Of a DNA stretch of 64,000 bases, positions 1 through 64,000 are shown piece after piece. Under the pieces are notes generated by a model. That model was not told the DNA's origin. It did not search any database and was given only the letters and a program-made list of their open reading frames with translations. Positions within the stretch are counted from its first letter, which is position 1. Every line of letters starts with the position of its first letter. The translations under genes were made by a program, and so were the position numbers. The DNA lies in contig JAJPHC010000030.1 in NCBI GenBank assembly GCA_021325515.1, positions 142,976 through 206,975 of the forward strand, written 5' to 3'. Source of the stretch: Acidobacteriota bacterium (GTDB lineage: Bacteria > Acidobacteriota > Thermoanaerobaculia > Gp7-AA8).

Positions 1-593
1 ACATCCGCCAGCCGCAGAAACGGAAAGACGAATGCGAAGAGGCCGCCGGGAGCGAGGATCCGCGCCGCCGCCGCCGCGTAATCGCTGATGTTGCCGCGCA
101 CTTCGATCCTCGCCGGGATCGCCTGGGAGTGTGCCGCCTCGGTGGCCGTCCCCGGCGGAAAATACGGCGGCGATCCGGTAACGAGATCGAAGGGCGCCAC
201 ATCGGCGAGAATCTCCGGATCGCGCAGGTCGCCCTGCCGGATCGTGAAGCGCGCCTCCAGACCGTTGTAGCGAATGCTCTTCCGCGCGAGCCGCACCGAT
301 TGCTCCTGCGCCTCGACAGTCCAGAAACGCGCTCCCGGCAAACGCCACGCCGCCACCAGCGCGACGGAGCCGATCCCCGATCCGAGGTCCGCCGCCTTCT
401 CCACTCGCGGCGCCCACTGCGAGCCGTACCAGCCGGTGATCACATCGTCGGTCGAGTAGCGATGACCCTTCGTGTATTGAAAGATGCGGTAATGGCCCGA
501 GATGTAGTCGAGCGACTCGCCATCGTCGAGCTCGACATCGCCGGGAACGCGAGGGCCGGGACGGCGCCAGCCATGGAAGTAATCGTCGGACAT
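1..593 (-). CDS. SAM-dependent methyltransferase, TrmN6/YfiC-like (3' end outside window)
   Basis: Class I SAM-dependent methyltransferase; 197 residues are visible and the C-terminus lies beyond base 1. Residues 69-75 read DLGSGIG, the SAM-binding glycine loop. A later GSPPYFPPGT segment is the (N/D/S)PPY catalytic motif of base N6-adenine methyltransferases, here with Ser first. The family includes tRNA1(Val) A37 N6-methyltransferase (YfiC/TrmN6), which would act on tRNA in the cytoplasm; the exact substrate is inferred. The ATG (593-591) shares one base with the stop of the SUI1-like gene upstream (TGATG), so the two are probably co-translated. Confidence 0.8.
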   Translation of the reverse strand, partial: MSDDYFHGWRRPGPRVPGDVELDDGESLDYISGHYRIFQYTKGHRYSTDDVITGWYGSQWAPRVEKAADLGSGIGSVALVAAWRLPGARFWTVEAQEQSVRLARKSIRYNGLEARFTIRQGDLRDPEILADVAPFDLVTGSPPYFPPGTATEAAHSQAIPARIEVRGNISDYAAAAARILAPGGLFAFVFPFLRLAD

Positions 594-913
594 CACTTCA
601 CCCGATATCCCAGCTTTCTCAACTCCGCCGCGATCGCGTCAACATGCTCGCCCTGCACCTCGATCTCGCTCCCCTTCGCGGTGCCGCCGGCGCCGCACTT
701 CTTCTTCAACGCCGCCGCGAGCTTCGACAGCGTCTCCGGTGCATGCTCGAAGCCGCTGGCCACGGTCACGCTCTTCCCCGCGCGACGCTTCTTGTCGATC
801 GTGACGCGGATCGTCTGCTTCGACGGCTCGGCATCGCGCGGCTCTTCCAGCTTCCCTTCCACGCGCAGCTTCTTCGCCAGTTCGGGATCGCTCGTCCATA
901 CGAGTTTCGTCAT
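593..913 (-). CDS. SUI1/YciH-family translation factor
   Basis: A 106-residue protein matching the bacterial YciH/eIF1 (SUI1) fold. It has a basic N-terminal half with VTIDKKRRAGKSVTVASGFE, a KKKCGAGGTAKGSEIEVQGE core and the terminal LRKLGYRVK typical of the family. Eukaryotic eIF1 controls start-codon selection; bacterial homologues bind the 30S subunit but their role is less settled. It begins at ATG 913-911 and its TGA overlaps the start of the methyltransferase by one base, making a two-gene minus-strand operon with a possible translation/RNA theme. The upstream neighbour is divergent. Confidence 0.85.
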   Translation of the reverse strand: MTKLVWTSDPELAKKLRVEGKLEEPRDAEPSKQTIRVTIDKKRRAGKSVTVASGFEHAPETLSKLAAALKKKCGAGGTAKGSEIEVQGEHVDAIAAELRKLGYRVK

Positions 914-958
914 GGGCCGTGATCTTAGCGCGGTGTATCCTGCGGCGTTCGTTCACCC

Positions 959-965
959 AAGGAGG
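959..965 (+). promoter_or_regulatory. Strong Shine-Dalgarno for the M16 peptidase
   Basis: AAGGAGG sits four bases before ATG 970. It decides the start against an in-frame upstream ATG at 919, which would put 17 residues in front of an otherwise clean signal peptide. Confidence 0.75.
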
Positions 966-969
966 ATTC

Positions 970-2466
970 ATGCGATTCATTCGCATCACGATCGGACTCC
1001 TGCTCCTCGCCTTCAGCGCGACCGCGCAGGATCTCGCCTCATTCGAAAAGAAGATCACGGTCAGGAAACTCGACAACGGTCTCACCGTGATCATCATGGA
1101 GCGCCACGATGCGCCGGTGTTCTCGTACGCCACCGTTGTGAATGCCGGCTCGGCGCAGGACACACCCGGCAGCACAGGCCTCGCGCACATGTTCGAGCAC
1201 GAGGCATTCAAGGGCACCGACACGATCGGCACGACCGACTACGCGGCTGAGAAAGCCGCGCTGGAACAGGTCGAGAAGGCGTATGCCGCATACGACAGCG
1301 AGCGCCGCAAGCCGGTGGGCCGCGACGACGCCAAGGTCGCGCAGCTCGAGAAAGCCTGGAAGGATGCGATCGCCGCGGCCGGCAAGTACGTCGTGCCGAA
1401 CGAATACTCGAAGATCGTCGATCGCGCCGGCGGCGCAGGCATGAACGCCTTCACCGCGCCCGACATGACGGTCTTCTTCTTCTCGATGCCGTCGAACCGG
1501 CTCGAGCTCTGGGCCTATCTCGAGTCCGAGCGGTATCGCAATCCCGTCTTCCGCGAGTTCTACAAAGAGCGCGACGTCGTTACGGAAGAGCGCCGCATGC
1601 GGACGGAGAGCACGCCCGTCGGCCGCCTCGTCGAGCAGTTTCTCGAAGCGGCCTTCGTCGCCCACCCCTACCACCAGCCGGGCGTCGGCTGGGCGTCGGA
1701 TCTCCAGACGTTCAGCGCCACCGACGCCGCCGCGTTCTTCCGCAAGTACTACGTCCCGTCGAACATGGTCGTCGCACTCGTCGGCGATGTGAACACGGCC
1801 GAGGCGATGGCAATGATGGAGAAGTACTTCGGGAGGTTGCCGGCGGGACCGCAGCCGGAACCGCTGCGCACCATCGAGCCGCCGCAGAAGGCGGAGCGGC
1901 TGGTCATCCTCCATGAAACCTCGCAGCCGTATTACCTCGAGGGCTATCACCGTCCCGCCATCACCGATCCCGACAACGCGACGTACGACGTCATCTCGAT
2001 GCTGCTGTCGAACGGCCGCACGTCGCGTCTCTACAAGTCGCTGGTGCGCGACAAGCGCGTCGCCGCCGGCGCATCCGGCTTCAACGGCTTCCCGGGCACG
2101 AAGTATCCGAATCTCTTCGCGTTCTTCGCGGTGCCGACGCCGGGCCACACGCCGAACGATGTCGCGGAACCGATTCACTCCGAGATCGAGCGTCTGAAGA
2201 GCGAAGACGTGGCTAACGATGAGCTGCAGTCGGTGAAGACGCGCGCCAAGGCCGATCTGATCCGCAAGCTCGAAGGCAACAGCGGCCTCGCGCTGCAGCT
2301 CGCGATCTACCAGACCCGCTTCGGCGACTGGCGCGAGCTCTTCCGCTCCGTCGAGCGCATCGACAAGGTCACGGCGCAGGACATCCGCCGCGTCGCCGCG
2401 GGCGTGTTCACGCCGAACAATCGCACCGTCGGAGAGGTCGAGTCGGTGAAGGGAGGTGCGAAATGA
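970..2466 (+). CDS. M16-family zinc metallopeptidase, catalytic subunit
   Basis: A 498-residue exported peptidase. The start at 970 gives a signal peptide (MRFIRITIGLLLLAFSATAQ). The inverted zinc motif HMFEH lies at residues 73-77 and the third ligand is probably Glu206 (VVTEERR). The spacing is longer than the usual 76 residues because of a charged insert at about 90-140 with coiled-coil character. M16 enzymes (PqqF, pitrilysin, processing-peptidase type) degrade or process peptides, and bacterial forms of this size often work as active/inactive heterodimers. The downstream gene overlaps by 4 bp (ATGA) and looks like the inactive partner. Location is probably periplasmic. Confidence 0.9.
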   Translation: MRFIRITIGLLLLAFSATAQDLASFEKKITVRKLDNGLTVIIMERHDAPVFSYATVVNAGSAQDTPGSTGLAHMFEHEAFKGTDTIGTTDYAAEKAALEQVEKAYAAYDSERRKPVGRDDAKVAQLEKAWKDAIAAAGKYVVPNEYSKIVDRAGGAGMNAFTAPDMTVFFFSMPSNRLELWAYLESERYRNPVFREFYKERDVVTEERRMRTESTPVGRLVEQFLEAAFVAHPYHQPGVGWASDLQTFSATDAAAFFRKYYVPSNMVVALVGDVNTAEAMAMMEKYFGRLPAGPQPEPLRTIEPPQKAERLVILHETSQPYYLEGYHRPAITDPDNATYDVISMLLSNGRTSRLYKSLVRDKRVAAGASGFNGFPGTKYPNLFAFFAVPTPGHTPNDVAEPIHSEIERLKSEDVANDELQSVKTRAKADLIRKLEGNSGLALQLAIYQTRFGDWRELFRSVERIDKVTAQDIRRVAAGVFTPNNRTVGEVESVKGGAK

Positions 2467-4592
2467 GGCAGCAGGCGTTGAAGCTCAACTTGATTGCGGC
2501 AGCACTCCTCGCCGCGACGTCGCTCTTCGCGCAGGTGAAGGACTATCGCGACATCAAGACGCCGCCGATGAAGCCGTTCACCCAGGCGTCGCCGAAACGC
2601 ATCGAGCTCGCCAACGGCATGGTGATCTTCCTGATGGAAGACCACGAGCTGCCGATCATCCGCGGCTCGGCCACCATTCGCGGCGGCGAGCGCGATGTCC
2701 CCGCCAACCTCGCAGGCCTCGCCGAAATCTATGGCGACGCGTGGCGCACCGGCGGCACCGAGAAGCAGACCGGCGATCAGCTCGACGACTTTCTCGAGTC
2801 GCGCGCGGCGCACCTGGAGACGGGGGCCGACGACGACTCGAGCTCCGTGAGCATGAACGTGATGAAGGGCGACTTCGACACGGTCTTCCCTCTCTTCATC
2901 GATCTGCTGCAGCATCCGGCGTTCCGCCAGGACAAGATCGATCTGGCGAAAACGCAGACGAAGACCGGCATCAGCCGCCGCAACGATGACGCGAGCGACA
3001 TCGCGGAGCGCGAAGCGGACAAGCTGGTCTACGGCGCGAATTCCTCCTACGAGCATCAGCCCGAGTACGCCACGGTCGATGCGATCACGCGCGAATCGCT
3101 CCTCGCCTTCCACGACCGCTTCGTTCACCCGAACAACATCATCCTCGGCTTCTCCGGCGACTTCGACTCCGCCGCGATGGAGAAAAAGCTGCGCGCTGCG
3201 TTCGGCTCCTGGAAGAAAGGTCCACAGGCGCCGAAGAGCGCTCCGGCGGACATTCATCCCGCGCCGCCGGGCGTTTATACGGTATCGAAGGACGACGTCA
3301 CGCAGAGCAACGTCTATCTCGTCCACCTCGGCGTGCGCAGCGACAATCCCAATTACTACGCGATCAAAGTCTTCAACGAGATTCTCGGCGGCGGCTTCAG
3401 CGGACGTCTGATGAACGAGATCCGCACCGCGCGCGGCCTCGCCTACGGCGTCGGCGGCGGCATCGGCTCGTCGATGGATCATCCCGGCATCTTCTCCATC
3501 AGCCTCGGCACGAAGAGCGCGTCGACGGTCGAGGCGATCAACGCGACGAAGAACGTCATCACGGCGCTGCAGACCACGCCGGTGACGGCAGAAGAGCTCG
3601 CGGCCGCGAAGGACATCCTCATCAATCGCTTCATCTTCACGCGCGATTCACGCGCAAAGGTCCTCAGCCAGCGCGTCATGCTCGAGTTCTATGGCTATCC
3701 CGCCGACTGGTACGACCGTTACGTGCCGGGCGTGCAGAAGGTGACGGTCGCCGACGTGCAGCGCGTCGCGAAGCAGTACGTGCATCCGAACGAGCTCTCG
3801 ACACTGGTCGTCGGCAACGAGAAGGATTACGACAAGCCGCTGTCCACGCTCGGCAAGGTGACGCCGGTCGACATCACGATCCCCGAGCCGGGCGGCACGA
3901 AGCAGGAAACCGCGAAACCGGCCGCCGGCGACGCCGCCGAAGGACGTGCGCTGATCGAAAAGGTCCGCGCATTCGTCGGAGGAAAAGAGAAGGTCGCCGC
4001 CGTCAAGTCGACGCACGGCGTGCTGTCTCTCACGGTCAACACGCCGCAGGGCGAGATGGCCATGGAGATCGAGAGCACGACGCTCTATCCCGATCGCGAG
4101 CGCTCGACGATGCACATGCCGATGGGCGAGATGACGATGGTGATGGCGCCGGAAGGCTCCTTCGTCATCACGCCGATGGGAACGCAGGACATGCCGGGCG
4201 CGCAGAAGGAGAACATCCGGCGCGATCTGAAGCTCGAACTGCTGCCGGTGCTGATGAACATGGACCAGCCCGACTACAAGTTCGCGGCGATCGGCAGCGA
4301 GAAGATCGGCGACATCAACGCGAAGATCATCGAGATCACGGGCGCCGGCTCGACGCTGAAGTGGTGGATCGATCCGGCGACCGGACGCCTCCTGCGCAAG
4401 CAGTCGCGCGCGCAGACACCGCAGGGCCCGGCTGACGTCGTGACCGACTACGCAGAATGGAAGCCATTCGGCGGGCTCATGCTGCCGTCGAAATTTGTCA
4501 CGACGCGCAACGGGGAGAAGTTCGGAAATGGTGAATTGAAGGCGATGGAAATCAATCCGGCTGTGGATGCTTCGATGTTCGTGAAGAAGTAG
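2463..4592 (+). CDS. M16-family peptidase-like protein, inactive subunit with C-terminal extension
   Basis: A 709-residue exported protein starting within the previous stop (ATGA), which suggests translational coupling. The two M16 domains fill residues 1 to about 490. Where the HxxEH motif should be, the sequence reads AEIYGDAWRTGG, so the zinc site is lost and the protein is probably the non-catalytic partner. The last 200 or so residues form a separate domain (GRALIEKVRAFVGG, later WWIDPATGRLLRKQ) resembling lipoprotein-carrier/DUF4292-type beta sheets that bind hydrophobic ligands. This fusion is unusual for M16 and its function is inferred only. A signal peptide is evident (LIAAALLAATSLFAQ). 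Confidence 0.85.
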   Translation: MRQQALKLNLIAAALLAATSLFAQVKDYRDIKTPPMKPFTQASPKRIELANGMVIFLMEDHELPIIRGSATIRGGERDVPANLAGLAEIYGDAWRTGGTEKQTGDQLDDFLESRAAHLETGADDDSSSVSMNVMKGDFDTVFPLFIDLLQHPAFRQDKIDLAKTQTKTGISRRNDDASDIAEREADKLVYGANSSYEHQPEYATVDAITRESLLAFHDRFVHPNNIILGFSGDFDSAAMEKKLRAAFGSWKKGPQAPKSAPADIHPAPPGVYTVSKDDVTQSNVYLVHLGVRSDNPNYYAIKVFNEILGGGFSGRLMNEIRTARGLAYGVGGGIGSSMDHPGIFSISLGTKSASTVEAINATKNVITALQTTPVTAEELAAAKDILINRFIFTRDSRAKVLSQRVMLEFYGYPADWYDRYVPGVQKVTVADVQRVAKQYVHPNELSTLVVGNEKDYDKPLSTLGKVTPVDITIPEPGGTKQETAKPAAGDAAEGRALIEKVRAFVGGKEKVAAVKSTHGVLSLTVNTPQGEMAMEIESTTLYPDRERSTMHMPMGEMTMVMAPEGSFVITPMGTQDMPGAQKENIRRDLKLELLPVLMNMDQPDYKFAAIGSEKIGDINAKIIEITGAGSTLKWWIDPATGRLLRKQSRAQTPQGPADVVTDYAEWKPFGGLMLPSKFVTTRNGEKFGNGELKAMEINPAVDASMFVKK

Positions 4593-4645
4593 TACCTCAG
4601 CCCCTCACCCCTGACCCCTCTCCCCGCTTGCGGGGAGAGGGGAAC
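4593..4645. terminator. Heptamer-built 3' palindrome (CCCCTNN type) between convergent genes
   Basis: Immediately after the M16 stop TAG (4590-4592) the sequence runs in 7-base steps (CCCTCAC, CCCTGAC, CCCTCTC) and folds back: CCCCTCTCCCCGC (4615-4627), loop TT, GCGGGGAGAGGGG (4630-4642). The 13-bp arms are perfect. It lies between two convergent stops and can serve both as a terminator. It belongs to the same class of tandem-unit hairpins seen at other 3' ends in this window. Confidence 0.75.
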
Positions 4646-4658
4646 GTGGTCGCCATCG

Positions 4659-4856
4659 TCACCCTTTCGCCTGAATTTCCTTCAACAGTCTCGCAAGCAC
4701 GACCGTAATCTCGTGCAGCGAATGAATCACTCCGACCTGGAATGCCGTGGGGGCTTCGCCCGCCGCACATCCGCAGAAGTTGCAGGGCGCGCCGCGGCCG
4801 CCATCGTGCTGCTCGAGCGTGTGGCCGCACGCACAACTGTCTTTCGCGAGTTGCAT
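4659..4856 (-). CDS. Small cysteine-rich putative zinc-binding protein
   Basis: A 65-residue protein, MQLAKDSCACGHTLEQHDGG onward. Residues 8-12 (CACGH) and 25-30 (CNFCGC) give a likely Cys/His metal site, followed by an amphipathic helix (VVLARLLKEIQAK). The start is chosen because AGGAGGTGA on the minus strand (4863-4871) lies just before ATG 4856. I do not recognise a named family; a treble-clef or zinc-ribbon mini-protein is the best description. It ends convergently with the M16 gene across a perfect hairpin, and its 5' end is divergent from the Asp-box lipoprotein with only 30 bp between them. Confidence 0.65.
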   Translation of the reverse strand: MQLAKDSCACGHTLEQHDGGRGAPCNFCGCAAGEAPTAFQVGVIHSLHEITVVLARLLKEIQAKG

Positions 4857-4886
4857 GATCGTCACCTCCTCAATGTCTGGAGGAGG

Positions 4887-7253
4887 ATGATAATCAAGCT
4901 CGTGCGCCCCCGGTGGATCCTCATCGCTCTCCTCCTCACGTCGTGTGCGTCGCTCGACAGCCGGATCGCTGAAGACGCGCCGGAGGCCGCGGCGCAGTAC
5001 TTCGCGGCGAAGCGCGGCAACGTCGATGTCGTCGCGCGCTGGTCCGCGGCAGCGGAAGCGATTCGCGCGCGGTCGCACGGCCGTTTCGCATCCGACGCCA
5101 TCGCACGCGAGCCCTGGCAGTTCCTCGGTCCGGGCAACATCGGAGGACGAACGCGCGCGCTGCTCGTCGATCCGAACGACGGCAACACGCTGTATGCCGG
5201 AGCGGTCTCCGGCGGCGTGTTCAAGAGCTCGAACGCCGGCATCACGTGGCAGGCGATCGGCGATGCGATGAACAACCTCGCCGTCTCGACGCTCGCGATG
5301 ACTCCGGGCGATTCACGCACGATCTTCGCCGGAACCGGCGAGGGCTACTTTCGCGAAGATGTCCGCGGCACCGACGTCCCGATCCGCGGCGACGGAGTCT
5401 TCGTCACCCACGACGGCGGCGAGAGTTGGACGCAACTCGCCGCGACGAAGAACAACAGCGACTTCTACTGGATCAACAAGCTCGTCATCAGCACACACGA
5501 CCCGCGCCGCATCTACGCCGCGACGCGCAGCGGCGTGTGGCGTTCCGCCGACGCAGGAGTGTCGTGGACTCGCATCCTCGGCACCACGGCCAAAGGCGGT
5601 TGCCTCGATCTCGCGTTCCGCGGCGATACGGGCGGCGATTATCTGCTCGCGTCGTGCGGCATCTTCGATCGCGCATCGGTCTATCTCGCGAAGAACGCCG
5701 AGGGCGACGCGAAGTGGGAGGAGGTGCTGACGAGCCCGGAGATGTCGCGCACTTCGCTCGCGTTCGCGCCGTCGAATCCGTCGATCGTCTATGCGCTCGC
5801 CGCGCGCAACGCGAGCGGCGAGAGCGATCAGTCGCTGCTCGCCGTCTATCGTTCCGAACGGGGCGGCGAGGCGGGTACGTGGGTCGCGAAGCAGACGTCC
5901 ACCGGCGCCGAACCGGGATCGCTGCTGCTCATGAATCCCTATCTGGCGACGCTGCCGGAATGCAGCGAGACGCCGGCGCGCGCATCGATCAGCTCGATGG
6001 GATGGCACTGCAACACGATTGCTGTCGACCCGCTCGATCCGGATCGCGTATGGGCGGGAGGCGTCGACCTCTTCCGGTCCGACGATGGCGGCGCGTCGTG
6101 GGGCGTCGCTTCGTACTGGTGGACCGATTCGACGTCGTCCGGATTTTCGCACGCCGATCACCATGCGATCGTGTTCGATCCGCACTACGACGGCGCATCG
6201 AATCAGCGGATGTACGTGACGAACGACGGCGGCGTGTTTCGCACCGACGACGCGCGCGCCGCGGTCGCCACAGGCGCACGCGCAACCTGCGACGACAGGA
6301 ACACGTCCGTGCACTGGACCACGTTGATGCGCGACTTCGGCGCGACGCAGTTCTACCACGGCGCCGTCACCTCCGACGGCCTCACCTTCCTCGGCGGTGC
6401 GCAGGACAACGGCACACTTCTCGGCCGCTATGCGGATGGCGTCAACGGCTGGCAGATGATCTGGGGCGGCGACGGCGGCTATGTCGCCATCGATCCGCGC
6501 GACGACAGGCACTTCATCTTCCAGTCGCAGTACGGCGCACTGGTCCGCACACCGGACAGCGGCAACAAGACGACGTCGATGATGCCGAGCTTTCAGGACA
6601 AGTTTCTCTTCGTCACGCCATTCGTCTTCGATCCGCAGGACAGCAATCGCGTCTGGTGCGGCGGCACGAAGATCTGGCGCGGCTCTTCGACGGTCACGTT
6701 CTGGCTCCAGGCATCGAACGCCTTGGACGGCTCGGTGAGCGCGATCGCGGTCGATCCGGCGAATTCGTCCTTCGTGATCGCCGGCACGACGACGGGAAAG
6801 GTCTATCGCAGCGCGACCGCGAACGATGACCTGATGGCGAACTGGGCATGGACATCGCCGCGCAGCGGCTGGATCGCATCGCTGATGTTCGACGGAGGCG
6901 CGATCTACGCGACGTACGCGAATTTCGGCGGGCCGCACGTCTGGAAGTCGCTCGATGGTGCGCAGACGTGGAGCGCGATCGACGGCGATCTACCCGATCT
7001 TCCTGTACACGCGATCGCCGCCAGCCCGCTCGATCATCGCCTCTACATCGGCACGGACCTCGGCGTCTTTTCCTCGCTCGACGGCGGCGCACACTGGCTG
7101 CACGAGGACGCGCTGCCGCAGGTGATCACCGAATGGGTGCAGCCCGGCCGCGGCATGCGCGGCCCCGCGATCTACGCCTTCACACACGGCCGCGGAGTCT
7201 GGCGCACAGAGTTGACGGAGACTCCGGCAAGGCGCCGCGGGGTGGGACGATAG
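4887..7253 (+). CDS. Asp-box (BNR/sortilin-like) beta-propeller lipoprotein
   Basis: A 788-residue secreted protein. Start ATG 4887 follows GGAGGAGG closely and gives a lipoprotein signal (LIALLLTSC, Cys at 19-20). Repeated Asp-box motifs of the form S-x-D-x-G-x-x-W recur through the length, for example FVTHDGGESWTQL, WRSADAGVSWTRI, FRSDDGGASWGVA and FSSLDGGAHWLHE. These mark one or two multi-bladed propellers of the sortilin/VPS10/YCF48 superfamily, common in Acidobacteriota and Bacteroidota as surface proteins. No glycosidase catalytic residues can be assigned, so a binding or scaffold role is as likely as an enzyme. Its stop (TAG) is inside the left arm of a long palindrome. Confidence 0.85.
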   Translation: MIIKLVRPRWILIALLLTSCASLDSRIAEDAPEAAAQYFAAKRGNVDVVARWSAAAEAIRARSHGRFASDAIAREPWQFLGPGNIGGRTRALLVDPNDGNTLYAGAVSGGVFKSSNAGITWQAIGDAMNNLAVSTLAMTPGDSRTIFAGTGEGYFREDVRGTDVPIRGDGVFVTHDGGESWTQLAATKNNSDFYWINKLVISTHDPRRIYAATRSGVWRSADAGVSWTRILGTTAKGGCLDLAFRGDTGGDYLLASCGIFDRASVYLAKNAEGDAKWEEVLTSPEMSRTSLAFAPSNPSIVYALAARNASGESDQSLLAVYRSERGGEAGTWVAKQTSTGAEPGSLLLMNPYLATLPECSETPARASISSMGWHCNTIAVDPLDPDRVWAGGVDLFRSDDGGASWGVASYWWTDSTSSGFSHADHHAIVFDPHYDGASNQRMYVTNDGGVFRTDDARAAVATGARATCDDRNTSVHWTTLMRDFGATQFYHGAVTSDGLTFLGGAQDNGTLLGRYADGVNGWQMIWGGDGGYVAIDPRDDRHFIFQSQYGALVRTPDSGNKTTSMMPSFQDKFLFVTPFVFDPQDSNRVWCGGTKIWRGSSTVTFWLQASNALDGSVSAIAVDPANSSFVIAGTTTGKVYRSATANDDLMANWAWTSPRSGWIASLMFDGGAIYATYANFGGPHVWKSLDGAQTWSAIDGDLPDLPVHAIAASPLDHRLYIGTDLGVFSSLDGGAHWLHEDALPQVITEWVQPGRGMRGPAIYAFTHGRGVWRTELTETPARRRGVGR

Positions 7254-7413
7254 GACAATAGGACCTATGGGACCTATGGGACCTATGGGTGGAGGCCGTT
7301 CTCCACTGTAGGTACATAGGATGGGAGACAGGACCTATGGGGAGAACGGCCTCCACCTATAGGTCCCATAGGTCCCATAGGTCCCATACTCCCATACTCC
7401 CATCCTCCCATCC
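7244..7413. repeat. Long 3' palindrome built of 9-base units (GGGACCTAT)
   Basis: Left arm 7261-7304 and right arm 7341-7384 are reverse complements over 44 bases with one G-U-type difference; the loop is 36 nt. Each arm contains three to four GGGACCTAT/ATAGGTCCC units followed by the unique GGAGGCCGTTCTCC. Further degenerate units extend outward (GATAGGAC on the left; ACTCCCAT, CCTCCCAT on the right). The stop codon TAG of the propeller gene (7251-7253) is read from a repeat unit, and the stop of the convergent GDSL gene follows at 7416. A bidirectional terminator is the simplest role. Confidence 0.85.
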
Positions 7414-8169
7414 TCAAAAGCTGTCCGCAATCCGCCGCGCGATCAGCGCATATCCTTCGCCGCTCGGGTGAAAGCGATCCAGCGAGAGGCGGTCGTGCCA
7501 TGTGAAGAGATCGGCGGAGGGGACGATGGCGACGTTCACGTCATTCGCGAAGCGCTCCGCGAGGCGCGCGTTCCAGCGGGTCACGAGAGGTGACAGCATC
7601 GAGCCCTGCGGCGCGGAGAGGAACGGGTTGTAGAGGCCGATGATGTAGATGCGCGCCGTCGGACTGACCTCGCGCAGCTTCGCGACGATCTGCGCGAGAC
7701 GGTCGAGCACGCCGGTCATCACCGCATCGGGATCCCTTGGCGGCGCGTTGCGCCAGTCGGTGCCGCCCCAGAGATCATTGCCGCCGATCGACACCACGAT
7801 CACGTTCGACTGCGCCGCGACCTCCAGCGTGTTGTGATTCTGCAGACGCTGCAGCAGATCGTTAGTCCGCGCGCCGTCGACGGCGAGGTTCGTCGCGCGC
7901 TCGCAGGGAATCCCGCGATGGCGGAGCTCTTCGACCAGGCGTCCGCCGATGCCGAGCCCTTTGTCGTCCCCGGTGCCGCGCGCCAGCGAATCGCCGACGA
8001 TCAGCGGCACCACCTTCCCCGCCGGCGCCTTGCTCTTCACGGCGGCCGGCGCGAGATTCACCACCGTTCCGGTATCGCCGCGCAGCCACGCCGCGAAGCC
8101 GTACGCGAACACCGCCGCCGCAGCGAGCGAGGCCAGCAGCGGGAGATACCAGTAGAGAATGCGCCGCAC
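7414..8169 (-). CDS. SGNH/GDSL-family hydrolase, membrane-anchored
   Basis: About 251 residues from GTG 8169 (VRRILYWYLPLL). An ATG at 8205 in the same frame would add 12 residues and overlap the divergent gene, so the start is uncertain. One N-terminal membrane segment is followed by the SGNH blocks: VGDSLARGTG (nucleophile Ser), SIGGND (block III) and DRFHPSGEGY (Asp and His of block V). The family includes lysophospholipases, thioesterases and carbohydrate esterases acting in the envelope; substrate unknown. It converges with the propeller lipoprotein and diverges from the ABC exporter, with at most 34 bp between start codons. Confidence 0.85.
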   Translation of the reverse strand: MRRILYWYLPLLASLAAAAVFAYGFAAWLRGDTGTVVNLAPAAVKSKAPAGKVVPLIVGDSLARGTGDDKGLGIGGRLVEELRHRGIPCERATNLAVDGARTNDLLQRLQNHNTLEVAAQSNVIVVSIGGNDLWGGTDWRNAPPRDPDAVMTGVLDRLAQIVAKLREVSPTARIYIIGLYNPFLSAPQGSMLSPLVTRWNARLAERFANDVNVAIVPSADLFTWHDRLSLDRFHPSGEGYALIARRIADSF

Positions 8170-8203
8170 GCCGCTAACATAGCAGGCTGCCTGTCGCCTG
8201 AAC

Positions 8204-9130
8204 ATGTACAACCCGCGAAGCCTCTCCACGCTCACGCCGACGCTGATCGCACAGCACCTCACGAAAGTGATCGGCGACCGCACGATCGTCGACGATGTCT
8301 CCTTCGAAGTCTTCGCCGGAGAAGTCTTCGGGTTTCTCGGACCCAACGGCGCAGGCAAGACGACGACGATCCGGATGCTCGTCGGTCTCATCAGGCCGAC
8401 GGCGGGACGCATCCTCATCTGCGGCCACGACGTGCAGCATCAATTCGAGCAGGCGATGCGCTGCGTCGGCTGCATCGTCGAGACTCCCGATCTCTACCGC
8501 TTCATGACCGGGCGCGAGAATCTGGCGCATTTCGCGCGGATGCTCGGCGCAGGCGATGACGACATCGCACGCGTCGCTTCGCTCGTCAACCTCTCCGGCC
8601 GTCTCGATCAGCGCGTCGGCACCTACTCCCTCGGCATGCGCCAGCGGCTCGGAATCGCGCAGGCGATGCTCGGCGAACCGCGCGTGCTGATTCTCGATGA
8701 GCCGGCGAACGGTCTCGATCCCGCCGGCATCCGCGAGATCCGCGAGCTCCTGCGCGAGCTCGCAAGGACGCGAGGCATGAGCGTCTTCGTCTCGAGCCAT
8801 CTCCTCGCCGAGATCGAGCTCACCTGCGATCGCGTCGCGATCATCCATCGCGGACGTCTTCTTCGCACAGGCACGGTTCGCGATCTGATCTCGAGCAGAC
8901 GCTCGCTCGAGCTACGCGTCGGTGATGTGCCGCGCGCGGCGGGAATCCTCGCCGATCACCAACCGACGATCGAAGGCGACTGCCTGCTGTTGCCGCTCGA
9001 TGAGTCCGCCGCACCGCCGCTCATCGCCGCACTGACCGAGGCAGGGATCGACGTCTATCGCGTGGCGCCGCACCGGCAGACGCTGGAAGAGATGTTCATC
9101 GAAGCGACCGGCGGCGAGACGGTGGATTGA
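8204..9130 (+). CDS. ABC exporter ATP-binding protein
   Basis: A 308-residue ATPase of the ABC-2 export type. Walker A is GPNGAGKTTT, the signature is SLGMRQRLGIAQ (Ser-Leu-Gly in place of LSGG) and Walker B is VLILDEPANGLDP. A C-terminal regulatory stretch of about 90 residues is typical of the CcmA/drug-exporter class. The partner permease lies 94 bp downstream on the same strand. No sequence feature fixes the substrate. ATG 8204 has only a weak ribosome site. The short gap to the divergent hydrolase contains TAACAT, a possible -10 element. Confidence 0.85.
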   Translation: MYNPRSLSTLTPTLIAQHLTKVIGDRTIVDDVSFEVFAGEVFGFLGPNGAGKTTTIRMLVGLIRPTAGRILICGHDVQHQFEQAMRCVGCIVETPDLYRFMTGRENLAHFARMLGAGDDDIARVASLVNLSGRLDQRVGTYSLGMRQRLGIAQAMLGEPRVLILDEPANGLDPAGIREIRELLRELARTRGMSVFVSSHLLAEIELTCDRVAIIHRGRLLRTGTVRDLISSRRSLELRVGDVPRAAGILADHQPTIEGDCLLLPLDESAAPPLIAALTEAGIDVYRVAPHRQTLEEMFIEATGGETVD

Positions 9131-9139
9131 ACAGTGGTC

Positions 9140-9204
9140 GCGCGGGCTCGCGGTTTCGAGGGCGCGCGGTCCCATCCACCCCGCCGAGCCCTGCGAGCCC
9201 GCGC
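9140..9204. repeat. GC-rich 3' palindrome, GCGGGCTC family, locus 1
   Basis: GCGCGGGCTCGC (9140-9151) and GCGAGCCCGCGC (9193-9204) are perfect 12-base inverted arms separated by 41 bases, beginning 10 bases after the ABC ATPase stop. The same octamer theme recurs at about 23.7 and 61.3 kb, each time after a stop codon. Because the permease lies just beyond, this one would act within the operon, perhaps lowering permease expression or stabilising the upstream message. Confidence 0.6.
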
Positions 9205-9224
9205 AACTGCGCATCCGAGTTACG

Positions 9225-10208
9225 ATGCTCGCGATGCTGGCGCTGATCCAGAACGAGACGCTGAAGCTGCTGCGCCGCCGCCGCTTCGTCATCGTGATCA
9301 GCATCCTCACCGCCATTCTCCTCATCGTCTCCTACTCGCAGTACCGCATCCTGCGCGACTCGGCGAAGCGCAACTGGCGCGCCGATCTGCAGGAGCGCAT
9401 CGCGCGCGCGGAGAACATGCTGCGCCGCGGCCGCGCAAGCGCTTCGTGGGCGCGCTCGATCCGCGCGGAAATCGGACGCTGGCAGTTCTATCTCGATCAC
9501 GACATCGATCCGCAAAAGCCCAACGTCCCGCGCTTCGTCCGGACGTTTCCCAACGTCGCCGGCTCCCTCCTTCTCCTTCCTCTGCTCGTCTCCATCCTCG
9601 GCAGCGACATCGTGTCGGCGGAGAATGCAGAAGGCACGGACAAACTGCTGCTCACCCGGCCGGTGCGGCGCTGGAAAATCCTCCTCGCGAAACTGATCAC
9701 GCTCTGGATGTTCGCGACGCTCACGCTGCTCTGCGGCGCGATCATCGCGTTTCTCGCGGCATCGGTCGCGCTTCCTTCTCACGGCTGGACGGAGCCGTCG
9801 TTCAGCGGATTTCAGCTCGCCAACGCGACGGTCAGGCTCGACGCGGTGCGCGAGCTTCCGCTCTGGCGCGACGCCCTCATCGCCTACGGCCTCGAGTGGT
9901 ACTCGATGATGGCGTTCGCGTCGATCGCGCTGCTGCTGTCCGTCATCTTCAAATCGAGCGCGGCGTCGATCGGCACGATGCTCGCCTCGCTCATCGGCGG
10001 CACGATCCTCACGCACATCAGCCCCGACTGGACCGCAGGCAAATACTTCTTCGTCACCGCCCTTCCGCTCGCCGACTACTACACAGGCGAGCCGCCGCCG
10101 TATGACGGGATGTCGATGATGTTCTGCATCACGCTGCTCGCGGTCTGGGCGATCGGAACCGTCGCGATTGCATTTGCGCTCTTCACACGGCGCGACGTCT
10201 TCGGATAG
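9225..10208 (+). CDS. ABC-2 type permease
   Basis: A 327-residue integral membrane protein. It has an N-terminal cytoplasmic start (LIQNETLKLLRRRR), a first membrane helix (FVIVISILTAILLIVS), a large extracytoplasmic loop, then five hydrophobic segments between about 110 and 320. This is the ABC-2 permease layout, and the ATPase partner is immediately upstream. Start 9225 is the first of two in-frame ATGs (9225, 9234). The cargo cannot be inferred; heteromeric exporters of this kind carry lipids, antibiotics or polysaccharide. Confidence 0.8.
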   Translation: MLAMLALIQNETLKLLRRRRFVIVISILTAILLIVSYSQYRILRDSAKRNWRADLQERIARAENMLRRGRASASWARSIRAEIGRWQFYLDHDIDPQKPNVPRFVRTFPNVAGSLLLLPLLVSILGSDIVSAENAEGTDKLLLTRPVRRWKILLAKLITLWMFATLTLLCGAIIAFLAASVALPSHGWTEPSFSGFQLANATVRLDAVRELPLWRDALIAYGLEWYSMMAFASIALLLSVIFKSSAASIGTMLASLIGGTILTHISPDWTAGKYFFVTALPLADYYTGEPPPYDGMSMMFCITLLAVWAIGTVAIAFALFTRRDVFG

Positions 10209-10217
10209 CGTACCGGC

Positions 10218-10775
10218 ATGCGCGCACTCATCGCCTGCTGCCTGCTGACTGCTGTTTGCTGCTTCGCCTGCCATCAGGAGACCGCTGTCACCGGCACGAC
10301 CGACACCCGCGATCCGATCGCGATCCAGTACGCGGGCGTCTCGGAGCTGCCGGTCCATGCGAAGCCTGACGATCACTCGAAAGTCGTCACGAAGTATCTG
10401 AGCGGCGAAAGCGTCTCGATCCTCTCGCGCAAAGGCGACTGGTCCGAGGTGCGGACGGTGGAGGGAAGCGGCTGGGTGCACACCGCTGATCTCACCACGG
10501 CGCAAAGCGCGAAGACGGAAGAAGAGAATCCAACGCCGAAGTTTCGCGTGCCGCCATCTCCCGTCAGCGCGCCAACCGCGCACGGCGTCATCTACCTCGA
10601 GGCCGACGTGAACACGGACGGAGACGTCACCCACGTCGACGTGCTCGCCGACGAGCCCAAAGACCCCAGCCTCCTCCAGCGCAACATAGCCTCGCTGATG
10701 CAGGCAAAGTTCTACCCGATCGTGCAGAAAGGGCAGAAGAAGGCATTCAAGTACGACTATCGGGTGGAGTATTGA
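10218..10775 (+). CDS. SH3-domain lipoprotein with TonB-C-like tail (paralogue 1)
   Basis: A 185-residue lipoprotein. The signal peptide MRALIACCLLTAVCCFAC is encoded by four NCTGCTG heptamers (10234-10261). Residues 30-90 form a bacterial SH3 domain (PVHAKPDDHSKVVTKYLSGE, then SILSRKGDWSEV and GSGWVHTADL). The last 70 residues resemble a TonB C-terminal fold (IYLEADVNTDGDVTHVDVL, FYPIVQKGQKKAFKYDYRVE). A clear paralogue sits two genes on at 12699. Bacterial SH3 domains bind cell-wall peptides, so an envelope structural role is likely. The stop TGA is the first codon of a 50-bp palindrome. Confidence 0.75.
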   Translation: MRALIACCLLTAVCCFACHQETAVTGTTDTRDPIAIQYAGVSELPVHAKPDDHSKVVTKYLSGESVSILSRKGDWSEVRTVEGSGWVHTADLTTAQSAKTEEENPTPKFRVPPSPVSAPTAHGVIYLEADVNTDGDVTHVDVLADEPKDPSLLQRNIASLMQAKFYPIVQKGQKKAFKYDYRVEY

Positions 10776-10879
10776 TGGATGGGATGGGACTATGGGACCT
10801 ATAGGACCTATGGGACCTATAGGTAGCCGCCCATAGGTCCCATAGGTCCTATAGGTCCCATAGTCCCATCCCATCCATC
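10774..10879. repeat. 50-bp-arm 3' palindrome built of 9-base units
   Basis: Left arm 10774-10823 and right arm 10830-10879 match as reverse complements at 49 of 50 positions, with a loop of only six bases (TAGCCG). The arms are tandem GGGACCTAT-type units bounded by GATGGATGGGATGG. The arm begins on the second base of the TGA stop of the SH3 lipoprotein. Such a stem would be extruded readily as a cruciform or would fold in RNA as a near-perfect 50-bp hairpin. It lies between two same-strand genes. Confidence 0.9.
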
Positions 10880-10914
10880 CATCCAAACCCTCGCCTCCCT
10901 CGTAATCCTTCTCG

Positions 10915-12621
10915 ATGCTTGCCTCACTCTTTCTCGCGCTCTCCATCACCTGGACTCCGTGGAGTGACTCCGTCTTTGCGCAGGCGAAGCGGGAGCACAA
11001 GTTCGTGCTGCTCGATCTGCAGGCGGTGTGGTGTCACTGGTGTCATGTGATGGATGAAGTGACGTACGCCGATCCGCAGGTGGTCGCGCTGATGAATCAG
11101 CGCTACATCGCGGTGCGTGTCGATCAGGACTCGCGGCCCGATCTTGCGAACCGTTACGAAGACTACGGCTGGCCGGCGACGATCGTCTTCAACGCGGATG
11201 GCGGAGAGATCGTCAAGCGCCGCGGCTACATCCCGCCGAAGGAGATGACCGCGATGCTGCAGGCGATCATCGACGATCCCTCGCCCGGCCCCTCCGTCTT
11301 CGCCGAGCCTGCGCCGCAGTTCAACAGCGATGCGCTCTCCGACTCGCTGCGCAGGACGCTCGAGCAGACGCATCGCGAGAAGTACGACGCGAAGAACGGC
11401 GGCTGGGGCTTCAGCCACAAGTACCTCGACGCGCACAGCGTCGAGTACGCGCTCGCACGCGCGCGCGCCGGCGATGCCGAGGCGAAGACGATGGCGCGGC
11501 AGACGCTGGATGGCGAGCGCCATCTCCTCGATCCGGTCTGGGGCGGTGTCTATCAATATTCGACCGGCGGCGTCTGGAGCGAGCCGCATTTCGAAAAGAT
11601 CATGCAGATGCAGGCCGGCAACCTGCGCGTTGCGGCCGAGGCGTACGCGTTGTGGGGAGACAGGAAGGATCTCGCGACCGCGCAATCGATCCGCCGTTAT
11701 CTCGACACCTTTCTCCGCAGTCCGGAGGGAGCGTTCTACACGAGTCAGGATGCGGATCTCGTCGCCGGTGAGCACGCGGGCGAGTACTTCGCGCTGGATG
11801 ATGCCGCGCGGCGCGCGAAAGGAATTCCGCGCATCGACCGGCACCGGTACGCGCGCGAGAACGGCTGGGCGGCGGAGGCTCTCGCGACGCTGGCGATGGC
11901 GAGCGGCGATCGCACCGCGCTGGCGGACGCACGCGCGGCGCTGAAGTGGGTGTATGCGCACCTGCGGCGCGCGGACGGCGGCTTCAACCATGGCTCGCAA
12001 ACGAGCGAGCCCTACCTCGGCGACACGATCGCGATCGCGCGCGCCGACCTCGCCTTGTACGCCGCGACGGGCGAGCGGCTCTGGCTCGGGCGCGCGCAGG
12101 AGGCAGCGTCGTACATCGAGCAGACCTTCCGCGCGAATCCGGGATACCTCACCGCGAAGCCGCAGAAGATGATGCCGCCGAAGTATCAGCGCGACGAGAA
12201 CATCGACGTCGCACGTTTCGCGAATCTCCTCTATCACTATGACGGAAAGCCGGAGCATCTCGCGATGGCGAAGAATGCGATGCGCTATCTGGCGTCGGAA
12301 CAGATCGCGAAGGACTGGCCGGTTGGCGGTGTGCTGCTCGCCGATCTCGAGCTGCGCGCCGATCCGCTGCACATCACCGTCGTCGGCGGAAAAAAGGACG
12401 CGAATGCACAATCGCTGTTCGCCGCCGCGGGACGCATTCCGGTGGCCTACAAGCAGGTCGAGTGGTTCGATCCGGCCGAGGGGCCGCTGCCGAATGCGAA
12501 GGTGCAGTATCCGGTGCTGAAGAAAGCGGCGGTGTTTCTCTGCAACGGGAACAGTTGCTCCCGTCCGGCGTACAGCGCGGAAGAGCTGCAGAAATTATTG
12601 GCGCGCCTCGCGCCGGGATGA
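10915..12621 (+). CDS. DUF255 / YyaL-type thioredoxin-like protein
   Basis: 568 residues, exported (LASLFLALSITW). The N-terminal thioredoxin-like DUF255 domain carries the hallmark WCHWCHVM at 39-46, in place of a CxxC thioredoxin site. The C-terminal two thirds is the alpha/alpha-toroid seen in YyaL/SPATA20 homologues (N-acylglucosamine epimerase-like). At 568 it is shorter than the usual 650-700 residues and ends with a different tail (AVFLCNGNSCSRPAYSAEEL) containing two extra cysteines. A redox or disulfide role is inferred from the fold; no substrate is known. It lies between two SH3 lipoprotein paralogues. Confidence 0.8.
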   Translation: MLASLFLALSITWTPWSDSVFAQAKREHKFVLLDLQAVWCHWCHVMDEVTYADPQVVALMNQRYIAVRVDQDSRPDLANRYEDYGWPATIVFNADGGEIVKRRGYIPPKEMTAMLQAIIDDPSPGPSVFAEPAPQFNSDALSDSLRRTLEQTHREKYDAKNGGWGFSHKYLDAHSVEYALARARAGDAEAKTMARQTLDGERHLLDPVWGGVYQYSTGGVWSEPHFEKIMQMQAGNLRVAAEAYALWGDRKDLATAQSIRRYLDTFLRSPEGAFYTSQDADLVAGEHAGEYFALDDAARRAKGIPRIDRHRYARENGWAAEALATLAMASGDRTALADARAALKWVYAHLRRADGGFNHGSQTSEPYLGDTIAIARADLALYAATGERLWLGRAQEAASYIEQTFRANPGYLTAKPQKMMPPKYQRDENIDVARFANLLYHYDGKPEHLAMAKNAMRYLASEQIAKDWPVGGVLLADLELRADPLHITVVGGKKDANAQSLFAAAGRIPVAYKQVEWFDPAEGPLPNAKVQYPVLKKAAVFLCNGNSCSRPAYSAEELQKLLARLAPG

Positions 12622-12627
12622 AGTCCG

Positions 12628-12641
12628 ACACGTTCGCGTGT
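12628..12641. terminator. Small TTCG-loop hairpin after the DUF255 gene
   Basis: ACACG-TTCG-CGTGT, five base pairs with a stable TTCG tetraloop, seven bases past the stop. There is no T-tract. It is a weak terminator or 3' stabiliser candidate. Confidence 0.35.
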
Positions 12642-12698
12642 GACAGTCGCCACGGTAGCGCGCTCGCCCCTAACGCATCGTTGCATTGGGAGCGAGCG

Positions 12699-13259
12699 AT
12701 GAGAAACAGACTGCTGTTGTTGTTGGTCCCCTTCCTTCTTTTCTCCTGCACGCAGAAGCCGAAACCGGTCGCGCAGGCAGCCGCCGATTCGCGTCAGCCC
12801 GTCGCGATCATGTATGTCGGCATTCCGTCGATGTTGATCCATTCCTTCCCGACCACGGACTCGCCGGTGATCTCGAAATATGGATTCGGCGAGACGGTCT
12901 CGGTGCTCTCGCATAAGGGCGAGTGGGCCGAGCTGCGGATGTTCGACAACCGGAGCGGCTGGGTCCTCACCAGTGAGCTGATGACCGCCGAACAGTCGAA
13001 GGAGCGCGTCTCGGAAGTGCCGCACTTCTATCGGGAGCCGGCGAAGGTCGAAGGCGGCCGGTCGCATGGACAGATCGAGATGCAGGCGAAAGTCGGTGCG
13101 GATGGCGTCGTGACGACGGTGCTGGTGACGAAGAACACGACCGGTTCCACCGCGCTCGCGGATCAGAACGTGGAAGCGCTCAAACAGGCGCAGTTCTATC
13201 CGATCACGCAGAAGGGACAGCGGCTGACGTTCACGTATACACACAGCGTGTGGTACTAG
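12699..13259 (+). CDS. SH3-domain lipoprotein with TonB-C-like tail (paralogue 2)
   Basis: A 186-residue lipoprotein (MRNRLLLLLVPFLLFSC). It shares the whole layout of the gene at 10218: an SH3 domain (IHSFPTTDSPVISKYGFGE, SVLSHKGEWAEL, RSGWVLTSEL) and a C-terminal TonB-C-like domain (QFYPITQKGQRLTFTY). The C-termini of the two are clearly homologous while their signal peptides are not, so the pair arose by duplication and the export signals diverged or were replaced. ATG 12699 is chosen because it opens the signal peptide; longer forms have none. The stop TAG merges with the following GC-rich array (TAGGCGCGG). Confidence 0.75.
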   Translation: MRNRLLLLLVPFLLFSCTQKPKPVAQAAADSRQPVAIMYVGIPSMLIHSFPTTDSPVISKYGFGETVSVLSHKGEWAELRMFDNRSGWVLTSELMTAEQSKERVSEVPHFYREPAKVEGGRSHGQIEMQAKVGADGVVTTVLVTKNTTGSTALADQNVEALKQAQFYPITQKGQRLTFTYTHSVWY

Positions 13260-13482
13260 GCGCGGTGCATGGCGCAGGGCGCCCTTCGGGCGCGGCGCAG
13301 GGCGCCCTTCGGGCGCGGCGCGAGGCGCCCTTCGGGCGCGGCGCGAGGCGCGGGGCGCGGGGCGCCGGGCGTGAACCGGTTGCATCGAACAGCTGAGACC
13401 TTTCTCTGTGCCTGACGCCCAGCGCCTAGCGCCCAGCGCCGCGCGAAGCGCCTCGCGCCCAGCGCCGCGCGAAGCGCCTCGC
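13258..13482. repeat. GGCGC-based tandem array and inverse array (23-mers, 26-mers)
   Basis: The left part holds three tandem 23-base units (13275-13343; CAGGGCGCCCTTCGGGCGCG plus GCG), each itself palindromic around CGCCCTTCGGGCG. After a 40-base unique centre, the right part holds two exact 26-base units (13429-13454 and 13455-13480) made of GCGCCCAGCGCC and GCGCCTCGCG blocks. The right array is broadly complementary to the left. The upstream stop codon TAG belongs to the same theme (CTAGGCGC matches GCGCCTAG on the right). It sits 3' of the SH3 lipoprotein and just before the DinB-like gene. Confidence 0.8.
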
Positions 13483-13496
13483 GCGATAATGCGCAC

Positions 13497-13967
13497 ATGC
13501 CTGACGACGCGCGCACCTTTCTTCGCCACACTCTCGCCACGCTCGTGTATCGCGCGAGCAAGACCTTGCGCGATGCGCCGCCGGAATTCGCGCTGAGCGA
13601 CGCGGGCGGACGTCCGCCCGTGAAAATTCTGGCGCACATCAACGATCTCCTCGACTGGGGATGGTCGATGGCGTCCGGCGAACGGAAGTGGAACGACTCC
13701 ACACCGCAGTCATGGCCCGCGGAGTGCGACCGTTTCTACGCGGCCGCGAAGAAATTCGACGACTATCTCGCCTCCGGCGCGGAGATCGCGTGCGAGCTCG
13801 AGCGCCTGTTTCAGGGGCCGATCGCCGATGCGCTGGCGCACACCGGACAACTGGCCATGCTGCGGCGGATGGCGAACGCGCCCATCAAAGGAGAGAACTT
13901 CTTCAAAGCCGACATCGCGGCCGGGCGCGTCGGGCCCGAACAGACGAAGCCGAAGGTAGAGTTCTGA
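13497..13967 (+). CDS. DinB-like four-helix-bundle protein
   Basis: 156 residues. Helix one carries AHINDLLDWGWSM and helix three AHTGQLAMLRRMANAPIKGENFF, the histidine pattern of the DinB/YfiT metal-binding superfamily. Members include metal-dependent thiol transferases (bacillithiol or mycothiol type), but many are unassigned; no substrate can be given. It is followed five bases later by the V4R-like gene, so they form a short operon. The coding region contains a perfect palindrome (GGGCGGACGTCCGCCC, about 13608-13623), similar to an intergenic theme elsewhere. Confidence 0.7.
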   Translation: MPDDARTFLRHTLATLVYRASKTLRDAPPEFALSDAGGRPPVKILAHINDLLDWGWSMASGERKWNDSTPQSWPAECDRFYAAAKKFDDYLASGAEIACELERLFQGPIADALAHTGQLAMLRRMANAPIKGENFFKADIAAGRVGPEQTKPKVEF

Positions 13968-13971
13968 TTCG

Positions 13972-14607
13972 ATGTCGCTGCTGTTCCAGTTGGGCGTAGG
14001 TAAGCGTGAGCCTCTGAAGCTCATCGGATGCGAGGTGCTGGCCGGCCCCGATCCCTCCATCTGCAAAGTGAAGGGTGTGATGTTCTCCGGGCGCCGCGAG
14101 TTTCTGATGAAGGAGCTCGGCGAGCGGACGTTCTACTCGGTCATCAGCAAGCTCTCGAGCAGTGTGATGCGCATCGCGATGCATCCTCTCGCCGCGGAGT
14201 GGTACGACTTCAGCGCAATCGTCGAGTACGACAAGGCGATCTACGAGAACTGCAGCGAGCAGCATCCGCACATCCTCTATTACATCGGCGCTGCCTCCGC
14301 GGAGCTCGGCCTCTCGCGCGTCTTTCAGAAACTCGATGCCGGCGAGCTCTACGCATTTCTGCAGCGCCTGACGCAATTCCACGAGCAGTATCAGAGGTAC
14401 GGCTACCTCGAGCTCGAGCGTCTGGAGAACGGCGCGCGGATGCATTACCACGACTATCCCTGCTACAGCCCGATCTTCTGCGCAAGCGGCCACGGCTTTC
14501 TGCTGGAGGCGATCATGCGCCACGGCGGACGCGACGCGAGTGTCGCGGAGACGAAGTGCCACTGCCGCGGCGACGGCGTCTGCACGTACGAGCTCACCTG
14601 GCGGTGA
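13972..14607 (+). CDS. DUF2378/V4R-like ligand-binding-type protein (paralogue 1)
   Basis: A soluble 211-residue protein. The N-terminal half has helices with the FYSVISKLSSSVMRIAMHPL segment, the middle resembles haem-NO-binding/DUF2378 proteins, and the C-terminus ends in TKCHCRGDGVCTYELTWR, a cysteine pattern like 4-vinyl reductase (V4R) domains that bind small molecules. A relative with the same ending (CMMRGGADCQWLLTWSR) is at 51518. Family assignment rests on pattern only. Five bases separate it from the DinB-like gene. Role unknown; a small-molecule sensor is one possibility. Confidence 0.5.
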   Translation: MSLLFQLGVGKREPLKLIGCEVLAGPDPSICKVKGVMFSGRREFLMKELGERTFYSVISKLSSSVMRIAMHPLAAEWYDFSAIVEYDKAIYENCSEQHPHILYYIGAASAELGLSRVFQKLDAGELYAFLQRLTQFHEQYQRYGYLELERLENGARMHYHDYPCYSPIFCASGHGFLLEAIMRHGGRDASVAETKCHCRGDGVCTYELTWR

Positions 14608-14655
14608 AGAAACAGGGCAGGAATTCCCTCGGCGCGCTCGCGTTAACCGTCCCGC

Positions 14656-16599
14656 ATGCAACAGTTTCGCTTCGATATTCGCAACGTGGCGATCATCGCC
14701 CACGTCGATCACGGCAAGACCACGCTCGTCGACGCTCTCCTCAAGCAGGCCGGCGCCATCCGCGCCAACCAGCAGGTGGACGAGCGCGTCATGGACTCGA
14801 ATGACCTCGAGAAAGAGCGCGGCATCACGATTCTCGCCAAGAACACGTCCATCCGTTACCTCGTCGATGAGCCCGACGCCCTCGGCCATCCCGCGCATCA
14901 CGAGGCGACACACACCTCATCGGGCCACGATCTTCCCGCCGACTTCGTCCATCCGAAGGAAGTGAAGATCAACATCGTCGACACGCCGGGCCACGCCGAT
15001 TTCGGAGGCGAGGTCGAGCGCGTGCTGTCGATGGTCGACGGCGTCATCCTTCTCGTCGATGCGGCGGAAGGGGCGATGCCTCAAACCCGCTTCGTGCTCC
15101 GCAAAGCGCTCGGCCTCGGCCTGCTGCCGATCGTCGTCATCAACAAGATCGACCGCAGCGACGCGCGGCCGCAGGAAGTCGTCAACGAAGTGTTCGACCT
15201 CATGATCGAGCTCGGCGCGTCGGACGAGCAGCTCGACTTCCCGATCCTCTACGCAATCGGCCGCCAGGGCATCGTCCGCTCCGAACTGGGCGACAAGAAC
15301 GACGATTGCCGGCCGCTGTTCGACGCGATCCTCAAGCGCATTCCTCCCCCGCCGGGATATGTCGACGCGCCGCTGCAGTTGCTCGTCTCGGCGATCGACT
15401 ACAACGAGTACGTCGGCCGCCTCGGCATCGGCCGCGTTCAGCGCGGCAGGATCCGCCAGGGCGAAGACGTCATCCTCATCCTGCGCGACGGCACGCACAA
15501 GAAGGGACGCGTCACGAAGCTGACGGCGTTCGAAGGTCTGAAGCGCGAAGAGATCAGCGAGGCCGCGGCCGGCGAGATCGTCGCCATCGCCGGTTTCGCC
15601 GATGTCGAGATCGGAGAGACCTTCGCCGCGGCGGACGCGCCGGAGCGGCTCGAGCCGATCGCGATCGATGAGCCGACGGTGTCGATGTTCTGGCTCGTCA
15701 ACGACTCGCCGTTCGCGGGAACCGAAGGCAAGTACGTCACTTCCCGCAACATCAAGGAGCGCCTCGAGCGCGAGCTGCGCAAGGACGTCGCGCTGCGCGT
15801 GCGCGAGACGGAGCAGGCGGATCGCTTCGAAGTCTCGGGACGCGGCGAGCTGCATCTGTCGATCCTCGCCGAGAACATGCGCCGCGAAGGCTACGAGTTC
15901 GCGCTGTCGCGGCCGCAGGTCATCCTGAAGGAGATCAACGGCAAGACGATGGAACCGTACGAAGCGCTCGTCGTCGACATCGATGAGGCGCACGTCGGTC
16001 CGATCATGGAGAAGCTGCAGATCCGCCGCGCCGAGATGACGGACATGGTCAACCCCGGCACCGGCCGCGTCCGCATCGAGTTCAAGATTCCGACGCGCGG
16101 TCTGTTCGGCATCCGCACCGAGTTCCTCAGCGAAACGCGCGGCACGGGACTGCTGTATCACACGTTCCTCGAGTACGGTCCGTTCCGCGGCGAGATCACG
16201 AGCCGCAACCGCGGCGCACTCGTCTCGAAGGAAGGCGGCGACACGACGGCCTATGCGATCGAGCCGCTGCAGGAGCGCTCGATCCTCTTCCTCGGGCCCG
16301 GCGTGAAGGTGTACGGCGGTCAGATCGTCGGCGAGAACTCGCGCGACGTCGACATGGTCGTGCAGGTCTGCCGCAAGAAGCACCTGACGAACATGCGCGC
16401 ATCGAGCTCGGACATCGCGGTGCAGCTCACGCCGCCGCGCATCATGACGCTCGAGCAGTGCCTGGAGTGGATCGATGACGACGAGCTGGTGGAAGTGACG
16501 CCCGAGTCGATCCGCATCCGCAAGAAGATCCTCGATCACTCGCAGCGCGAAGTCGCCCGAAAAAAAGCGAACAAAGCCACGGAGATGGCCGAGGCTTAA
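14656..16599 (+). CDS. typA: Ribosome-associated GTPase TypA/BipA
   Basis: A 647-residue translational GTPase. G1 is AHVDHGKTT (15-23), G2 lies in ERGITI, G3 is DTPGHADF (109-116) and G4 is NKID. Elongation-factor domains II, III and V and the TypA-specific C-terminal region follow. TypA binds the 70S ribosome and supports 50S assembly and stress growth. Unusual here is a histidine-rich insert of about 35 residues (68-103) between switch I and G3, with six His (78, 81, 82, 86, 91, 99); the typical protein has a short strand there. The stop TAA lies in the arm of a palindromic repeat. Confidence 0.95.
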
Positions 16600-16637
16600 G
16601 TTGGTTTTCGGGGGTCACACCTGGAAAATCAACTTAA
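16596..16637. repeat. REP-like palindrome R, single copy, carrying both convergent stops
   Basis: TTAAGTTGGTTTTC (16596-16609) and GAAAATCAACTTAA (16624-16637) are inverse over 14 bases with one wobble; the centre is GGGGGTCACACCTG. The TAA of typA (16597-16599) lies in the left arm and the TGA of the polyphosphate kinase gene (16629-16631, minus strand) in the right. Two further copies in inverted orientation sit at 58387-58481, so this is a dispersed element. The T-rich arms suit a bidirectional intrinsic terminator. Confidence 0.85.
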
Positions 16638-18059
16638 CTGGTCCACAACCGTCCGCAGCACCTCGAGCCGCGCGAACCGTTTGTCGTTCGCCGGAACGAG
16701 ATGCCACGGCGCGACCGCGGAGCTCGTGCGCGTCACCACGTCGTGCACGGCCTCCGCGTAACGCGACCACTTCTCGCGATTGCGCCAGTCCTCTTCCGTG
16801 ATCTTGTGCTGCTTCCACGAGATCGACTTCCGCTCCTCGAACCGCCGCAACTGCTCGTCGGGATCGATGTGCAGCCAGAACTTCACGAGGGCGATGCCAT
16901 GCTCCGCGAGCTGCTCCTCGAAGTCGTTGATCTCGCGATAGGCGCGCGACCATTCATCGGCCGTCGCGAAGCCTTCCACCCGCTCGACGAGCACGCGGCC
17001 ATACCACGAGCGATCGTAGATCGTCATCGAGCCGGCGCGCGGGATCTGCCGCCAGAAGCGCCAGAGATAGTGCTGCGCGCGCTCCTCATCCGTCGGAGCG
17101 GCGACTGAGATCACGCGATAGATGCGCGCGTCGATCGGAGCGATGAGTCTGCGGATCGCGCCCCCTTTCCCCGCCGCATCCCATCCTTCGAACATGATCA
17201 CCGACGACTGCCCTTCCTCCCACTGCTTCCACGCGATGTCGCGCAGTTGCTTCTGCAGCTTGGAGAGCTTGCGATCGTAATGGTCATCGTCGATGGTCTT
17301 CGTGAGATCGACGTTGTCGAGGACTGTCGGTCCCGTCAGCTGCGAGGCAGGCGTCGCGGCCGCCTGCGGAATGGGGCGGTCGACGCCTTCCAGAGCCTCG
17401 AGGACGATGCGCGCAACGGTGAGATCGCGATAGCGCTCGTCGGTCGCCTCGATGATCTTCCACGGCGCTTCGACCGTGTCGGTGCTGCGGATCGCGCGAT
17501 CCGATACCGAGGCGAATCGATCGTAATGCGCGGCGTACTTCTTCGCTTCCGGCCCCCACTTCGACTTGCGGCCGAGGCGGGCGAGCTCTTCGTCTTTGGG
17601 AAGATGGAGCCAGAGCTTGACGATGATCGCACCGTCCTGCGCCAGCATCCGTTCGAAGAAGACGATGCGCTGCATCTCGCGATCGAAGTCCGCCTTGCTC
17701 GTCTTCCGGTAGACGCGTTCGACGATCGGCTGCGTGTACCACGAGCCGAAGAAGATCCCGATCGTTCCGCGAGGCGGGAGCTTGCGCCAGAACTTCCAGT
17801 AGCGCGGGCGCTCGCGCTCTTCGTCGGAGTCGCGCCAGAACGCGTGAGCGCTCAGGCCGCGCGCGTCGAGCCATTCGTGCAGCCGGTTGACGACGTCGCT
17901 CTTTCCCGCGGTCTCGACGCCCGAAACGATGATGATGACCTGCCGTTTCGACTTCGTCAGCCTGCGCTGCGCCGCCAGCAGTTGCGTTCGCAGCTCCGGC
18001 ACTGCGGCTTCGAATTCCTTTTTCGACACCGTGCGATGAAGTTCTGCAGCTTCGAACAT
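16629..18059 (-). CDS. Polyphosphate:AMP/ADP phosphotransferase, double PPK2 domain
   Basis: 476 residues made of two fused PPK2 domains. The N-terminal copy has a P-loop GVETAGKSD (47-55) and the C-terminal copy GWDAAGKGG (near 290), each followed by its own lid region (FWRDSDEERERPRYWKFWRK; YLWRFWRQIPRAG). Two-domain PPK2 proteins are class II polyphosphate:AMP phosphotransferases that make ADP from AMP and polyphosphate. Only the second P-loop keeps the canonical GxDAAGKG, consistent with one catalytic and one structural domain as known for the class. It converges with typA; the two stops lie in opposite arms of one palindrome. Confidence 0.9.
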   Translation of the reverse strand: MFEAAELHRTVSKKEFEAAVPELRTQLLAAQRRLTKSKRQVIIIVSGVETAGKSDVVNRLHEWLDARGLSAHAFWRDSDEERERPRYWKFWRKLPPRGTIGIFFGSWYTQPIVERVYRKTSKADFDREMQRIVFFERMLAQDGAIIVKLWLHLPKDEELARLGRKSKWGPEAKKYAAHYDRFASVSDRAIRSTDTVEAPWKIIEATDERYRDLTVARIVLEALEGVDRPIPQAAATPASQLTGPTVLDNVDLTKTIDDDHYDRKLSKLQKQLRDIAWKQWEEGQSSVIMFEGWDAAGKGGAIRRLIAPIDARIYRVISVAAPTDEERAQHYLWRFWRQIPRAGSMTIYDRSWYGRVLVERVEGFATADEWSRAYREINDFEEQLAEHGIALVKFWLHIDPDEQLRRFEERKSISWKQHKITEEDWRNREKWSRYAEAVHDVVTRTSSAVAPWHLVPANDKRFARLEVLRTVVDQLS

Positions 18060-18109
18060 GGGTGCTCTATACCGCGATCGCGCGTTTCTGGCTGTGATCG
18101 GCGTTACCC

Positions 18110-18317
18110 GGGCGCGGGGCGCTGGGCGCGGGGCGCTGGGCGCGGGGCGCTGGGCGCGGGGCGCTGGGCGACAGGCACGAACGAGCTCGTGTGCTTCTCG
18201 CTTGCGATGTTCGATTCAGCCGCGATGGTTCCCAAACATGCGTCTCGCGCCTCGCGCCTCGCGCCTAGCGCCTAGCGCCCAGCGCCGCGCGAAAGCGCCG
18301 CGCGAAGCGCCCCGCCC
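18110..18317. repeat. GGGCG tandem array and inverse array (7/14-mers)
   Basis: Four exact 14-base units GGGCGCGGGGCGCT (18110-18165), each two heptamers, face a right-hand run of seven degenerate heptamers (18241-18289: CGCCTCG, CGCCTAG, CGCCCAG). About 70 bases of unique sequence form the loop. The right side ends beside the stop (TCA 18318-18320) of the minus-strand gene, so it is again a 3' element. The theme matches the array at 13.3 kb closely, making two loci of one sub-family. Confidence 0.8.
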
Positions 18318-18701
18318 TCACACCGGCCGCTGCAAGCTGTTCGGGTTCTCGCCGGCTCGGAGGGAAATGCGCGCGCCTTCCTCGCCGAGCTCGAGGCATT
18401 CGAAATAGTTGCGGACGTACTGGCCGAGGCGGTCGCCGGCGATGTGGGCGCGCTCGAGCTCGTCAACTAGTTGACGGCCCAGCTCCGCCGCCTTCCCGCG
18501 CACCTGCTCCGCTTCCGCCCCTTCCGGATTCTCCTCGTTCGCGCTGTAGCGGAACAGCAGATTCGACATCGCTTCCGCCGCCTCCAGCACCGCTTCGGCC
18601 GTGATCCCGTTCTCTTCCACGTGCCGCTCCAGCAGATTCAGGATGCGATCCGCCATGCGGCCGGCGTGGGGAATGTCGAGCGGGATATCGAAATGCGCCA
18701 T
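18318..18701 (-). CDS. Hypothetical helical protein
   Basis: 127 residues, acidic and predicted mostly alpha-helical (MADRILNLLERHVEENGITA; AAELGRQLVDELERAHIAGD). There is no signal peptide, membrane segment or recognisable catalytic motif, and I do not recognise a family. It is divergent from the metallophosphoesterase with 17 bp between start codons, and its 3' end meets the 7-mer array. The coding character (GC-rich third positions, no antisense candidate) supports a real gene. Confidence 0.6.
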   Translation of the reverse strand: MAHFDIPLDIPHAGRMADRILNLLERHVEENGITAEAVLEAAEAMSNLLFRYSANEENPEGAEAEQVRGKAAELGRQLVDELERAHIAGDRLGQYVRNYFECLELGEEGARISLRAGENPNSLQRPV

Positions 18702-18718
18702 GCGATGATGGTAATCGA

Positions 18719-19840
18719 ATGCGCGCCGTCATCATCCTCGCCATTGCGTTGGTGCTCTTCGGCCCGTTCAACCTCCTCACCATCCGGCGAATCGTGAGAC
18801 TTCATCCTCGGCGCAGGCACCTCGTCTACTCGCTGGCGCTCCTCGGCAATCTCGTCTGGCCGGTCATCCCCTACCTCGAAGTTCGCAACGACGCCACGCG
18901 CTGGATCCGCGCGATCTTCGGGCCGCCCTGGTTCGCCTGGACCTCGTTCGCCATCCTCTACTCGATCGTCACCCTTCTCATCGTCCTGCTGCGGCTGCCG
19001 CCGGCACGCGCGTCGCGCGCGTTCCTCTGGTTCATCCTGATCGGCGGCATCGCCGGCTTCTATCAGGCGCTCGTCCCGTTGCGCGTCGAGCACGTCACGA
19101 TCCGCCTTCCGAATCTCCCGGCCGGCGCCGAAGGAACGAAGCTGGCGCTCCTCTCCGATCTGCACACGGGGCTCTTCACGCGTCCCTCGCGGCTGGAGAA
19201 GATCCTCGCGACGGCGTCCGCGGAACGGCCCGCGGCTATCCTGCTCGCCGGTGATCTCATCGATGACGATCCCTGGTTCACGCAGAAGTTCGAGGCATCG
19301 ACGAACGCGGTTCCGTCATCGATCCCGATCATCGCCACGCTCGGCAATCACGAAATCTACGGCGCACCGTTCGAGTACATCGCGCGGTTGAAGGGAACGC
19401 GCGTACATCTCCTCGTCAACGAAGGGATGCCGCTCGGCCCGCTCTGGATCGCCGGCCTCTCCGACTACGCGGCGCGGCAACTGCGGCCAGCACTCGCCCC
19501 CGATCTCAACGCAGCGCTGCACCTCGCGCCGGCGAATACCTTTCCGATCGTCGTCGCGCATCAGCCGCGCGCCTTCGATGAAACCAGGCGCCGCGCGCTG
19601 CCGCTGACGCTCGTGGGCCACACGCACGGAGGACAACTCGGATTCCGCCCGCTGCATTGGTGTCTCGCCGGCGTCTTCCTGAAATATCACATGGGACATT
19701 ACACGGAAGGGCCGTCGCAGCTTTACGTCACGACCGGCGCCGGATACTGGCTGCTTCCCTTCCGCCTCGGCATGTCGCCGGAGATCGCCATCATTGAATT
19801 GCGGCGGGGAGAATCTCGCCCACCTTCTGCTCGATCCTGA
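18719..19840 (+). CDS. Membrane-anchored metallophosphoesterase (YkuE/YaeI-like)
   Basis: 373 residues with several N-terminal membrane helices ([44 protein letters not shown]), then a calcineurin-like domain. Metal-site motifs appear in order: LLSDLHTG (DxH), LAGDLID (GD), LGNHE, VVAHQP and GHTHGGQLG. Homologues hydrolyse lipid phosphate esters such as UDP-diacylglucosamine or phosphodiesters at the inner membrane; substrate here is unassigned. Its 3' end runs 50 bp into the convergent sirtuin gene, so the last 16 codons are double coding. Confidence 0.85.
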
Positions 19841-20678
19841 GCGACGCCAGCTCGTCGCCGCGCGTCGGACCGATGTTCACGATCGCGATCGGAATCCCGC
19901 GCTCCGCCGCGCGCTTCACGAAGCGGAACCCCGACCACACCGTCAGCGAGGAACCAGCCACGAGCAGCGCATCCGCTTCCTCGACGCGCTGCATCGAGTA
20001 CTCGACTTTCTCCTTCGGCACCGATTCGCCGAAGAAGACCACCGCGGGCTTGAGCACGCCGCCGCAGCGCTCGCAATCCGGCACGCGAAATCCGTCGATC
20101 ACCGAAACCGGCAGCGCCGAGTCGCCATCCGGCGCGAAGTCCGCTTCGTCTGCATGCAGCACATGCCATGGTGCATTCGCGAGCCAGGCTTCATTGAGCC
20201 GCGCGAGGCGCTCCTGAACGTCCGCGCGCGGAAATTCGGAACGGCACTCGAGACAGACGACGACGCGATTGCGCCCGTGCAACTGCACGACCGCGCGGCT
20301 GCCCGCTTCCTGATGCAGATCATCGACGTTCTGCGTGATGAGCTGATGCACGCCTCCGCGCGCTTCGAGTTGCGCGATCGCCTCGTGCGCCCGGTTCGGC
20401 TTCGCGGCGGCGAAGCGCGGCCAGCCGCGAAAGCTGCGCGCCCAATAGAAGCGCCGCACTTCCGCGCTGCGCACGAACGAGCCGTACAGGATCGGCTTGT
20501 GCCGGGTCCATGCGCCGCCGGGACTGCGGTAGTCCGGAATCCCCGACTCGGTCGAACAACCCGCGCCGGTCAGCACGACGAGCCGCCGCGCCGCCGCGAC
20601 AAAGCCACGGAGCGCCGGCGCCTCTTCCGCAGCGAGCGGGCGTCCCGCCCGGCCGCCATGAGTCCTCGCTTCTTCCAT
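19791..20678 (-). CDS. NAD-dependent protein deacylase, sirtuin (CobB/SIR2 family)
   Basis: 295 residues. The NAD site is [18 protein letters not shown] (38-55), followed by ITQNVDDLH with a catalytic His in VVQLHG. A zinc site is formed by CLEC and CERC, and VAGSSLTV and IAIVNIGPT complete the Rossmann core. This is the class II/III bacterial sirtuin layout: removal of acyl groups from lysine using NAD+. The N-terminus has an extra basic stretch before the core. It lies downstream of GNAT and M20 genes on the same strand, 37 bp after the GNAT stop. A GNAT-sirtuin neighbourhood could pair acetylation and deacetylation, but that is inference. Confidence 0.9.
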
Positions 20679-20692
20679 TCGATCTTTTTGCC

Positions 20693-20716
20693 GCCCGGAC
20701 GGAACGCCCGCGCTCC
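20693..20716. repeat. Dispersed 3' hairpin element E, copy 1
   Basis: On the minus strand, directly after the GNAT stop TAG, lies GGAGCGCGGGCGTTCCGTCC plus GGGC. A closely similar 24-mer lies at 49927-49950 in the same position relative to a minus-strand stop. The copy here is the less symmetric of the two. Confidence 0.55.
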
Positions 20717-21147
20717 TACAAAAACTTGTCGAAGACGTTCGCCACTTTCGTCACGGTATAGCCGAGGCGCTCGTAGAACTTGCGGGCGCGATCGCGAACG
20801 ACATTGCTCCGCACGCGCACGCGGTCCAGTCCGCGTTCCGCCGCCCACGCCTCCGCGGCCGCGACGAGCTGCGAGCCCAGCGACGTCCCGCGATACTCCT
20901 GATCGACGATCAATCCATGAATCTCGCAGAAAGGGTCGTTCGCGATCAGTTCCACGATCGCCACCTCGATCCAGCCGCGGACACGCCCCTCGCGCTCGGC
21001 CACGAGCACATCGCGAAATCCGCTCTCCCGCGCAAGCTCGATGCGCGCGCGCATCGTCGCCTCATCGCATGGATATCCGAGTTGTCCCGCGAGCTCCGCG
21101 ACGTCGAGCGCGTCGTCGGGCTCTGCTCGCCGCACATCGTCCTTCAT
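20716..21147 (-). CDS. GNAT-family N-acetyltransferase
   Basis: A 143-residue acetyltransferase, MKDDVRRAEPDDALDVAELA onward. GNAT motif A is visible as IVDQEYRGTSLGSQLVAAAE (the Q/R-x-x-G-x-G/A coenzyme A loop, here Arg-Gly-Thr-Ser-Leu-Gly), and the C-terminus ends with YERLGYTVTKVANVFDKFL. The start at 21147 overlaps the M20 stop as ATGA, so it is the second gene of an M20-GNAT pair. Target unknown: small molecule, antibiotic or protein N-terminus are all possible. Confidence 0.85.
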   Translation of the reverse strand: MKDDVRRAEPDDALDVAELAGQLGYPCDEATMRARIELARESGFRDVLVAEREGRVRGWIEVAIVELIANDPFCEIHGLIVDQEYRGTSLGSQLVAAAEAWAAERGLDRVRVRSNVVRDRARKFYERLGYTVTKVANVFDKFL

Positions 21148-22634
21148 GGTTTGAACGGCTCCACGATCCGAGCTCCAGTGGCCAGATCCGTCAGTGCAAC
21201 AATCAACACGCGCGTTCCCTTCTGCAGATCCGCGATCTCGATCTTTTCGTCGACATCGTGACCCGGATACGGCTTGCCGGGAAACCACATGCCGAACGCG
21301 ACCGCGTTCGGAACGCGCTTCGCGTACGTGCCGCCGCCTGAGATCGCCGGCTTCGCCGCCGCGCCGGTCGCACGCTCATAGTCGAGCAGCAGACGCCGGA
21401 TCAGCTTCGCGCGCGGATCGAATCCGAGCGTCGAGTCGCCGAACCAACCTCCCTGCACGAGCGCCGCACCGGTCACCTGATTGAACTCCGCGACGAAGCC
21501 GTGCAGAACGCTCTCCAACTCCGCGCCGGTCAGCGGCGGAGTGCTGCGGATGTTGATCGTCAGCGTGTACTTCTTCGGATCATCCGCGTCGCGCTTGATC
21601 GTTGCGACATTCACCGCGTAGCGCCCCCACAGCGGATCGCTCTTCGTGAATCCGAGGCCTGTGCCGTAGATGTCGTCGCCGGCGCGCTTCGCGAATGCGA
21701 GCAGGTCCTTCGCGCCGCCGTTGGGCAGCAGCGGCTCGACCGCGTACGCAAGCGCCATCAGCGCATTGCGTCCGCCCTCGATGTTCACACCTGCATGCGC
21801 GGAGTGGCCGTACGCGACCACGCGCAGCGTGTCCGCATCGTCCTTCATCGCGATCCGCGTGCCGTCGGGCAGCGTGACCGCGCGAATCGCTTTCATCACC
21901 GGCGGCCAATCGGGCGTCCCTTCTTTCCAGCGCAGCGTGACTTCCGCGTGATCGGGAACGATGCTCGGCGCAAGACCGGCCCAGAGGTCGGCGACCATGT
22001 AGGGCTTCGCGGCGCCCTCGCGCTCCGCAAGAGTCGTCGTCACCGAGAGCGCGTTCCACGCTTTCTCTCCGACGACCACGGGAAATTCGGAGTCGAGCAC
22101 CAGCGAGTAGTCCGGCGCCTTGTGTGTCTTCAGATACTCCGGCATCTCATCGGCCTCGGACTCCTCGCGGCTGCCGACCAGCAGGCGGATCGTATGCGTG
22201 CGCGCGACGCCGCTCTCCTTCAACGCCTTCATCGCGAGCAGCGCCTGCACGAGCGGGCCTTTGTCATCGGCGGCGCCGCGTCCATACACGTACTTCTCGT
22301 CCGCCTTGCCGGAGAACGGCGCAAATGACCAGGCATCGGCATCGACCGGCTGCACATCGCCATGCACGATGAGCCCGAGCACGGGCGCGTTTTCCGCCGC
22401 AGCGGGGAGCTCGATCTCGGTGATCTTCCCCGCATCACGCACGACGAAGCCGAGGCTCTGCCCGCTCTTCATGAGCCATTGCTTCTGCTCCGCGAGGGCC
22501 TCGTCGTTGTGCTCGTAGGTCGGAAAACGGAGCACTTCGCAGAGCATGGGGACGAGCTGCTTCGATTCGATCCGGTCGTAGTGTTGCTGGACGCGGGCGT
22601 TCAGCGAGGCGGCGAATAAGAGGGTAGCGAGCAT
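21144..22634 (-). CDS. Exported M20-family dipeptidase (PepV-like)
   Basis: 496 residues from ATG 22634; the start gives a short signal peptide (LATLLFAASLNARV). Metal and catalytic motifs in order: VHGDVQPVD (HxD), GRGAADDKGP (bridging Asp), GSREESEADE (catalytic Glu pair), LDSEFPVV and PGHDVDE (last His). Size, the HGDVQPVD motif and the large lid domain match PepV/carnosinase-type dipeptidases, which use two zinc ions. Export suggests periplasmic dipeptide breakdown. It is transcribed with the GNAT and probably the sirtuin gene. Confidence 0.88.
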   Translation of the reverse strand: MLATLLFAASLNARVQQHYDRIESKQLVPMLCEVLRFPTYEHNDEALAEQKQWLMKSGQSLGFVVRDAGKITEIELPAAAENAPVLGLIVHGDVQPVDADAWSFAPFSGKADEKYVYGRGAADDKGPLVQALLAMKALKESGVARTHTIRLLVGSREESEADEMPEYLKTHKAPDYSLVLDSEFPVVVGEKAWNALSVTTTLAEREGAAKPYMVADLWAGLAPSIVPDHAEVTLRWKEGTPDWPPVMKAIRAVTLPDGTRIAMKDDADTLRVVAYGHSAHAGVNIEGGRNALMALAYAVEPLLPNGGAKDLLAFAKRAGDDIYGTGLGFTKSDPLWGRYAVNVATIKRDADDPKKYTLTINIRSTPPLTGAELESVLHGFVAEFNQVTGAALVQGGWFGDSTLGFDPRAKLIRRLLLDYERATGAAAKPAISGGGTYAKRVPNAVAFGMWFPGKPYPGHDVDEKIEIADLQKGTRVLIVALTDLATGARIVEPFKP

Positions 22635-22685
22635 GTCGCGTAAGGTACCATTCCCGGAAAACAATCATCACTTCCGAGGACATCC

Positions 22686-23663
22686 ATGAAAACGTTCGCA
22701 AAGATCGCCGGCGTTGTTGTGCTCGTCTTGATCGCAGCGGCTGCGTTTCTGTCGATCAAGAAACCGGCCTCGCGTCCCGCCTCCGCCGAAAAGGTCGAGG
22801 CCACTCCGGAGCGGATCGCCCGCGGCAAGTATGTCGTCGAGCATGTCTCCGACTGTCTCGGATGTCACTCCGATCACCTCTTGAAGTTCTCGACGCCGGT
22901 GAAGCCCGGCACAGAGGGCGAAGGGGGCTACATCTTCGATGAGAAGCTCGGCTTCCCCGGTGTGGTCGCCGCGCAGAACATCACGCCGGACGCGCAGTTC
23001 GGCCTCGGCAAGTGGACGGATGGCGAGATCCTGCGCGCCATTCGCGAAGGCGTGGACCGCGGGGGCGATCCGCTCTTTCCGATGATGCCGTACGAGCATC
23101 TGCGCAACATGAGCGATGACGATGCGAAGGCCGTCGTTGCCTACCTGCGCACGCTCAAGCCGATTCACAAGGGTGTGCCGCCGAAGAAGCTCAACTTCCC
23201 GGTGAACTTCATCGTGAAGTTCATTCCGAAGCCGCTCGACGGACCCGTTGCCGCTCCCGATCGCAAGGACCCGGTCGCCTACGGCAAGTATCTGACGACG
23301 ATCGGCGGCTGCCACGAATGCCACACGCCGCACGACGATCACAACAATCTGATCCCCGGCCAGGACTTCGCCGGCGGCTGGGAAATGACCGGCCCGTGGG
23401 GACGCGTGGTGACCGCGAATCTGACACCGATGCCGTACAACTACATGGGCCACGCGACGAAGGCGGAGTTCATCGGCCGCTTCAAGGCATTCGCGAACAT
23501 GACCCCGGAGACCGCACCGGACGTTCCCGCCGGCCGCAACACAGTAATGCCCTGGATCGCGTTCGCCGGGATGACCGAAGAAGACCTCGGCTCGATCTAC
23601 GACTACCTCAAGACGCTGAAGCCGATCGATCACAAGGTCGTGACGTTCCCGGATGCGAAGTAG
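22686..23663 (+). CDS. Dihaem c-type cytochrome
   Basis: 325 residues anchored by an N-terminal helix (7-23). Two CXXCH haem sites are present, CLGCH at 57-61 and CHECH near 212, each in a cytochrome c domain. Axial Met candidates lie in PMMPYEHLRNM and TVMPWIAF. The two-domain, membrane-tethered form resembles electron-transfer subunits of quinoprotein or molybdenum dehydrogenases, but no dehydrogenase adjoins it here. A good ribosome site (GAGGA) precedes the ATG. It converges with a trihaem cytochrome across an inverted repeat. Confidence 0.88.
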   Translation: MKTFAKIAGVVVLVLIAAAAFLSIKKPASRPASAEKVEATPERIARGKYVVEHVSDCLGCHSDHLLKFSTPVKPGTEGEGGYIFDEKLGFPGVVAAQNITPDAQFGLGKWTDGEILRAIREGVDRGGDPLFPMMPYEHLRNMSDDDAKAVVAYLRTLKPIHKGVPPKKLNFPVNFIVKFIPKPLDGPVAAPDRKDPVAYGKYLTTIGGCHECHTPHDDHNNLIPGQDFAGGWEMTGPWGRVVTANLTPMPYNYMGHATKAEFIGRFKAFANMTPETAPDVPAGRNTVMPWIAFAGMTEEDLGSIYDYLKTLKPIDHKVVTFPDAK

Positions 23664-23675
23664 TTCTTGTGGCTG

Positions 23676-23794
23676 GGTCACTTGGGCTCGCAGTTACGCG
23701 GGCTCGCGGGCTCGCGGTGGCTTCATTCTGAAAAAGCTCTGTTAGAGCTAACTCCCACCACCGCGTGCCCGCGAGCCCGCGAACCCGCGTGACC
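23676..23794. repeat. GC-rich 3' palindrome, GCGGGCTC family, locus 2
   Basis: Between convergent cytochrome genes. The outer arms GGTCAC (23676-23681) and GTGACC (23789-23794), then octamer runs (CGCGGGCT twice, CGCGGTGG) face CCACCGCG and three NCCCGCGN octamers on the right. The loop itself contains AGCTCT-GTT-AGAGCT (23735-23749), a perfect small hairpin. The outermost GGTCACGCGG sequence is shared with the locus at 61.3 kb. Confidence 0.8.
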
Positions 23795-23796
23795 AA

Positions 23797-24189
23797 TCAT
23801 TCACCCCCACTCGGCACCCTCATCTCCCCTCCATCGAACTTGTGGCAATTCGTGCATTCGGCGTGGGCATCCGGCACGTGAATCGTGTGTATCAGGAGCG
23901 GGAACTGCGGCGCGGTCTTCGAGGTTGCGCTGTGGCAGGTCATGCATTTCGCCGGGACGTCCTTGAACGCGAAGGCGACGGCGGGATGCTTGCCGGTCAG
24001 CTTCACTCCCTTCGGTGCGAGCGGCTGCAGCTTCGCCGCGAGTGCCGCGTCCGGCTTTGCCATCAGCGTGCTGAGCTTCCGCTCTTTCGCGTGGCAGTCG
24101 ACACACGCGCGCGGATAGGCATCCTTCTTCGGCGGCGCAGCGGCCACGAACATCAGCAGGACGAGCGGGACGAGAACGATTTTCTTCAT
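23797..24189 (-). CDS. Trihaem c-type cytochrome (c7/c3-like)
   Basis: 130 residues with a signal peptide (KKIVLVPLVLLMFVAAAPP). Three CXXCH sites are present: CVDCH, CMTCH and CTNCH. His residues between them (KHPAVAF, IHTIHVPDAHAEC) can give bis-His ligation, as in cytochrome c7/c3-like periplasmic electron carriers. It is alone on its strand, with no reductase or porin-cytochrome partner visible. The start at 24189 is the only one that gives a signal peptide. Confidence 0.85.
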   Translation of the reverse strand: MKKIVLVPLVLLMFVAAAPPKKDAYPRACVDCHAKERKLSTLMAKPDAALAAKLQPLAPKGVKLTGKHPAVAFAFKDVPAKCMTCHSATSKTAPQFPLLIHTIHVPDAHAECTNCHKFDGGEMRVPSGGE

Positions 24190-24307
24190 CCTGGTTCGAT
24201 ACGCCCGAATGGCGCCCGGCGCAGTGACGGCCCGTATCGGCTCCTGTGACGCAACTTTTGCCGCATCAGCCCGTACAATCCTCCGACTCGCACTTCTCGG
24301 AGGAATC

Positions 24308-25204
24308 ATGTCCAACACACTTCGCATCGAAGGTCTGTCGAAGACCTACGCGAACGGCGTCCGCGCACTGCAGGATGTCTCCCTGACCATTCCCACAGGC
24401 ATGTTCGGCCTGCTCGGCCCGAACGGCGCGGGCAAGTCGACACTGATGCGAACGATCGCCACGCTGCAGGAAGCCGACTCCGGCTCGATCACGCTTGGAC
24501 AGCTCGACGTCCTCCGCCAGAAGGACGAAGTCCGCCGCATCCTCGGCTATCTGCCGCAGGAGTTCGGCGTCTACCCGCGCATCAGCGCGGAGACGATGCT
24601 CGATCACTTCGCGGTGCTCAAAGGCATTGTGAACGCGAAGGAGCGGAAGGAAGTCGTCGCCGCACTGCTCCGCCGCACGAACCTCTACGAGAAGCGCAAA
24701 CAGAATCTCGGCACGTACTCCGGCGGCATGCGCCAGCGCTTCGGCATCGCGCAGGCACTCCTCGGCAATCCGCAACTGATCATCGTCGACGAGCCGACGG
24801 CGGGACTCGATCCCGGCGAGCGCGTCCGCTTCCACAACCTCCTCGCGGAGATCGGCGAGAACGTCGTCGTGATCCTCTCCACGCATATCGTGGAAGACGT
24901 CAGCGATCTCTGTTCGCGGATGGCGATCATCGCCAACGGCCAGGTGCTGATGACCGGCGATCCGCTGCAGCGCATTCAGGATCTGCACGGCAAGATCTGG
25001 CGCCGCACGATCGACAAGCACGAGCTCGAGCACTATCAGAGCGCGTATCAGGTCATCTCCACGCGGCTCATCGGCGGACGGACCGTGATTCACGTCTACA
25101 GCGATGTGCAGCCCGACTCGTCGTTCGGCGAAGTCCCGACCTCGCTGGAAGACGTCTACTTCTCGACGCTCAACGGCAAGGTTGCCGAGGAGAAGGCGGC
25201 GTGA
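24308..25204 (+). CDS. ABC transporter ATP-binding protein (partner of permease-M1 fusion)
   Basis: A 298-residue ATPase. Walker A is GPNGAGKST, the signature is YSGGMRQRFGIAQ and Walker B is LIIVDEPTAGLDPG. The start ATG 24308 has CGGAGGA eight bases upstream; a TACAAT hexamer (24274-24279) is a possible -10. The stop overlaps the GTG of the next gene by 4 bases (GTGA). Together they form the known ABC ATPase plus ABC-2 permease/M1 aminopeptidase arrangement of Acidobacteriota and Bacteroidota; substrate undetermined. Confidence 0.9.
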   Translation: MSNTLRIEGLSKTYANGVRALQDVSLTIPTGMFGLLGPNGAGKSTLMRTIATLQEADSGSITLGQLDVLRQKDEVRRILGYLPQEFGVYPRISAETMLDHFAVLKGIVNAKERKEVVAALLRRTNLYEKRKQNLGTYSGGMRQRFGIAQALLGNPQLIIVDEPTAGLDPGERVRFHNLLAEIGENVVVILSTHIVEDVSDLCSRMAIIANGQVLMTGDPLQRIQDLHGKIWRRTIDKHELEHYQSAYQVISTRLIGGRTVIHVYSDVQPDSSFGEVPTSLEDVYFSTLNGKVAEEKAA

Positions 25205-28200
25205 CCTGGAACATCTTCAAATTCGAGCTGCGATATCACTTCCGCAGTCCACTCTTCTACATTCTCTTCACGCTGTTCTTCTTCATGACGTTCGGCGCGG
25301 TGACGTCGGACGGCGTTCAGATCGGCGGCGCGCTGGGAAACGTCAACAAGAATGCACCGTTCGTGATCATGCAGTTTCTGCTGATCATGTCGACGTTCGG
25401 CGTGCTGACGTCGACGGCGTATGTCGCGAGCGCCATTCATCGCGACTTCGAGCTGAACACCGATTCCCTCTTCTTCTCCTCGCCGGTGAAGAAGTGGCAG
25501 TACCTCACCGGCCGGTTCTCCGCCGCTTATGTCGCGTCCTCGCTGGTCTACCTCAGCGTCGTGCTGGCGATCATGGTGGGGTCGAAGATGTGGTGGGTCG
25601 ACAAGGACCGCATCGGGCCCTTCCTTCTGAAGCCGTACCTCTTCTCGTATTTCGCGCTCGTGCTTCCGAACCTGCTGCTGTTCGCCGCGATCTTCTTCGG
25701 GATCGCGGCTCTGACGCGCAGCCTGATGTGGACGTATGTCAGCGTCGCCGCGTTCTATGTCGGCTACATCACTTCGCGCGTTCTGATCGCGAAGAATCTC
25801 GAGAACCTCGTGCTGAAGAGCCTCACGGATCCGTTCGGAATGGCGCCGTTTTCACTGAACACGCGCTACTGGACGGTCTTCGACAAGAACACGCGCATTC
25901 TCAGTCTCGATGGTGCGTTTCTCTATAACCGCCTGCTGTGGATCGGCGTGGCTTTCGCGGTGCTGGCGATCACGTACTGGAAGTTCCGGATGCAGATCGC
26001 CGGAACGGGCGGCGGCAGGAAACGCGCCGCGGCGGACGAGGCTCCGCTCGAGCGGGTGAATCTCCAACTGCCGCGCGTGCAGCAGCGGTTCGACCCGGCG
26101 ACGAGCTGGAAGCAGTTCACCAGCACGATCGCGGTCGAAACAGGAGCGATCCTTCGCAGCCTCCCCTTCCTGATCATTCTTCTGCTCGGAATCCTCAATG
26201 CGCTCGGCAATGCGATCGCCGGCTCGTCCCTCTTCGACACGTCCGTCTATCCCGTGACTCACGTCATGGTCGAGGCGATCAACGGCGGCTTCGTCGTCTT
26301 CGCGATCATCATCGCCACGTTCTATGCGGGTGAGATCGTCTGGCGCGAGCGCAGCGTGAAACTGAACGATGTCTATGACGCCATGCCGGCTCCGACGTGG
26401 TCGATGTGGCTCGGCAAGCTCACGGCGCTGCTGCTGATGCTCTACGCGACGCTGGCCATGGCCGTGCTCACCACGATCTGCGTGCAGCTCGGAAAGGGCT
26501 ACTACAACCTCGAGCTCGGCGTTTACGCGAAGAGCATCTTCTTCGTGACCGGCATCGACGTCGTGCTGTTCGCCGTCCTGACGTTCTTCGCGCACGTACT
26601 GACGAACAACAAGAACGTCGGCTATCTGTTCGCGCTGCTCTACATCATCAGCTCCTCGGCGCTCGGCGCGCTGCACTTCGAGCATCGCCTGTACAACGTG
26701 ATGAACCTCCCCGACATCCGCTATTCCGACATGAACGGATTCGGGCACTACCTCGCCCAGCACCTCTGGTTCATGCTGTACTGGACGCTCTTCGCCGGCG
26801 TGCTGCTGGTCGCCGTGCATCTTCTGTGGGTCCGCGGCTCGGAGTCTTCGTTCCCGATCCGCCGCCGCATCGCGATGCAGCGCTTCGGCCGGCCGGCGAT
26901 CGCCTGCACCGTGCTGCTGCTCGCCGGCTTCGCCTCAACCGGCTGCTACATCTTCTACAACACGAACGTCCTCAATACGTACGTGACAGCCGACAAGCTG
27001 GAGAAGCAGCAGGCGGAGACGGAGAAGCTCTATAAGAAGTACGAAACGATCCCGCAGCCGCGCATCACCGATGCGCAGGCCGACGTCGACATCTATCCCG
27101 AGAAGCGCTGGGTTGACGTGCGCGGCAAGTACACGCTGGTCAACAAGACCGGCGCGCCGATCTCCGACATTCACATCAGCATGAATCCCGAGGTGTCGCG
27201 GTTCACTTGTACGGTTCCGGGTGCAACGCGCGTTCAACACGATCCGGATCACGGCTACTCGATCTATCGGCTCAGGCAGCCGATGCAGCCCGGTGCGTCG
27301 CTCGAAGTCTCTTATGCCGTCGAGATCCACAATCGGGGATTCCAGAACGAGTTCCGCGACAACACGATCGTCGAGAATGGCACGTTCGTGAACAATTTCG
27401 GGGCGTTCCCTCACCTCTCCTATGCCGCCCTCAATGAGATTCAGGACCCGGCGAAGCGGAAGAAGTACGGGCTGCCGCCCGTGGTCCGCATGGCGAAGAT
27501 CGACGACAAAGCGGCGCAGATGAACTCGCAGCTCGGCCACGAATCGGATTGGATCAATCTCGACACGACGGTCAGCACTTCCGCCGATCAGATTGCGCTC
27601 GCACCGGGATACCTGCAGAAGGAGTGGACGCAGAACGGCCGCCGCTACTTCCATTACAAGACGACATCGCCGATCTGGGCCTTCTGGTCCTATCTCTCCG
27701 CGCGTTACAGCGTCAAGCGCGGGATGTGGAAGGATGTGCCGATCGAGATCTACTACGACGCGAAGCATCCCTTCGACGTCGATCGCATGATCTATTCGGT
27801 GCAGAAGTCGCTCGACTACTTCACGACGAACTTCTCGCCGTACCAGCACAAGCAGGTGCGGATCATCGAGTTCCCCAACTATCAGCGCTTCGCACAGTCG
27901 TTCCCGAACACGATTCCCTGGTCGGAGTCGATCGGATTCATCGCCGATCTGCGCGACAAGGACGACATCGACTACGTCTTCTACGTCGGTGCACATGAAG
28001 TTGGGCACCAGTGGTGGGCGCACCAGGTCTGCGGCGCGCAGGTGCAGGGCGCGACGATGATCACCGAGACTCTGGCGCAGTACTCGGCGCTGATGGTGAT
28101 GGAGAAGGAGTACGGGCGCGACAAGATGCGCCGCTTCCTCAAGTTCGAGCTGGACCGTTATCTCGCCGGACGCGGCGGCGAGCTCGTCGCCGAAATGCCC

Positions 28201-28773
28201 CTCGGCCTCGTCGAGAATCAGAACTACATCCACTACCGCAAGGGATCCCTGGTCATGTACGAGCTGCGCGAGGCAATCGGCGAAGAGAACGTGAATGCCG
28301 CGCTGCGCGACTTCATCAGGGAACATGCGTTCGCCGGCCCGCCGTATCCGACGACGCGCGATCTCATCGCGAAGTTCCGCGCGCACGCTCCCGCCGACAA
28401 GCAGACGGTGATCACCGATCTCTTCGACACGATCACGCTCTATGACAACAAGGCGAAGGAAGCGACCGCGAAGCAGCGGCCGGACGGCAAGTGGGACGTC
28501 ACCGTGACCGTCGAATCGAAGAAGCTGCGCTCCGATGATCGGGGCCGGGAGCACGAGATCCCCATCAACGACACCATTGAAGTCGGCGTGCTCGGCGAAT
28601 CGAAGAGGAAGAAGGACAATGACAACATCCTCATCGTCGAGAAGAAGCTGATCAACGCGCCGCGAATGACGTTCACCTTCACCGTCGATAAGAAGCCGGT
28701 CAAGGCAGGGATCGATCCTCAGCTGAAACTGATCGATCGGAATCCGGACGACAATACGGTCAGTGTGAATTGA
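25201..28773 (+). CDS. ABC-2 permease fused to M1-family aminopeptidase
   Basis: A 1190-residue fusion. Residues 1 to about 590 contain two sets of six or so membrane helices (ABC-2 permease halves). The remainder is an extracytoplasmic M1-like metallopeptidase: the zinc site HEVGHQWW is at 932-939 with Glu956 (ITETLAQ) as third ligand, and a C-terminal domain ends near 1190. The 19-residue spacing between H936 and E956 is one more than in classical M1. A tryptophan-free linker rich in K/E (about 600-620) joins the halves. A coupled export-and-trim function is plausible but unproven. GTG start, overlapping the ATPase stop. Confidence 0.9.
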   Translation: MTWNIFKFELRYHFRSPLFYILFTLFFFMTFGAVTSDGVQIGGALGNVNKNAPFVIMQFLLIMSTFGVLTSTAYVASAIHRDFELNTDSLFFSSPVKKWQYLTGRFSAAYVASSLVYLSVVLAIMVGSKMWWVDKDRIGPFLLKPYLFSYFALVLPNLLLFAAIFFGIAALTRSLMWTYVSVAAFYVGYITSRVLIAKNLENLVLKSLTDPFGMAPFSLNTRYWTVFDKNTRILSLDGAFLYNRLLWIGVAFAVLAITYWKFRMQIAGTGGGRKRAAADEAPLERVNLQLPRVQQRFDPATSWKQFTSTIAVETGAILRSLPFLIILLLGILNALGNAIAGSSLFDTSVYPVTHVMVEAINGGFVVFAIIIATFYAGEIVWRERSVKLNDVYDAMPAPTWSMWLGKLTALLLMLYATLAMAVLTTICVQLGKGYYNLELGVYAKSIFFVTGIDVVLFAVLTFFAHVLTNNKNVGYLFALLYIISSSALGALHFEHRLYNVMNLPDIRYSDMNGFGHYLAQHLWFMLYWTLFAGVLLVAVHLLWVRGSESSFPIRRRIAMQRFGRPAIACTVLLLAGFASTGCYIFYNTNVLNTYVTADKLEKQQAETEKLYKKYETIPQPRITDAQADVDIYPEKRWVDVRGKYTLVNKTGAPISDIHISMNPEVSRFTCTVPGATRVQHDPDHGYSIYRLRQPMQPGASLEVSYAVEIHNRGFQNEFRDNTIVENGTFVNNFGAFPHLSYAALNEIQDPAKRKKYGLPPVVRMAKIDDKAAQMNSQLGHESDWINLDTTVSTSADQIALAPGYLQKEWTQNGRRYFHYKTTSPIWAFWSYLSARYSVKRGMWKDVPIEIYYDAKHPFDVDRMIYSVQKSLDYFTTNFSPYQHKQVRIIEFPNYQRFAQSFPNTIPWSESIGFIADLRDKDDIDYVFYVGAHEVGHQWWAHQVCGAQVQGATMITETLAQYSALMVMEKEYGRDKMRRFLKFELDRYLAGRGGELVAEMPLGLVENQNYIHYRKGSLVMYELREAIGEENVNAALRDFIREHAFAGPPYPTTRDLIAKFRAHAPADKQTVITDLFDTITLYDNKAKEATAKQRPDGKWDVTVTVESKKLRSDDRGREHEIPINDTIEVGVLGESKRKKDNDNILIVEKKLINAPRMTFTFTVDKKPVKAGIDPQLKLIDRNPDDNTVSVN

Positions 28774-28855
28774 TGATGGGACGGATGGGACGTATGGGAC
28801 GGATGGGACCGATGGGACGGATGGGTAGCTATCCGTCTTATCCTTCCATCATTCC
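28774..28855. repeat. 3' tandem 9-mers (GATGGGACG) with short inverse arm
   Basis: Five and a half GATGGGACG units (28774-28825) start directly after TGA 28771-28773. The right arm (28831-28843, ATCCGTCTTATCC) pairs only with the last one or two units, allowing G-U pairs, then runs into the stop of the convergent ZIP gene (TCA 28849-28851). The right side appears eroded because it is next to coding sequence. Same unit family as the palindrome at 30.9 kb. Confidence 0.75.
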
Positions 28856-29568
28856 AATATGGCTACGATTCCGCCTGCGGTCACCAAGCCGGCGAGAGTG
28901 AACATCATCAGGGTCAGCTTTGGCCGTTGATGCACTCGCTGCAGCAGATCGCTGGCGCCGAGGTAGAGAAGGAAGCCGGCAAAGAAGGCGAGCTGGAAGG
29001 CCACCATCCGGGGCGTGATGTTCACTACGTTGGACAGCAGTGCGCCGGCAACCGGCGCCAGCGCGTCGATTCCTAGGAGTGTGGCGGTGCGCGGGAGATT
29101 GTTGTCGGACGCCAGCATGAAGGTGACGGTGTTCAAGCCGTCGGCGAAATCGTGCGCGACGACGGCGAGGAGCACGATCAGCCCGATCTGCGGCGAGGCC
29201 TTGAAGCCGACGCCGATGGCCAGGCCGTCTAGAAAACTGTGAAACGAAAGCCCTAAGGCGCCGACGAGTCCGACATTGTGCTGGTGCCCCGGCTCATCGT
29301 GCGCCTTCTCACTGTGGATGATCGTCGCCTTCTCCAGCAGGAAGATGCCCGCGAATCCCGCGATGAGGGTGATCATCAGCGCGCGGATGTCGATCGCCTC
29401 GCGATGCGCGAGCTCGACGACTTCCGGGATCAGATCGAGGAACGCGACGCCGATCAGCAGACCGGCGGAGAACGCCATGATGAACAGGAGGTACCGGCGA
29501 TACCGAAGCGCGAACGCGCCGCCGGCCAGGGTCATCAGAAATGCCGACAGAGCGTAGACCGCACTCAT
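28849..29568 (-). CDS. ZIP-family metal transporter
   Basis: 239 residues with about eight membrane helices. The ZIP metal-binding helices are recognisable: HSFLDGLAIGVGF (helix IV) and HDFADGLNTV (helix V, His/Asp ligands). A histidine-bearing loop (HSEKAHDEPGHQH) between helices III and IV is the variable metal-gathering loop of the family. Function: uptake of divalent cations such as Zn2+ across the inner membrane. It follows a receiver-domain gene by 12 bp on the same strand, so the two are probably co-transcribed. Confidence 0.88.
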   Translation of the reverse strand: MSAVYALSAFLMTLAGGAFALRYRRYLLFIMAFSAGLLIGVAFLDLIPEVVELAHREAIDIRALMITLIAGFAGIFLLEKATIIHSEKAHDEPGHQHNVGLVGALGLSFHSFLDGLAIGVGFKASPQIGLIVLLAVVAHDFADGLNTVTFMLASDNNLPRTATLLGIDALAPVAGALLSNVVNITPRMVAFQLAFFAGFLLYLGASDLLQRVHQRPKLTLMMFTLAGLVTAGGIVAILE

Positions 29569-29580
29569 GCGGCGCGTAGT

Positions 29581-29955
29581 CTACGGCAACTTGCTCCACA
29601 ACTCGTCGAGATCGAACGGCTTGCGGACCAGGCCGGAGAGCCGCGACGTATCGACGCGGTCGACGATCGACTGCGACGCACCGGTCATCACGACCACCCG
29701 CCCGAGCAGCGCCGGGCTCTCGCGCTCCAGACGCTCGAGCAATTCGAAACCGTTGACGTCCGGCATCATGAGGTCGAGCAGGATGACGGAGTACGATCCG
29801 CGCCGCAGATATTCGAACGCCGCGCGCCCGTTCGGCGCGGAGTCGACCGCGTATCCGCGGCGCGCGAGCAGGGTGTGAAAGAGGCCCTGCAGCGCCGGAT
29901 CGTCGTCGACGACGAGCGCACTGAAATGGCGGCCGGGAGGATCGACCCGAGACAC
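29581..29955 (-). CDS. Single-domain response regulator
   Basis: A 124-residue receiver domain only. Acidic pocket VVDDDP, phospho-acceptor Asp in LLDLMMPDVNG, Thr in VVMTGAS and Lys in VRKPFD. There is no output domain, as in CheY- or DivK-like proteins. GTG start at 29955. It is a relative of the receiver protein at 31028 (shared LDLMMPxVxG and RKPFDxDxL). It is co-oriented with ZIP (downstream) and a 56-residue hypothetical protein (upstream). No kinase is adjacent; the nearest is the hybrid kinase at 40.7 kb. Confidence 0.9.
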   Translation of the reverse strand: MSRVDPPGRHFSALVVDDDPALQGLFHTLLARRGYAVDSAPNGRAAFEYLRRGSYSVILLDLMMPDVNGFELLERLERESPALLGRVVVMTGASQSIVDRVDTSRLSGLVRKPFDLDELWSKLP

Positions 29956-29967
29956 GCGGATGGGCCC

Positions 29968-30138
29968 TCAGCTCTGATAGACGCGAACCAGGAACACCGA
30001 TTCGTCTTTCCTGACGGTGCCGATCGACTCCTGGCCACGACGAGGCGCGGAAAAACTGACCAGTTCGGAATCGCTCATCTTGACGAAGCGGTGGATCGCC
30101 TCGCCAGGGTCCCGTGCTTCAATCGTGGTAGGGTGCAA
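29968..30138 (-). CDS. Small hypothetical protein upstream of the response regulator
   Basis: 56 residues if translated from TTG 30138 (LHPTTIEARDPGEAIHRFVK...). The interior reads like a compact conserved domain ending SIGTVRKDESVFLVRVYQS. The frame is open further upstream but has no ATG or GTG in a sensible place; an internal ATG (30078) would leave only 36 residues. It stops 12 bp before the GTG of the receiver gene. I do not recognise a named family. The start is the weak point of this call. Confidence 0.45.
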   Translation of the reverse strand: MHPTTIEARDPGEAIHRFVKMSDSELVSFSAPRRGQESIGTVRKDESVFLVRVYQS

Positions 30139-30215
30139 CTCATGTCTGCGGTCACTCGTCAGCTCTCGCGATTCAATCGTGTATTGCAATCGCTGCCTCC
30201 GGAGTTGCTGTCGGT

Positions 30216-30926
30216 ATGCGTCGAATGAACATGAAGAGCAAATTACAGGCCACGCTGCTGGCATTATGTCTAACCATCCCCTGCTTCGCCGACGATCTCA
30301 TCAATGCCGATCGCCCCGGCATCGCCGACGGCAGCACGACGGTCGATGCCGGCAAGTTGCAGGTGGAGCTCGGACTGGAGCGGGATACGGGCAACGGCCC
30401 GTCGTCGACCACGACTCCACTGCTCATTCGCTACGGAATCACGAAAGCGATCGAGGCGCGCATCGAGACCGGCGGCTTCACCCGCTCCGCGGGCGACAGC
30501 GGCCTCTCGCCGGTTTCCGCCGGCCTGAAGATTCACTTCCTCGATCGTCCGTCGCTGGGGCTGATCGCGCGGGTCTTTCCACACTCCGGCAGCGGCACGT
30601 TCAAGTCATCGAAGACGACCGCCGATCTGCGTCTCGCAGCCGACCGCGATCTGTCGGAGAAGTGGTCGATCGAAGGCAACATCGGCGTGGAGCACGGCGA
30701 TCAAAACTCCGGCCTGCTCGCGGCAACGCTTCAATACAACATCTCGCCGGCGATCAACGTGTTCGTCGACGGCGGAGCAACGACGAATCCGTCCTCCCTG
30801 CTGCTGGACGCGGGAACGGCGTGGATCATCGGCAAAGACCTGCAGCTCGACTTCTCAGCAGGATTCGGCGCGCATGGGGATGTGCCGGATCGGTTCGTGG
30901 CAATGGGAGTGAGCAGAAGATTTTGA
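30216..30926 (+). CDS. Outer-membrane beta-barrel protein (phenol-degradation MetA/PF13557-like)
   Basis: 236 residues with a signal peptide (LQATLLALCLTIPCFA). After the mature start ADDLINADRPGIADG, alternating beta strands end in the terminal aromatic Phe (GVSRRF) typical of BAM substrates. The N-terminal DRPGxADG motif is common in the transporter family annotated as MetA-pathway-of-phenol-degradation or in related putative porins. Three in-frame ATGs exist (30216, 30225, 30231); 30216 has GGAG 13 bases upstream. Its stop TGA is the first codon of a 46-bp palindrome shared with the convergent receiver gene. Confidence 0.75.
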   Translation: MRRMNMKSKLQATLLALCLTIPCFADDLINADRPGIADGSTTVDAGKLQVELGLERDTGNGPSSTTTPLLIRYGITKAIEARIETGGFTRSAGDSGLSPVSAGLKIHFLDRPSLGLIARVFPHSGSGTFKSSKTTADLRLAADRDLSEKWSIEGNIGVEHGDQNSGLLAATLQYNISPAINVFVDGGATTNPSSLLLDAGTAWIIGKDLQLDFSAGFGAHGDVPDRFVAMGVSRRF

Positions 30927-31026
30927 TGGATGGGAGTTATGGGACGGATGAGACGGATAGGACGGATGGGGAGAACGAGTCCCATCCGTCCTATCCGTCC
31001 CATCCGTCCCATACGTCCCATCCATC
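30925..31026. repeat. 46-bp-arm 3' palindrome built of 9-base units (GGGACGGAT)
   Basis: Left arm 30925-30970 and right arm 30981-31026 match at 43 of 46 positions with a 10-base loop (GAGAACGAGT). Units are GGGACGGAT and variants. On the plus strand the arm opens with TGA-TGGATGGGA at the barrel gene's stop. On the minus strand it opens TGA-TGATGGATGGGA at the receiver gene's stop, so the two sides are anchored symmetrically on two stop codons. Confidence 0.9.
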
Positions 31027-31027
31027 A

Positions 31028-31432
31028 TCACTCGCGCTGAAACTTCAGTAAGTTCCCCTTGGCCTCCGCGCTTCGCGACTCCGCCGCGGCCATGATCAGG
31101 TCGGACAGCACGTCGATATCGAACGGCTTGCGGATCACGGAATGGACGATCGAGCCGTCGACCTTGCGCAACGCGGCCGTGTCCGCCGCACTGACGAGGA
31201 TGATCGCGGGATGTTCTCCCGCCATGTCGCGCACGTGATCGATGACGCCGTAGCCGTCGACGTTCGGCATCATCAGATCGAGAATCACGACCTGATACGG
31301 GTTCTCGTCGAGCTTTGCAATCGCCTCGGCACCGTCCCTTGCGACATCCGCATGGAATCCCGCCCGCTGCACGATGCGCGCAACGAGAGCGCGGATCGCC
31401 GGCTCGTCATCGGCCACTAAGACACGAATCAC
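31028..31432 (-). CDS. Single-domain response regulator, divergent from the PQQ operon
   Basis: 134 residues, receiver domain only. Acidic pocket VADDEP, acceptor Asp in ILDLMMPNVDG, Ser in LVSAAD (where Thr/Ser is expected) and Lys in IRKPFD. GTG start at 31432. It shares a 76-bp divergent promoter region with the quinoprotein dehydrogenase operon, a position that would suit control of that operon by protein-protein contact; it has no DNA-binding domain. A relative lies at 29581. Confidence 0.9.
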   Translation of the reverse strand: MIRVLVADDEPAIRALVARIVQRAGFHADVARDGAEAIAKLDENPYQVVILDLMMPNVDGYGVIDHVRDMAGEHPAIILVSAADTAALRKVDGSIVHSVIRKPFDIDVLSDLIMAAAESRSAEAKGNLLKFQRE

Positions 31433-31456
31433 GCTGGCGGGCGGAGCAATAACTGC

Positions 31457-31501
31457 GCCAGTCCCTCAAAAATCGCTACTTACGTCCTCCAACGGACTGG
31501 C
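31457..31501. promoter_or_regulatory. Inverted repeat in the divergent receiver/PQQ-operon promoter region
   Basis: GCCAGTCC (31457-31464) and GGACTGGC (31494-31501) are perfect 8-base arms flanking 29 bases that contain the AT-richer CAAAAATCGCTACTTACG. The right arm ends eight bases before ATG 31509. It could be an operator for a dimeric regulator or a 5'-leader hairpin that hides the ribosome site. Seen directly; role inferred. Confidence 0.4.
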
Positions 31502-31508
31502 TCGCCTC

Positions 31509-33365
31509 ATGCACACCGGCGGTCTCGTGCGTCGTCTCAGTGCATGTCTCGCCGCGCTCCTCATCCTCTTCAACTGCCGCAAGGCCGAGCCGGTGCGGCG
31601 CAGTTCCTTCCCATTTCTCGAGCGCTTCCACACCGCGCCTGACGTCCGGACCGATCTGACCTCCATCCAGCAGGACGACGGCCAGTGGATCATGCCGGCA
31701 AAGAACTACGCGTCGACGCGCTACAGCGGCCTCGATCAGATCAATGCCGCGAATGCGAAGAACCTGCGCGTCGCCTGGACGTTCTCGATGGGCAGCGTCA
31801 GAGGCGAAGAAGCCGCGCCGCTCGTCGTGAACAACACGATGTATGTCGTGTCGCCCTTCCCCAATCATCTCTACGCTCTCGATCTGACGAAGCCGGGCGC
31901 GCCGCTCAAGTGGGACTTCGAGCCGAAGAACATGCAGAGCGCGGCAAAGGGCGTCGCCTGCTGCGACTGGGTGACTCGCGGCGCCGCGTATGCGAACGGG
32001 AAGATCTTCTTCAATGTCCTCGATGGGCGGACCGTCGCCGTCGATGCGGCAACCGGCGGCCAGGTGTGGGAAACGCAGCTCGCTGACATCAGCCGCGGCG
32101 AGTCGCTCACCATGGCTCCCCTCGTCGTCAGGAACAAGGTCCTCGTCGGCAACAGCGGCGGCGAGTTCGGCGTACGCGGTTGGCTCACCGCACTGGATAC
32201 AGAATCCGGCAAGATCGTCTGGCGCGCGTATTCGACAGGACCCGACAAGGACGTCCTCATCGGACCGAATTTCAAGCCTTTCTATGCACAGGATCGCGGC
32301 GCCGACCTCGGCGTCAAGACCTGGCCGCCCGATCAATGGAAGATCGGCGGCGGCACGGTCTGGGGCTGGATCTCTTATGACCCCGAGCTCGATCTCATCT
32401 ATTACGGGACGGCCAATCCCGGCGCATGGAATCCTGAACAACGTCCCGGCGACAACAAGTGGACCTGCGGCATCTTCGCGCGCAAACCCGATACAGGTGA
32501 GGCGATCTGGTTCTATCAATGGTCGCCGCACGATCTCTATGACCATGACGGCATCAATGAGCAGATCCTGCTCGATCTGCCGATCCAGGGCCGGCAGCGA
32601 AAAGTGCTCGTCCGTCCCGAGCGCAATGGCTATGTCTACGTGCTCGATCGCACGACGGGCGAAGTTCTCTCGGCAACGCCCTATGGCTACATCACGACGT
32701 CGAAGGGTGTCGATCTCAAGACCGGGCGGTTGATTCCCGTTGCGGAGAAGGCGCCCGGCTTCGGCCGCGTGACGCGCGAGATCTGTCCTCCCTCGCCCGG
32801 AATGAAGGACTGGGAGCCGTCCGCATATTCGCCGCAGACAGGATTGCTCTACATCCCGCACGCGAATCTCTGTCAGGACACCGAAGGGGTTCAGGCGAAT
32901 TACATCGCCGGCACTCCTTATGTCGGCGCCAACGTGAAGATGTATGCGGGGCCCGGCGGCTATCGCGGCGTGTTCGATGCCTGGGATCCGATCGCGGCGA
33001 AGAAGATCTGGTCGATTCGCGAATTGTTTCCCGTCTGGAGCGGTGCGCTAGTCACCGCGGGCAATGTCGTCTTCTATGGAACGATGGACGGCTGGTTCAA
33101 GGCCGTGCATGCGAAGACCGGCGAGCTCTTATGGCAGTTCAAGACAGGCTCCGGAATCATCGGACAGCCGATCACATACCGCGGTCCTGACGGCCGGCAG
33201 TACGTCTCGATTCTCTCCGGCGTCGGCGGCTGGCCGGGCGCCATCGTCTCCGGCGATCTCGATCCGCGCGACGGCACCGCTGCGACGGGATTCGTCAATG
33301 CCATGAGCGACCTGGCGAAGTACACGACCAAGGGGGGCGAGCTCTACACGTTCGCATTGCCATGA
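31509..33365 (+). CDS. PQQ-dependent alcohol dehydrogenase (lipoprotein form)
   Basis: 618 residues. Start 31509 gives a lipoprotein-like signal ending LILFNC. Quinoprotein features: the vicinal disulfide cysteines in ACCDWVTRGAAY, HDLYDHDGINEQ (active-site Asp region), and propeller tryptophan-docking repeats such as GYVYVLDRTTGEVL and DGWFKAVHAKTGELLWQFK. Family role: periplasmic oxidation of alcohols with PQQ and Ca2+ or lanthanide, electrons passing to cytochrome c. It lacks a fused cytochrome domain, so it is the methanol/ethanol dehydrogenase type. It is the first gene of the operon running to 40672. Genes for PQQ synthesis are not in this window. Confidence 0.9.
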   Translation: MHTGGLVRRLSACLAALLILFNCRKAEPVRRSSFPFLERFHTAPDVRTDLTSIQQDDGQWIMPAKNYASTRYSGLDQINAANAKNLRVAWTFSMGSVRGEEAAPLVVNNTMYVVSPFPNHLYALDLTKPGAPLKWDFEPKNMQSAAKGVACCDWVTRGAAYANGKIFFNVLDGRTVAVDAATGGQVWETQLADISRGESLTMAPLVVRNKVLVGNSGGEFGVRGWLTALDTESGKIVWRAYSTGPDKDVLIGPNFKPFYAQDRGADLGVKTWPPDQWKIGGGTVWGWISYDPELDLIYYGTANPGAWNPEQRPGDNKWTCGIFARKPDTGEAIWFYQWSPHDLYDHDGINEQILLDLPIQGRQRKVLVRPERNGYVYVLDRTTGEVLSATPYGYITTSKGVDLKTGRLIPVAEKAPGFGRVTREICPPSPGMKDWEPSAYSPQTGLLYIPHANLCQDTEGVQANYIAGTPYVGANVKMYAGPGGYRGVFDAWDPIAAKKIWSIRELFPVWSGALVTAGNVVFYGTMDGWFKAVHAKTGELLWQFKTGSGIIGQPITYRGPDGRQYVSILSGVGGWPGAIVSGDLDPRDGTAATGFVNAMSDLAKYTTKGGELYTFALP

Positions 33366-34150
33366 GACTGGCAGCAGGCTCCACACTGGCGGCAATCCTT
33401 CTTGTTGCGTGTGCGCGGCAGTCTGTCCCCGTCGTTCAGCGTCCTCCTCTTCGCGTCTGTGCGGATCCGAACAACATGCCCTTCTCGAACATGCAGCAGC
33501 AGGGGTTCGAGAACCGCATTGCGGAACTGATCGCGAAGGATTGGAACCGCCCCGTTCAATACACGTGGTTTCCGCAGCGCCGCGGCTTTGCGCGGATGAC
33601 CCTCAAGCAGAACGAGTGCGACGTGATCATCGGCGTTCCTTCCAATTACGAGCTCGCGGCGACGACGCAGCCCTATTACAGGTCGAGCTACGTTTTCGTC
33701 ACGCGCCGCGACCGCCACATGGAGCTCCGGTCATTGGACGATCCCCGCCTGCATCACTTCAGGATCGGCGTGCAGATCATCGGCAACGATCACGTCAATG
33801 CTCCGCCGGCGCATGCACTCGCAAAGCGCGGGATCATCGACAACGTCATCGGGTATCCCGTCTACGACCCGCACAACAACATCGTCGATGCGGTGGCACG
33901 CGGCGACGTCGATGTCGCGGTCGTGTGGGGACCCCAGGCCGCATGGTCGGCGAAATCACAGCGGGTCGCGCTCGATCTCGTTCCCGTATCGCCGCAGATC
34001 GATCTCCCCTTCCTCCCCTTCGTCTTCGACATCTCCATGGGCGTTCGCCGCGGCGACACCGCATTGAAAGAGAAGCTGGACGAGGAGATCGCTCGACGCC
34101 GGCCGGACATCGAAAAAATCCTCGATGACTACGGAGTGCCTCGTGTCTAG
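33362..34150 (+). CDS. MxaJ/XoxJ-like substrate-binding protein
   Basis: A 262-residue exported protein, Cys-anchored (AAILLVACARQ). Its periplasmic-binding fold begins LRVCADPNNMPFSN and contains NECDVIIGVPSNYELAATT and DVDVAVVWGPQAAW. These match the quinoprotein-dehydrogenase-associated binding proteins (MxaJ type, TIGR03871). In methylotrophs MxaJ/XoxJ is needed for assembly or activity of the dehydrogenase rather than for transport. It overlaps the dehydrogenase stop by 4 bases (ATGA). Confidence 0.88.
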   Translation: MRLAAGSTLAAILLVACARQSVPVVQRPPLRVCADPNNMPFSNMQQQGFENRIAELIAKDWNRPVQYTWFPQRRGFARMTLKQNECDVIIGVPSNYELAATTQPYYRSSYVFVTRRDRHMELRSLDDPRLHHFRIGVQIIGNDHVNAPPAHALAKRGIIDNVIGYPVYDPHNNIVDAVARGDVDVAVVWGPQAAWSAKSQRVALDLVPVSPQIDLPFLPFVFDISMGVRRGDTALKEKLDEEIARRRPDIEKILDDYGVPRV

Positions 34151-34649
34151 ACAACAGGTCCTGCTATCTGTCGCCTGCTGCCTGCTGCCTCTGTTCGGCT
34201 GCCGCCGGGAAATCCGCGAGCTCAATCCGCCGATCTCATCGGCATCACGCCCGCTCCCTGTGCGCGTCTCCACCTTGCAGCCCGGACCCACAATGGGTGC
34301 GCCGGCCGCCTTGAACAATCCTTATGAGGGAAACGCTTACGCGATCAGCAAAGGCCAGCAGCTCTTCGAGCAGTACAACTGCTCCGGCTGTCATGCCCAC
34401 GGCGGCGGCGGTATTGGACCTCCACTGATGGACGACAAGTGGATCTACGGCAGCTCGCCGGCGCAGATCTACCTCACCATTACAGAGGGACGGCCGAACG
34501 GGATGCCTTCCTTCGGCGGTCATATACCGGCCGAACAGGTGTGGCAGCTCGTCTCTTATGTCCGCTCACTGTCCGGCCTCGAGCCGGCGGCGACGGTCTC
34601 TCCCCGCTCCGACGAGATGCAGGCCAGAAGGGCCGAGGAGAAGAAGTGA
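34143..34649 (+). CDS. Cytochrome c lipoprotein, dehydrogenase electron acceptor candidate
   Basis: 168 residues, single haem site CSGCH in SKGQQLFEQYNCSGCHAHGG, axial Met probably in NGMPSFGGHI. GTG 34143 is preferred over ATG 34125 because of GGAG just upstream; it overlaps the previous gene by 8 bases. The signal peptide (LLSVACCLLPLFGC) is encoded by CCTGCTG heptamers (34174-34194). Position between the dehydrogenase and the oxidase suggests it carries electrons from PQQ to cytochrome oxidase. Confidence 0.85.
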   Translation: MSRQQVLLSVACCLLPLFGCRREIRELNPPISSASRPLPVRVSTLQPGPTMGAPAALNNPYEGNAYAISKGQQLFEQYNCSGCHAHGGGGIGPPLMDDKWIYGSSPAQIYLTITEGRPNGMPSFGGHIPAEQVWQLVSYVRSLSGLEPAATVSPRSDEMQARRAEEKK

Positions 34650-35602
34650 ACGGGTTCCAGTCGGCGATGCATCCCGCCGGAGTGCAGGCGAGCGAGCTTC
34701 ATCATCTCTGGAACATCTTCCTCTGCGTGTCGATCGTGGTCTATGGAATCACTCTGGCGGCGGTGCTCATCGCCGTCCGCCGTTCGCACAGAAGAACAGA
34801 ACCGCTCGCTGATGCTCCGAGTGAGCGCCGCGCAACGATCGCGGTGGCGATCGGCGCCGGCATGACGTTCGTGACCGTCCTCGCGCTTCTCGTCGCCAGC
34901 GTCGCCACGGGACGTACAGTGGGCACGCTCGGGCGGCTCGGAACGGCGCATCTCGAGATCGACGTCACCGGGCATCAGTGGTGGTGGGAAGTCACTTATC
35001 CGAACTCCGAGCCCGACAAGTCGATCAGGACCGCCAATGAGATTCACATACCGGTCGGAAAGCCGGTCGAGCTACGGCTGGCGACGCGCGACGTCATCCA
35101 CAGTCTCTGGATCCCGAACCTGCACGGAAAGCGCGACCTCATTCCCGGCCGCGTCAACAAGTTCTGGATCGAGGCGGATCGCCCCGGCGTCTATCGCGGC
35201 CAGTGCGCGGAGTTCTGCGGACTGCAGCATGCGAACATGGCGCTCACCGTGATCGCGGAGTCCCAGGACGCCTACGATCGATGGCTGGAGCACCAACGCA
35301 CCGCTGCACCTGAGCCGGTCACGGACGCACAGAGGCGCGGGCGTCAGGCGTTCCTGTCGCTCCCCTGCGTCAATTGTCACGCAATCACGGGAATCGATGC
35401 CTATGCCACCGCCGGTCCGGACCTGACGCACATCGCCAGCCGTTCCACGCTGGCCGCCGGAACGCTCATCAACAACAAGGGAAGTCTCAGCGGATGGGTC
35501 GTCAATCCACAGGCGCTCAAGCCGGGCTCGAACATGCCGGCCAATGAGATGACACCGCAGCAGCTCAATGACCTCGTCGCGTATCTCGAGAGCCTTCAAT
35601 GA
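34646..35602 (+). CDS. coxB: Cytochrome c oxidase subunit II with fused cytochrome c (caa3 type)
   Basis: 318 residues. Two N-terminal membrane helices, GHQWWWEVTYP, then the CuA ligands (IHSLWIP; GQCAEFCGLQHANM). A C-terminal cytochrome c domain follows with CVNCH and axial Met in GSNMPANEM. CuA plus fused haem c defines a caa3-type oxidase that accepts electrons directly from soluble or tethered cytochrome c. The start is GTG 34646, overlapping the previous stop as GTGA. Confidence 0.95.
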   Translation: MNGFQSAMHPAGVQASELHHLWNIFLCVSIVVYGITLAAVLIAVRRSHRRTEPLADAPSERRATIAVAIGAGMTFVTVLALLVASVATGRTVGTLGRLGTAHLEIDVTGHQWWWEVTYPNSEPDKSIRTANEIHIPVGKPVELRLATRDVIHSLWIPNLHGKRDLIPGRVNKFWIEADRPGVYRGQCAEFCGLQHANMALTVIAESQDAYDRWLEHQRTAAPEPVTDAQRRGRQAFLSLPCVNCHAITGIDAYATAGPDLTHIASRSTLAAGTLINNKGSLSGWVVNPQALKPGSNMPANEMTPQQLNDLVAYLESLQ

Positions 35603-37503
35603 CCGATTACGCCATCGATGAACGGGAGCTCGACGCCACATGGTCCCCGGGCAGGGGGATCATCGGATGGCTGAGCGAAACCGGTCACAAGGAAATCGGC
35701 ATGCGCTACATCGTCACGGCGATGTGCTTCTTCGCGCTGGCCGGAATCGAAGCGGCCCTGATCCGCCTCCAGCTTTCACGTCCCGACAATACTATCCTCG
35801 GCCCCGACGCCTACAACCAGATCTTCACCATGCATGGCACCACCATGATGTTTCTCTTCGCGGTGCCTGTCATGGAAGGGATGGGCATCTACCTGGTGCC
35901 GCTCATGGTTGGGACCCGCAATGTCGCGTTCCCGCGCCTGAACGCATTCGGCTACTACATGTATCTGTTCGGCGGGATTTTCATCTACACCATGTTCGCC
36001 CTCGGCGCAGGCGCCGACGCCGGATGGTTCGCCTATGTGCCGTTGTCGGGCCCTATGTTCGCGCCCGGCAAGCGCGTCGACACCTGGGCCAACATGATCA
36101 CTTTTACGGAAGTGTCGGCGCTGGTCGTCGCGGTGGAGATTTCGGTTACGGCGTTCAAGCAGCGCGCGCCCGGAATGTCGCTCAATCGCATCCCGCTGTT
36201 CGTCTGGGCCATGATCGTCACGTCGTTCATGATTCTCTTCGCAATGCCGGCCGTCATGCTCGACACCGGCTTTCTGGCGCTGGACCGGCTCGTCGCCACC
36301 CAATTCTTCAATCAGTCCGAAGGAGGCGATGCGCTCCTCTATCAGCATCTGTTCTGGTTCTTCGGACATCCCGAGGTCTACATCATCTTCATTCCGGCCC
36401 TGGGATTCATTTCGGCAATCATCACGACCTTCACTGGAAGAAAGCCCTTCGGTTATCCGGTGATGGTCTCGTCGCTTGTCTTTACGGGATTCATGGCGTT
36501 CGGCCTGTGGGTCCATCACATGTTCGCGACCGGATTGCCGCAGCTCGGCCAGAGTTTCTTTACGGCGGCGAGCATGATGATCACCATCCCCACGGGCGTG
36601 CAGATCTTCTGCTGGATCGCCTCGATCTCGCTCGGCAGGCTGGTGATCCGCACGCCCGTCCTGTATGTGATCGGATTCTTCGCCGTATTCATCATCGGCG
36701 GCCTGTCCGGTGTGATGGTCGCGTCGGTACCGCTCGACTTTCAATTGCACGACACGTTCTTCGTGGTCGCACATCTGCACTATGTATTGATCGGCGGCGC
36801 TCTGTTTCCGCTCTTCGGAGCATTTCACTACTGGTTCCCCAAATGGACAGGCCGCATGTACTCGGAGCGCATGGGGCAGTGGGCGTTCTGGCTCCTACTG
36901 ATCGGATTCAACCTCACCTTCTTCCCGATGCACATCCTTGGGCTCAATGGCATGCCGCGACGGATCTATACGTACGGGCCGCACATGGGCTGGACGACGC
37001 TCAATCAGGTGGCGTCGGGTGGCGCAGTCTTCATCGTTCTGTCGGTCGTCTGCATGCTGGCCAACTTCGCGATCAGCCGCCGCCGCGGTGCGCTCGCGGG
37101 AAGCAATCCGTGGAACGCCGATTCGCTCGAGTGGGCAACGTCGTCGCCGCCACCGTCGTACAACTTTCTCCACCTGCCCGTCGTCGCCGGTCCGAATCCG
37201 ATCTGGGATGCGGAGCCGGACCCGCCGGTCGTCGTCGGAATGGCAACCGGCCATCGCGAAGTCCTCATCACGAAAACGCTCGACGCCGAAGTCGATCACC
37301 GCGAAGAGATTCCCGGACACTCCCTCGGCCCCTTCTATCTCGCAATTGCGGCGACGATCGCATTGTGGGGCGCGATCTTTTTTGCGTGGTGGTTCACGAT
37401 CGGACTCTGCCTGAGCGGCATTGTGCTGATCTTCTGGTTCTGGCCGGCGCGGGAACAGGTCGAAGTGGACATGCTGCGCGAGCGCGAGGAGGCGACTCCA
37501 TGA
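35599..37503 (+). CDS. coxA: Cytochrome c oxidase subunit I
   Basis: 634 residues, about twelve helices plus a C-terminal extension (after about 500) with one or two more. Haem a ligand region TMHGTTMMFLF, CuB ligands HPEVY and WVHHMF, and haem a3/a His pair in VVAHLHYV. A-type haem-copper oxidase, reducing O2 to water and pumping protons. ATG overlaps the subunit II stop by 4 bases. Confidence 0.97.
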   Translation: MTDYAIDERELDATWSPGRGIIGWLSETGHKEIGMRYIVTAMCFFALAGIEAALIRLQLSRPDNTILGPDAYNQIFTMHGTTMMFLFAVPVMEGMGIYLVPLMVGTRNVAFPRLNAFGYYMYLFGGIFIYTMFALGAGADAGWFAYVPLSGPMFAPGKRVDTWANMITFTEVSALVVAVEISVTAFKQRAPGMSLNRIPLFVWAMIVTSFMILFAMPAVMLDTGFLALDRLVATQFFNQSEGGDALLYQHLFWFFGHPEVYIIFIPALGFISAIITTFTGRKPFGYPVMVSSLVFTGFMAFGLWVHHMFATGLPQLGQSFFTAASMMITIPTGVQIFCWIASISLGRLVIRTPVLYVIGFFAVFIIGGLSGVMVASVPLDFQLHDTFFVVAHLHYVLIGGALFPLFGAFHYWFPKWTGRMYSERMGQWAFWLLLIGFNLTFFPMHILGLNGMPRRIYTYGPHMGWTTLNQVASGGAVFIVLSVVCMLANFAISRRRGALAGSNPWNADSLEWATSSPPPSYNFLHLPVVAGPNPIWDAEPDPPVVVGMATGHREVLITKTLDAEVDHREEIPGHSLGPFYLAIAATIALWGAIFFAWWFTIGLCLSGIVLIFWFWPAREQVEVDMLREREEATP

Positions 37504-38114
37504 GCACGCGCGTCCTGGATGTATCCGGGCTTCCGACGTCGGCCGCGGACAGCCGCGCGCTCCTCTGGTGGGGCAACATCGGCATGCTGGCCATCGAAGG
37601 CGCCATGTTCGCGATGCTGTTCGGCACCTGGCTCTATCTGAAGACCGCCAATCTCGACTGGCCGCCACAGAGCGCACAGCTTCCTCCGCTCCTCTGGCCG
37701 TCCATAGGACTCGGACTGCTGCTCATCAGCGGTGTGCTCATGTATGCATTTGCGGATCGCGGCGCGATGAAGGACGACGTCGTCGCCATCCGCATCGGCC
37801 ACGTGCTCTGCAGTCTCATCGCAATCGCGTTTCTCATCATTCGCTGGAAGAACATCGCGGAGCTCGGATTCAAGTGGAGCGATCATGCGTACGGCTCGGT
37901 CGTATGGACATCGATCGGCATGCATACGCTACACGTTCTCACTGCGACGGGCGAGGTACTCGTGCTGTTGGCCTATGAGAGTCTGCGGCCTGTCGCGAAA
38001 AAGCAGCTTCTCGACATTCGCTGCACCGCTGTCTACTGGTACTTCGTCGCCGTGACGTGGATTCCCTTCTATCTGCTGATCTACGTCGCGCCGTACTACG
38101 TGCGAAAGGGATGA
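37500..38114 (+). CDS. coxC: Cytochrome c oxidase subunit III
   Basis: 204 residues, five membrane helices, with the family signature GMHTLHVLTATGEV and the terminal YWYFVAVTWIPFYLLIYV. The start ATG 37500 overlaps the subunit I stop. Shorter than the seven-helix mitochondrial form, as is usual for bacterial caa3 enzymes. Confidence 0.92.
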   Translation: MSTRVLDVSGLPTSAADSRALLWWGNIGMLAIEGAMFAMLFGTWLYLKTANLDWPPQSAQLPPLLWPSIGLGLLLISGVLMYAFADRGAMKDDVVAIRIGHVLCSLIAIAFLIIRWKNIAELGFKWSDHAYGSVVWTSIGMHTLHVLTATGEVLVLLAYESLRPVAKKQLLDIRCTAVYWYFVAVTWIPFYLLIYVAPYYVRKG

Positions 38115-38455
38115 CGATGGCAGAAGCCACCAGGGACATCGACATCCGTTCCAGCTCTGTTGCGCTCTGGTACGGCAATCTGGCGCCGCCGATCGCCTGG
38201 GCCGCCGCGCTGCAGCTTCGCTATGCCCTCGTGCACTGGGCGTGTGCGAGCGGCGCTCGGTGGACTCTCACCGCGTGCGCGGCTCCGCTGTTCGTGCTGG
38301 CTCTGTCGGGTGCATTCATCGGTTGGCGCTATAAGAACGATTCGGCGGCGCGAATCCGTTTCATGGCGACAGGCGCGCTTGCACTCGGCCTCATCTTCGC
38401 ATTGACGATCGCCGCCGGAACGATTCCCGATCTCTTTCTGTCACCATGCGACTGA
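38111..38455 (+). CDS. Small three-helix membrane protein of the oxidase operon
   Basis: 114 residues. Helices at about 20-40 (LAPPIAWAAALQLRYALVHW), 50-68 (ACAAPLFVLALSGAFIGW) and 80-100 (FMATGALALGLIFALTIAA). ATG 38111 overlaps the subunit III stop (ATGA). It sits where subunit IV genes often lie and is probably an accessory oxidase subunit; the sequence itself is not diagnostic. Confidence 0.7.
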   Translation: MTMAEATRDIDIRSSSVALWYGNLAPPIAWAAALQLRYALVHWACASGARWTLTACAAPLFVLALSGAFIGWRYKNDSAARIRFMATGALALGLIFALTIAAGTIPDLFLSPCD

Positions 38456-39348
38456 CTTCCCTCTTTCTGCTCGCGCACGCCGGCTCGCATCACCTCGAGC
38501 CTGACGAAGTACTGCACTGGTGGTCCTGGGAGCCGGCCGTCGTCGTGCTGCTTGCACTGACCGCGATTCTCTATTTTGGCGGGCTCGCACGGCTCTGGAT
38601 GACGGCGAAGACCGGGCGCGGCGTCGGAAGACTGGAAGCCGTCGCCTTCGCCGCCGGCTGGCTCGCACTCGTCATTGCACTCGTCTCCCCGGTCGATGCT
38701 CTCGGCGGAGTCCTCTTTTCCGCGCACATGGTGCAGCACGAGCTGCTGATGCTGGTCGCCGCGCCGCTCCTCGTGCTGGGACGGCCTCTCATTGCAATGC
38801 TCTGGCTGCTGCCGCAGTCGTGGCGACGGCCCGCCGCACAATGGACGCAGCGGCCGGCAGTGCATGCGGCATGGACTGCGATGACCGCGCCGTTGCCCGC
38901 AACGGTGCTGCACGGCCTCGCATTGTGGGTGTGGCATCTGCCAGCGCTGTATCAGGCAACCCTGCATCATGAATTCATCCATGCGCTGCAGCACACCTCG
39001 TTCATTGTGACCGCGGCGCTCTTCTGGACGGCGCTGATCCACGGGCGCTTCGGCCGTATGACTTATGGCGCCGGCGTGGCGTACGTCTTCATCACAGGAA
39101 TTCACAGCGGCGTACTCGGCGCACTGCTGACTTTTGCTCCGTCGCTTGTGTATCCGATCTATGGACCCATTACGCGCGCGTGGGGCCTCGATCCACTCGA
39201 AGACCAGCAGCTCGCGGGGCTGATCATGTGGGTCCCCGCAGGAATCATCCTCGTCATTCTCGGCCTCGCGCTGTTTGCGGCATGGCTTGCCGAGGCGGAA
39301 CGGCGGGTCGCGTTCACGAAGAGCGCGGCATTGACGGAGCGGAAATGA
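38446..39348 (+). CDS. ctaG: Cytochrome c oxidase assembly factor CtaG (caa3 type)
   Basis: A 300-residue polytopic protein. HMVQHELLMLVAAPLLVLG, LWVWHLPALYQATLHHEF and QHTSFIVTAALFW are the His-rich helices of the caa3_CtaG family, needed for CuB insertion in this class of oxidase. It overlaps the previous gene by 10 bases and the next by 4. This homology differs from the Cox11-type CtaG of proteobacteria. Confidence 0.9.
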   Translation: MRLTSLFLLAHAGSHHLEPDEVLHWWSWEPAVVVLLALTAILYFGGLARLWMTAKTGRGVGRLEAVAFAAGWLALVIALVSPVDALGGVLFSAHMVQHELLMLVAAPLLVLGRPLIAMLWLLPQSWRRPAAQWTQRPAVHAAWTAMTAPLPATVLHGLALWVWHLPALYQATLHHEFIHALQHTSFIVTAALFWTALIHGRFGRMTYGAGVAYVFITGIHSGVLGALLTFAPSLVYPIYGPITRAWGLDPLEDQQLAGLIMWVPAGIILVILGLALFAAWLAEAERRVAFTKSAALTERK

Positions 39349-39725
39349 CCGTCACGCAACAGAGAGTCCGCCTTTTGTGGTTTCCTCTGGCCTGTTGTCT
39401 CTTGTCTGTTGCCTGTCACCGGGAAGACAGGACAACGACCGGCGGCGGCAACAGCGAGCGCGGAAGACAGCTCGTCGCGCAATACGCGTGTACGGCCTGT
39501 CACGACATTCCGGGCGTCAGGGGACCGAAGGGCATGGTCGGTCCGCCGTTGTCCGGCATGGGCGGCCGGAGCATGATCGCCGGGAAGATTCCGAACACGC
39601 CGCAGAATCTCGAGCGGTGGATTGAGAATCCGCAGGCACTCGATCCCAACAATGCGATGCCGAATCTGAACGTCACGCCAAAAGACGCGCAGGACATCGC
39701 GGCATTCCTCTACACCCTGCGATGA
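39345..39725 (+). CDS. Cytochrome c lipoprotein, small
   Basis: 126 residues, haem site CTACH in QLVAQYACTACHDIPGVRG, axial Met in NAMPNL. ATG 39345 overlaps the ctaG stop. The signal peptide (PLACCLLSVAC) is written in heptamers CCTGTTG, TCTCTTG, TCTGTTG, CCTGTCA (39391-39418). A second soluble or tethered electron carrier of the operon. Confidence 0.88.
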   Translation: MTVTQQRVRLLWFPLACCLLSVACHREDRTTTGGGNSERGRQLVAQYACTACHDIPGVRGPKGMVGPPLSGMGGRSMIAGKIPNTPQNLERWIENPQALDPNNAMPNLNVTPKDAQDIAAFLYTLR

Positions 39726-40672
39726 AGCGCTTCGCCTACGCCGCCTCCTGCCTGCTGTCTGCCGTCTGCTGCCTGGCCGGCGAGCGGGTCTTCGTGACGA
39801 ACGAGCGCGCAGGGACGGTCTCCGTGATCGAGAACGATCGCGTCGTCGCGACCTTTCATGCGGGCGCTCGGCCGCGCGGCATCGTGCTGAGCCCCGATCA
39901 CAAGAAGCTCCTTGTCGCCTCATCGCACATGAAGAACACGATTACGAAGGACCGCGACTCGGTGCGCGTGTTCGATGCCGAGACGCTGAAGGAGATCAGG
40001 CGCTTCGACTGCGGTACCGATCCCGAAGGGATTGCGGTGACAGGCGATGGCCGAATGGCCATTGTGTCGAACGAAGATGCCGGAACTGCGACGATCATCG
40101 ACACGGCGAGCGGGAAGAGTGTCTCCGTCGTCACGGGAACAGAGCCGGAAGGAGTCGCGGTCCATGGAACGACCGCGCTGGTGACGGGCGAGACGAGCAG
40201 CACCATCACGAAAATCGATCTGGCGAAGAAGCGGGTCGAAGCGAATTTCTTCGTCGACGCGAGGCCGCGCGCAGTCACCTTCACGCGCAATGGAGCGCGC
40301 GCCTACGCGAGCGCGGAAGTCGCGGGAACGATCAACGTCATCGACGTGATGAACGGGAGCGTGCAGGCGAAGATCAGGCTGGGGCCGCGCGATCATCCCG
40401 TCGGTGTCGCGCTGTCGAAAGACGAGCGGCAGCTCTATGCCGCCACGGGCCGTGGCAACAGCGTGGCGGTCATCGACACGAAGACGAATCGCGTTACCGC
40501 GACGATTCCTGTGGGCCAGCGGCCGTGGGGCCTGGGGCTTTCAGGAGATGGGAAGCGGCTGTACGTCGCGAACGGACTGTCGAACGACGTGTCGGTCATC
40601 GATACCACCGCCCTGCGCGTCGTCGCGACGATCAGGACCGGCGACGGGCCGTGGGGAATCGCAATTCGATGA
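39722..40672 (+). CDS. YVTN-type beta-propeller, PQQ-catabolism-associated (TIGR03866-like)
   Basis: A 316-residue secreted seven-bladed propeller. YVTN-like units recur: VFVTNERAGTVSVIE, GIAVTGDGRMAIVSNED, QLYAATGRGNSVAVIDTKT, RLYVANGLSNDVSVIDT. Its position at the end of a quinoprotein operon is the context of the family described as PQQ-dependent-catabolism-associated propellers. The signal peptide (ASCLLSAVCCLAG) is encoded by NCTGCTG heptamers. It overlaps the previous stop by 4 bases. Function in the pathway is unproven. Confidence 0.85.
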   Translation: MKRFAYAASCLLSAVCCLAGERVFVTNERAGTVSVIENDRVVATFHAGARPRGIVLSPDHKKLLVASSHMKNTITKDRDSVRVFDAETLKEIRRFDCGTDPEGIAVTGDGRMAIVSNEDAGTATIIDTASGKSVSVVTGTEPEGVAVHGTTALVTGETSSTITKIDLAKKRVEANFFVDARPRAVTFTRNGARAYASAEVAGTINVIDVMNGSVQAKIRLGPRDHPVGVALSKDERQLYAATGRGNSVAVIDTKTNRVTATIPVGQRPWGLGLSGDGKRLYVANGLSNDVSVIDTTALRVVATIRTGDGPWGIAIR

Positions 40673-40691
40673 GTCCTTCACCACTCGGATC

Positions 40692-42575
40692 TCAACGCTC
40701 CCCCGCCGACAGCAGCGGCAGCAGGACTTCGGGCTCGACTGGTTTCACCAGGTGCTGATCGAAGAGTGACGGATCCTCGAGGGTGCCGTAGCCGGTTAGA
40801 GCGATCACCGACGCCCGGGCCGTCTCGGGACGCGCCCGCAGCTCGCGGGCGACGGCGTAGCCGTCGATTCCCGGCAGTCCAACATCCAGCAGCACCACCT
40901 CGGGCCGGAATTCCTTCGCGACGAGGAGCGCTTCGTGTCCGTCGGCCGCGGCACGCACGAGATGTCCTTCACGCTCGATGAGGAGAGTCAGCATCGTCCG
41001 CGCGTCGGAGTGATCTTCCACGACCAGCACGCGTTTCGCGGCCGTGGGGATGGCCGGGCGAAGCTCCTTCGCGCTGCTCGTGCTCACCGCCGCCGCAGCA
41101 GCGATCGGAACGCGCACTGTGAACGTCGTGCCCTTCCCCGCTCCTTCGCTCGTCACGCTCACGGTTCCGCCGTGCAGCTCAACCAGGCGCTGCACCAGAG
41201 TCAGTCCCAGCCCGAGCCCGCCGCGCGGACGGTCGATCGGCGGAGGCCCCTGCACGAACAGCTCGAACACGTGCGCCTGCAGGTCGGGAGCGATGCCCTC
41301 CCCCGTATCCGAGACTTCCAGCAGCAGAACGCCGTGGCTGATTGCGGCGGTAATCCGGACTTCGCCGCCGGGCGGCGTGAACTTGATCGCGTTGTGGAGG
41401 AGATTGGCGACGACCTGGGTGAATCGCGCCGCATCGGCATCGAGCCATACCCGCTCCGCGGTCAGACTAACCGAGAGCTGCACCTCCTTCTGTGCGGCGA
41501 GGTGGCGCCAGGTCTCGATGGCCGGAGCGACCACATCTTCCAGAAGCACGCGGCGGCGCTCGACGTGAATCACGCCGCGTGTAATGCGTGAGACGTCCAG
41601 CAGATCGCCGACCAGCCGTGCAAGATGCGCGGCCTGGCGGCGGATGGTCTCAACCGCGGGATTTCTCCCATCCAGCAGCTCGGCGGCATTGACGATCGGC
41701 GCGAGCGGGTTGCGCAGCTCGTGTCCGAGCATCGCCAGGAATTCGTCCTTGCGCTCCTGCGCCTCGCGGTTTTGTTCCGACACAGCGCCGAGGACCAGCC
41801 CGGTTGCCGCGACCACGGAGGTGAAAAGCTGGAGCGCCACCAGGCCCGCTTCGGGACCCGTTCCTGCGAACGGGCCACGGCCGAGATGCGTCCCAAAAAC
41901 GGCGATGGCATTGGTGATGACTGCGATCAGCGCGGAACCGCGCGGGCCGAATCGAAGCGCCGCCCAGATGACGCATGGAAAGACGACGTACTCCGTCGTC
42001 GGCACATGCAGCCATCCAAGAAAGACCGTCGCGGAGAGCACCATGATCAGAGCCGTGCCGATCACACCCTCCGCATCGGCCATGCGGCGGCGCCTCGCCG
42101 GTGTGCTGCTGTTCCAGACGAGGAGCAGCGGCGCGACGATCACGGCGCCGAGTGCGTCGCCCGTCCACCAGAGCGCCCAGAGTGCGGGCGCCGCAGCCGC
42201 CGGCTGGACCGCGCCCGCGATCAGCGAAGCGACGCCGATCGTCGCGCTGATGATCGGGCTGACGATCGCCGCGCCGACCAGCAGCAGCACGTCGCGAACG
42301 CGAGCGATGCGCGAATCGAACTCGAGGTGCTGCAGGAGCGAGGCCGCGAAAAGCGCCTCCAGCGTGTTGCCTGCTGCGATGCCGGCAGCCGTCCAGAACG
42401 GCTCACCCGACGTTGCATTCGCTACGAGCGCCCCGAGAAAGACTCCGGCGGCATTGCGCTTCCCGAGCAGCAGGAGCGCGGCGATCGCGAATCCGGTCGG
42501 CGGCCAGACGGCCGTCACCTGATGTGCGCGAATCCCGAGTGCCAGCCCGAGCTTCGCAAAGGCGACGTAAAGCAC
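40692..42575 (-). CDS. MASE1-type hybrid sensor histidine kinase
   Basis: 627 residues from GTG 42575. MASE1-like membrane sensor (1 to about 265; [19 protein letters not shown]), HisKA with H-box [12 protein letters not shown], and HATPase with [25 protein letters not shown] and [12 protein letters not shown]-terminal receiver (Asp in [12 protein letters not shown], Lys in LVKPVEP) follows. The frame stays open about 75 bases upstream without ATG, GTG or TTG (only CTG), and GTG 42575 starts inside what should be helix I, so the N-terminus may be slightly short or use a rare start. It converges with the PQQ operon, 19 bp apart. Confidence 0.85.
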
Positions 42576-42723
42576 CGCTACGGCGACGATGGAAACGCCG
42601 TCTGTCGATCGAAGGAACTTCGCTTTCAGAGTGACTCCAGTGTACTGCGCCGCTCATCGGTGCTGCCAGCCGCGGGCCTCGTCGTCCTTGCTTCGCAAAC
42701 GCAATCGGGGATCATACGGAGCC

Positions 42724-43227
42724 ATGGATGTCTTGCGCGCGTTCGTCGCGCCGCTCTACCAGGATCTCGATGGGGTCTCGCGCCTCGGCGAGATCGATCG
42801 CATCGCGTCGATTGCATGCCATCTCCACCCCGGCGGCGATCGCGCGTTCGAGCTCCTGCTCCTCCTGCACGGCCTCGGCAAGTGGCTCGAGAAGATCGGC
42901 AATCTCTCCAGAATGGCGCTCGCGACCGGCATCGCCGAGGAGGAATTGCGGGCGGCGATGGGCGCGATCCGGAGGCTCGACGATCCGCGGACCGATGCCG
43001 AGCGCGCACTCGCCGCGGCGATTCTGATCGATGGCGCCGGAGTCCGCGGACTCGCCGAGCGATTCACGCGTGCGCGGCGCGAAGGTCAGTCGTTGATGGA
43101 CGTCGTGCGCGATGCCCTCGCCGATTCCTGGGTGCCGGATTGGATGCCGGAGGCAGGCCGCGCCATGCTCGAAGAGCGTCACGCCGCTCGCCGCGAAACC
43201 TGCAGGAAGATCCTCGCCGAATCTTGA
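42724..43227 (+). CDS. Hypothetical protein, degenerate HD-like
   Basis: 167 residues, helical. ELLLLLHGLGKWLEK and ERALAAAILIDGAGVRGLAERF echo HD-phosphohydrolase helices, but the HD pair reads HG and the second Asp context is altered, so catalysis is doubtful. GGAG four bases before ATG supports the start. The stop (TGA 43225-43227) lies inside the -35 hexamer of the toxin-antitoxin promoter. No confident family. Confidence 0.5.
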   Translation: MDVLRAFVAPLYQDLDGVSRLGEIDRIASIACHLHPGGDRAFELLLLLHGLGKWLEKIGNLSRMALATGIAEEELRAAMGAIRRLDDPRTDAERALAAAILIDGAGVRGLAERFTRARREGQSLMDVVRDALADSWVPDWMPEAGRAMLEERHAARRETCRKILAES

Positions 43228-43251
43228 CAAGGCATCCAGCCTTGCTAGAGT
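43224..43251 (+). promoter_or_regulatory. vapBC-type promoter with operator palindrome
   Basis: TTGACA (43224-43229), a 16-base spacer and TAGAGT (43246-43251), seven bases before the antitoxin ATG. Within the spacer CAAGG (43228-43232) and CCTTG (43240-43244) form an inverted repeat that fits an autoregulatory operator for the AbrB-type antitoxin. With the start so close, the mRNA would be nearly leaderless. Confidence 0.6.
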
Positions 43252-43257
43252 AAGGCG

Positions 43258-43536
43258 ATGGGTAAGGTGACGAGTAAGTATCAGGTCAGCCTCCCGAAAG
43301 CCCTCGCGGACCGGCTGGGCATCGCCCCCGGGGACGAAGTGGACTGGCGTATCGCAGGGACCGAGCTTCGGGTGACGCCTGCCGCCGCGCGAGCCCGCCT
43401 GTCGGCCGAGGAGCGCCTCGAGCTGTTCGATGCCGCCACGCGCAGGCAATCGGCGCGCAACAGGACGCAGCGCGGGACCGGGGAAAGCCGCGGCTGGACC
43501 CGCGAGGATCTCTACGATCGTGGCCGCACTCGTTGA
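43258..43536 (+). CDS. vapB: AbrB/SpoVT-type antitoxin
   Basis: 92 residues. The N-terminal swapped-hairpin DNA-binding domain is MGKVTSKYQVSLPKALADRLGIAPGDEVDWRIA in pattern (residues 1-33), followed by a basic linker and a toxin-binding tail (GESRGWTREDLYDRG). Antitoxins of this type repress their own operon and block the PIN toxin. The next gene overlaps by 17 bases. Confidence 0.88.
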   Translation: MGKVTSKYQVSLPKALADRLGIAPGDEVDWRIAGTELRVTPAAARARLSAEERLELFDAATRRQSARNRTQRGTGESRGWTREDLYDRGRTR

Positions 43537-43948
43537 CACCAGCGTCCTCGTCTACCGGTACGACGGGCGCGACCGGCACAAACAACGCGTGGCCACCGAG
43601 TTGTTGCGCCAGGGGATTGCCCGCGACTCCATCCGAATCGCCTACCAGTCGCTCGTCGAATTCTATTCGGCCGTGACGCGTCCCATTCGCGGCGCACGCC
43701 CTCTCCTCGATCCGGCCACGGCGACTCGCGAAGTCGAAGAACTGCTGGTGCAGTTCGACATCATCTTTCCGACGGAAGAAGTCATTCACGCCGCATTGCG
43801 CGCGACAGCGGCATATCAGCTTTCGTGGTTCGACGCGCAGATGTGGGCCTATGCCGAGACCAGCGGCCTCACGGAGATCCTCTCAGAGGACTTTCAACAT
43901 GGCCGGCTGTATGGCCGCGTGCGCGTCGTCGATCCGTTCCGCGAGTAG
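43520..43948 (+). CDS. vapC: PIN-domain ribonuclease toxin
   Basis: 142 residues from GTG 43520. PIN acidic residues: ALVDTSVLVYRYD (Asp6), a middle Glu in YQSLVEFYSAVTR, and a C-terminal Asp pair region LSWFDAQMWAYAETSG ending TEILSEDFQHG. VapC toxins cleave tRNA or rRNA. Overlap with the antitoxin gene (17 bases, different frame) supports one operon. It converges with the HD-GYP gene 8 bp later. Confidence 0.88.
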   Translation: MAALVDTSVLVYRYDGRDRHKQRVATELLRQGIARDSIRIAYQSLVEFYSAVTRPIRGARPLLDPATATREVEELLVQFDIIFPTEEVIHAALRATAAYQLSWFDAQMWAYAETSGLTEILSEDFQHGRLYGRVRVVDPFRE

Positions 43949-43956
43949 AGATTCTC

Positions 43957-45879
43957 TTACGCGCGAAGGACGCCGGCGCGCTCGTACACTCTCGCCTCGA
44001 TGAAGGTGTGGACGAGATTCTGATCGAGCAGGCCGTCCTTCATCTCCATCTGCAGGATGTCGAGCGCGCGCTCCGTCGAGATCGCGCGTTTGTACGGACG
44101 ATCGTTCGCGGTCAGCGCGTCATAGATATCGGAGACGGTCATCATTCGCGACTGGATGGGGATATCCGGCGCGCTCAACTTGCGGGGATAGCCGCGCCCG
44201 TTGAGCTTCTCGTGATGCTTGTACGCGATGTCGGCAACCGAGGCGAGATCCTTCGTCCAGGGAATCTTCTGCAGGAAGTTGTAGGTGTGCGTGACGTGAC
44301 TCTCGATCTCCGTCCGCTCTCCTGCGTCGAGATTGCCTTTGCGGATCGAGAGGATGCGCACTTCCTCGCTGGTCAGCAGGCGGCGGCTCTCGCCGCGGAT
44401 GTCGAGGAAGTCGCGCTCGGCGAGCGACTGCAGATACTGGAACTCCCCTTCCGGCAGCACGGTCGGCTCGTTCGACTGCGTGATGAACGCGAAATCGTGC
44501 TGCAGTTGCGCGATCCTCTCCTGCGTCTCGCGCTCGACCTGCGCCGCAAAGACATCGTACGCGGCACGATCATTTTTCAGCAGGAAGTCGAGCTTCCGCC
44601 GCATCCCCTCCGCCTCGACCGCCTTGATCACGAACTCGAAGCGCGAGCGGATGGAGTCGAGCTGATTCGGATAGAGCTTCTTCTCCTTGACCAGCACCTG
44701 CTCGCGCACGCCGACCTTGCCGAAGTCGTGCAACAGCGACGCGTACCGGATCTCGCGAATCTGATCCGTGCTGAAGTGATTGTCTCGGTACTGGCCGTGA
44801 TCGATCCTGTCGATCACCTTCGCCAGTTCGACCGTGAGGTCCGCCACGCGGAACGAATGACCGGACGTCGTCGGATCGCGTTGTTCGATCGCGGTGACTG
44901 CCGCGGTCACGAATCCCTCGAACAGCCGCTCGATCGATTCGTACAGGAGGTTGTTCTCGACTGCGACCGCCGCCTGTCCGGCCAGCGAGCGCATCACGTC
45001 GACGATCTCCTGATCGAAGGAGATGACTTCGCTGGGCACCGACGCCGCGGTCAGCTTCTTCGGCGCGCCGACCCGCTTGCGATTGATCAGCTGCAGCACG
45101 CCCATCAGCTCACCGACGTGGCTGATCATCGGGAAGACGAGGATCGACTTGGTGAGGTACTCGTTCTCTTCGTCGAACGAGCGGTTGATCTGATACTCGG
45201 CATCGGCCGGCAGGTTGTAGGCGTCGTCGATGACGAGGATCTCTCCTGTCAGCGCGACGTAGCCGGCGAGGCTCTTCTTGGTGATCGGCAGAATGCGCTC
45301 TTCGAAGTCCACTTCCAGCGAATCGTTCTGCGCGAGCTTCCAGCGCAGCACCTTGCCGCCGCCCATGTCATCGAGCAGGTAGAGCGATCCGGCGTCGGCG
45401 CGCGACAGCTCCCGCGCCTTCTGCAGAATCATCGTGAGCAGGACCTGATGATCGCGCACGGTGGAGAGCGCCGCGCCGATGTCGCTCACTTCTTCGAGCT
45501 CGCGCGTGCGCTCGCTGAGCTGCTTCTCGAGCTGGTCGGCGCGAACCTTCTGATAGAGGAACTGAAAGGCGCGCTTCACGCCGCGCAGCAGCACGTCGGG
45601 CGCGGGATCGTTCGGGAGATCGAGGTAGATGCTCTCGTCGGTCAGCCATGGTGGCTGCTCGGCGAGGCCGACGCCGACGAGCGCGGTGCGGCCGTCCATC
45701 GGCACGATCGCGCCATCGCCGCCATTCGACCGGTCGAGGACGACGACGCGGAGCGCCGGCGAGCTGTGCTGATCGATGTTGCCGGCGATCGGCAGCGATG
45801 CGATCGACGCCGACGCGAGTGCATCAGCGTACCGGCCGATCGGGAACGAATCGGAGTGAAGGAGCGTCAGAGTCTGCAT
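43957..45879 (-). CDS. GAF / HD-GYP c-di-GMP phosphodiesterase-type protein with large insert
   Basis: 640 residues. N-terminal Rossmann-like region (1-100), coiled coil (105-135), GAF domain (135-315), then HD-GYP. Metal motifs LLHDFGKVG (HD at 384-385), HHEKLNGRGYP (555-565) and YDALTANDRPYKRA. In ordinary HD-GYP domains the HD and HHE motifs lie about 60 residues apart; here the gap is 170, with a charged helical insert of about 110 residues (400-515). The GYP triad is intact, so cyclic-di-GMP hydrolysis is plausible. Start ATG 45879; a TATAAT hexamer lies 65 bases upstream. Confidence 0.85.
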   Translation of the reverse strand: MQTLTLLHSDSFPIGRYADALASASIASLPIAGNIDQHSSPALRVVVLDRSNGGDGAIVPMDGRTALVGVGLAEQPPWLTDESIYLDLPNDPAPDVLLRGVKRAFQFLYQKVRADQLEKQLSERTRELEEVSDIGAALSTVRDHQVLLTMILQKARELSRADAGSLYLLDDMGGGKVLRWKLAQNDSLEVDFEERILPITKKSLAGYVALTGEILVIDDAYNLPADAEYQINRSFDEENEYLTKSILVFPMISHVGELMGVLQLINRKRVGAPKKLTAASVPSEVISFDQEIVDVMRSLAGQAAVAVENNLLYESIERLFEGFVTAAVTAIEQRDPTTSGHSFRVADLTVELAKVIDRIDHGQYRDNHFSTDQIREIRYASLLHDFGKVGVREQVLVKEKKLYPNQLDSIRSRFEFVIKAVEAEGMRRKLDFLLKNDRAAYDVFAAQVERETQERIAQLQHDFAFITQSNEPTVLPEGEFQYLQSLAERDFLDIRGESRRLLTSEEVRILSIRKGNLDAGERTEIESHVTHTYNFLQKIPWTKDLASVADIAYKHHEKLNGRGYPRKLSAPDIPIQSRMMTVSDIYDALTANDRPYKRAISTERALDILQMEMKDGLLDQNLVHTFIEARVYERAGVLRA

Positions 45880-45943
45880 TCGCCGTGTTTCAAGCGCAAC
45901 GACCGTTACCCTCCGCTTCTTCCACGCCGGTCGGCGAACATCA

Positions 45944-45949
45944 ATTATA
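45944..45949 (-). promoter_or_regulatory. Probable -10 box for the HD-GYP gene
   Basis: On the minus strand the hexamer TATAAT matches the sigma-70 consensus. TTGGAC is 14 bases further upstream, a short spacing, and overlaps a GGGTCC/GGACCC palindrome (45962-45977). It would give a 5' leader of about 58 bases. Confidence 0.4.
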
Positions 45950-46009
45950 GATGGTCTCGCGGGGTCCAACCGGACCCGGCCGCTCGACAGAAGCGGATAA
46001 TCGCCATGA

Positions 46010-48496
46010 ATGCATCGTAGCGAGGACTTGCCGACGACGCCGTTGGGCGATGCAGTGCGTATCGAAACGATTGACGAGCTTCGTCTGCAGCCGGGCCGCA
46101 TCCTCGAGCATCGCTATCGGATCGTGGCACCGATCGCCCGCGGCGGCATGGGAGTCCTCTACCAGGCGGAAGACCTTCGCCTCGGCCAACGCGTCGCACT
46201 GAAGTTTCTTTCTCCCGACGTTGCTCACGATGCACGCATCGTTACTCGGCTTGTCACCGAAGTGCGGCTGGGCCGGCAGATCGCACATCCCAACGTCTGC
46301 CGGCTCTACGACATCACCGACCTCGACAACCATCCATGCATCGTCATGGAGTTCGTCGAAGGCGAGGACCTCGCGTCGCTTCAGAGGCGGGTTGGCGCGC
46401 TGCCCACGGCACGCCTGTTGTCGATTGCACGTGAGCTCGTCGCCGGACTTGCAGCCGCCCATGATCAGGGAATCATTCATCGCGATCTCAAGCCGGCGAA
46501 CGTCATGCTCGACAGCCGCGGCAACGTGAAGATCACCGACTTCGGACTCGCCGCTTCGACCGAAGAGCGGCAAGGCGGTCTCGTCATCGGAACGCCGGGG
46601 TACATGGCGCCCGAGCTTCTGCGTGGCGAGAAAGCAACCCCGCGATCGGATCTCTTCGCACTCGGACTCATTCTCTATGAGTTGGCGACGGCACGGCGTG
46701 TGTTCGCTGCGCTGTCGCTCACAGAGCTCGTGAATCTTCATCGTGCCGGCGCGAAACCGGAACCTCTGGCGGCCGTTGCGCCGGACATCGACGCCCGGCT
46801 CGCGCGCATCGTCGATCAGTGTCTCGAAGCCGAGCCTCAGCGCCGGCCTCCATCCGCGCGCGCGATTCAGGAGATGCTGCCCGGTGGCGATGCGCTCAGC
46901 GCAGCGATCGAAGCCGGCGAGACTCCGTCGCCGGAAGTCGTCGCCGCCGCCGGCAACAGCGAGCCGCTCACGAGGACGCGCGCCACACTTCTCCTTGCAA
47001 CCATCGTCCTCGCGACCGCAACAACGACCTTGTTGGGAAGCCGTTCTCCGAAGCTGGGCATCCTCGATCGGATCGCTCCGCCCGAGATTCTTCGCCACCG
47101 CGCGGAACAGATCTCACTCGCGTGGTTGCCGCGCGAGCGGGAACAGGACTCGCGATGGAGATACGAGCAGAACGAGAACTTCCTCGCCTATCTCGAGAAA
47201 AGGGATTCAACTGCGGCCCGATGGAAGCCGGTGTACGCGGATCCGTCGACGGCCATTCGCTTCTGGTACCGCCGCGGAAAGGACATCGAGCCACTGGCGA
47301 GTGCGAGCGTCACATTCGACGATCCTCCGGCCAGCTCGGGAACGATCGCCATTCGTCTCGACGGAAGCGGAAACCTTCGCACATTCCGGGCGCCCTCGCT
47401 GAACCCCGCGCAGCATCAGACTCCGCTGGATTGGAACCAGTTCTTCCGCGAGGCACGACTCGATATTCGCGAATTCCAGAAAACGGATGCGAGTGCGTTG
47501 CCGCCGGTCGCAGCCGATGACGTTCGCGCATGGATACGGCCGAGGGATGGCCTCGACGTCGTAGCCGGCTCATTGAGAAACGCTCCCGTCTTCTTCGAAG
47601 TTCGCGCTCCATGGGACACAGCTCCGCAAAACGAATCGGCCGTCATGGTCGTCGTCCTCTTTGTCGGCGTGTGGCTCCTCCTCACGATCGCCGGAGTGAT
47701 GATGGCTCGCGTCAACATGAACCGCGGCCGCGGTGACACGCGCTCGGCCTGGCGGCTGGCATGCTTCGTTTTCATCACCTGGACGTTGCAGTGGATTCTG
47801 ACCAGCTCAACACAGCAATGGCAGATGGGGATCGCCTACGCGTTCTTCGCGGCGGTCGAGACCTGGCTCGCGTACGTCGCGCTCGAGCCACATGTACGCC
47901 GGCGTTGGCCGCGTGTGCTCATCGGATGGAAGCGTTTACTGTCCGGGCGGCTCCGCGATCCGCGAGTCGGCCGCGATGTTCTGATCGGCTTCGCAATCGC
48001 GTCCGCAGCGCGCCTGCTGCTCTCCGCGCTCACAACGCTCATGTTGCACCTCGGCCTGCCCGAGGCGCGGCCCACTGCGATCCTCCATCACGAGAGTCTT
48101 TCACGCATGGCGGGTGAGGTCTTCTACGATCAGTTCCTCTCGGTGACGCTCGCGCTTGCCGACCTTTTCCTGCTTCTCCTGTTCGGCTTCGCGGTGAAGC
48201 GGCTTTCGATTGTCGTCGGCATCATCACGACGTTGCTGATCCTGATCTTCGTGCCGATGGGAGCGGGCGTGGCAGTCATCGTTTTCATCGTTCCGCTCAT
48301 CGTGATGCTTCGCTACGGGCTGCTGGCCACGGTGTGCTGCTTCTACGGCGTGTTTCTCGAGGCCGAAGCGCTGACGTTCGACTTCACCAAGTGGTACGGA
48401 CACTCCTCGATCGTGGCGCTGGCACTCATCGCCGGATTCGCAATCTATGGATACCTGACCAGTCAGGAGCAGCGGCGTCTCGCCGGGATCGCGTGA
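46010..48496 (+). CDS. Hanks-type Ser/Thr protein kinase with polytopic C-terminus
   Basis: 828 residues. Kinase domain about 35-300: IARGGMGVLYQAED (P-loop), ALKF (catalytic Lys), HRDLKPANVML, DFGLA, GTPGYMAPE. A membrane helix near 330 (TLLLATIVLATATTTLLG) is followed by an extracytoplasmic region (345-545) and then about six to seven more helices to the end. The C-terminal membrane part resembles no transporter I know. The sensor-transmembrane-kinase order suggests signalling from the membrane. Divergent from the HD-GYP gene. Confidence 0.85.
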   Translation: MHRSEDLPTTPLGDAVRIETIDELRLQPGRILEHRYRIVAPIARGGMGVLYQAEDLRLGQRVALKFLSPDVAHDARIVTRLVTEVRLGRQIAHPNVCRLYDITDLDNHPCIVMEFVEGEDLASLQRRVGALPTARLLSIARELVAGLAAAHDQGIIHRDLKPANVMLDSRGNVKITDFGLAASTEERQGGLVIGTPGYMAPELLRGEKATPRSDLFALGLILYELATARRVFAALSLTELVNLHRAGAKPEPLAAVAPDIDARLARIVDQCLEAEPQRRPPSARAIQEMLPGGDALSAAIEAGETPSPEVVAAAGNSEPLTRTRATLLLATIVLATATTTLLGSRSPKLGILDRIAPPEILRHRAEQISLAWLPREREQDSRWRYEQNENFLAYLEKRDSTAARWKPVYADPSTAIRFWYRRGKDIEPLASASVTFDDPPASSGTIAIRLDGSGNLRTFRAPSLNPAQHQTPLDWNQFFREARLDIREFQKTDASALPPVAADDVRAWIRPRDGLDVVAGSLRNAPVFFEVRAPWDTAPQNESAVMVVVLFVGVWLLLTIAGVMMARVNMNRGRGDTRSAWRLACFVFITWTLQWILTSSTQQWQMGIAYAFFAAVETWLAYVALEPHVRRRWPRVLIGWKRLLSGRLRDPRVGRDVLIGFAIASAARLLLSALTTLMLHLGLPEARPTAILHHESLSRMAGEVFYDQFLSVTLALADLFLLLLFGFAVKRLSIVVGIITTLLILIFVPMGAGVAVIVFIVPLIVMLRYGLLATVCCFYGVFLEAEALTFDFTKWYGHSSIVALALIAGFAIYGYLTSQEQRRLAGIA

Positions 48497-48662
48497 GCGA
48501 TGGCCCGCCGAATCCGCTCCTGGTTGCATCTTTCCCCCTCACCGGCCGAACGCATACAATGCGCCGCGTTCCGCGCGAAGCCGCACTCCCGCCAGTCCAA
48601 GAATGCCGCAGGACCTGCGACTGTTTCGCCGGTAGCTACGCAACCATCCGAAGGAGACTGAA

Positions 48663-49922
48663 GTGGCCGCTTACGATACCGAGACGATCGATTCCAGGTA
48701 CCACGACGCACTGGTCGCATGGCAGAAGAAGAACTTTCCCGAGCTCACCTTTCTCGAGGAGAACTGGACGAAGTTCTACGCGAACCAGACGCCGTTTCAG
48801 CTCTACGCGAAGATCGGCAAGCTGAGCAACAACAACATCGTCTTCGGCCGCATGGCCGGTCAGCCGCGCTTCGAAAAAGCAAGCGAGATGGTCGGCAACA
48901 TGTTCTATTCGGCGCGCGACATCATCCGTGCGCAGGCCTCCACCGAGCTCGGCTCGATTCAACAGCATCGCCTCACGCTCGAGGAAGCGCCGAATGATCA
49001 GATGAAGATGGCAGTCCTCCGCATCATGGCCGAGGAGCTGCGCCACGCGTATCAAATGTTCTGGGTCCTCTCGCACGACCACTCGTGGAAGAAGCCGGGA
49101 CACCCCGACATCGCGGAAGAGACGATGGACGAGCTGCTTTCGATGGAGCTCGGCAATCACGTCCTCGATGCGTTCAACATTCCCTTCTCGAATTTCCTCG
49201 ACAACGTCGTCTTCGCGACGGTGATCGATCTCGTCGGCAAGTACCAGCTCGAGATGCAGAAGGTCTTCTCTTACGCGCCGATGGCGCGCTCGATGGGGCC
49301 GATGCTCTCCGAGGAAGGCTTCCACATCGGCTCGGGGCGCGGTTTCGTGCGCGAGCTCGCGGTCGCGGCGACGAGTGGCAGCGGACGCTATTCGATCAAC
49401 GACATCCAGAGAACGCTCAACGCCTGGATCCCGCGCGGACTCGAGATGTTCGGCAACGAGCGCGGCGGCGAGACGGCCGTGGCGTTCGGCTTCAAGGACC
49501 GCAACAACGGCACCGCCCAGTCGGAGTACTACAACGAAGTGCGTGAAGTCATCGAGCTCGTGAACGTCGCCATCGTGCAGACGAAGGTGCCGGGCATCAG
49601 CGCGCCGGACGCGCGCACGGTTGTACGCGAGGTGCAGGACACCGGTGAGCGCGTGCAGGGTGTGCACTCCGAGGATCTGCTCTTCGTGCCGGACATGAAG
49701 TTCTATCGGAAGCGCGGCGCGGAAGAAGTCGTCTTCATGCCCTACGACGTCTTCGGAACGATGCTGACGGAAGACAGCAAGCCGATCTCCGGCGAGAAGT
49801 ACCTCGAGTATCTGAAGGGCGTGCTGCCCGAGTACTTCCTGAAGACCAGCGAGTTCACGAAGTACCGCGACGCGCTGCTCGGATACGAGCGGCCGGAGGC
49901 GGGGCGCAGCTACGGGTGGTAG
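48663..49922 (+). CDS. PaaA/BoxB-like diiron ring epoxidase subunit
   Basis: 419 residues of the phenylacetic-acid-catabolism family (PF05138). The helix AVLRIMAEELRHAYQMFWVL has the ExxH iron motif, with a second Glu supplied by STELGSIQQH. Known members epoxidise the aromatic ring of phenylacetyl-CoA (PaaA, with PaaB-E) or benzoyl-CoA (BoxB, with BoxA). No reductase, PaaB/C/E or BoxA/C gene is adjacent, so the substrate is open. The start is GTG 48663 with GAAGGAGA six bases upstream. In the 166-base leader TACAAT (48555-48560) is a possible -10. Confidence 0.78.
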   Translation: MAAYDTETIDSRYHDALVAWQKKNFPELTFLEENWTKFYANQTPFQLYAKIGKLSNNNIVFGRMAGQPRFEKASEMVGNMFYSARDIIRAQASTELGSIQQHRLTLEEAPNDQMKMAVLRIMAEELRHAYQMFWVLSHDHSWKKPGHPDIAEETMDELLSMELGNHVLDAFNIPFSNFLDNVVFATVIDLVGKYQLEMQKVFSYAPMARSMGPMLSEEGFHIGSGRGFVRELAVAATSGSGRYSINDIQRTLNAWIPRGLEMFGNERGGETAVAFGFKDRNNGTAQSEYYNEVREVIELVNVAIVQTKVPGISAPDARTVVREVQDTGERVQGVHSEDLLFVPDMKFYRKRGAEEVVFMPYDVFGTMLTEDSKPISGEKYLEYLKGVLPEYFLKTSEFTKYRDALLGYERPEAGRSYGW

Positions 49923-49926
49923 TGTC

Positions 49927-49950
49927 GCCGGACGGGGACGTCCGCGCTCC
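49927..49950. terminator. Dispersed 3' hairpin element E, copy 2
   Basis: CGGACG-GGGA-CGTCCG (49929-49944) is a perfect 6-bp stem with a four-base loop between convergent stops (49922 and 49957). The surrounding 24-mer closely resembles the element after the GNAT gene at 20.7 kb. Confidence 0.6.
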
Positions 49951-49956
49951 ACTGTT

Positions 49957-51480
49957 CTATTGCAGATGGTAGAGGCGGATTGACTTGCCGACTCTTTGGA
50001 ACGGCTTGCCGGCGAGCCACTCGTAGCCGTGAAAGATCCGCAGGGTGGTCTCGCTCACCGCGACCCATCCTGTGGCCGGCACATCGCGCGTCACCTTGTA
50101 ATTCGGCGGAAATCCCATCTTGTTGAAATCGTGCACGCCAAGGATGTCGAGTCCGATGCGATCGATGTGCTGCTCGCGGACGACGCGGCGCAGGCGAAGC
50201 GCGTCCTGTCCCCAGTCAAGATTGCTGTCGATCAGATAGCGCGACGGATCGCGCGCCGCGATTTCGTTGAAGTAGGGAAACTCGTCGGGATGCGCAGCGA
50301 TCGACGCGCCGCAATGCCAGACGAGCAGCGCGATCGCCGCCACGCGCGCGCCGGTGCGGCCGCTCTCCAACAACATCCACGCCGACGTCGCGGCGGCGAT
50401 CGTCAGCGGCACGAACATCGGCAGCACGAAGCGGATGCCGATGTCGAGATGGCTCGGCATCGCCGTGGCCAGAATCGCCACAGCCGCGGCGAGCGACTCC
50501 TGCGCGACGCGCACACGCCGCACGAACAGCGCACCGAGCCCGAGCAGCAGCGACACGATCGTCGTCTTCAGCGCGACGGCAACAGGAAAGTAGTACCACC
50601 AGCCTTCGTTGCTCGTTTCGCCGAACAGATAGCTCGTCCACGATCCGCCATTGAGCTGGATCAGACGCAGGATACCGAGGAAGAACGCGGGCGCGGGAAG
50701 CAGAGCATCGGGATACCGGCCGGCGCCCATGCGGCCGACGGTGAAGGCGTAGCCGGCCCAGATCATCAACGCGCAGACCGTTGGCGCGATCACGCCGAGT
50801 CTCACCAGCTCGCGCCACCGCCTTCTCACTTCGGCATCGCGCACGAGGCGCACGGCATAGATCGCCGCACATGCAACCGGCACATATCCGAGCGCCGACA
50901 TCTTGCAGAGGATCGCAAACGCCCACGCGGCGCCAACCATGGCGGCACGTCCCGCCGACGGCTGCTCGATCCATCGCAGAAACGCGAGGATCGAAACCGC
51001 GAGCCCCGCCATCGCCGGAGCTTCGTGCGTGGCGAGTCCGGAGTAGCCGATGACGACCGGCTGCATCGTGAACAGCAATGCGACGAGACAACCTCCCGCG
51101 GATCCGAGCTCGCGCCTCCCCCACCACCACGTGGCCGCTGCCGCAATCAGGAAGAACAGCAGGTTGCCCATGCGCGAGAGGAACAGATTGGTCTTGTAAC
51201 GGCCGTTCGCGTAGAAGACCTCCATCACCTGGAGCCATTTCGGCGTCGACGCTTCGTACCGGACGCCGGCCAGATAGGGCGCGATCGCGAAGATCACGCG
51301 CGGCAACGGCGGGTTCTCGTACTGCAGCGTGTAGTGATGCTGCCCGAGGACTTCGAGGCCGGCGGAGACGTGCGTGGATTCGTCATACGTCGCCGAGAAG
51401 ATGTTGTACGTCGAGACGATGCGGAGCACTGCGAGCGCGATCAGCGCGATGGCGGCGAAGTCGAATCGGTCTCTGCGCAT
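49957..51480 (-). CDS. Membrane glycosyltransferase (PMT/ArnT-like, GT39/GT83 type)
   Basis: 507 residues, about eleven to twelve membrane helices. An acidic residue in the first periplasmic loop (TYDESTHVSAGLEVL) is the catalytic Asp/Glu pair region of lipid-linked-sugar transferases. The ENPPLPR motif and the C-terminal soluble region (DSNLDWGQDALRLRR) match dolichyl/polyprenyl-phosphate mannosyltransferase-like proteins. Acceptor and sugar are unknown. ATG 51480 is chosen at the start of helix I; longer frames begin with a charged stretch. It diverges from the V4R-like gene by 37 bp. Confidence 0.8.
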   Translation of the reverse strand: MRRDRFDFAAIALIALAVLRIVSTYNIFSATYDESTHVSAGLEVLGQHHYTLQYENPPLPRVIFAIAPYLAGVRYEASTPKWLQVMEVFYANGRYKTNLFLSRMGNLLFFLIAAAATWWWGRRELGSAGGCLVALLFTMQPVVIGYSGLATHEAPAMAGLAVSILAFLRWIEQPSAGRAAMVGAAWAFAILCKMSALGYVPVACAAIYAVRLVRDAEVRRRWRELVRLGVIAPTVCALMIWAGYAFTVGRMGAGRYPDALLPAPAFFLGILRLIQLNGGSWTSYLFGETSNEGWWYYFPVAVALKTTIVSLLLGLGALFVRRVRVAQESLAAAVAILATAMPSHLDIGIRFVLPMFVPLTIAAATSAWMLLESGRTGARVAAIALLVWHCGASIAAHPDEFPYFNEIAARDPSRYLIDSNLDWGQDALRLRRVVREQHIDRIGLDILGVHDFNKMGFPPNYKVTRDVPATGWVAVSETTLRIFHGYEWLAGKPFQRVGKSIRLYHLQ

Positions 51481-51517
51481 TGCTTCGCGATCATAGTTGC
51501 GGACGTAGAATGAATGT

Positions 51518-52087
51518 ATGGCCGAGATCGTCCCCACGACGCGTGGCACGATCCTGCGAAGCCTCGTCCGGTTCGTGCAGAACGAGCTCACCCCCGCTCA
51601 GTATCAGGATGCGTTGAGTGCGCTGCCGGCGAGCGATCGCGAGTTGATCGAGGAGCTCGCGACATTTCCGCGCGAGCGCGTCCCGGAATTCGTCCTCAAT
51701 CGCCTGACCGCGGAAGCAGCGCGCGCCATGGGAGAAGAGCTCGAGCCGTTCGGCCGCCGCGCAGGACGCGCGGAGATCACGGACGCCGTCGGCGTCTATC
51801 GCTTCTTCTTTCTCGTGGCCACACCCGCCGCGATGCTGCGCAAGGCTCCGTCGCTCTGGGCCAGCGTGCATAGTCATGGCCGCATGACGGTCCATCAGCA
51901 GCAGAGCGCCGCCGCGAGGATCCGTCTTGCGAACTTCCCTTCTGAGCCCGCGCACTGTGCGCGGCTCGCGGGATGGTTCGAGGGAGCAGGAGAGATGTCC
52001 GGCGCACACGGCGCGCAGATCGTCCACGACGTCTGCATGATGCGCGGCGGCGCTGACTGCCAGTGGCTGCTGACGTGGAGCCGTTGA
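51518..52087 (+). CDS. DUF2378/V4R-like protein (paralogue 2)
   Basis: 189 residues. N-terminal helices (TILRSLVRFVQNELTPAQYQ), the middle EAARAMGEELEPFGRRAGRA, C-terminal CMMRGGADCQWLLTWSR. The final Cys-x5/6-Cys-x-W/Y pattern and overall length match the protein at 13972. No enzymatic motif. These two could be ligand sensors of the same kind; neither has a fused output domain. It converges with the kinase gene 14 bp later. Confidence 0.5.
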   Translation: MAEIVPTTRGTILRSLVRFVQNELTPAQYQDALSALPASDRELIEELATFPRERVPEFVLNRLTAEAARAMGEELEPFGRRAGRAEITDAVGVYRFFFLVATPAAMLRKAPSLWASVHSHGRMTVHQQQSAAARIRLANFPSEPAHCARLAGWFEGAGEMSGAHGAQIVHDVCMMRGGADCQWLLTWSR

Positions 52088-52101
52088 GGCCGTGTTACCT
52101 G

Positions 52102-54612
52102 CTAAACGAGCCCGCTCACGATATAGAGATCCGACAGCAGCCGGCGGTAGCTGTACGCGTAGATCTCTCCGTCGGGCGTGATCTGCACCGGCATCACGTC
52201 GAGCACACCGGCGGGATCGGGAGGATGAAGCTCGAGGCAGTTCGTCCGCTGGCCGGTCGTCACATCGATGCGATCGACCGGGACACCGGTCCTTCCTCTC
52301 CGGTACACATACAGCGCGCGATCATCGGGCGTGAACTGGATCGGCACATCTTCTTCCGTGCAGCCCGGCATGACGCGCGGCTCACCGCCATCGACGGGGA
52401 ACAGCCGGATCACGCGATCCGTGCCGACGCCGGCGACGGTCTTCCCATCGCTCGACAGACGCACCGGCCACTCGGTCGCCGCCGGAGAGATCTCGCGCGG
52501 CGCGTGCGAGCCATCGAGCCAGATCTCGTACATCCGCTTCGGCTGGTCCACGCGATTCGCCAGAACGAGCGCGCGCTGGCCGTCGGGAAAGAACTGCCAC
52601 CAGAGCAACGTCTGCATCCCGGGGCACGCCACCGCCCTCGGCTCACCGATGCCGACGGGCAGCAACTGCAGGCAGTTCTCCTCTTCGCTGAGCGCGAGGA
52701 TCCACTTTCCGTCGGGACTCAGAGGCATTCCGCGCGCCCTCCCTTCGGCCAGCCGCACGGCGGGCGAGCCGTCGAGATCGCGCATGTAGATCGCATTGAC
52801 GCCGCGCGTCGCCGCCCCCTGCTCCTCTAACAAGACGCTGCACCCGTCGACGGTGAGGCCCGCGAGCCACGACCAGTCGAACCAGGAGAGATTGCGCCCC
52901 GGCTCGCCGCGCCTGCCGGCGACGATCTCGCGGCGCCCGGAGTCGGAAGAGATCAGGAGCGAGCCCTTCGCATCTATGTCGTGAACGCAAACGCGTCCCG
53001 GGAATGCGAGAACCGAGCGTTCTTTCCCGCTGACGGTCAGCGCGTAGATGTCGCGATCCGCGCCATGCTTCGCCCCCGCCACCCAGATCTCATCGCCCTT
53101 CGGATGCCAGACCAGGCCGCCCGTCGTGTTCCACCGTTCCGGCGATCGCATCACGACCTTGCCGCTCCGGTCGATCACCGCCGCGCTGCCGGCATCGTCA
53201 CCCCACACCGGATGTTCGAGGAACGCGATGTGATCGCCGCGCGGCGAGATCCGCGCATGGCTCAGCCATGTCGGCGTCTCGTAGAGGACCGTGCCGATCG
53301 GCCACTCGATGCGATGCATCCCGCCCACCTGCCGCACGATCAGCAGGCTCTTGCCGTCGGGCGACCAGTCGGCATCCTGCGCGTGCTCGCAAAGGACGCG
53401 AGGCGCGCCGCCCAGCGCCATCCGCGCGATCGTTCCCGATGAGGCGAAGCCGCCGAGATATCTCCGCCCGAGCGATACGGCGAGCTCGGCGTGCGATGAG
53501 ACGGCGAGGACGTCGCCGTTGATTCCGAGCGGCAGCGATTCCGGCGATTGCCGAGAGGAGGTGAAGATCTCGAGCGGGCGGTCTTCCCACGCCGCGCCGT
53601 AGATCACGGAATTGGCATCGAGAAAGCGCGCGCTCATCACGAAGCCGCGGCGGAACGTCATCCGCTCGTAGCGCACCGGCATCGCCTTCGCCGCGCTCTT
53701 CATCGCCCGCTTGCGCGGCGTCATCACCACGGATGCGTCGCTCCCCTCCACCGCCTCCAGCGCGAAGCCGAGGTCCTTCACCGACTGGAAACGATCGGCG
53801 GGACTTTTCTCCAGCATGCGATGCGTGATCCGCGCGATGGCCGGAGAGATGTCCGGCGGCAATGCCGCATCGAAATGGAGAATCGCATGCATCGACTCGG
53901 CCGCGGTGTCGCGCCGGAACGGCTGCGTCCCGGTCAGCATCTCGAAGAGGACGGCGCCGAACGAAAAAATATCCGAACGATGATCGGCAACTTCGCCGCG
54001 CACCTGCTCCGGTGACATGTAGCCCGCGGTGCCGAGGACCGTGCCGGCCTCCGTCACCAATCGCTGCGTGTCGGAGCTGGTGTTGAAGCTGCTGCCGATC
54101 ACCTTCACCAGCCCGAAATCGAGCAGCTTCACCCGGCCGTCGTGCAGCATGAAGATGTTTTCCGGCTTGAGGTCGCGATGCACGATGCCCTTGTCGTGCG
54201 CCGCCGCCAATCCGCGCGCGATCTGCATCGCGATGTCGATGGTCCTGCGCAGCGGCAGCCGTTCGCTGAGAACCTCGCGGAGACTGCGGCCTTCGAGAAG
54301 CTCGGCCACGATGAACGGCGCCCCATCCTGCGTACCGACATCGAAGACGGTGAGGATGTTCGGATGGTTGAGCATGCCGGCGGCCCGCGCTTCCTGCTCG
54401 AAGCGGCGCGTGAGATCGGCGCTCGCGCACGGCGGCAGAACCTTCAGCGCGACTTCGCGGCCGATGCGGGAATCGCGCGCGCGGTAGACCTCGCCCATCC
54501 CGCCGGCGCCGATCAGCGCGATCACTTCATAAGGACCGAGTTGCTCGCCCGCCTGGAGTTTCACCGAGGGCAGTGTAATGGTTTCGCGCGGAGACGCCGA
54601 GATGGAGAGCAT
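52102..54612 (-). CDS. Hanks-type Ser/Thr protein kinase with C-terminal PD40/TolB-like propeller
   Basis: 836 residues. Kinase domain 20-290: IGAGGMGEVYRARD, ALKVLPP, HRDLKPENIFML, DFGLVK, GTAGYMSPEQ. The rest (about 330-836) is a WD40-like beta-propeller with recurring units such as SPDGKSLLIVRQVGG, ISPRGDHIAFLEH, LSPDGKWILALSEEEN and FTPDDRALYVYRRG. This kinase-propeller architecture without a membrane helix is a frequent acidobacterial type; the usual helix between the two domains is not evident. A GTG (54564) is an alternative start. Confidence 0.88.
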   Translation of the reverse strand: MLSISASPRETITLPSVKLQAGEQLGPYEVIALIGAGGMGEVYRARDSRIGREVALKVLPPCASADLTRRFEQEARAAGMLNHPNILTVFDVGTQDGAPFIVAELLEGRSLREVLSERLPLRRTIDIAMQIARGLAAAHDKGIVHRDLKPENIFMLHDGRVKLLDFGLVKVIGSSFNTSSDTQRLVTEAGTVLGTAGYMSPEQVRGEVADHRSDIFSFGAVLFEMLTGTQPFRRDTAAESMHAILHFDAALPPDISPAIARITHRMLEKSPADRFQSVKDLGFALEAVEGSDASVVMTPRKRAMKSAAKAMPVRYERMTFRRGFVMSARFLDANSVIYGAAWEDRPLEIFTSSRQSPESLPLGINGDVLAVSSHAELAVSLGRRYLGGFASSGTIARMALGGAPRVLCEHAQDADWSPDGKSLLIVRQVGGMHRIEWPIGTVLYETPTWLSHARISPRGDHIAFLEHPVWGDDAGSAAVIDRSGKVVMRSPERWNTTGGLVWHPKGDEIWVAGAKHGADRDIYALTVSGKERSVLAFPGRVCVHDIDAKGSLLISSDSGRREIVAGRRGEPGRNLSWFDWSWLAGLTVDGCSVLLEEQGAATRGVNAIYMRDLDGSPAVRLAEGRARGMPLSPDGKWILALSEEENCLQLLPVGIGEPRAVACPGMQTLLWWQFFPDGQRALVLANRVDQPKRMYEIWLDGSHAPREISPAATEWPVRLSSDGKTVAGVGTDRVIRLFPVDGGEPRVMPGCTEEDVPIQFTPDDRALYVYRRGRTGVPVDRIDVTTGQRTNCLELHPPDPAGVLDVMPVQITPDGEIYAYSYRRLLSDLYIVSGLV

Positions 54613-54632
54613 GAGAAAATGCAGGAACGCGG

Positions 54633-55082
54633 ATGAGATCGCGCACGGAAGAGCTGATCGAGCTGCTGCAGCTTCAGCCGCATCCCGAGGGCGGGTTCTA
54701 TCGCCAGGTGTTCAAGTCGGCACGCGCGATCGACGATCGCCACAAGGCGATGACCGCGATTCACTTTCTCCTTCCGCAGGGCGCCCACAGCAAGTGGCAT
54801 CGCGTGTCCTCCGATGAGATCTGGGTGAGTCTCGAGGGCGCCGGCGTGCGTCTCTACACGTTCGATGGCGACACCGTCGCCTCACTTCTCGTGCATGGCC
54901 ATGCATTTCATGCGGTCGCTCCCGATGTGTGGCAGGCCGCGGAGCCGCTCGGCGAGTTTGCGCTCGTCGCCTGCTTCGTCGCCCCCGGATTCGAATTCGA
55001 AGACTTCGTGATGATGGAGACCGACGTCGCCGCTGCGGCGGCTCTTCGTTCCGCCGCTCCCGAGCTCGCGGCACTGATCTGA
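54633..55082 (+). CDS. Cupin_5 (DUF985) family protein
   Basis: 149 residues. The family opening LQLQPHPEGGFYRQVFKS, then AIHFLLPQGAHSKWHRVSSDEIW and a C-terminal ACFVAPGFEFEDFVMM. These give the double-stranded beta-helix of cupins, with His residues suited to a metal site. Proteins of this family include predicted sugar epimerases, but substrate is unknown. It diverges from the kinase gene with 20 bp between starts. Confidence 0.85.
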   Translation: MRSRTEELIELLQLQPHPEGGFYRQVFKSARAIDDRHKAMTAIHFLLPQGAHSKWHRVSSDEIWVSLEGAGVRLYTFDGDTVASLLVHGHAFHAVAPDVWQAAEPLGEFALVACFVAPGFEFEDFVMMETDVAAAAALRSAAPELAALI

Positions 55083-55121
55083 AACAGAGAGGCGCCAAAC
55101 GCGTGTGCTAATCTGCCGCCG

Positions 55122-55553
55122 ATGCGTCGCATCATCCTCCTCTACACAGCAGCATTCCTGATGATGTCGTGCGGAAAGCTGAAAGAGCTTCCGACGGAGC
55201 CGGGCGGAAGCGGCGGTGAGCCGGTCGATCCGACCGCGACCTTCACGCGCGTGCAGAACGAGATCTTCACACCGACCTGCGCCGCACTCGGATGCCACGA
55301 CACGCTCGGCCAGCAGCAGGGACAGGTCCTCGCGCCGGGAAGAGCCTACGCGAGCATCGTCAATCAGCCCAGCACCGAGATGCCGTCGCTCATGCGCGTC
55401 CTTCCCGGCGATCCCGCGAATTCGTATCTCTATCGCAAGATCACCGGCGCAGGCATCAGCGGCGACCGCATGCCGCAGGGCGGGCCATATCTCTCCGATG
55501 CGCAGATCAAACTGGTCCGCGACTGGATTCGCCGAGGAGCGCCGAATGATTGA
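55122..55553 (+). CDS. Lipoprotein with atypical CX4CH haem-type motif
   Basis: 143 residues, lipoprotein signal ending FLMMSC. Shortly after, TPTCAALGCHDTLGQQQGQVL carries C-A-A-L-G-C-H, a CX4CH spacing instead of CXXCH, followed by GDRMPQGGPYLSDAQIKLVRD with a possible axial Met and the helix seen at the end of cytochrome c domains. CX4CH haem attachment is known from cytochromes c3. Other proteins with this layout are annotated as planctomycete-type cytochrome C-like. It overlaps the next gene by 8 bases. Confidence 0.65.
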   Translation: MRRIILLYTAAFLMMSCGKLKELPTEPGGSGGEPVDPTATFTRVQNEIFTPTCAALGCHDTLGQQQGQVLAPGRAYASIVNQPSTEMPSLMRVLPGDPANSYLYRKITGAGISGDRMPQGGPYLSDAQIKLVRDWIRRGAPND

Positions 55554-56409
55554 GAAACGCCGCCTTGCGCTGGCCGCAGCTTCTGTTCTGATTCTCGCGT
55601 GTTCCATTTCACTGCGGGCGCAGGATGCCTACACGCCCGCGAATCCCATTCCGCTCGGAGACAATCTCCTCACGCTGCCGACGTCGCACATCCCCGCCGA
55701 GGGGACGTGGGAGCTGCGCTTCACGCACCGGTTCAATGGATCGATCGATCAGGGCAACGGCAGCTCACGCATTCACAATCTCTTCGGGCTCGACAGCAAT
55801 GCGGATGTCGGCCTCGGCGTGTCGTGGGCGCCGCGGCGCGATCTGCAGTTCTCGATGCTGCGCAGCAACGCGATGGACGACATCGAGCTCGCCGCGAAGT
55901 ACGTCGTCGTGCAGCAGGCCGCGGCGATTCCGATCAGCGCCGCGATTCGCGCCGGCGGCGACTGGCGCACGGAACAGAACCTCACCGACCGCTCGACGTT
56001 CTTCGCGCAGGTGATCCTGTCGCGGCAGTTCGGCAAGCGCGTCGAAGTCTTCGCGATCCCTTCCATGGCAACCGACGCGGGACGCTTCGTCACCGCCACC
56101 GGCTCCACCGCGCTCTTCCGCCATGCGTTCAATGTTCCGATCGGCGCGGCGTTTCTCTTCCGCCCCGCGCTGAGCGTCGTCGGCGAGATCATTCCGAAGA
56201 ATCGCGATCTGCCCGGCAACACGCACGCTGACTTCGGCTGGGCCGTCGGCCTCAAGCGCGCGATCGGCGGTCACTACTTCGAAGTTCTGGTGACCGACAG
56301 TCCGGCGACGCACGTCGATCAATATCTGACGTCGACCTACCAGGGCTCCCCCCTCAATCGCGGCGATCTGCACCTCGGCTTCAACATCGAGCGGCGTTTC
56401 GGCAAATAG
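55546..56409 (+). CDS. Outer-membrane beta-barrel protein (DUF5777-like)
   Basis: 287 residues with a signal peptide (AAASVLILACSISLRAQ). The mature part starts with strands around WELRFTHRFNGSID and ends ...DLHLGFNIERRFGK. The even beta-strand pattern and LTLPTSHIPAEGTWELRF resemble DUF5777 proteins, which are found beside cytochrome c-like lipoproteins. The overlap with the CX4CH gene suggests a functional pair at the outer membrane. The start ATG 55546 overlaps the previous stop. Confidence 0.7.
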   Translation: MIEKRRLALAAASVLILACSISLRAQDAYTPANPIPLGDNLLTLPTSHIPAEGTWELRFTHRFNGSIDQGNGSSRIHNLFGLDSNADVGLGVSWAPRRDLQFSMLRSNAMDDIELAAKYVVVQQAAAIPISAAIRAGGDWRTEQNLTDRSTFFAQVILSRQFGKRVEVFAIPSMATDAGRFVTATGSTALFRHAFNVPIGAAFLFRPALSVVGEIIPKNRDLPGNTHADFGWAVGLKRAIGGHYFEVLVTDSPATHVDQYLTSTYQGSPLNRGDLHLGFNIERRFGK

Positions 56410-56469
56410 TCGATTCAGCACCCCCATAGTTCCGACAAGTGGCGACCCGTTTGCACTTCCGGAAAGTGC

Positions 56470-57477
56470 ATGCGTTGCCCTGAATGCCACGCAGAAGCCG
56501 AACCGGGCACATCCGCCTGCGGCAACTGCGGCCTCCTGCTTCTGGCGGTCCTTCCGAAACGCCGCGCCGCCGATTTCGCGGACAAGCGGCGCAGATCGTC
56601 GGATCACGGCGATGAGTCCGCCTGCACGTTCTGCGGCGGCGCAGTGCCCGAGCGCGCGATCCGCTGCCGGCACTGCGGCGAAATCCTCAACGAGCTCTAC
56701 TATCGCGAGCGCGCGCAGCGCATCCGGGCACGCGTCAACTACGCGAGCTGGATCGCGTATCTCTTCGGCCTCGCGGCGCTGCTCGTCTTCCGGCCAGTCG
56801 GCCTCGTTTCGATCGGCACGGGACTGCTGCTATCGATCCTCTACTACGCGATTCCGATCGAGCCGCCCGCAACCGGCGGAACGAAGCCGGGACGCTTTGG
56901 CGCATTTCTGAAACGGCAGTTGAAGATCGAGCGCGTGGCGATTCCGATCCCGGCGCTTCGAAAGAAGAAGCTCGTATTCGTCGGGACGCCGCTGCTCGCG
57001 GCGCTGATCGGCTACTCCGCCAACGCCTTCCTGCTGCAGCAGCCGGTGAACGACATCCTCAAGCACAACTCCGCATTCCGCGGGATGGAAGTGTCGGCGC
57101 ATTACGAATACTGGGTGGTGCCGGGAGTCGTCGTCTACGATCTCGAGAAGCTCGGATTCCGGCAGACGCCGATCGACGTCCACACCGCGTTTCTCGAGTT
57201 CGCGCAGAAGATGCGACAGCGGCGTTACTCACGCGTGGAGCTGTCGTATCGCGGCATCACGAAGTTCTCCATCGACGGCAACGGCTTCCGCCGGCTCGGC
57301 GAGGAGTACGCAAAGCGCAACTTCGACTTCGTGCTCTACGCATTCCCCCGCCTCTTCCACGCCGAAGATCACGCGCATGCGCCGGAGCCGGGGACGTCCG
57401 ATCGCGACGCGCTGATCGAGTTCCATCGGCAGTGGTATGGAGAGGATGGGATGACGACGCCGGTCACGGGGCGATGA
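56470..57477 (+). CDS. Double zinc-ribbon membrane protein
   Basis: 335 residues. Two zinc ribbons: CPEC and CGNC in the first 20 residues; CTFC and CRHC at about 52-69. Membrane helices lie near 90-125 and 165-182, followed by a soluble domain (GMEVSAHYEYWVVPGVVVYD; RVELSYRGITKFSIDGNGF). The C-terminal domain is not one I recognise. Zinc ribbons at the cytoplasmic N-terminus of a membrane protein often mediate protein contact. Function unknown. Confidence 0.65.
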   Translation: MRCPECHAEAEPGTSACGNCGLLLLAVLPKRRAADFADKRRRSSDHGDESACTFCGGAVPERAIRCRHCGEILNELYYRERAQRIRARVNYASWIAYLFGLAALLVFRPVGLVSIGTGLLLSILYYAIPIEPPATGGTKPGRFGAFLKRQLKIERVAIPIPALRKKKLVFVGTPLLAALIGYSANAFLLQQPVNDILKHNSAFRGMEVSAHYEYWVVPGVVVYDLEKLGFRQTPIDVHTAFLEFAQKMRQRRYSRVELSYRGITKFSIDGNGFRRLGEEYAKRNFDFVLYAFPRLFHAEDHAHAPEPGTSDRDALIEFHRQWYGEDGMTTPVTGR

Positions 57478-57509
57478 AGTGAGTGCTCTGATCCTGCCAC
57501 AATGGCCGC

Positions 57510-58391
57510 GTGAATCTTCTCCTCCTCGAGCGCACACTCGCTGCACGAGCTCCGGAGGGGCGCGCGTGCGTGCCGGTCATCGGGGCCGGCGTCAACATTC
57601 AGGCGGCGCTGCAGGATGGTGCGCGCAACACGAATGACTGGGACGGCCTGCTGAATCGCGTGAGCGAGGAAGTGGGCATCGACGGTCCGTTGCCGCCGAC
57701 TCCTCTTGCGAAATGGGAGACGCTGCTTCGCCGCTGGTCCCTGCACAAGCGCGTCGAGCCGTTCAAGGCGGAAGAACAGTTGCAGGCGTTCGTCTGCCGC
57801 GAGTTGCGCGCGCATGAAACGACGACGGCGCGCTACAGCCTGTACGGCGAATTCCTCGATGCCGGTTTCCGCGACATCATCTCGTTGAACTTCGACCGGC
57901 AGATCGCCCTGCATCGAACGAACGAGCGATTCATCGCGCCGCGGCGCCGCGACCTCCTCTACAGGCACAGCATCGCCGGCGCGACACGCATCTGGTATCC
58001 GCATGGCGACACGCGGAAGTCAGCGACGCTCAAGCTCGGCGTCCGCAAGTACGGGATGCTGATCGGAACACTCGAGCGCGAACGGACGCGGATCATGGCC
58101 GCGACGAGGTCGAGAGGACGCGACACCTCCCGCGCGCACTGGCTCGATCTCATCCTCCTCGGCGCGCCGCTGGTGTTCATCGGCTGCGGACTCGCCGCCG
58201 ACGAGTGGCCGCTCTGGTGGCTCCTGCATCAGCGCGCGCGAAACTGCGGGCACTCGGCAGAGACTTGGATGCTGTCGACGAAAGGCAGCACCGCGCCGCA
58301 CCTCGCCGGCTCCCCCTCCGGAGTCCACGTCGTCGAGTTCGACTCCCACGCAAAACTCTGGCAATTCGTACGCACCGCCCTCTCCCGTTAA
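57510..58391 (+). CDS. SIR2-like domain protein (SIR2_2 type)
   Basis: 293 residues from GTG 57510. SIR2-like NAD-fold motifs: ACVPVIGAGVNIQAAL, IISLNFDRQI (Asn-x-Asp), WYPHGD (His) and LVFIGCGLAADEW. Zinc cysteines of true sirtuins are absent. Proteins of this domain act as NAD hydrolases in several anti-phage systems, but stand-alone copies also occur and no defence partner is present here. The Arg-rich TARYSLYGEFLDAGFRD region is typical of SIR2_2. The stop TAA is inside the first R palindrome. Confidence 0.7.
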   Translation: MNLLLLERTLAARAPEGRACVPVIGAGVNIQAALQDGARNTNDWDGLLNRVSEEVGIDGPLPPTPLAKWETLLRRWSLHKRVEPFKAEEQLQAFVCRELRAHETTTARYSLYGEFLDAGFRDIISLNFDRQIALHRTNERFIAPRRRDLLYRHSIAGATRIWYPHGDTRKSATLKLGVRKYGMLIGTLERERTRIMAATRSRGRDTSRAHWLDLILLGAPLVFIGCGLAADEWPLWWLLHQRARNCGHSAETWMLSTKGSTAPHLAGSPSGVHVVEFDSHAKLWQFVRTALSR

Positions 58392-58481
58392 GTTGGTTCC
58401 TGGGGGTCACACCTGGAAAATCAACTTAACGCGGCGCGTTAAGTTGATTTTCCAGGTGTGACCCCCGAAAACCAACTTAAC
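58387..58481. repeat. REP-like palindrome R, inverted pair
   Basis: Two 44-base copies in opposite orientation (58387-58430 and 58438-58481), separated by GCGGCGC. Each has outer arms GTTAAGTTGR / YCAACTTAAC and a core GGGGGTCACACCTGG. The second copy is the exact inverse of the form at 16.6 kb; the first has TTCCT in place of TTTTC. The SIR2-like stop TAA (58389-58391) is in the outer arm. The whole unit is itself a 95-base palindrome. Confidence 0.88.
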
Positions 58482-58554
58482 GTCACGGGGACGTGTGATG
58501 GGGGTCAACGCTGCGTTGCTGCCTTCAGGCCCACTGTGGGGTCAGGAGGAAGCC

Positions 58555-58920
58555 GTGAATTTCGACGACGCGATCTCGGCGCACGTGCAGTGGAAGGTGA
58601 GGCTGCGCGTTCATATCAGCGAGGGTGGGGAGGCGAAGCTCGACTCCGACGAGATCGAGCACGACGACCGCTGCGACCTCGGCCGCTGGATCCATGGCGA
58701 GGGAACGCGGTACGAAGCCGACGACGCCTACGCGAAGCTACTCGATGAGCATCGGATGTTTCACCGCGTCGCCGCCGCCGTCGTTCGTCACGCCAATGCG
58801 GGCAACCGCGCTGCGGCGCTGAATCTGCTCGACGTCGAGTTCACGAAGCACTCCTTCGCCGTGATCGCCGCGATCAACAACATCAAGCATCACCACGAGC
58901 AGGCAGCACGCCCTGCCTGA
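58555..58920 (+). CDS. CZB (chemoreceptor zinc-binding) domain protein
   Basis: 121 residues from GTG 58555, which has AGGAGGA nine bases upstream (a longer frame from 58495 lacks a ribosome site). CZB hallmarks: ISAHVQWKVRLR (first His), DRCDLGRWIHGEG (Cys) and DEHRMFHRVAAAVVRHA (His pair). CZB domains bind zinc in chemoreceptors and diguanylate cyclases such as DgcZ; here it is a stand-alone protein and would need a partner. It converges with the HAD gene, 2 bp between stops. Confidence 0.85.
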   Translation: MNFDDAISAHVQWKVRLRVHISEGGEAKLDSDEIEHDDRCDLGRWIHGEGTRYEADDAYAKLLDEHRMFHRVAAAVVRHANAGNRAAALNLLDVEFTKHSFAVIAAINNIKHHHEQAARPA

Positions 58921-58922
58921 AC

Positions 58923-59531
58923 CTACAGCAAGCCCTCGCGCTCCAGTTCCTCGATCAGCGTCAGCGAATCGTGGAACTGGATCGAATGGATGCCGAGGTT
59001 GCGGGCGGCGTTCACGTTCTGCATGAGGTCGTCGATGAACACGACCTGCTTCGGCAGCGCACCGATCACTTCCAGCGCGCGGTGGAACATCTCGGGATCG
59101 GGCTTCGCCGTCCGGAAGCGGTGCGAAAAGATGAAGCGGTCGCCCTTCTCGAACAGCGTCGCGAACTGGCGCGGGATCACCTCGGCGTGCACCTCATTCG
59201 AGTTCGACAGAAACGCCAGACGGTACTTCTCCCTCACCCGCTCCAGCACATCTTCAATGCCCGGCATCGGACCGTCGAAGAAGTCGCTCCAGAGTTTGTG
59301 GAACTCGCGAATGGAATCGCGGTAACCGGCGTGCGCGCAGAGGTAATCGTAAAAATCCCAGAACGTGACCGCGCCGCGCTCCATGTCGCGATATCCACCC
59401 GCACCTTCGAGGATGCGAACGAGCTCGTCCCTCTTCACCGATGACGCACGGCAGATGTTCTCCAGCACCCGCTCATACGCGAGCCGGATGACGGTGTTGC
59501 CGAGATCGAAGAGGAACCAGGTAATTGTCAT
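58923..59531 (-). CDS. HAD-family hydrolase (YihX/FMN-phosphatase-like)
   Basis: 202 residues, MTITWFLFDLGNTVIRLAYE onward. HAD motif I DLGNT has Asp8 as nucleophile but Gly where many have the second Asp, as in YihX. Motif II is AFLSNSNEVH, III includes AKPDPEMF and IV is VVFIDDLMQNV. Subfamily I cap helices lie between I and II. Function: phosphatase or dehalogenase with small substrates. Start ATG 59531 directly follows a heptamer palindrome that belongs to the 3' end of the carboxylase gene. Confidence 0.85.
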   Translation of the reverse strand: MTITWFLFDLGNTVIRLAYERVLENICRASSVKRDELVRILEGAGGYRDMERGAVTFWDFYDYLCAHAGYRDSIREFHKLWSDFFDGPMPGIEDVLERVREKYRLAFLSNSNEVHAEVIPRQFATLFEKGDRFIFSHRFRTAKPDPEMFHRALEVIGALPKQVVFIDDLMQNVNAARNLGIHSIQFHDSLTLIEELEREGLL

Positions 59532-59534
59532 AGG

Positions 59535-59613
59535 GATGAGTGACGAGTGATGAGTGACGAGTGATGAGCGGGGGCCTGCTTGACACTCATCACTCGGCAC
59601 TCGTCACTCGTCC
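59535..59613. repeat. Heptamer palindrome (GATGAGT/GACGAGT)
   Basis: Left: alternating GATGAGT and GACGAGT units (59535-59568). Right: CACTCATCACTCGG and CACTCGTCACTCGTCC (59584-59613). The arms are inverse over about 29 bases with four differences, two of them G-U-compatible. The outer end of the right arm lies three bases from the stop of the minus-strand carboxylase (TCA 59616-59618), the left next to the HAD start. Confidence 0.8.
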
Positions 59614-59615
59614 TC

Positions 59616-61223
59616 TCACATTCTGAACACTCCGAACTTCGGCGGATCCATCGGCGCGTTGCAGGCGATCGAGAGGCCGAGCCCGAGGTACGTCCGCGTC
59701 TCCGCGGGATCGATGACGCCGTCATCCCACAGTCTCGCGGTGGAGTAGTACGGGCTCCCTTCGGTCTCGTACTTCGCGAGCACCGGATCGGCGATCGCGC
59801 GCTCTTCTTCGGGACTCAGCTCCTGCCCCTGACGCGCGAGCTGATCGCGCTTCACGGTCGTCAGCACGCCCGCGGCCTGCTCGCCGCCCATCACGCTGAT
59901 GCGCGCATTCGGCCACATCCAGAGAAACCGCGGCGAATACGCACGGCCGCACATGCCGTAGTTGCCTGCACCGAACGAGCCGCCGATGATCACGGTGAAC
60001 TTGGGCACCGTCGCGTTGGCGACCGCGTGCACCATCTTCGCGCCATCTTTCGCGATGCCGCCGCGCTCGTACTGCTTTCCGACCATGAAGCCGGTGATGT
60101 TCTGCAGGAAGATCAGCGGAACACGGCGCTGATTGCAGAGCTCGATGAAATGCGCCGCCTTCAGCGCGGACTCCGAGAAGAGCACGCCGTTGTTCGCGAG
60201 GATGCCCACCTTGTATCCGAAGATCCTCGCGAAGCCGGTCACGATCGTCGTCGCGTAGCGCTCCTTGAACTCCTGGAACTTCGAGCCGTCGACGATGCGC
60301 GCGATGACTTCGCGGACGTCGTACGGCTTGCGGAGATCGCGCGGGACCACGCCGTACAACTCCTTCGGATCGTACAGCGGCTCCTCGGACGGGATGCGCG
60401 TCTCCGGCTCTTTCTTGTCGAGACGCAGATTCTCGACGATGTTCCGCACGATCGCGATCGCGTCGTAGTCATCCTCGGCGAAGTGATCGGCGACGCCGCT
60501 GATGCGCGTGTGGACATCGGCACCGCCGAGCTCCTCCGCCGAGACTTCCTCTCCCGTCGCCGCCTTCACCAGCGGCGGACCGCCGAGAAAGATCGTGCCC
60601 GTGCCTTTCACGATGACCGCTTCGTCGGACATCGCGGGAACGTACGCGCCGCCGGCCGTGCACGAGCCCATGACGGCGGAGATCTGCGGGATCTCCATCG
60701 CCGACATGACGGCCTGGTTGTAGAAGATGCGGCCGAAATGCTCGCGGTCGGGGAAGACGTCGGCCTGCAGCGGCAGGAACGCGCCGCCGGAGTCGACGAG
60801 ATAGATGCAGGGAAGATGATTCTGCTGCGCGATCTCCTGCGCTCGCAGATGCTTCTTCACGGTCATCGGCAGATAGGTGCCGCCTTTGACCGTCGCATCG
60901 TTGGCGATGATCAGACACTCGCGGCCCTGCACGCGTCCGATGCCGGTGATCACTCCCGCGGCCGGCGCTTCATCGTCGTACATGCCGTTGGCGGCAAGGG
61001 TGGAGAGCTCGAGGAACGGCGTGTCGGGATCGAGCAGAGCCGCGATGCGCTCGCGAGGCGGAACCTTCCCCTGCTCCTTGTGCCGCGCCAGATACTTCGG
61101 CCCGCCGCCCTGCCGTGCGACCGCAAGACGATGCTCGAGCTCATCGACGAGCCCGCGCAGCCGCTCGGCGTTCTGTTTGAAGTCGGAGGACGATGCGTCG
61201 AGGTGTGTGTCGAGTGGTTCCAT
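59616..61223 (-). CDS. Acyl-CoA carboxylase beta (carboxyltransferase), MccB-like
   Basis: 535 residues. [15 protein letters not shown], the acyl-CoA pocket [20 protein letters not shown], the paired oxyanion [16 protein letters not shown] and [16 protein letters not shown], and the C-terminal [21 protein letters not shown] with [14 protein letters not shown]. These match 3-methylcrotonyl-CoA carboxylase beta (leucine pathway) or geranyl-CoA carboxylase rather than PCC. The biotin-carrying alpha subunit is not in the window. Start ATG 61223 places the N-terminus at MEPLDTHLD. An enoyl-CoA hydratase lies just upstream on the same strand. Confidence 0.92.
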
Positions 61224-61246
61224 GCGCGCCGCGAAGATATCAAATG

Positions 61247-61321
61247 GGTCACGCGGTTGCGCGGTTGCGCGGGACAGGACGACTTCAGCGCGAGCCCGCG
61301 AGCCCGCGCTACCGCGTGACC
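61247..61321. repeat. GC-rich 3' palindrome, octamer family, locus 3
   Basis: Left GGTCACGCGGTTGCGCGG (61247-61264) with octamers CGCGGTTG; right CGCGAGCC, CGCGAGCC, CGCGCTAC, then CGCGTGACC (to 61321). The last codons of the hydratase gene (Val-Thr-Arg-stop) are encoded by GTCACGCGGTAG, that is by the repeat arm itself. The outermost GGTCACGCGG is identical to the locus at 23.7 kb. Confidence 0.8.
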
Positions 61322-61974
61322 AACTGATACAACTCCCCAATCCGCTCTCCCATCAACTTCAACTCCGCCGCCGACAATCGTCCCGCGTGAATGGTCAACT
61401 GCTTGACGATCTGCGTCATCGCCGGGTCGAGCGCGCGCAGGCGCTCGAGGTCGGGCTCGCCGATGCCGTCGATCAGGCCGAGCGACTGCGCCTCTTCCGC
61501 CCCCAGCACGTGATTCGCGAGGAAGAGCTGATGCGCGGCGGGGCGCGCCAGCACCTTCCGCCAGCGTGACGTGCCGCCGAAGCCCGTGACGATGCCCAGC
61601 TTCGCGCCGGGATGCGAGAAGCGCGAGCGCGCAGTGGCGTAGCGGAGATCGAACGAGAGGATGAGATCGAGGGCGCCGCCGAAACAGTCGCCGTCGATCA
61701 CCGCAACCGTGATCGCCGGCAGCCGCTCGATTGCATCGAACACCGATTGGCCGAGCCGTGCGAACTCCCAGGCCTGGAACGGGGTGAAGCGCTCCATCTC
61801 CGCCATGTCGGCCCCGGCGGCGAACACCGAGGGCCGTCCAGAGCGGAACACGATGACGCCGCCGCGCACCTTCTCGATCGCATCACGCAACTCGAGTAGC
61901 GCAATCGACGAGAGAAGGTTCATCCCGCCGTCGTCGAAAACGATTTCATGTTCATGAACAGTGAAGCGCGGCAT
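61309..61974 (-). CDS. Enoyl-CoA hydratase/isomerase family protein
   Basis: 221 residues, shorter than the usual 255-260. Oxyanion-hole segments [12 protein letters not shown] and [19 protein letters not shown]; the Glu of classical crotonases (position of [14 protein letters not shown]) is replaced, so this may be an isomerase-like or methylglutaconyl-CoA-type member. Being transcribed with an MccB-like gene suggests leucine/isovalerate catabolism, where methylglutaconyl-CoA hydratase is the following step; that is inference. The C-terminal residues come from a repeat arm. Confidence 0.82.
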
Positions 61975-62040
61975 GAGCCGAGTTTATCCCGGCCGGCCGG
62001 AGCGCAGCGGATGCTCGGCACGCGCCTCGTGAGGCGTATC

Positions 62041-62150
62041 ATGAAGGAAAGTCCAATTCCCCAAGCTCATGACACAGCCCGCAGGTTGCGCATCGATTCA
62101 GGATCGGAGCGACGTCATGGTTCCCTCCGCTCCCTTCGGCCGGTCGGGTG
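62041..62150 (+). promoter_or_regulatory. Possible structured leader of the TonB receptor gene
   Basis: TCATGAC (62067-62073) pairs with GTCATGG (62114-62120, one G-U) around a region that includes CGAT-TCAGG-ATCG. GGAA near 62046 can pair with TTCC at 62121-62124. It does not match the conserved cores of cobalamin, cyclic-di-GMP-I, TPP or SAM riboswitches as I know them. A regulatory leader is possible; a chance fold cannot be excluded. Confidence 0.3.
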
Positions 62151-62173
62151 AAACAGAAAGAAAGGAGCGTCTG

Positions 62174-64000
62174 ATGCGGAGATCGCCGATCCTCGTACTC
62201 CTCCTGGTGGCCGCTGCACTTCCTTCGTTCGCACAGCAGAAGAAATCCATCGAAGAGATGACCCTCGATGAGCTGCTGGCGACGGAGATCCAGGTCGCGT
62301 CGAAAAAAGAGCAGAGCCTTCGCGAGGCGCCCGGCATCGTCACCGTCATCACGGAAGAAGAGATCCGCAATTCCGGTGCTCGCGATCTGATCGATCTGCT
62401 GCGGCAGGTGCCCGGCTTCGACTTCGGCGTCGATGTGCAGGGCGTCGCCGGTGCCGCGATGCGCGGCAACTGGGGCCACGAGGGGAAGATCCTCCTTCTG
62501 CTCGACGGCGAGGAGATGAACGAGGCGCTCTACTCCACGCTGCAGTTCGGGAACCGTTTCCCGCTCAGCCAGCTCGATCACATCGAGATCATCCGCGGCC
62601 CCGGCTCCGCAATCTATGGCGGCAACGCAGAGTTAGGCGTCATCAACCTGATCACGAAGAGCGCCGCGAAGCTCGGCGGCTTCAATGTCTCGCTGCTGCA
62701 CGGCTTCAACGGCGGAGTGGGAATGCATTCGCGCGCCGATGCGGCGTACGGCAACGTCAGCGGCGCGATGAGCTACAGCGCTCTCGCCTCCCTCTCCGGC
62801 GGCCGCCGCAGCGCGCGCGACTTCACCGACTTCAACGGCGACACGTACAACATGCGCTACAACTCCGATCTCGACGATCGCCTCGTCGATGTCCGCTTCG
62901 CGCTGAGCAGCTTCAAGACGCGCTTCACCGCGGAGCGCTATCACACCACCGAGCGCGATCAGTTCGGCGAGAACCTGCCGCACAAGACCGGGGTCGACTT
63001 CGACTCCTGGTACGCCGAGGCTGCGCTCGTGCATCCGGTCAGCGAGCATCTCGTGATCACGCCGCACTTCTCGTTCCGCCATCAGACTCCCTGGAAGGAG
63101 CACGACGAGTTCTTCTATTACGACAAGAGCGTCGACCGCGCGCAGGGCGACGTCACGCTCGAATACGAGCCGTCGAGCGCGCTCAACGTGCTGTCCGGCG
63201 TCTCCTACTTCCAGGACCACGCGACGGCCAAAGCGCAGACCTCCGCCGACCTCTTTCCGAACGGCAAGGATTCCATCAACTATCAAAACCTCGCCGCCTT
63301 CTCCCAGGCGATCTTTTCCACGTCGATCGGCAAGTTCACCGCGGGTGCGCGCTACGAACATCACTCCGCATTCGGCTCTTCATTCGTGCCGCGGCTCGCG
63401 ATGACGCGCGTGCTCGGCAGGATGCACTTCAAGGCGCTCGCCAGCCGCGCGTTCCGCGCGCCGGGAATCGAGAACATCCGTCTCAGCGCGAACAATGCGA
63501 TCCGCCCGGAAAAAACGACGGCCTACGAACTGGAAGCCGGCTACCAGATCAATGATCAGATGATCGTGACCGGCAATCTCTTCGACACGAAGATCCACAA
63601 CCCGATCGTCTACTTCGTCAACAGCGCGACGGACGAAGAGGGCTACGTGAATTTCCCCCGCACCGGCACGCGGGGTCTCGAGCTCGAATATCGCCTGCGC
63701 AGCTCGTGGGGCTATCTCACGGCGAGTTACTCCTACTACCGCGCGAACGACAATCGCGTCCCCGACTACGACACCTCGGCCGGAAACTACATGCTCGGCT
63801 TCTCACCGAGAAAGCTGGCGATGATGGCGAGCTTCAAGACCGGACCGATCCGCGTGAATCCTTCCGTCGTCTGGTTCGGCCAGCGCTACGGCTACACGAG
63901 TGCAGCGGAATCGGACGCCGGCACGCCCCACCGCATCGGCTCGACGCCGCTCGCGAATCTCTACTTCAGCCATCACATCGAAGGGACGAACATCCGCATC
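62174..64000 (+). CDS. TonB-dependent outer-membrane receptor (3' end outside window)
   Basis: 609 residues visible, frame open to the window end. Signal peptide (ILVLLLVAAALPSFAQ). The N-terminal stretch KSIEEMTLDELLATEIQVAS then SLREAPGIVTVITEEEIRNSG begins the plug domain, with LLDGEEMNEALYSTLQFGN and IEIIRGPGSAIYGGNAELGVINLITK. This is the CirA/vitamin-type receptor layout, then barrel strands. The substrate (siderophore, cobalamin or other) is not indicated. The start ATG 62174 has AAAGGAG eight bases upstream. Confidence 0.9.
   Translation, partial: MRRSPILVLLLVAAALPSFAQQKKSIEEMTLDELLATEIQVASKKEQSLREAPGIVTVITEEEIRNSGARDLIDLLRQVPGFDFGVDVQGVAGAAMRGNWGHEGKILLLLDGEEMNEALYSTLQFGNRFPLSQLDHIEIIRGPGSAIYGGNAELGVINLITKSAAKLGGFNVSLLHGFNGGVGMHSRADAAYGNVSGAMSYSALASLSGGRRSARDFTDFNGDTYNMRYNSDLDDRLVDVRFALSSFKTRFTAERYHTTERDQFGENLPHKTGVDFDSWYAEAALVHPVSEHLVITPHFSFRHQTPWKEHDEFFYYDKSVDRAQGDVTLEYEPSSALNVLSGVSYFQDHATAKAQTSADLFPNGKDSINYQNLAAFSQAIFSTSIGKFTAGARYEHHSAFGSSFVPRLAMTRVLGRMHFKALASRAFRAPGIENIRLSANNAIRPEKTTAYELEAGYQINDQMIVTGNLFDTKIHNPIVYFVNSATDEEGYVNFPRTGTRGLELEYRLRSSWGYLTASYSYYRANDNRVPDYDTSAGNYMLGFSPRKLAMMASFKTGPIRVNPSVVWFGQRYGYTSAAESDAGTPHRIGSTPLANLYFSHHIEGTNIRI

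Follow-up and report, generated by a model that had tools for sequence, protein, structure and literature searches.

Two genes converge on a long palindrome in the window, by which we mean the whole 64-kb stretch of DNA analysed:

30216 to 30926 (alternative start 30225), plus strand: gene of a Phenol_MetA_deg-like outer-membrane protein (PF13557)
30924 to 30926, plus strand: TGA stop of this gene, which doubles as the initial 3 bases of the palindrome's left arm
30924 to 31027, no strand: palindromic element of the 9-mer family, a gene-less hairpin with arms at 30924-30970 and 30981-31027 and a loop at 30971-30980
31028 to 31030, minus strand: TGA stop of the minus-strand gene, just beyond the right arm, with a second in-frame TGA (31027-31025) within the arm
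31028 to 31432, minus strand: response regulator receiver gene (PF00072)

The 47-nt arms of this inverted repeat are 94% complementary, and both RNA strands fold into a single long stem-loop, with energies of -90.9 (plus) and -91.4 (minus) kcal/mol and z-scores of -13.5 and -12.8, respectively. The plus-strand gene (30225(30216)-30926) ends in TTT-TGA with TGGATGGGA at once after it, and the minus-strand gene (31028-31432) ends in TGA (31030-31028), followed by the in-frame TGA (31027-31025) and then TGGATGGGA. The sequence-only reading, according to which both genes end in TGA-TGGATGGGA, is thus right for the plus-strand gene and off by one codon for the minus-strand gene (TGA-TGA-TGGATGGGA). 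Its view that the boundary is alike on both strands holds in so far as the arm is mirrored, with TGATGGATGGGA on both sides, but the stop lies inside the arm for the plus-strand gene only. Since the C-terminus of the plus-strand product (..SRRF or ..SRAF, followed by the stop) is common to orthologues, the stop of this gene is native. No Rfam family was found in the 64-kb window, and no terminator-like call was obtained at 30924-31030, where the U-tract of a Rho-independent terminator is lacking; a canonical terminator is accordingly rejected.

Further hairpins of the same family, whose arrays are built of the 9-bp unit GGGACCTAT/GGGACGGAT, lie elsewhere in the window:

7240 to 7405, no strand: 9-mer hairpin with a long loop, between convergent genes ending at 7253 (plus) and 7414 (minus)
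10771 to 10882, no strand: second 9-mer hairpin copy, flush behind the stop of the gene at 10218-10775
28774 to 28848, no strand: 9-mer hairpin with unequal arms, which fills the gap between the convergent stops at 28773 (plus) and 28849 (minus)

The 10.8-kb locus had been said to use the same boundary. Its plus-strand gene (10218-10775) does end in TGA-TGGATGGGA, but the junction is found on one side only, because the right neighbour is a plus-strand gene. The stretch ATGGGCGGCTACC in the loop of this hairpin recurs at the inner margin of L298, a gene-bearing element described below. Other repeats in the window include two GGGCGCT/GCGCCCA inverted arrays (13265-13487 and 18089-18320), GGGCGCT also enclosing the IVP gene of L311; arrays of the 8-mer GCGGGCTC (23678-23796 and 61275-61327), which is the unit of the IVP element L312; a GAGTGAC hairpin (59534-59613); and REP-like TTAAGTTGGTTTTCGGGGGTCACACC palindromes (58373-58495 and 16596-16638, with further loci of this genome at C51 153839 and C44 21959). 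The TTAAGTTGGTTTTCGGGGGTCACACC palindromes give flanking genes a TAA stop, in two places both convergent genes at once, and they also flank the Y1_Tnp gene L279. No orthologue of 57570-58391 was found in 17 genomes besides the source genome.

TGGATGGGA occurs 6 times in the window, compared with 0.36 expected, and the 5.38-Mb genome holds 12 sites of TGATGGATGGGA and none of its reversed control. Ten of the 12 sites genome-wide lie within 3 nt of a gene stop; the TGA is the called stop in 8 of them, the second of two in-frame TGAs in 2, and off-stop in 2. At one of the two off-stop sites (L308), the called gene reads across the junction in a different frame, up to a TAG stop inside the array. 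We also used a sample of 1.245 Mb out of the 5.38 Mb, picked non-randomly by contig, with genes called by a simple codon-usage caller made for this analysis rather than a published one. There, 8 of 20 TGGATGGGA sites lie 0-3 nt past a called stop and 6 of 20 exactly 0 nt past it, for which the chance at a random site is 0.0004. Hence the junction motif is indeed commoner at gene stops than expected.

The sequence-only reading took this recurrent junction as a possible insertion or copying target. The junction does recur, and empty and filled sites of related elements in cyanobacterial plasmids (see below) back an insertion boundary; TGA-TGGATGGGA itself, however, is not the target. The proximity of TGATGGATGGGA to stops at 10 of 12 sites would suit such a target, but 9-mer arrays lie flush behind TGA, TAG and TAA at 31, 10 and 3 of 44 gene ends, respectively (background usage 392, 175 and 111 of 678 genes), they begin at stops in many unit phases, and array-associated TGGATGGGA ends away from gene stops are preceded by TGA in only 1 of 6 cases in the 1.245-Mb sample. 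Moreover, the median length of convergent spacers without a hairpin is 24 nt, and where a hairpin is present, what is left of the spacer beside it has a median of 11 nt (22 versus 149, p = 0.32), so that two-sided flushness is largely explained by convergent spacers being compact anyway and cannot be taken as a special signal. Therefore, we consider a sequence-specific insertion or copying target of this kind very improbable. In tandem gene pairs of the source genome and three relatives, the hairpin gap is 10 nt or less at the upstream gene end in 42 of 82 cases versus 7 of 82 on the downstream side (Wilcoxon p = 1e-7). Flush anchoring is real, yet largely a consequence of compact spacers. A fixed link between the stop and the inward strand of the hairpins (71 versus 48 hairpins, 47 ties, p = 0.04) was too weak to be retained.

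The 1.245-Mb sample contains 92 strong inverted repeats, of which 49 are tandem, 22 convergent, 12 divergent, 6 in genes and 3 at edges. Besides the 9-mer, their families comprise the 7-mers GAACGAT, GAGTGAC, AAAATTG and AATTCAG, the 8-mer GCGGGCTC, GGGCGCT, and the REP-like TTAAGTTGG and GTAGGACAGG. For 58 genes, a hairpin begins between -40 and +10 nt relative to the gene end. In 16 of them the arm sets in over 3 nt before the end of the gene, so that the stop codon comes from the element: TAA from TTAAGTTGG, TAG from GTAGGACAGG and TGA from 7-mer units. Arms of the 9-mer family are positioned behind the gene's own stop in 17 cases, partly so in 2, and inside the gene in 1. We conclude that an element whose unit contains a stop (the TTAA, GTAG and 7-mer families) provides the stop of the gene, and that the 9-mer family usually lies behind a native one.

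Palindromes moved by Y1 transposases, as in REPIN/RAYT systems, are one possible source of such hairpins. The genome has 7 Y1_Tnp matches, one of which (L279) is flanked by TTAAGTTGG palindromes, and REP termini are reported as a source of stop codons in PMC3733652. However, no 9-, 7- or 8-mer array is among the inverted repeats listed round the 7 Y1_Tnp loci, and the 9-mer ends carry no GTAG/CGTC tag, being of the TGGATGGGA/GATGGGA type. This origin holds for the TTAAGTTGG family and fails for the 9-mer family; for the palindrome at hand, it is highly unlikely.

As the C-terminal lengths of the left window gene (SRRF/SRAF), argS (..RM) and an M1-peptidase fusion gene are kept in relatives, the stops of these genes are native. 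Relatives are mostly hairpin-free at the orthologous ends, and some have a different unit there, such as the GTGCTGA hairpin behind the M1-peptidase fusion gene in G001. Conservation of the hairpin at orthologous ends is thereby rejected, since at argS, glnS and the M1-peptidase fusion gene most relatives have none or a unit of their own. In three relatives, 140, 140 and 120 kb contain 16, 34 and 24 hairpins, respectively, with mostly other units, and the 9-mer pattern, with 169 occurrences in the source genome (G000), is present in only 2 of 59 other genomes.

Within the 9-mer family, 25 of 42 clusters have both orientations, and the ATGGGAC arm is on the left in 24 of these 25. The arms of one hairpin are more alike than arms of separate loci, and their GG/CT unit types agree (r = 0.81; reached in 0 of 10000 permutations). 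Loops of different copies share 6-mers in 78 of 300 pairs, compared with a shuffled mean of 20. The agreement of arms and that of loops both fit copies of one element that have probably been kept palindromic. Quasi-palindrome correction would equally yield similar arms and a common GG/CT type (r = 0.81) if the hairpins were common RNA structures of gene 3'-ends, either terminators or decay barriers, that had grown by local slippage and template switching, with the IVP gene an unrelated passenger, and the location at gene 3'-ends, the bidirectional use and the extreme RNA stability would suit this as well. We nevertheless find it improbable, as one unit at many dispersed loci needs copying, a U-tract terminator call is absent at the locus, the genome has a Rho gene, orthologous ends are mostly hairpin-free, and the enclosure of IVP genes far exceeds that of controls (next paragraphs). 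A second Rho-like gene (G000:C55:85837-86934; 465.8 bits, cut-off 509.45) was noticed beside the true rho.

We identified a gene-bearing form of the 9-mer palindrome in the same genome (L298/L316), whose arms stand about 570 nt apart, with an ORF of the four-helix-bundle family between them. This ORF, a '4helix_suffix' IVP, scores 28.8 bits with TIGR02436 (cut-off 24), 73.8 bits with TIGR04258 (cut-off 40), and 26.8 bits with PF05635, under the Pfam cut-off of 33.8. Its predicted model (mean pLDDT 72) had no significant match in the PDB, 2gsc ranking 10 with an E-value of 0.77. As a generalisation of the 23S rRNA intervening sequence, we propose to define an IVP/S23 hairpin element by arms of one unit round an IVP gene in the same genome, as found at L298/L316; the window copy is gene-less. 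The short 9-mer hairpins, which may be MITE-like derivatives of the gene-bearing form, have unit and arms in common with L298, and their loops share only short stretches with its margins (a weak likeness, 20 of 26 loops compared). In the source genome, 9-mer arms accompany only 1 IVP.

More generally, all 7 PF05635 genes of the source genome lie within inverted arms, and their units all differ (the 9-mer, GTGCTGA, GGGCGCT, GCGGGCTC, GAACGAT, AAAATTG and AACGCAG). With an IR score of at least 14 in 400-nt flanks as the criterion, enclosure was found at 55 of 58 testable loci in the relatives G001-G018 of the same family or order (74 IVP matches, 61 loci covering 62 of them; L332, L337 and L375 excluded for too short flanks), at 3 of 8 class-level loci (8 of 39 IVP matches sampled) and at 13 of 18 plasmid loci. 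By comparison, 5 of 214 control genes of similar size are enclosed, two of which are themselves IVP genes (3 of 212 without these). For cyanobacteria, the control counts are 2 of 300 for random segments and 0 of 19 for CDS. No enclosing inverted arms were seen at L357, L361 and L371 (family/order), 5 of 8 class-level loci and 5 of 18 plasmid loci; 9-mer arms are likewise absent from L361, which in G004 is the nearest homologue (73%) of the 9-mer IVP. The GAGTGAC family has 10 hairpins in the sample, and no IVP with this unit is among the 7 of the source genome. The class-level relative G033 has 25 PF05635 matches, the locus examined being L327. In addition, DNA topoisomerase I models match the C-terminal part of the TIGR04258 IVPs L019, L047 and L361 (~250-265 aa) with scores under the cut-off.

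In a tree of 78 IVP domains, the proteins group by unit family across genera, and arm similarity climbs with IVP protein identity (Mantel-type r = 0.417, reached in 0 of 5000 permutations), although descent alone would let a gene diverge together with the arms linked to it, with no recognition involved. The unit period is 7 in 54 of 67 cases, 8 in 11, 9 in one and 6 in one. Units of IVP arms are dispersed mainly at home: those of G000 are found at 75.5 loci/Mb in G000 and at 0, 7.1 and 58.3 loci/Mb in G004, G008 and G009, those of G008 at 142.9 loci/Mb versus 4.8, 7.1 and 25.0 elsewhere, and those of G009 at 108.3 loci/Mb versus 13.7, 0 and 14.3 elsewhere, counts in which some IVP elements lie within the searched stretches and are self-counted once. 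The exception is G009, which is nearly as dense in G000 units as G000 itself.

IVP genes with such flanks also occur in other phyla. With one IVP as the query, 22 plasmid records were hit, mainly from Nostoc, Calothrix and other cyanobacteria, and also from Riemerella, Azospirillum and Gemmatirosa, of which 18 were taken for flank analysis; on plasmids of Nostoc, Calothrix and Anabaena, IVP genes have inverted heptamer arrays on their flanks. The 9-mer itself was found in 89 stretches of other phyla, mostly as plain tandem repeats, with a hairpin in 4 of 89 and a stop within 30 nt upstream in 11 of 89. Two of these stretches, in Armatimonadetes and Lentisphaeria MAGs (L019 and L047), encode TIGR04258 IVPs, the subfamily of L298, and in the Armatimonadetes MAG (L019) 9-mer arrays adjoin the IVP gene on both sides in direct orientation.

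Three cyanobacterial sites were found both empty and filled. Site 1 is empty in L386 and L409, which read ..TTCTAG/GTTATG (nearly the same sequence stands in L407 and L408), and filled, with ..TTCTAA/ATCAGGAGTCAGG..IVP..TT/ATG, in L390, L401 and L403. Site 2 is empty, with ..GAGGTAATGGGATTTG, in L390 and L407, and filled in L386, where ATG stands on both sides; this ATG, and a possible TTCTA at site 1, might represent target-site duplications, none being defined for the window copy. At site 3, 12 nt separate cas10 from cmr3 in Picosynechococcus PCC 7002 (empty), and an IVP element lies there in PCC 7003, where cas10 now ends at a TGA within the array. These Nostoc and Picosynechococcus insertions fall in the 0-12 nt from a stop codon to the next ATG. 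Thus, insertion of IVP elements into the very short space after a stop codon does occur, where targeting and survival are indistinguishable from the sites. Some cyanobacterial IVP elements lie inside CRISPR operons (L387 at cas10/cmr3; L396 and L399 at cas6/cas4).

In our interpretation, the palindrome in the window is a short copy, lacking the gene, of a dispersed IVP hairpin element. In the gene-bearing form of such elements, one S23/IVP four-helix-bundle gene lies between two inverted arms, which are made of tandem units of 7-9 bp, and each IVP lineage has its own unit. To this explanation as a whole, including the steps below, we give a probability of roughly 0.65. The architecture, the co-divergence of unit and protein, the dispersal of units in the home genome, and the precise cyanobacterial insertion between stop and next start are established by the data above, and they suggest a little-noticed class of transposase-free mobile DNA. 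As to the mobility mechanism and the cellular function of the hairpin elements, we infer that the IVP protein would recognise or bind the hairpin of its own repeat unit and help to copy or keep the element, gene-less copies included in trans. Copies probably survive mainly in gaps between genes and would for this reason come to lie flush against stop codons. Transcribed from either side, the palindrome would form a very stable stem-loop in the 3'-UTR, and decay from the 3' end or ribosomes at termination could be slowed by it; the window copy, if it acts at all, would act as such a bidirectional 3' stem-loop.

An unlikely but serious alternative is that the IVP is a passenger or stabiliser, and that the hairpins spread otherwise, by host slippage and template switching or by a reverse transcriptase in trans. 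The IVP has no known catalytic activity, and PMC10053308 describes PF05635 as a homologue of Avd, the accessory protein on which retrohoming of diversity-generating retroelements (DGRs) depends; both facts would suit this role. The unit-specific co-divergence, on the other hand, points to a close tie, though not to causation. For the IVP hairpin element that we favor, the same homology to Avd makes a reverse-transcribed hairpin a reasonable putative copying route.

A wider reading, which we put forward tentatively at somewhat less than even odds, would join these observations: S23/IVP proteins may represent a large cross-phylum class of hairpin elements without transposase, in which the protein lineage dictates the 7-9 bp unit, gene-less hairpins spread in trans to gene ends, perhaps in an Avd-like manner with a reverse transcriptase borrowed from the host, and which would have given rise to the GGGAATC palindromes of Xanthomonas and the intervening sequences of 23S rRNA as well as to the heptamer arrays of cyanobacteria. 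If true, heptamer tandem repeats, stop-flush palindromes and rRNA intervening sequences, all long unexplained, would have a common origin, S23/IVP proteins would gain a testable role, and their DNA- or RNA-repeat specificity would be predictable from protein phylogeny. It would also be useful for studies of hairpin-based copying without a known transposase.

No literature linking S23/IVP to dispersed tandem-unit palindromes was found in a search whose reach mostly did not extend to subscription papers. The cyanobacterial short tandemly repeated repetitive (STRR) heptamers are known as plain repeats, and we know of no description of them as arms of IVP elements; heptamer arrays are common to both. 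Xanthomonas GGGAATC heptamers, described in PMC4692102, form tandem units in 70-75 inverted pairs with the G-rich strand on the coding side, mostly 0-50 bp from stop codons and in some cases overlapping the stop. They resemble the elements here in their short tandem units in inverted pairs near or over stops, but the unit is a 7-mer discussed as a G-quadruplex repeat, and that text draws no link to mobile elements or to an S23 protein. The TAACTGA direct repeats described in PMC4679880 lie near start codons, a placement that differs from that of our hairpins. REPIN/RAYT and GTAG/CGTC REPs likewise combine a companion protein with many gene-less 3'-end palindromes whose termini give stops (PMC3733652), but they have a Y1 transposase, a single short palindrome and a tag tetranucleotide. 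The likeness to the DGR protein Avd lies in the homologous fold family of PF05635 (PMC10053308); the Avd model NF033474 scores 16.5-23.8 bits in 3 of 5 IVPs (cut-off 80) and does not match the other 2. Finally, the 23S intervening sequence (IVS) of Coxiella burnetii is a hairpin of terminal inverted repeats with an S23p ORF in its loop, adjoined by 2-3 tandem heptamers GACAGAT, and, according to PMC4990558, an old proposal holds that the ORF serves mobility, the function of the S23/IVP protein is described as unknown, and the X. campestris S23p is cited as a pentameric four-helix bundle; for this protein (XCC0516, 2gsc) a match was found here. The gene-bearing form alone resembles it in having an S23/IVP-family ORF in a hairpin loop. 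The IVS sits inside 23S rRNA and is excised by RNase III, whereas the hairpin copies described here lie between protein-coding genes, in many unit families and with numerous gene-less copies.

Follow-up and report, generated by a model that had tools for sequence, protein, structure and literature searches.

Here, we analyzed a ten-gene locus in a 64,000-nucleotide window of the genome of an Acidobacteriota bacterium near group 7 (contig JAJPHC010000030.1), and we consider it very probable (roughly 85%) that this locus is an xoxF3-type cluster encoding a periplasmic lanthanide- and PQQ-dependent dehydrogenase for methanol (or a short alcohol) and a dedicated electron chain from it to oxygen. 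The assignment to the xoxF3 type is made by operon anatomy and by identity to Acidobacteriota sequences rather than by a reference-clade tree; the following parts of such clusters are present: a XoxF with the lanthanide aspartate, XoxJ, a cytochrome c next to xoxF, CoxI/II/III, a protein of ∼110 amino acids, and CtaG. The first-pass annotation regarded the complete cluster, with a caa3 oxidase of its own, as unreported. The cluster has, in fact, been described twice, a circumstance that the annotation itself had listed as a refutation: as xoxF3 gene clusters with these parts in Acidobacteria and Gemmatimonadetes (Voutsinos et al. 2024, PMC10875860), and as a COX operon that has a PQQ dehydrogenase beside it and an extended COX1 (Degli Esposti 2014, PMC4013037). 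The operon is thus a further member of the described xoxF3 clusters, and the fresh point is the loss of the canonical D- and K-channel residues across xoxF-linked oxidases, of which we found no prior description and which makes proton uptake by the oxidase a testable puzzle.

Layout and linkage of the operon

The ten open reading frames lie on the plus strand and span positions 31509 to 40672 of the window (Table 1), with nine junctions that all overlap, from 5′ to 3′ by 4, 8, 4, 4, 4, 4, 10, 4, and 4 bases, within the 4 to 10 bases that the first-pass annotation had stated. Its gene names also stand in that Pfam and NCBIfam profiles confirm every named product, the small membrane protein belonging to no family; only its “MxaJ-like factor” is better called XoxJ, with TIGR03871 above the cut-off, TIGR03870 (MxaJ) below it, and XoxJ 6onp as the best PDB match (E = 3.9e-46).

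Table 1. Genes of the operon, with window positions and principal profile matches
Gene and product	Position	Strand	Evidence
xoxF, PQQ- and probably lanthanide-dependent methanol/alcohol dehydrogenase, 618 aa	31509..33365	+	TIGR03075, 640.9 bits (cut-off 480)
xoxJ, periplasmic-binding-protein-like XoxF partner, lipobox-like N-terminus	33362..34150	+	TIGR03871, 288.9 bits (cut-off 212)
cytochrome c, XoxG position, one CSGCH heme site	34143..34649	+	Cytochrome_CBB3, 58.9 bits
coxB, subunit II, CuA and fused C-terminal cytochrome c (caa3 form)	34646..35602	+	TIGR02866, 164.9 bits (cut-off 147.7)
coxA, subunit I, 634 aa, C-terminal extension	35599..37503	+	TIGR02891, 671.5 bits (cut-off 670.75)
coxC, oxidase subunit III	37500..38114	+	PF00510, 54.6 bits (cut-off 23.8)
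small membrane protein, 114 aa, three helices	38111..38455	+	no family; AlphaFold2 pLDDT 92
ctaG, Caa3_CtaG copper assembly factor	38446..39348	+	PF09678, 193.1 bits (cut-off 27.7)
second cytochrome c, CTACH, lipobox-like N-terminus	39345..39725	+	PF00034, 43.2 bits
YVTN/YncE-like beta-propeller	39722..40672	+	beta_rpt_yvtn, 176 bits; TIGR03866, 257.7 bits (cut-off 287.3)

The unbroken chain of overlaps is a peculiarity of this genome. In relatives, correctly matched junctions lie anywhere between about −23 and +391 bases, and we rejected conserved overlaps as a regulatory signature because junction distances differ among these relatives. The start of xoxF is uncertain, since its first ATG lacks a clear ribosome-binding site; the third gene starts with GTG, an alternative ATG at 34125 giving a 26-base overlap, and coxB also starts with GTG. 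A hairpin scan found no long hairpin between 31509 and 40672. This absence had been offered as support for a terminator role of such elements; the absence itself holds, and it says little on whether hairpins elsewhere are terminators. A sigma-70 promoter scan returned promoter-like sites at chance level, and terminator-like sites (14 observed against 7.7 expected) were uninformative for the operon.

Gene content and order, by comparison, are conserved far beyond chance: coxBAC-ctaG lies downstream of xoxF in 46 of the 52 relatives with enough sequence, from several phyla, and cultured Methylobacterium, Massilia, and Sphingomonas strains are among the carriers. Among 297 Acidobacteriota genomes, this XoxF is found in 8 of the 9 that carry this CoxA and this CoxA in 8 of the 11 that carry this XoxF (Fisher p about 1e-12), usually within 5 kb of each other. 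Co-occurrence at this level and adjacency across phyla make it unlikely that this is an accessory oxidase of general use placed beside xoxF by happenstance, even though either half can occur without the other, as in the genome G196, which has a cytochrome c-coxBAC-ctaG cluster but no xoxF, and in Phenylobacterium L070, which has xoxF, the propeller, and xoxJ but no cox genes. G196 shows that the link between the oxidase and alcohol oxidation is not a strict one. Contig C4 of the Acidobacteriota genome studied here encodes a second oxidase, together with Fer4 and multiheme cytochrome genes.

Dehydrogenase, electron path, and PQQ supply

The best PDB match of the dehydrogenase is the XoxF 4mae (E = 5e-211), with which it aligns at the Asp-x-Asp pair, the vicinal Cys-Cys, and the conserved Glu and Asn regions; the extra lanthanide aspartate lies in LYDHDGINE here, aligned with SWDYDGVNE in 4mae. 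Judged by sequence, the enzyme is a lanthanide-type XoxF, and both its use of a lanthanide and its substrate are presumptive. ExaF-type PQQ/lanthanide enzymes act on multicarbon alcohols, and the main substrate could likewise be something other than methanol (ethanol, an aldehyde, or a glycol), which would make the operon a general alcohol outlet instead of part of methylotrophy. We regard this as rather doubtful: a homologue search found no Fae, and hence no Fae-type formaldehyde pathway, in this genome or in any of 18 family genomes, which fits a substrate other than methanol and counts against the main reading, but the closest solved relatives are XoxF-group methanol dehydrogenases, the match to the ethanol dehydrogenase 6zcv being far weaker (E = 7e-102). 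XoxF3 enzymes are without biochemical data according to PMC10875860.

The third gene encodes a monoheme cytochrome c that adjoins the xoxF side and scores 41 bits, below the cut-off, with TIGR03872 (MoxG, the cytochrome cL equivalog). We infer co-transcription of the operon and the following electron path. An alcohol would be oxidized by XoxF in the periplasm, with XoxJ probably activating or loading the enzyme, and electrons would pass from XoxF through the small cytochromes c of the operon to heme c and CuA of CoxB, and from there to the heme/CuB center of CoxA, where O2 would be reduced to water. Assembly of the oxidase would be aided by CtaG and probably also by the three-helix cysteine protein. 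The earlier claim that one contiguous set of genes leads from alcohol oxidation through electron transfer to O2 reduction is borne out, and its wording “self-contained” is too strong, as the operon has no genes for heme A synthesis, cytochrome c maturation, or CuA insertion.

PQQ synthesis had been noted as the step missing from the operon, and this proved correct; nor is it recognizable elsewhere in the 99.8%-complete genome, where a profile search gave no PqqB, PqqC, or PqqE above the cut-off. One PqqC-like match is a CADD-family protein encoded beside aconitase and was rejected as PQQ synthesis, as were the PqqE matches, which are generic radical-SAM proteins present in 14 of 14 control genomes. 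These absences suggest that PQQ is probably scavenged from outside the organism; a divergent pathway or gaps in the assembly may also explain them. Many hosts of xoxF3 clusters lack PQQ biosynthesis (PMC10875860). A probe with E. coli PqqU gave only weak, generic TonB-receptor similarity, at best 42 bits in this genome.

Oxidase subunits and proton channels

CoxB aligns end to end with the Thermus caa3 subunit 2yev_B (residues 9 to 317), cytochrome domain included, and carries both the CuA sequence CAEFCGLQHANM and the heme c motif CVNCH of the caa3 form. In CoxA, a hydrophobic helix is predicted at 593 to 611, within the C-terminal extension. The small protein encoded between coxC and ctaG has near-invariant Pro27, Cys45, and Cys113 (alignment A1). 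No Pfam or NCBIfam family is common to more than 3 of its 45 members, and neither its sequence nor its AlphaFold2 model has a significant match in the PDB; its identification as COX4 or CtaF was rejected on these grounds.

The catalytic core of the oxidase is intact: in the alignment, the six His ligands and all other metal ligands, the active-site Tyr288, and Glu286 are kept in 66 of 66 xoxF-linked CoxA. The channel residues are not. CoxA here has Asn108 and Gln335 in place of the D- and K-channel residues; across the xoxF-linked proteins, the D-channel Asp is retained in only 3 of 66, and the K-channel Lys is Gln in all 66, while 11 of 12 paralogues keep the Lys. Subunit II likewise no longer has its entry motif, whereas most housekeeping paralogues retain channel residues and motif; this motif was compared by eye on extracted segments, because the CyoA/CoxB alignment slips by a few columns near Glu89. 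Type A1 oxidases are defined by Glu278 and by D-channel residues including Asp124, Asn113, Asn131, Asn199, and Ser193, and type A by a K-channel with Lys354 (Paracoccus numbering; PMC3084760). Here, the equivalents of Glu278 and Asn131 are kept, those of Asp124, Asn113, Asn199, and Ser193 are replaced, and Gln stands for Lys354. The available portion of PMC10875860 holds no discussion that we found of the proton channels of the xoxF3-cluster oxidase, and those of PMC4013037 and PMC6431628 no mention of channel loss in COX operon type a-II.

Given the absent D- and K-channel residues, we infer that the oxidase takes up protons by another route, and it may pump weakly or not at all. In that case, the operon may give electrons from periplasmic alcohols a way out alongside the genome's other A-type oxidases. 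Tentatively, and at less than even odds, we propose that the xoxF-linked caa3 oxidases are one subfamily, spread across phyla and without canonical D and K paths, which would use another proton route (possibly periplasmic, like that of nitric oxide reductase), conserve little or no energy, and serve, mostly in organisms that scavenge PQQ, as a rapid electron outlet with loose coupling. Not far from an even chance goes to an ordinary proton-pumping A-type oxidase, with the D path re-routed via other acids such as Glu171 or Glu180 and a K path that, as in B-type oxidases, does without lysine. The intact core agrees with such a pump, as do the K-like paths without lysine of B and C types (PMC3084760) and Glu171 in helix 4, which is invariant in xoxF-linked CoxA, absent from paralogues, and aligned with Gly198 of E. 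coli CyoB. The position of N207 (Glu180 here) points both ways, being Glu in 37 of 66 proteins but Val in 12, and the loss of the entry motif and the mouth of the D-channel, with Asn or Ser and an invariant Arg36, argue against re-routing.

If the whole linked-oxidase family indeed works without D and K channels, it would violate the rule used to classify A-type oxidases and offer a natural experiment on whether turnover, pumping, or both depend on these channels. More broadly, a rare-earth alcohol dehydrogenase joined to its own O2-reducing enzyme is a compact test case for the use of plant-derived methanol and lanthanides by soil bacteria, to which the absent PQQ genes add a dependence on neighbors or on soil PQQ.

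Comparison with known systems

The solved XoxF enzymes (4mae, 6oc5, 7o6z) share the sequence family, the Asp-x-Asp metal motif, and the Cys-Cys pair, but they belong to other clades, and here xoxF heads an oxidase operon. With Thermus caa3 (2yev) and Bacillus ctaCDEFG, the locus has in common a subunit II with CuA and fused cytochrome c, the CtaG family, and a small membrane protein encoded between the subunit III and CtaG genes; it differs in that subunits I and III are separate, the K-channel Lys and D-channel Asp are absent, and the small protein has no COX4 family match. Compared to the xoxF3 clusters of PMC10875860, there is no NRAMP or TonB gene inside the operon and every junction overlaps; that work, using AlphaFold, finds the small protein similar to vesicle-transport proteins, whereas our model has no significant PDB match. 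Finally, COX operon type a-II (PMC4013037; A1 subtype a in PMC6431628) combines the same oxidase genes with an MxaF-related PQQ-dependent dehydrogenase and a COX1 of 630 to 670 amino acids with a C-terminal extension, and the CoxA length of 634 amino acids and the upstream xoxF agree with this type, which was described for proteobacteria.

Operon structure, partners and distribution

Ten plus-strand ORFs make up the operon, with overlaps of 4, 8, 4, 4, 4, 4, 10, 4 and 4 bases at its nine junctions, and family models identify the products, in order, as an XoxF-like PQQ dehydrogenase, XoxJ, a cytochrome c, CoxB (CuA plus a C-terminal cytochrome), CoxA, CoxC, an unnamed membrane protein, CtaG, a second cytochrome c and a YVTN propeller. 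ORF calls and family models thus bear out the first-pass annotation, which had described ten genes on one strand with nine overlapping junctions and had named them accurately. The start of xoxF is uncertain because the ATG at 31509 has no clear ribosome-binding site. The genome carrying the window is 5.38 Mb long and 99.8% complete.

Features of the operon and its surroundings (window coordinates)
Feature	Position	Strand	Remark
Hairpin	7240-7405		long
Hairpin	10771-10882		long
ZIP-family metal transporter	28849-29568		in operon's flank
Second single-domain response regulator	29581-29955		in operon's flank
Gene	30216-30926	+	convergent with 31028-31432
Hairpin	30924-31027		near-perfect; 47-nt arms, 94% complementary, 10-nt loop
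Single-domain response regulator	31028-31432	-	flanks operon
xoxF operon, ten genes	31509-40672	+	
MASE1 hybrid histidine kinase-response regulator	40692-42575		convergent with operon, flanks it
MazE-like antitoxin, then overlapping PIN-domain toxin-like protein	43258-43948		
Hairpin	58373-58495		long

The dehydrogenase, the sole PF01011 protein found in the genome, scores 640.9 bits against TIGR03075 (cut-off, 480), and its closest solved structures are XoxF enzymes (top, 4mae; E = 5e-211), with ethanol dehydrogenases scoring far lower. The alignment recovers the active-site aspartate pair that is characteristic of lanthanide enzymes (LYDHDGINE), together with the vicinal Cys-Cys and conserved Glu and Asn regions. 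Its partner is XoxJ, matching PDB 6onp and lying above the cut-off for TIGR03871 and below that for MoxJ (TIGR03870). Between coxC and ctaG, the small membrane protein shares Pro27, Cys45 and Cys113 with its 45 homologues, at most 3 of which fit any one Pfam or NCBIfam family; its AlphaFold2 model is a confident three-helix bundle (pLDDT, 92) without a significant match in the PDB. Judging by this site and its two cysteines, the protein may be an accessory or assembly subunit.

Scanning 84,980 species yielded 80 loci, in Acidobacteriota, Gemmatimonadota, Verrucomicrobiota, Proteobacteria and Myxococcota. Among the 52 whose sequence extends 9.5 kb or more from the start of xoxF, coxB, coxA, coxC and ctaG follow on the same strand in 46, xoxJ is present in 44, the second cytochrome in 50 and the propeller in 8. 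Junction overlaps are not conserved, correctly matched junctions in relatives spanning about -23 to +391 bases. Among 297 evenly drawn Acidobacteriota genomes, a close CoxA occurs in 9 and a close XoxF in 11, with both in 8 (Fisher p about 1e-12). In two relatives (loci L161 and L162, genomes G017 and G016), a tandem pair of xoxF genes, 63-65% and 73% identical to the window xoxF, heads the same operon, and the second cytochrome likewise occurs in two copies.

Proton-channel residues and possible role of the oxidase

The match of CoxB to the Thermus caa3 subunit spans the full length, cytochrome domain included, and CoxA, encoded at 35599-37503, aligns with A-type oxidases. Across 66 nonidentical xoxF-linked CoxA sequences (E. 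coli CyoB numbering), all heme and CuB histidines, Tyr288, Glu286 and Arg481/482 are kept in 66/66. The K-channel lysine (K362) is replaced by Gln in every sequence, and the D-channel entry (D135) is Asn in 48, Ser in 9 and Asp in only 3, with other residues in the remainder. Elsewhere in the D channel, N124 becomes Val, Ile or Leu, T201 becomes Ala or Gly, and N207 is Glu or Val in most sequences; N142 is retained. The Glu-x-x-Trp motif of subunit II, at the K-path entry, is missing from xoxF-linked CoxB segments, but most housekeeping paralogues have it. Of 12 paralogues that the same searches returned, 11 retain the K-channel lysine and all 12 the D-channel aspartate. Misalignment is unlikely, since these positions fall in ungapped conserved motifs (AFPRLN and IPxGVQIF). 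The sole Acidobacteriota genome with the oxidase but without XoxF has the same residue pattern (Thr, Glu, Gln), which makes the loss a trait of the oxidase subfamily. Glu171 (CoxA numbering) in helix 4 and Arg36, close to the mouth of the D channel, are charged residues that are both new and invariant; Glu171 and Glu180, the latter at the N207 position, could form a re-routed proton path.

A-type enzymes are defined by their D- and K-channel residues in the published classification, where only 4 of 1,216 oxidases are channel-less, all B-like, by a per-residue strictness that is not clear (PMC3084760). In the part of the literature that our search covered, no paper tied XoxF-associated oxidases to channel loss, which falls short of proving novelty. 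This family-wide loss of canonical proton-channel residues is the part deserving specialist attention. Another channel variant, in which Trp takes the place of E286 and Ala that of K362, is encoded at L104:235-2139, in a second cox cluster adjoining the xoxF3 operon of a Gemmatimonadales MAG.

The same genome encodes another oxidase, whose coxA and coxC adjoin 4Fe-4S and multiheme cytochrome genes, probably those of an Alternative Complex III, as well as a third CoxA of A type (contig C50:75890-77503; loci L127 and L159). The latter has Ile at the K-channel lysine position and keeps the D-channel aspartate and Glu286. Given these additional A-type oxidases, the operon's dedicated oxidase may be an outlet for periplasmic alcohol oxidation. 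XoxF, using imported PQQ and a lanthanide, would probably oxidize the alcohol, electrons probably passing through the operon cytochromes c to CoxB and CoxA, where O2 is reduced.

Cofactor supply and genomic setting

PQQ synthesis had been noted as missing, with pqqABCDE to be sought elsewhere in the genome, and it did not surface there: no match in this genome, nor in 17 family relatives, exceeds the cut-off of the PqqB, PqqC or PqqE models. The PqqC-like match belongs to the CADD family (TIGR04305, 258.5 bits) and is a look-alike that could mislead annotation; its gene (L151:8526-9167, contig C19) adjoins aconitase and also occurs in related genomes. PqqC exceeds the cut-off in only 4 of 25 operon-carrying genomes, one an Acidobacteriaceae, so the model works in Acidobacteriota. 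PQQ synthesis is reported for 16 of 38 XoxF genomes in PMC10875860, and PqqU importers occur in many nonproducers, among Acidobacteria only in Vicinamibacteria (PMC12124388). E. coli PqqU as a query gave generic TonB-receptor similarity only. On this genomic evidence, the host likely scavenges PQQ. No Fae homologue was found across the host's family.

The ZIP transporter, response regulators and MASE1 kinase around the operon have a possible role in metal supply and regulation. The hairpin exactly between the convergent genes upstream is built of GGGACGGAT-like units.

Relation to described xoxF3 and COX operons

The operon is real, well conserved and previously described. The linkage of alcohol oxidation to a dedicated caa3 oxidase had been put forward as novel, a claim refuted because the same cluster is published (PMC10875860 and PMC4013037). 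Voutsinos et al. (2024; PMC10875860) describe xoxF3 clusters with the operon's parts, and an earlier review cited there had noted a few xoxF3 operons that include cox and ctaG. In Degli Esposti (2014; PMC4013037), COX operon type a-II often includes a PQQ dehydrogenase related to MxaF, and its COX1, with a C-terminal COX4-like extension, has 630-670 aa, a range that includes the 634 aa of the window CoxA.
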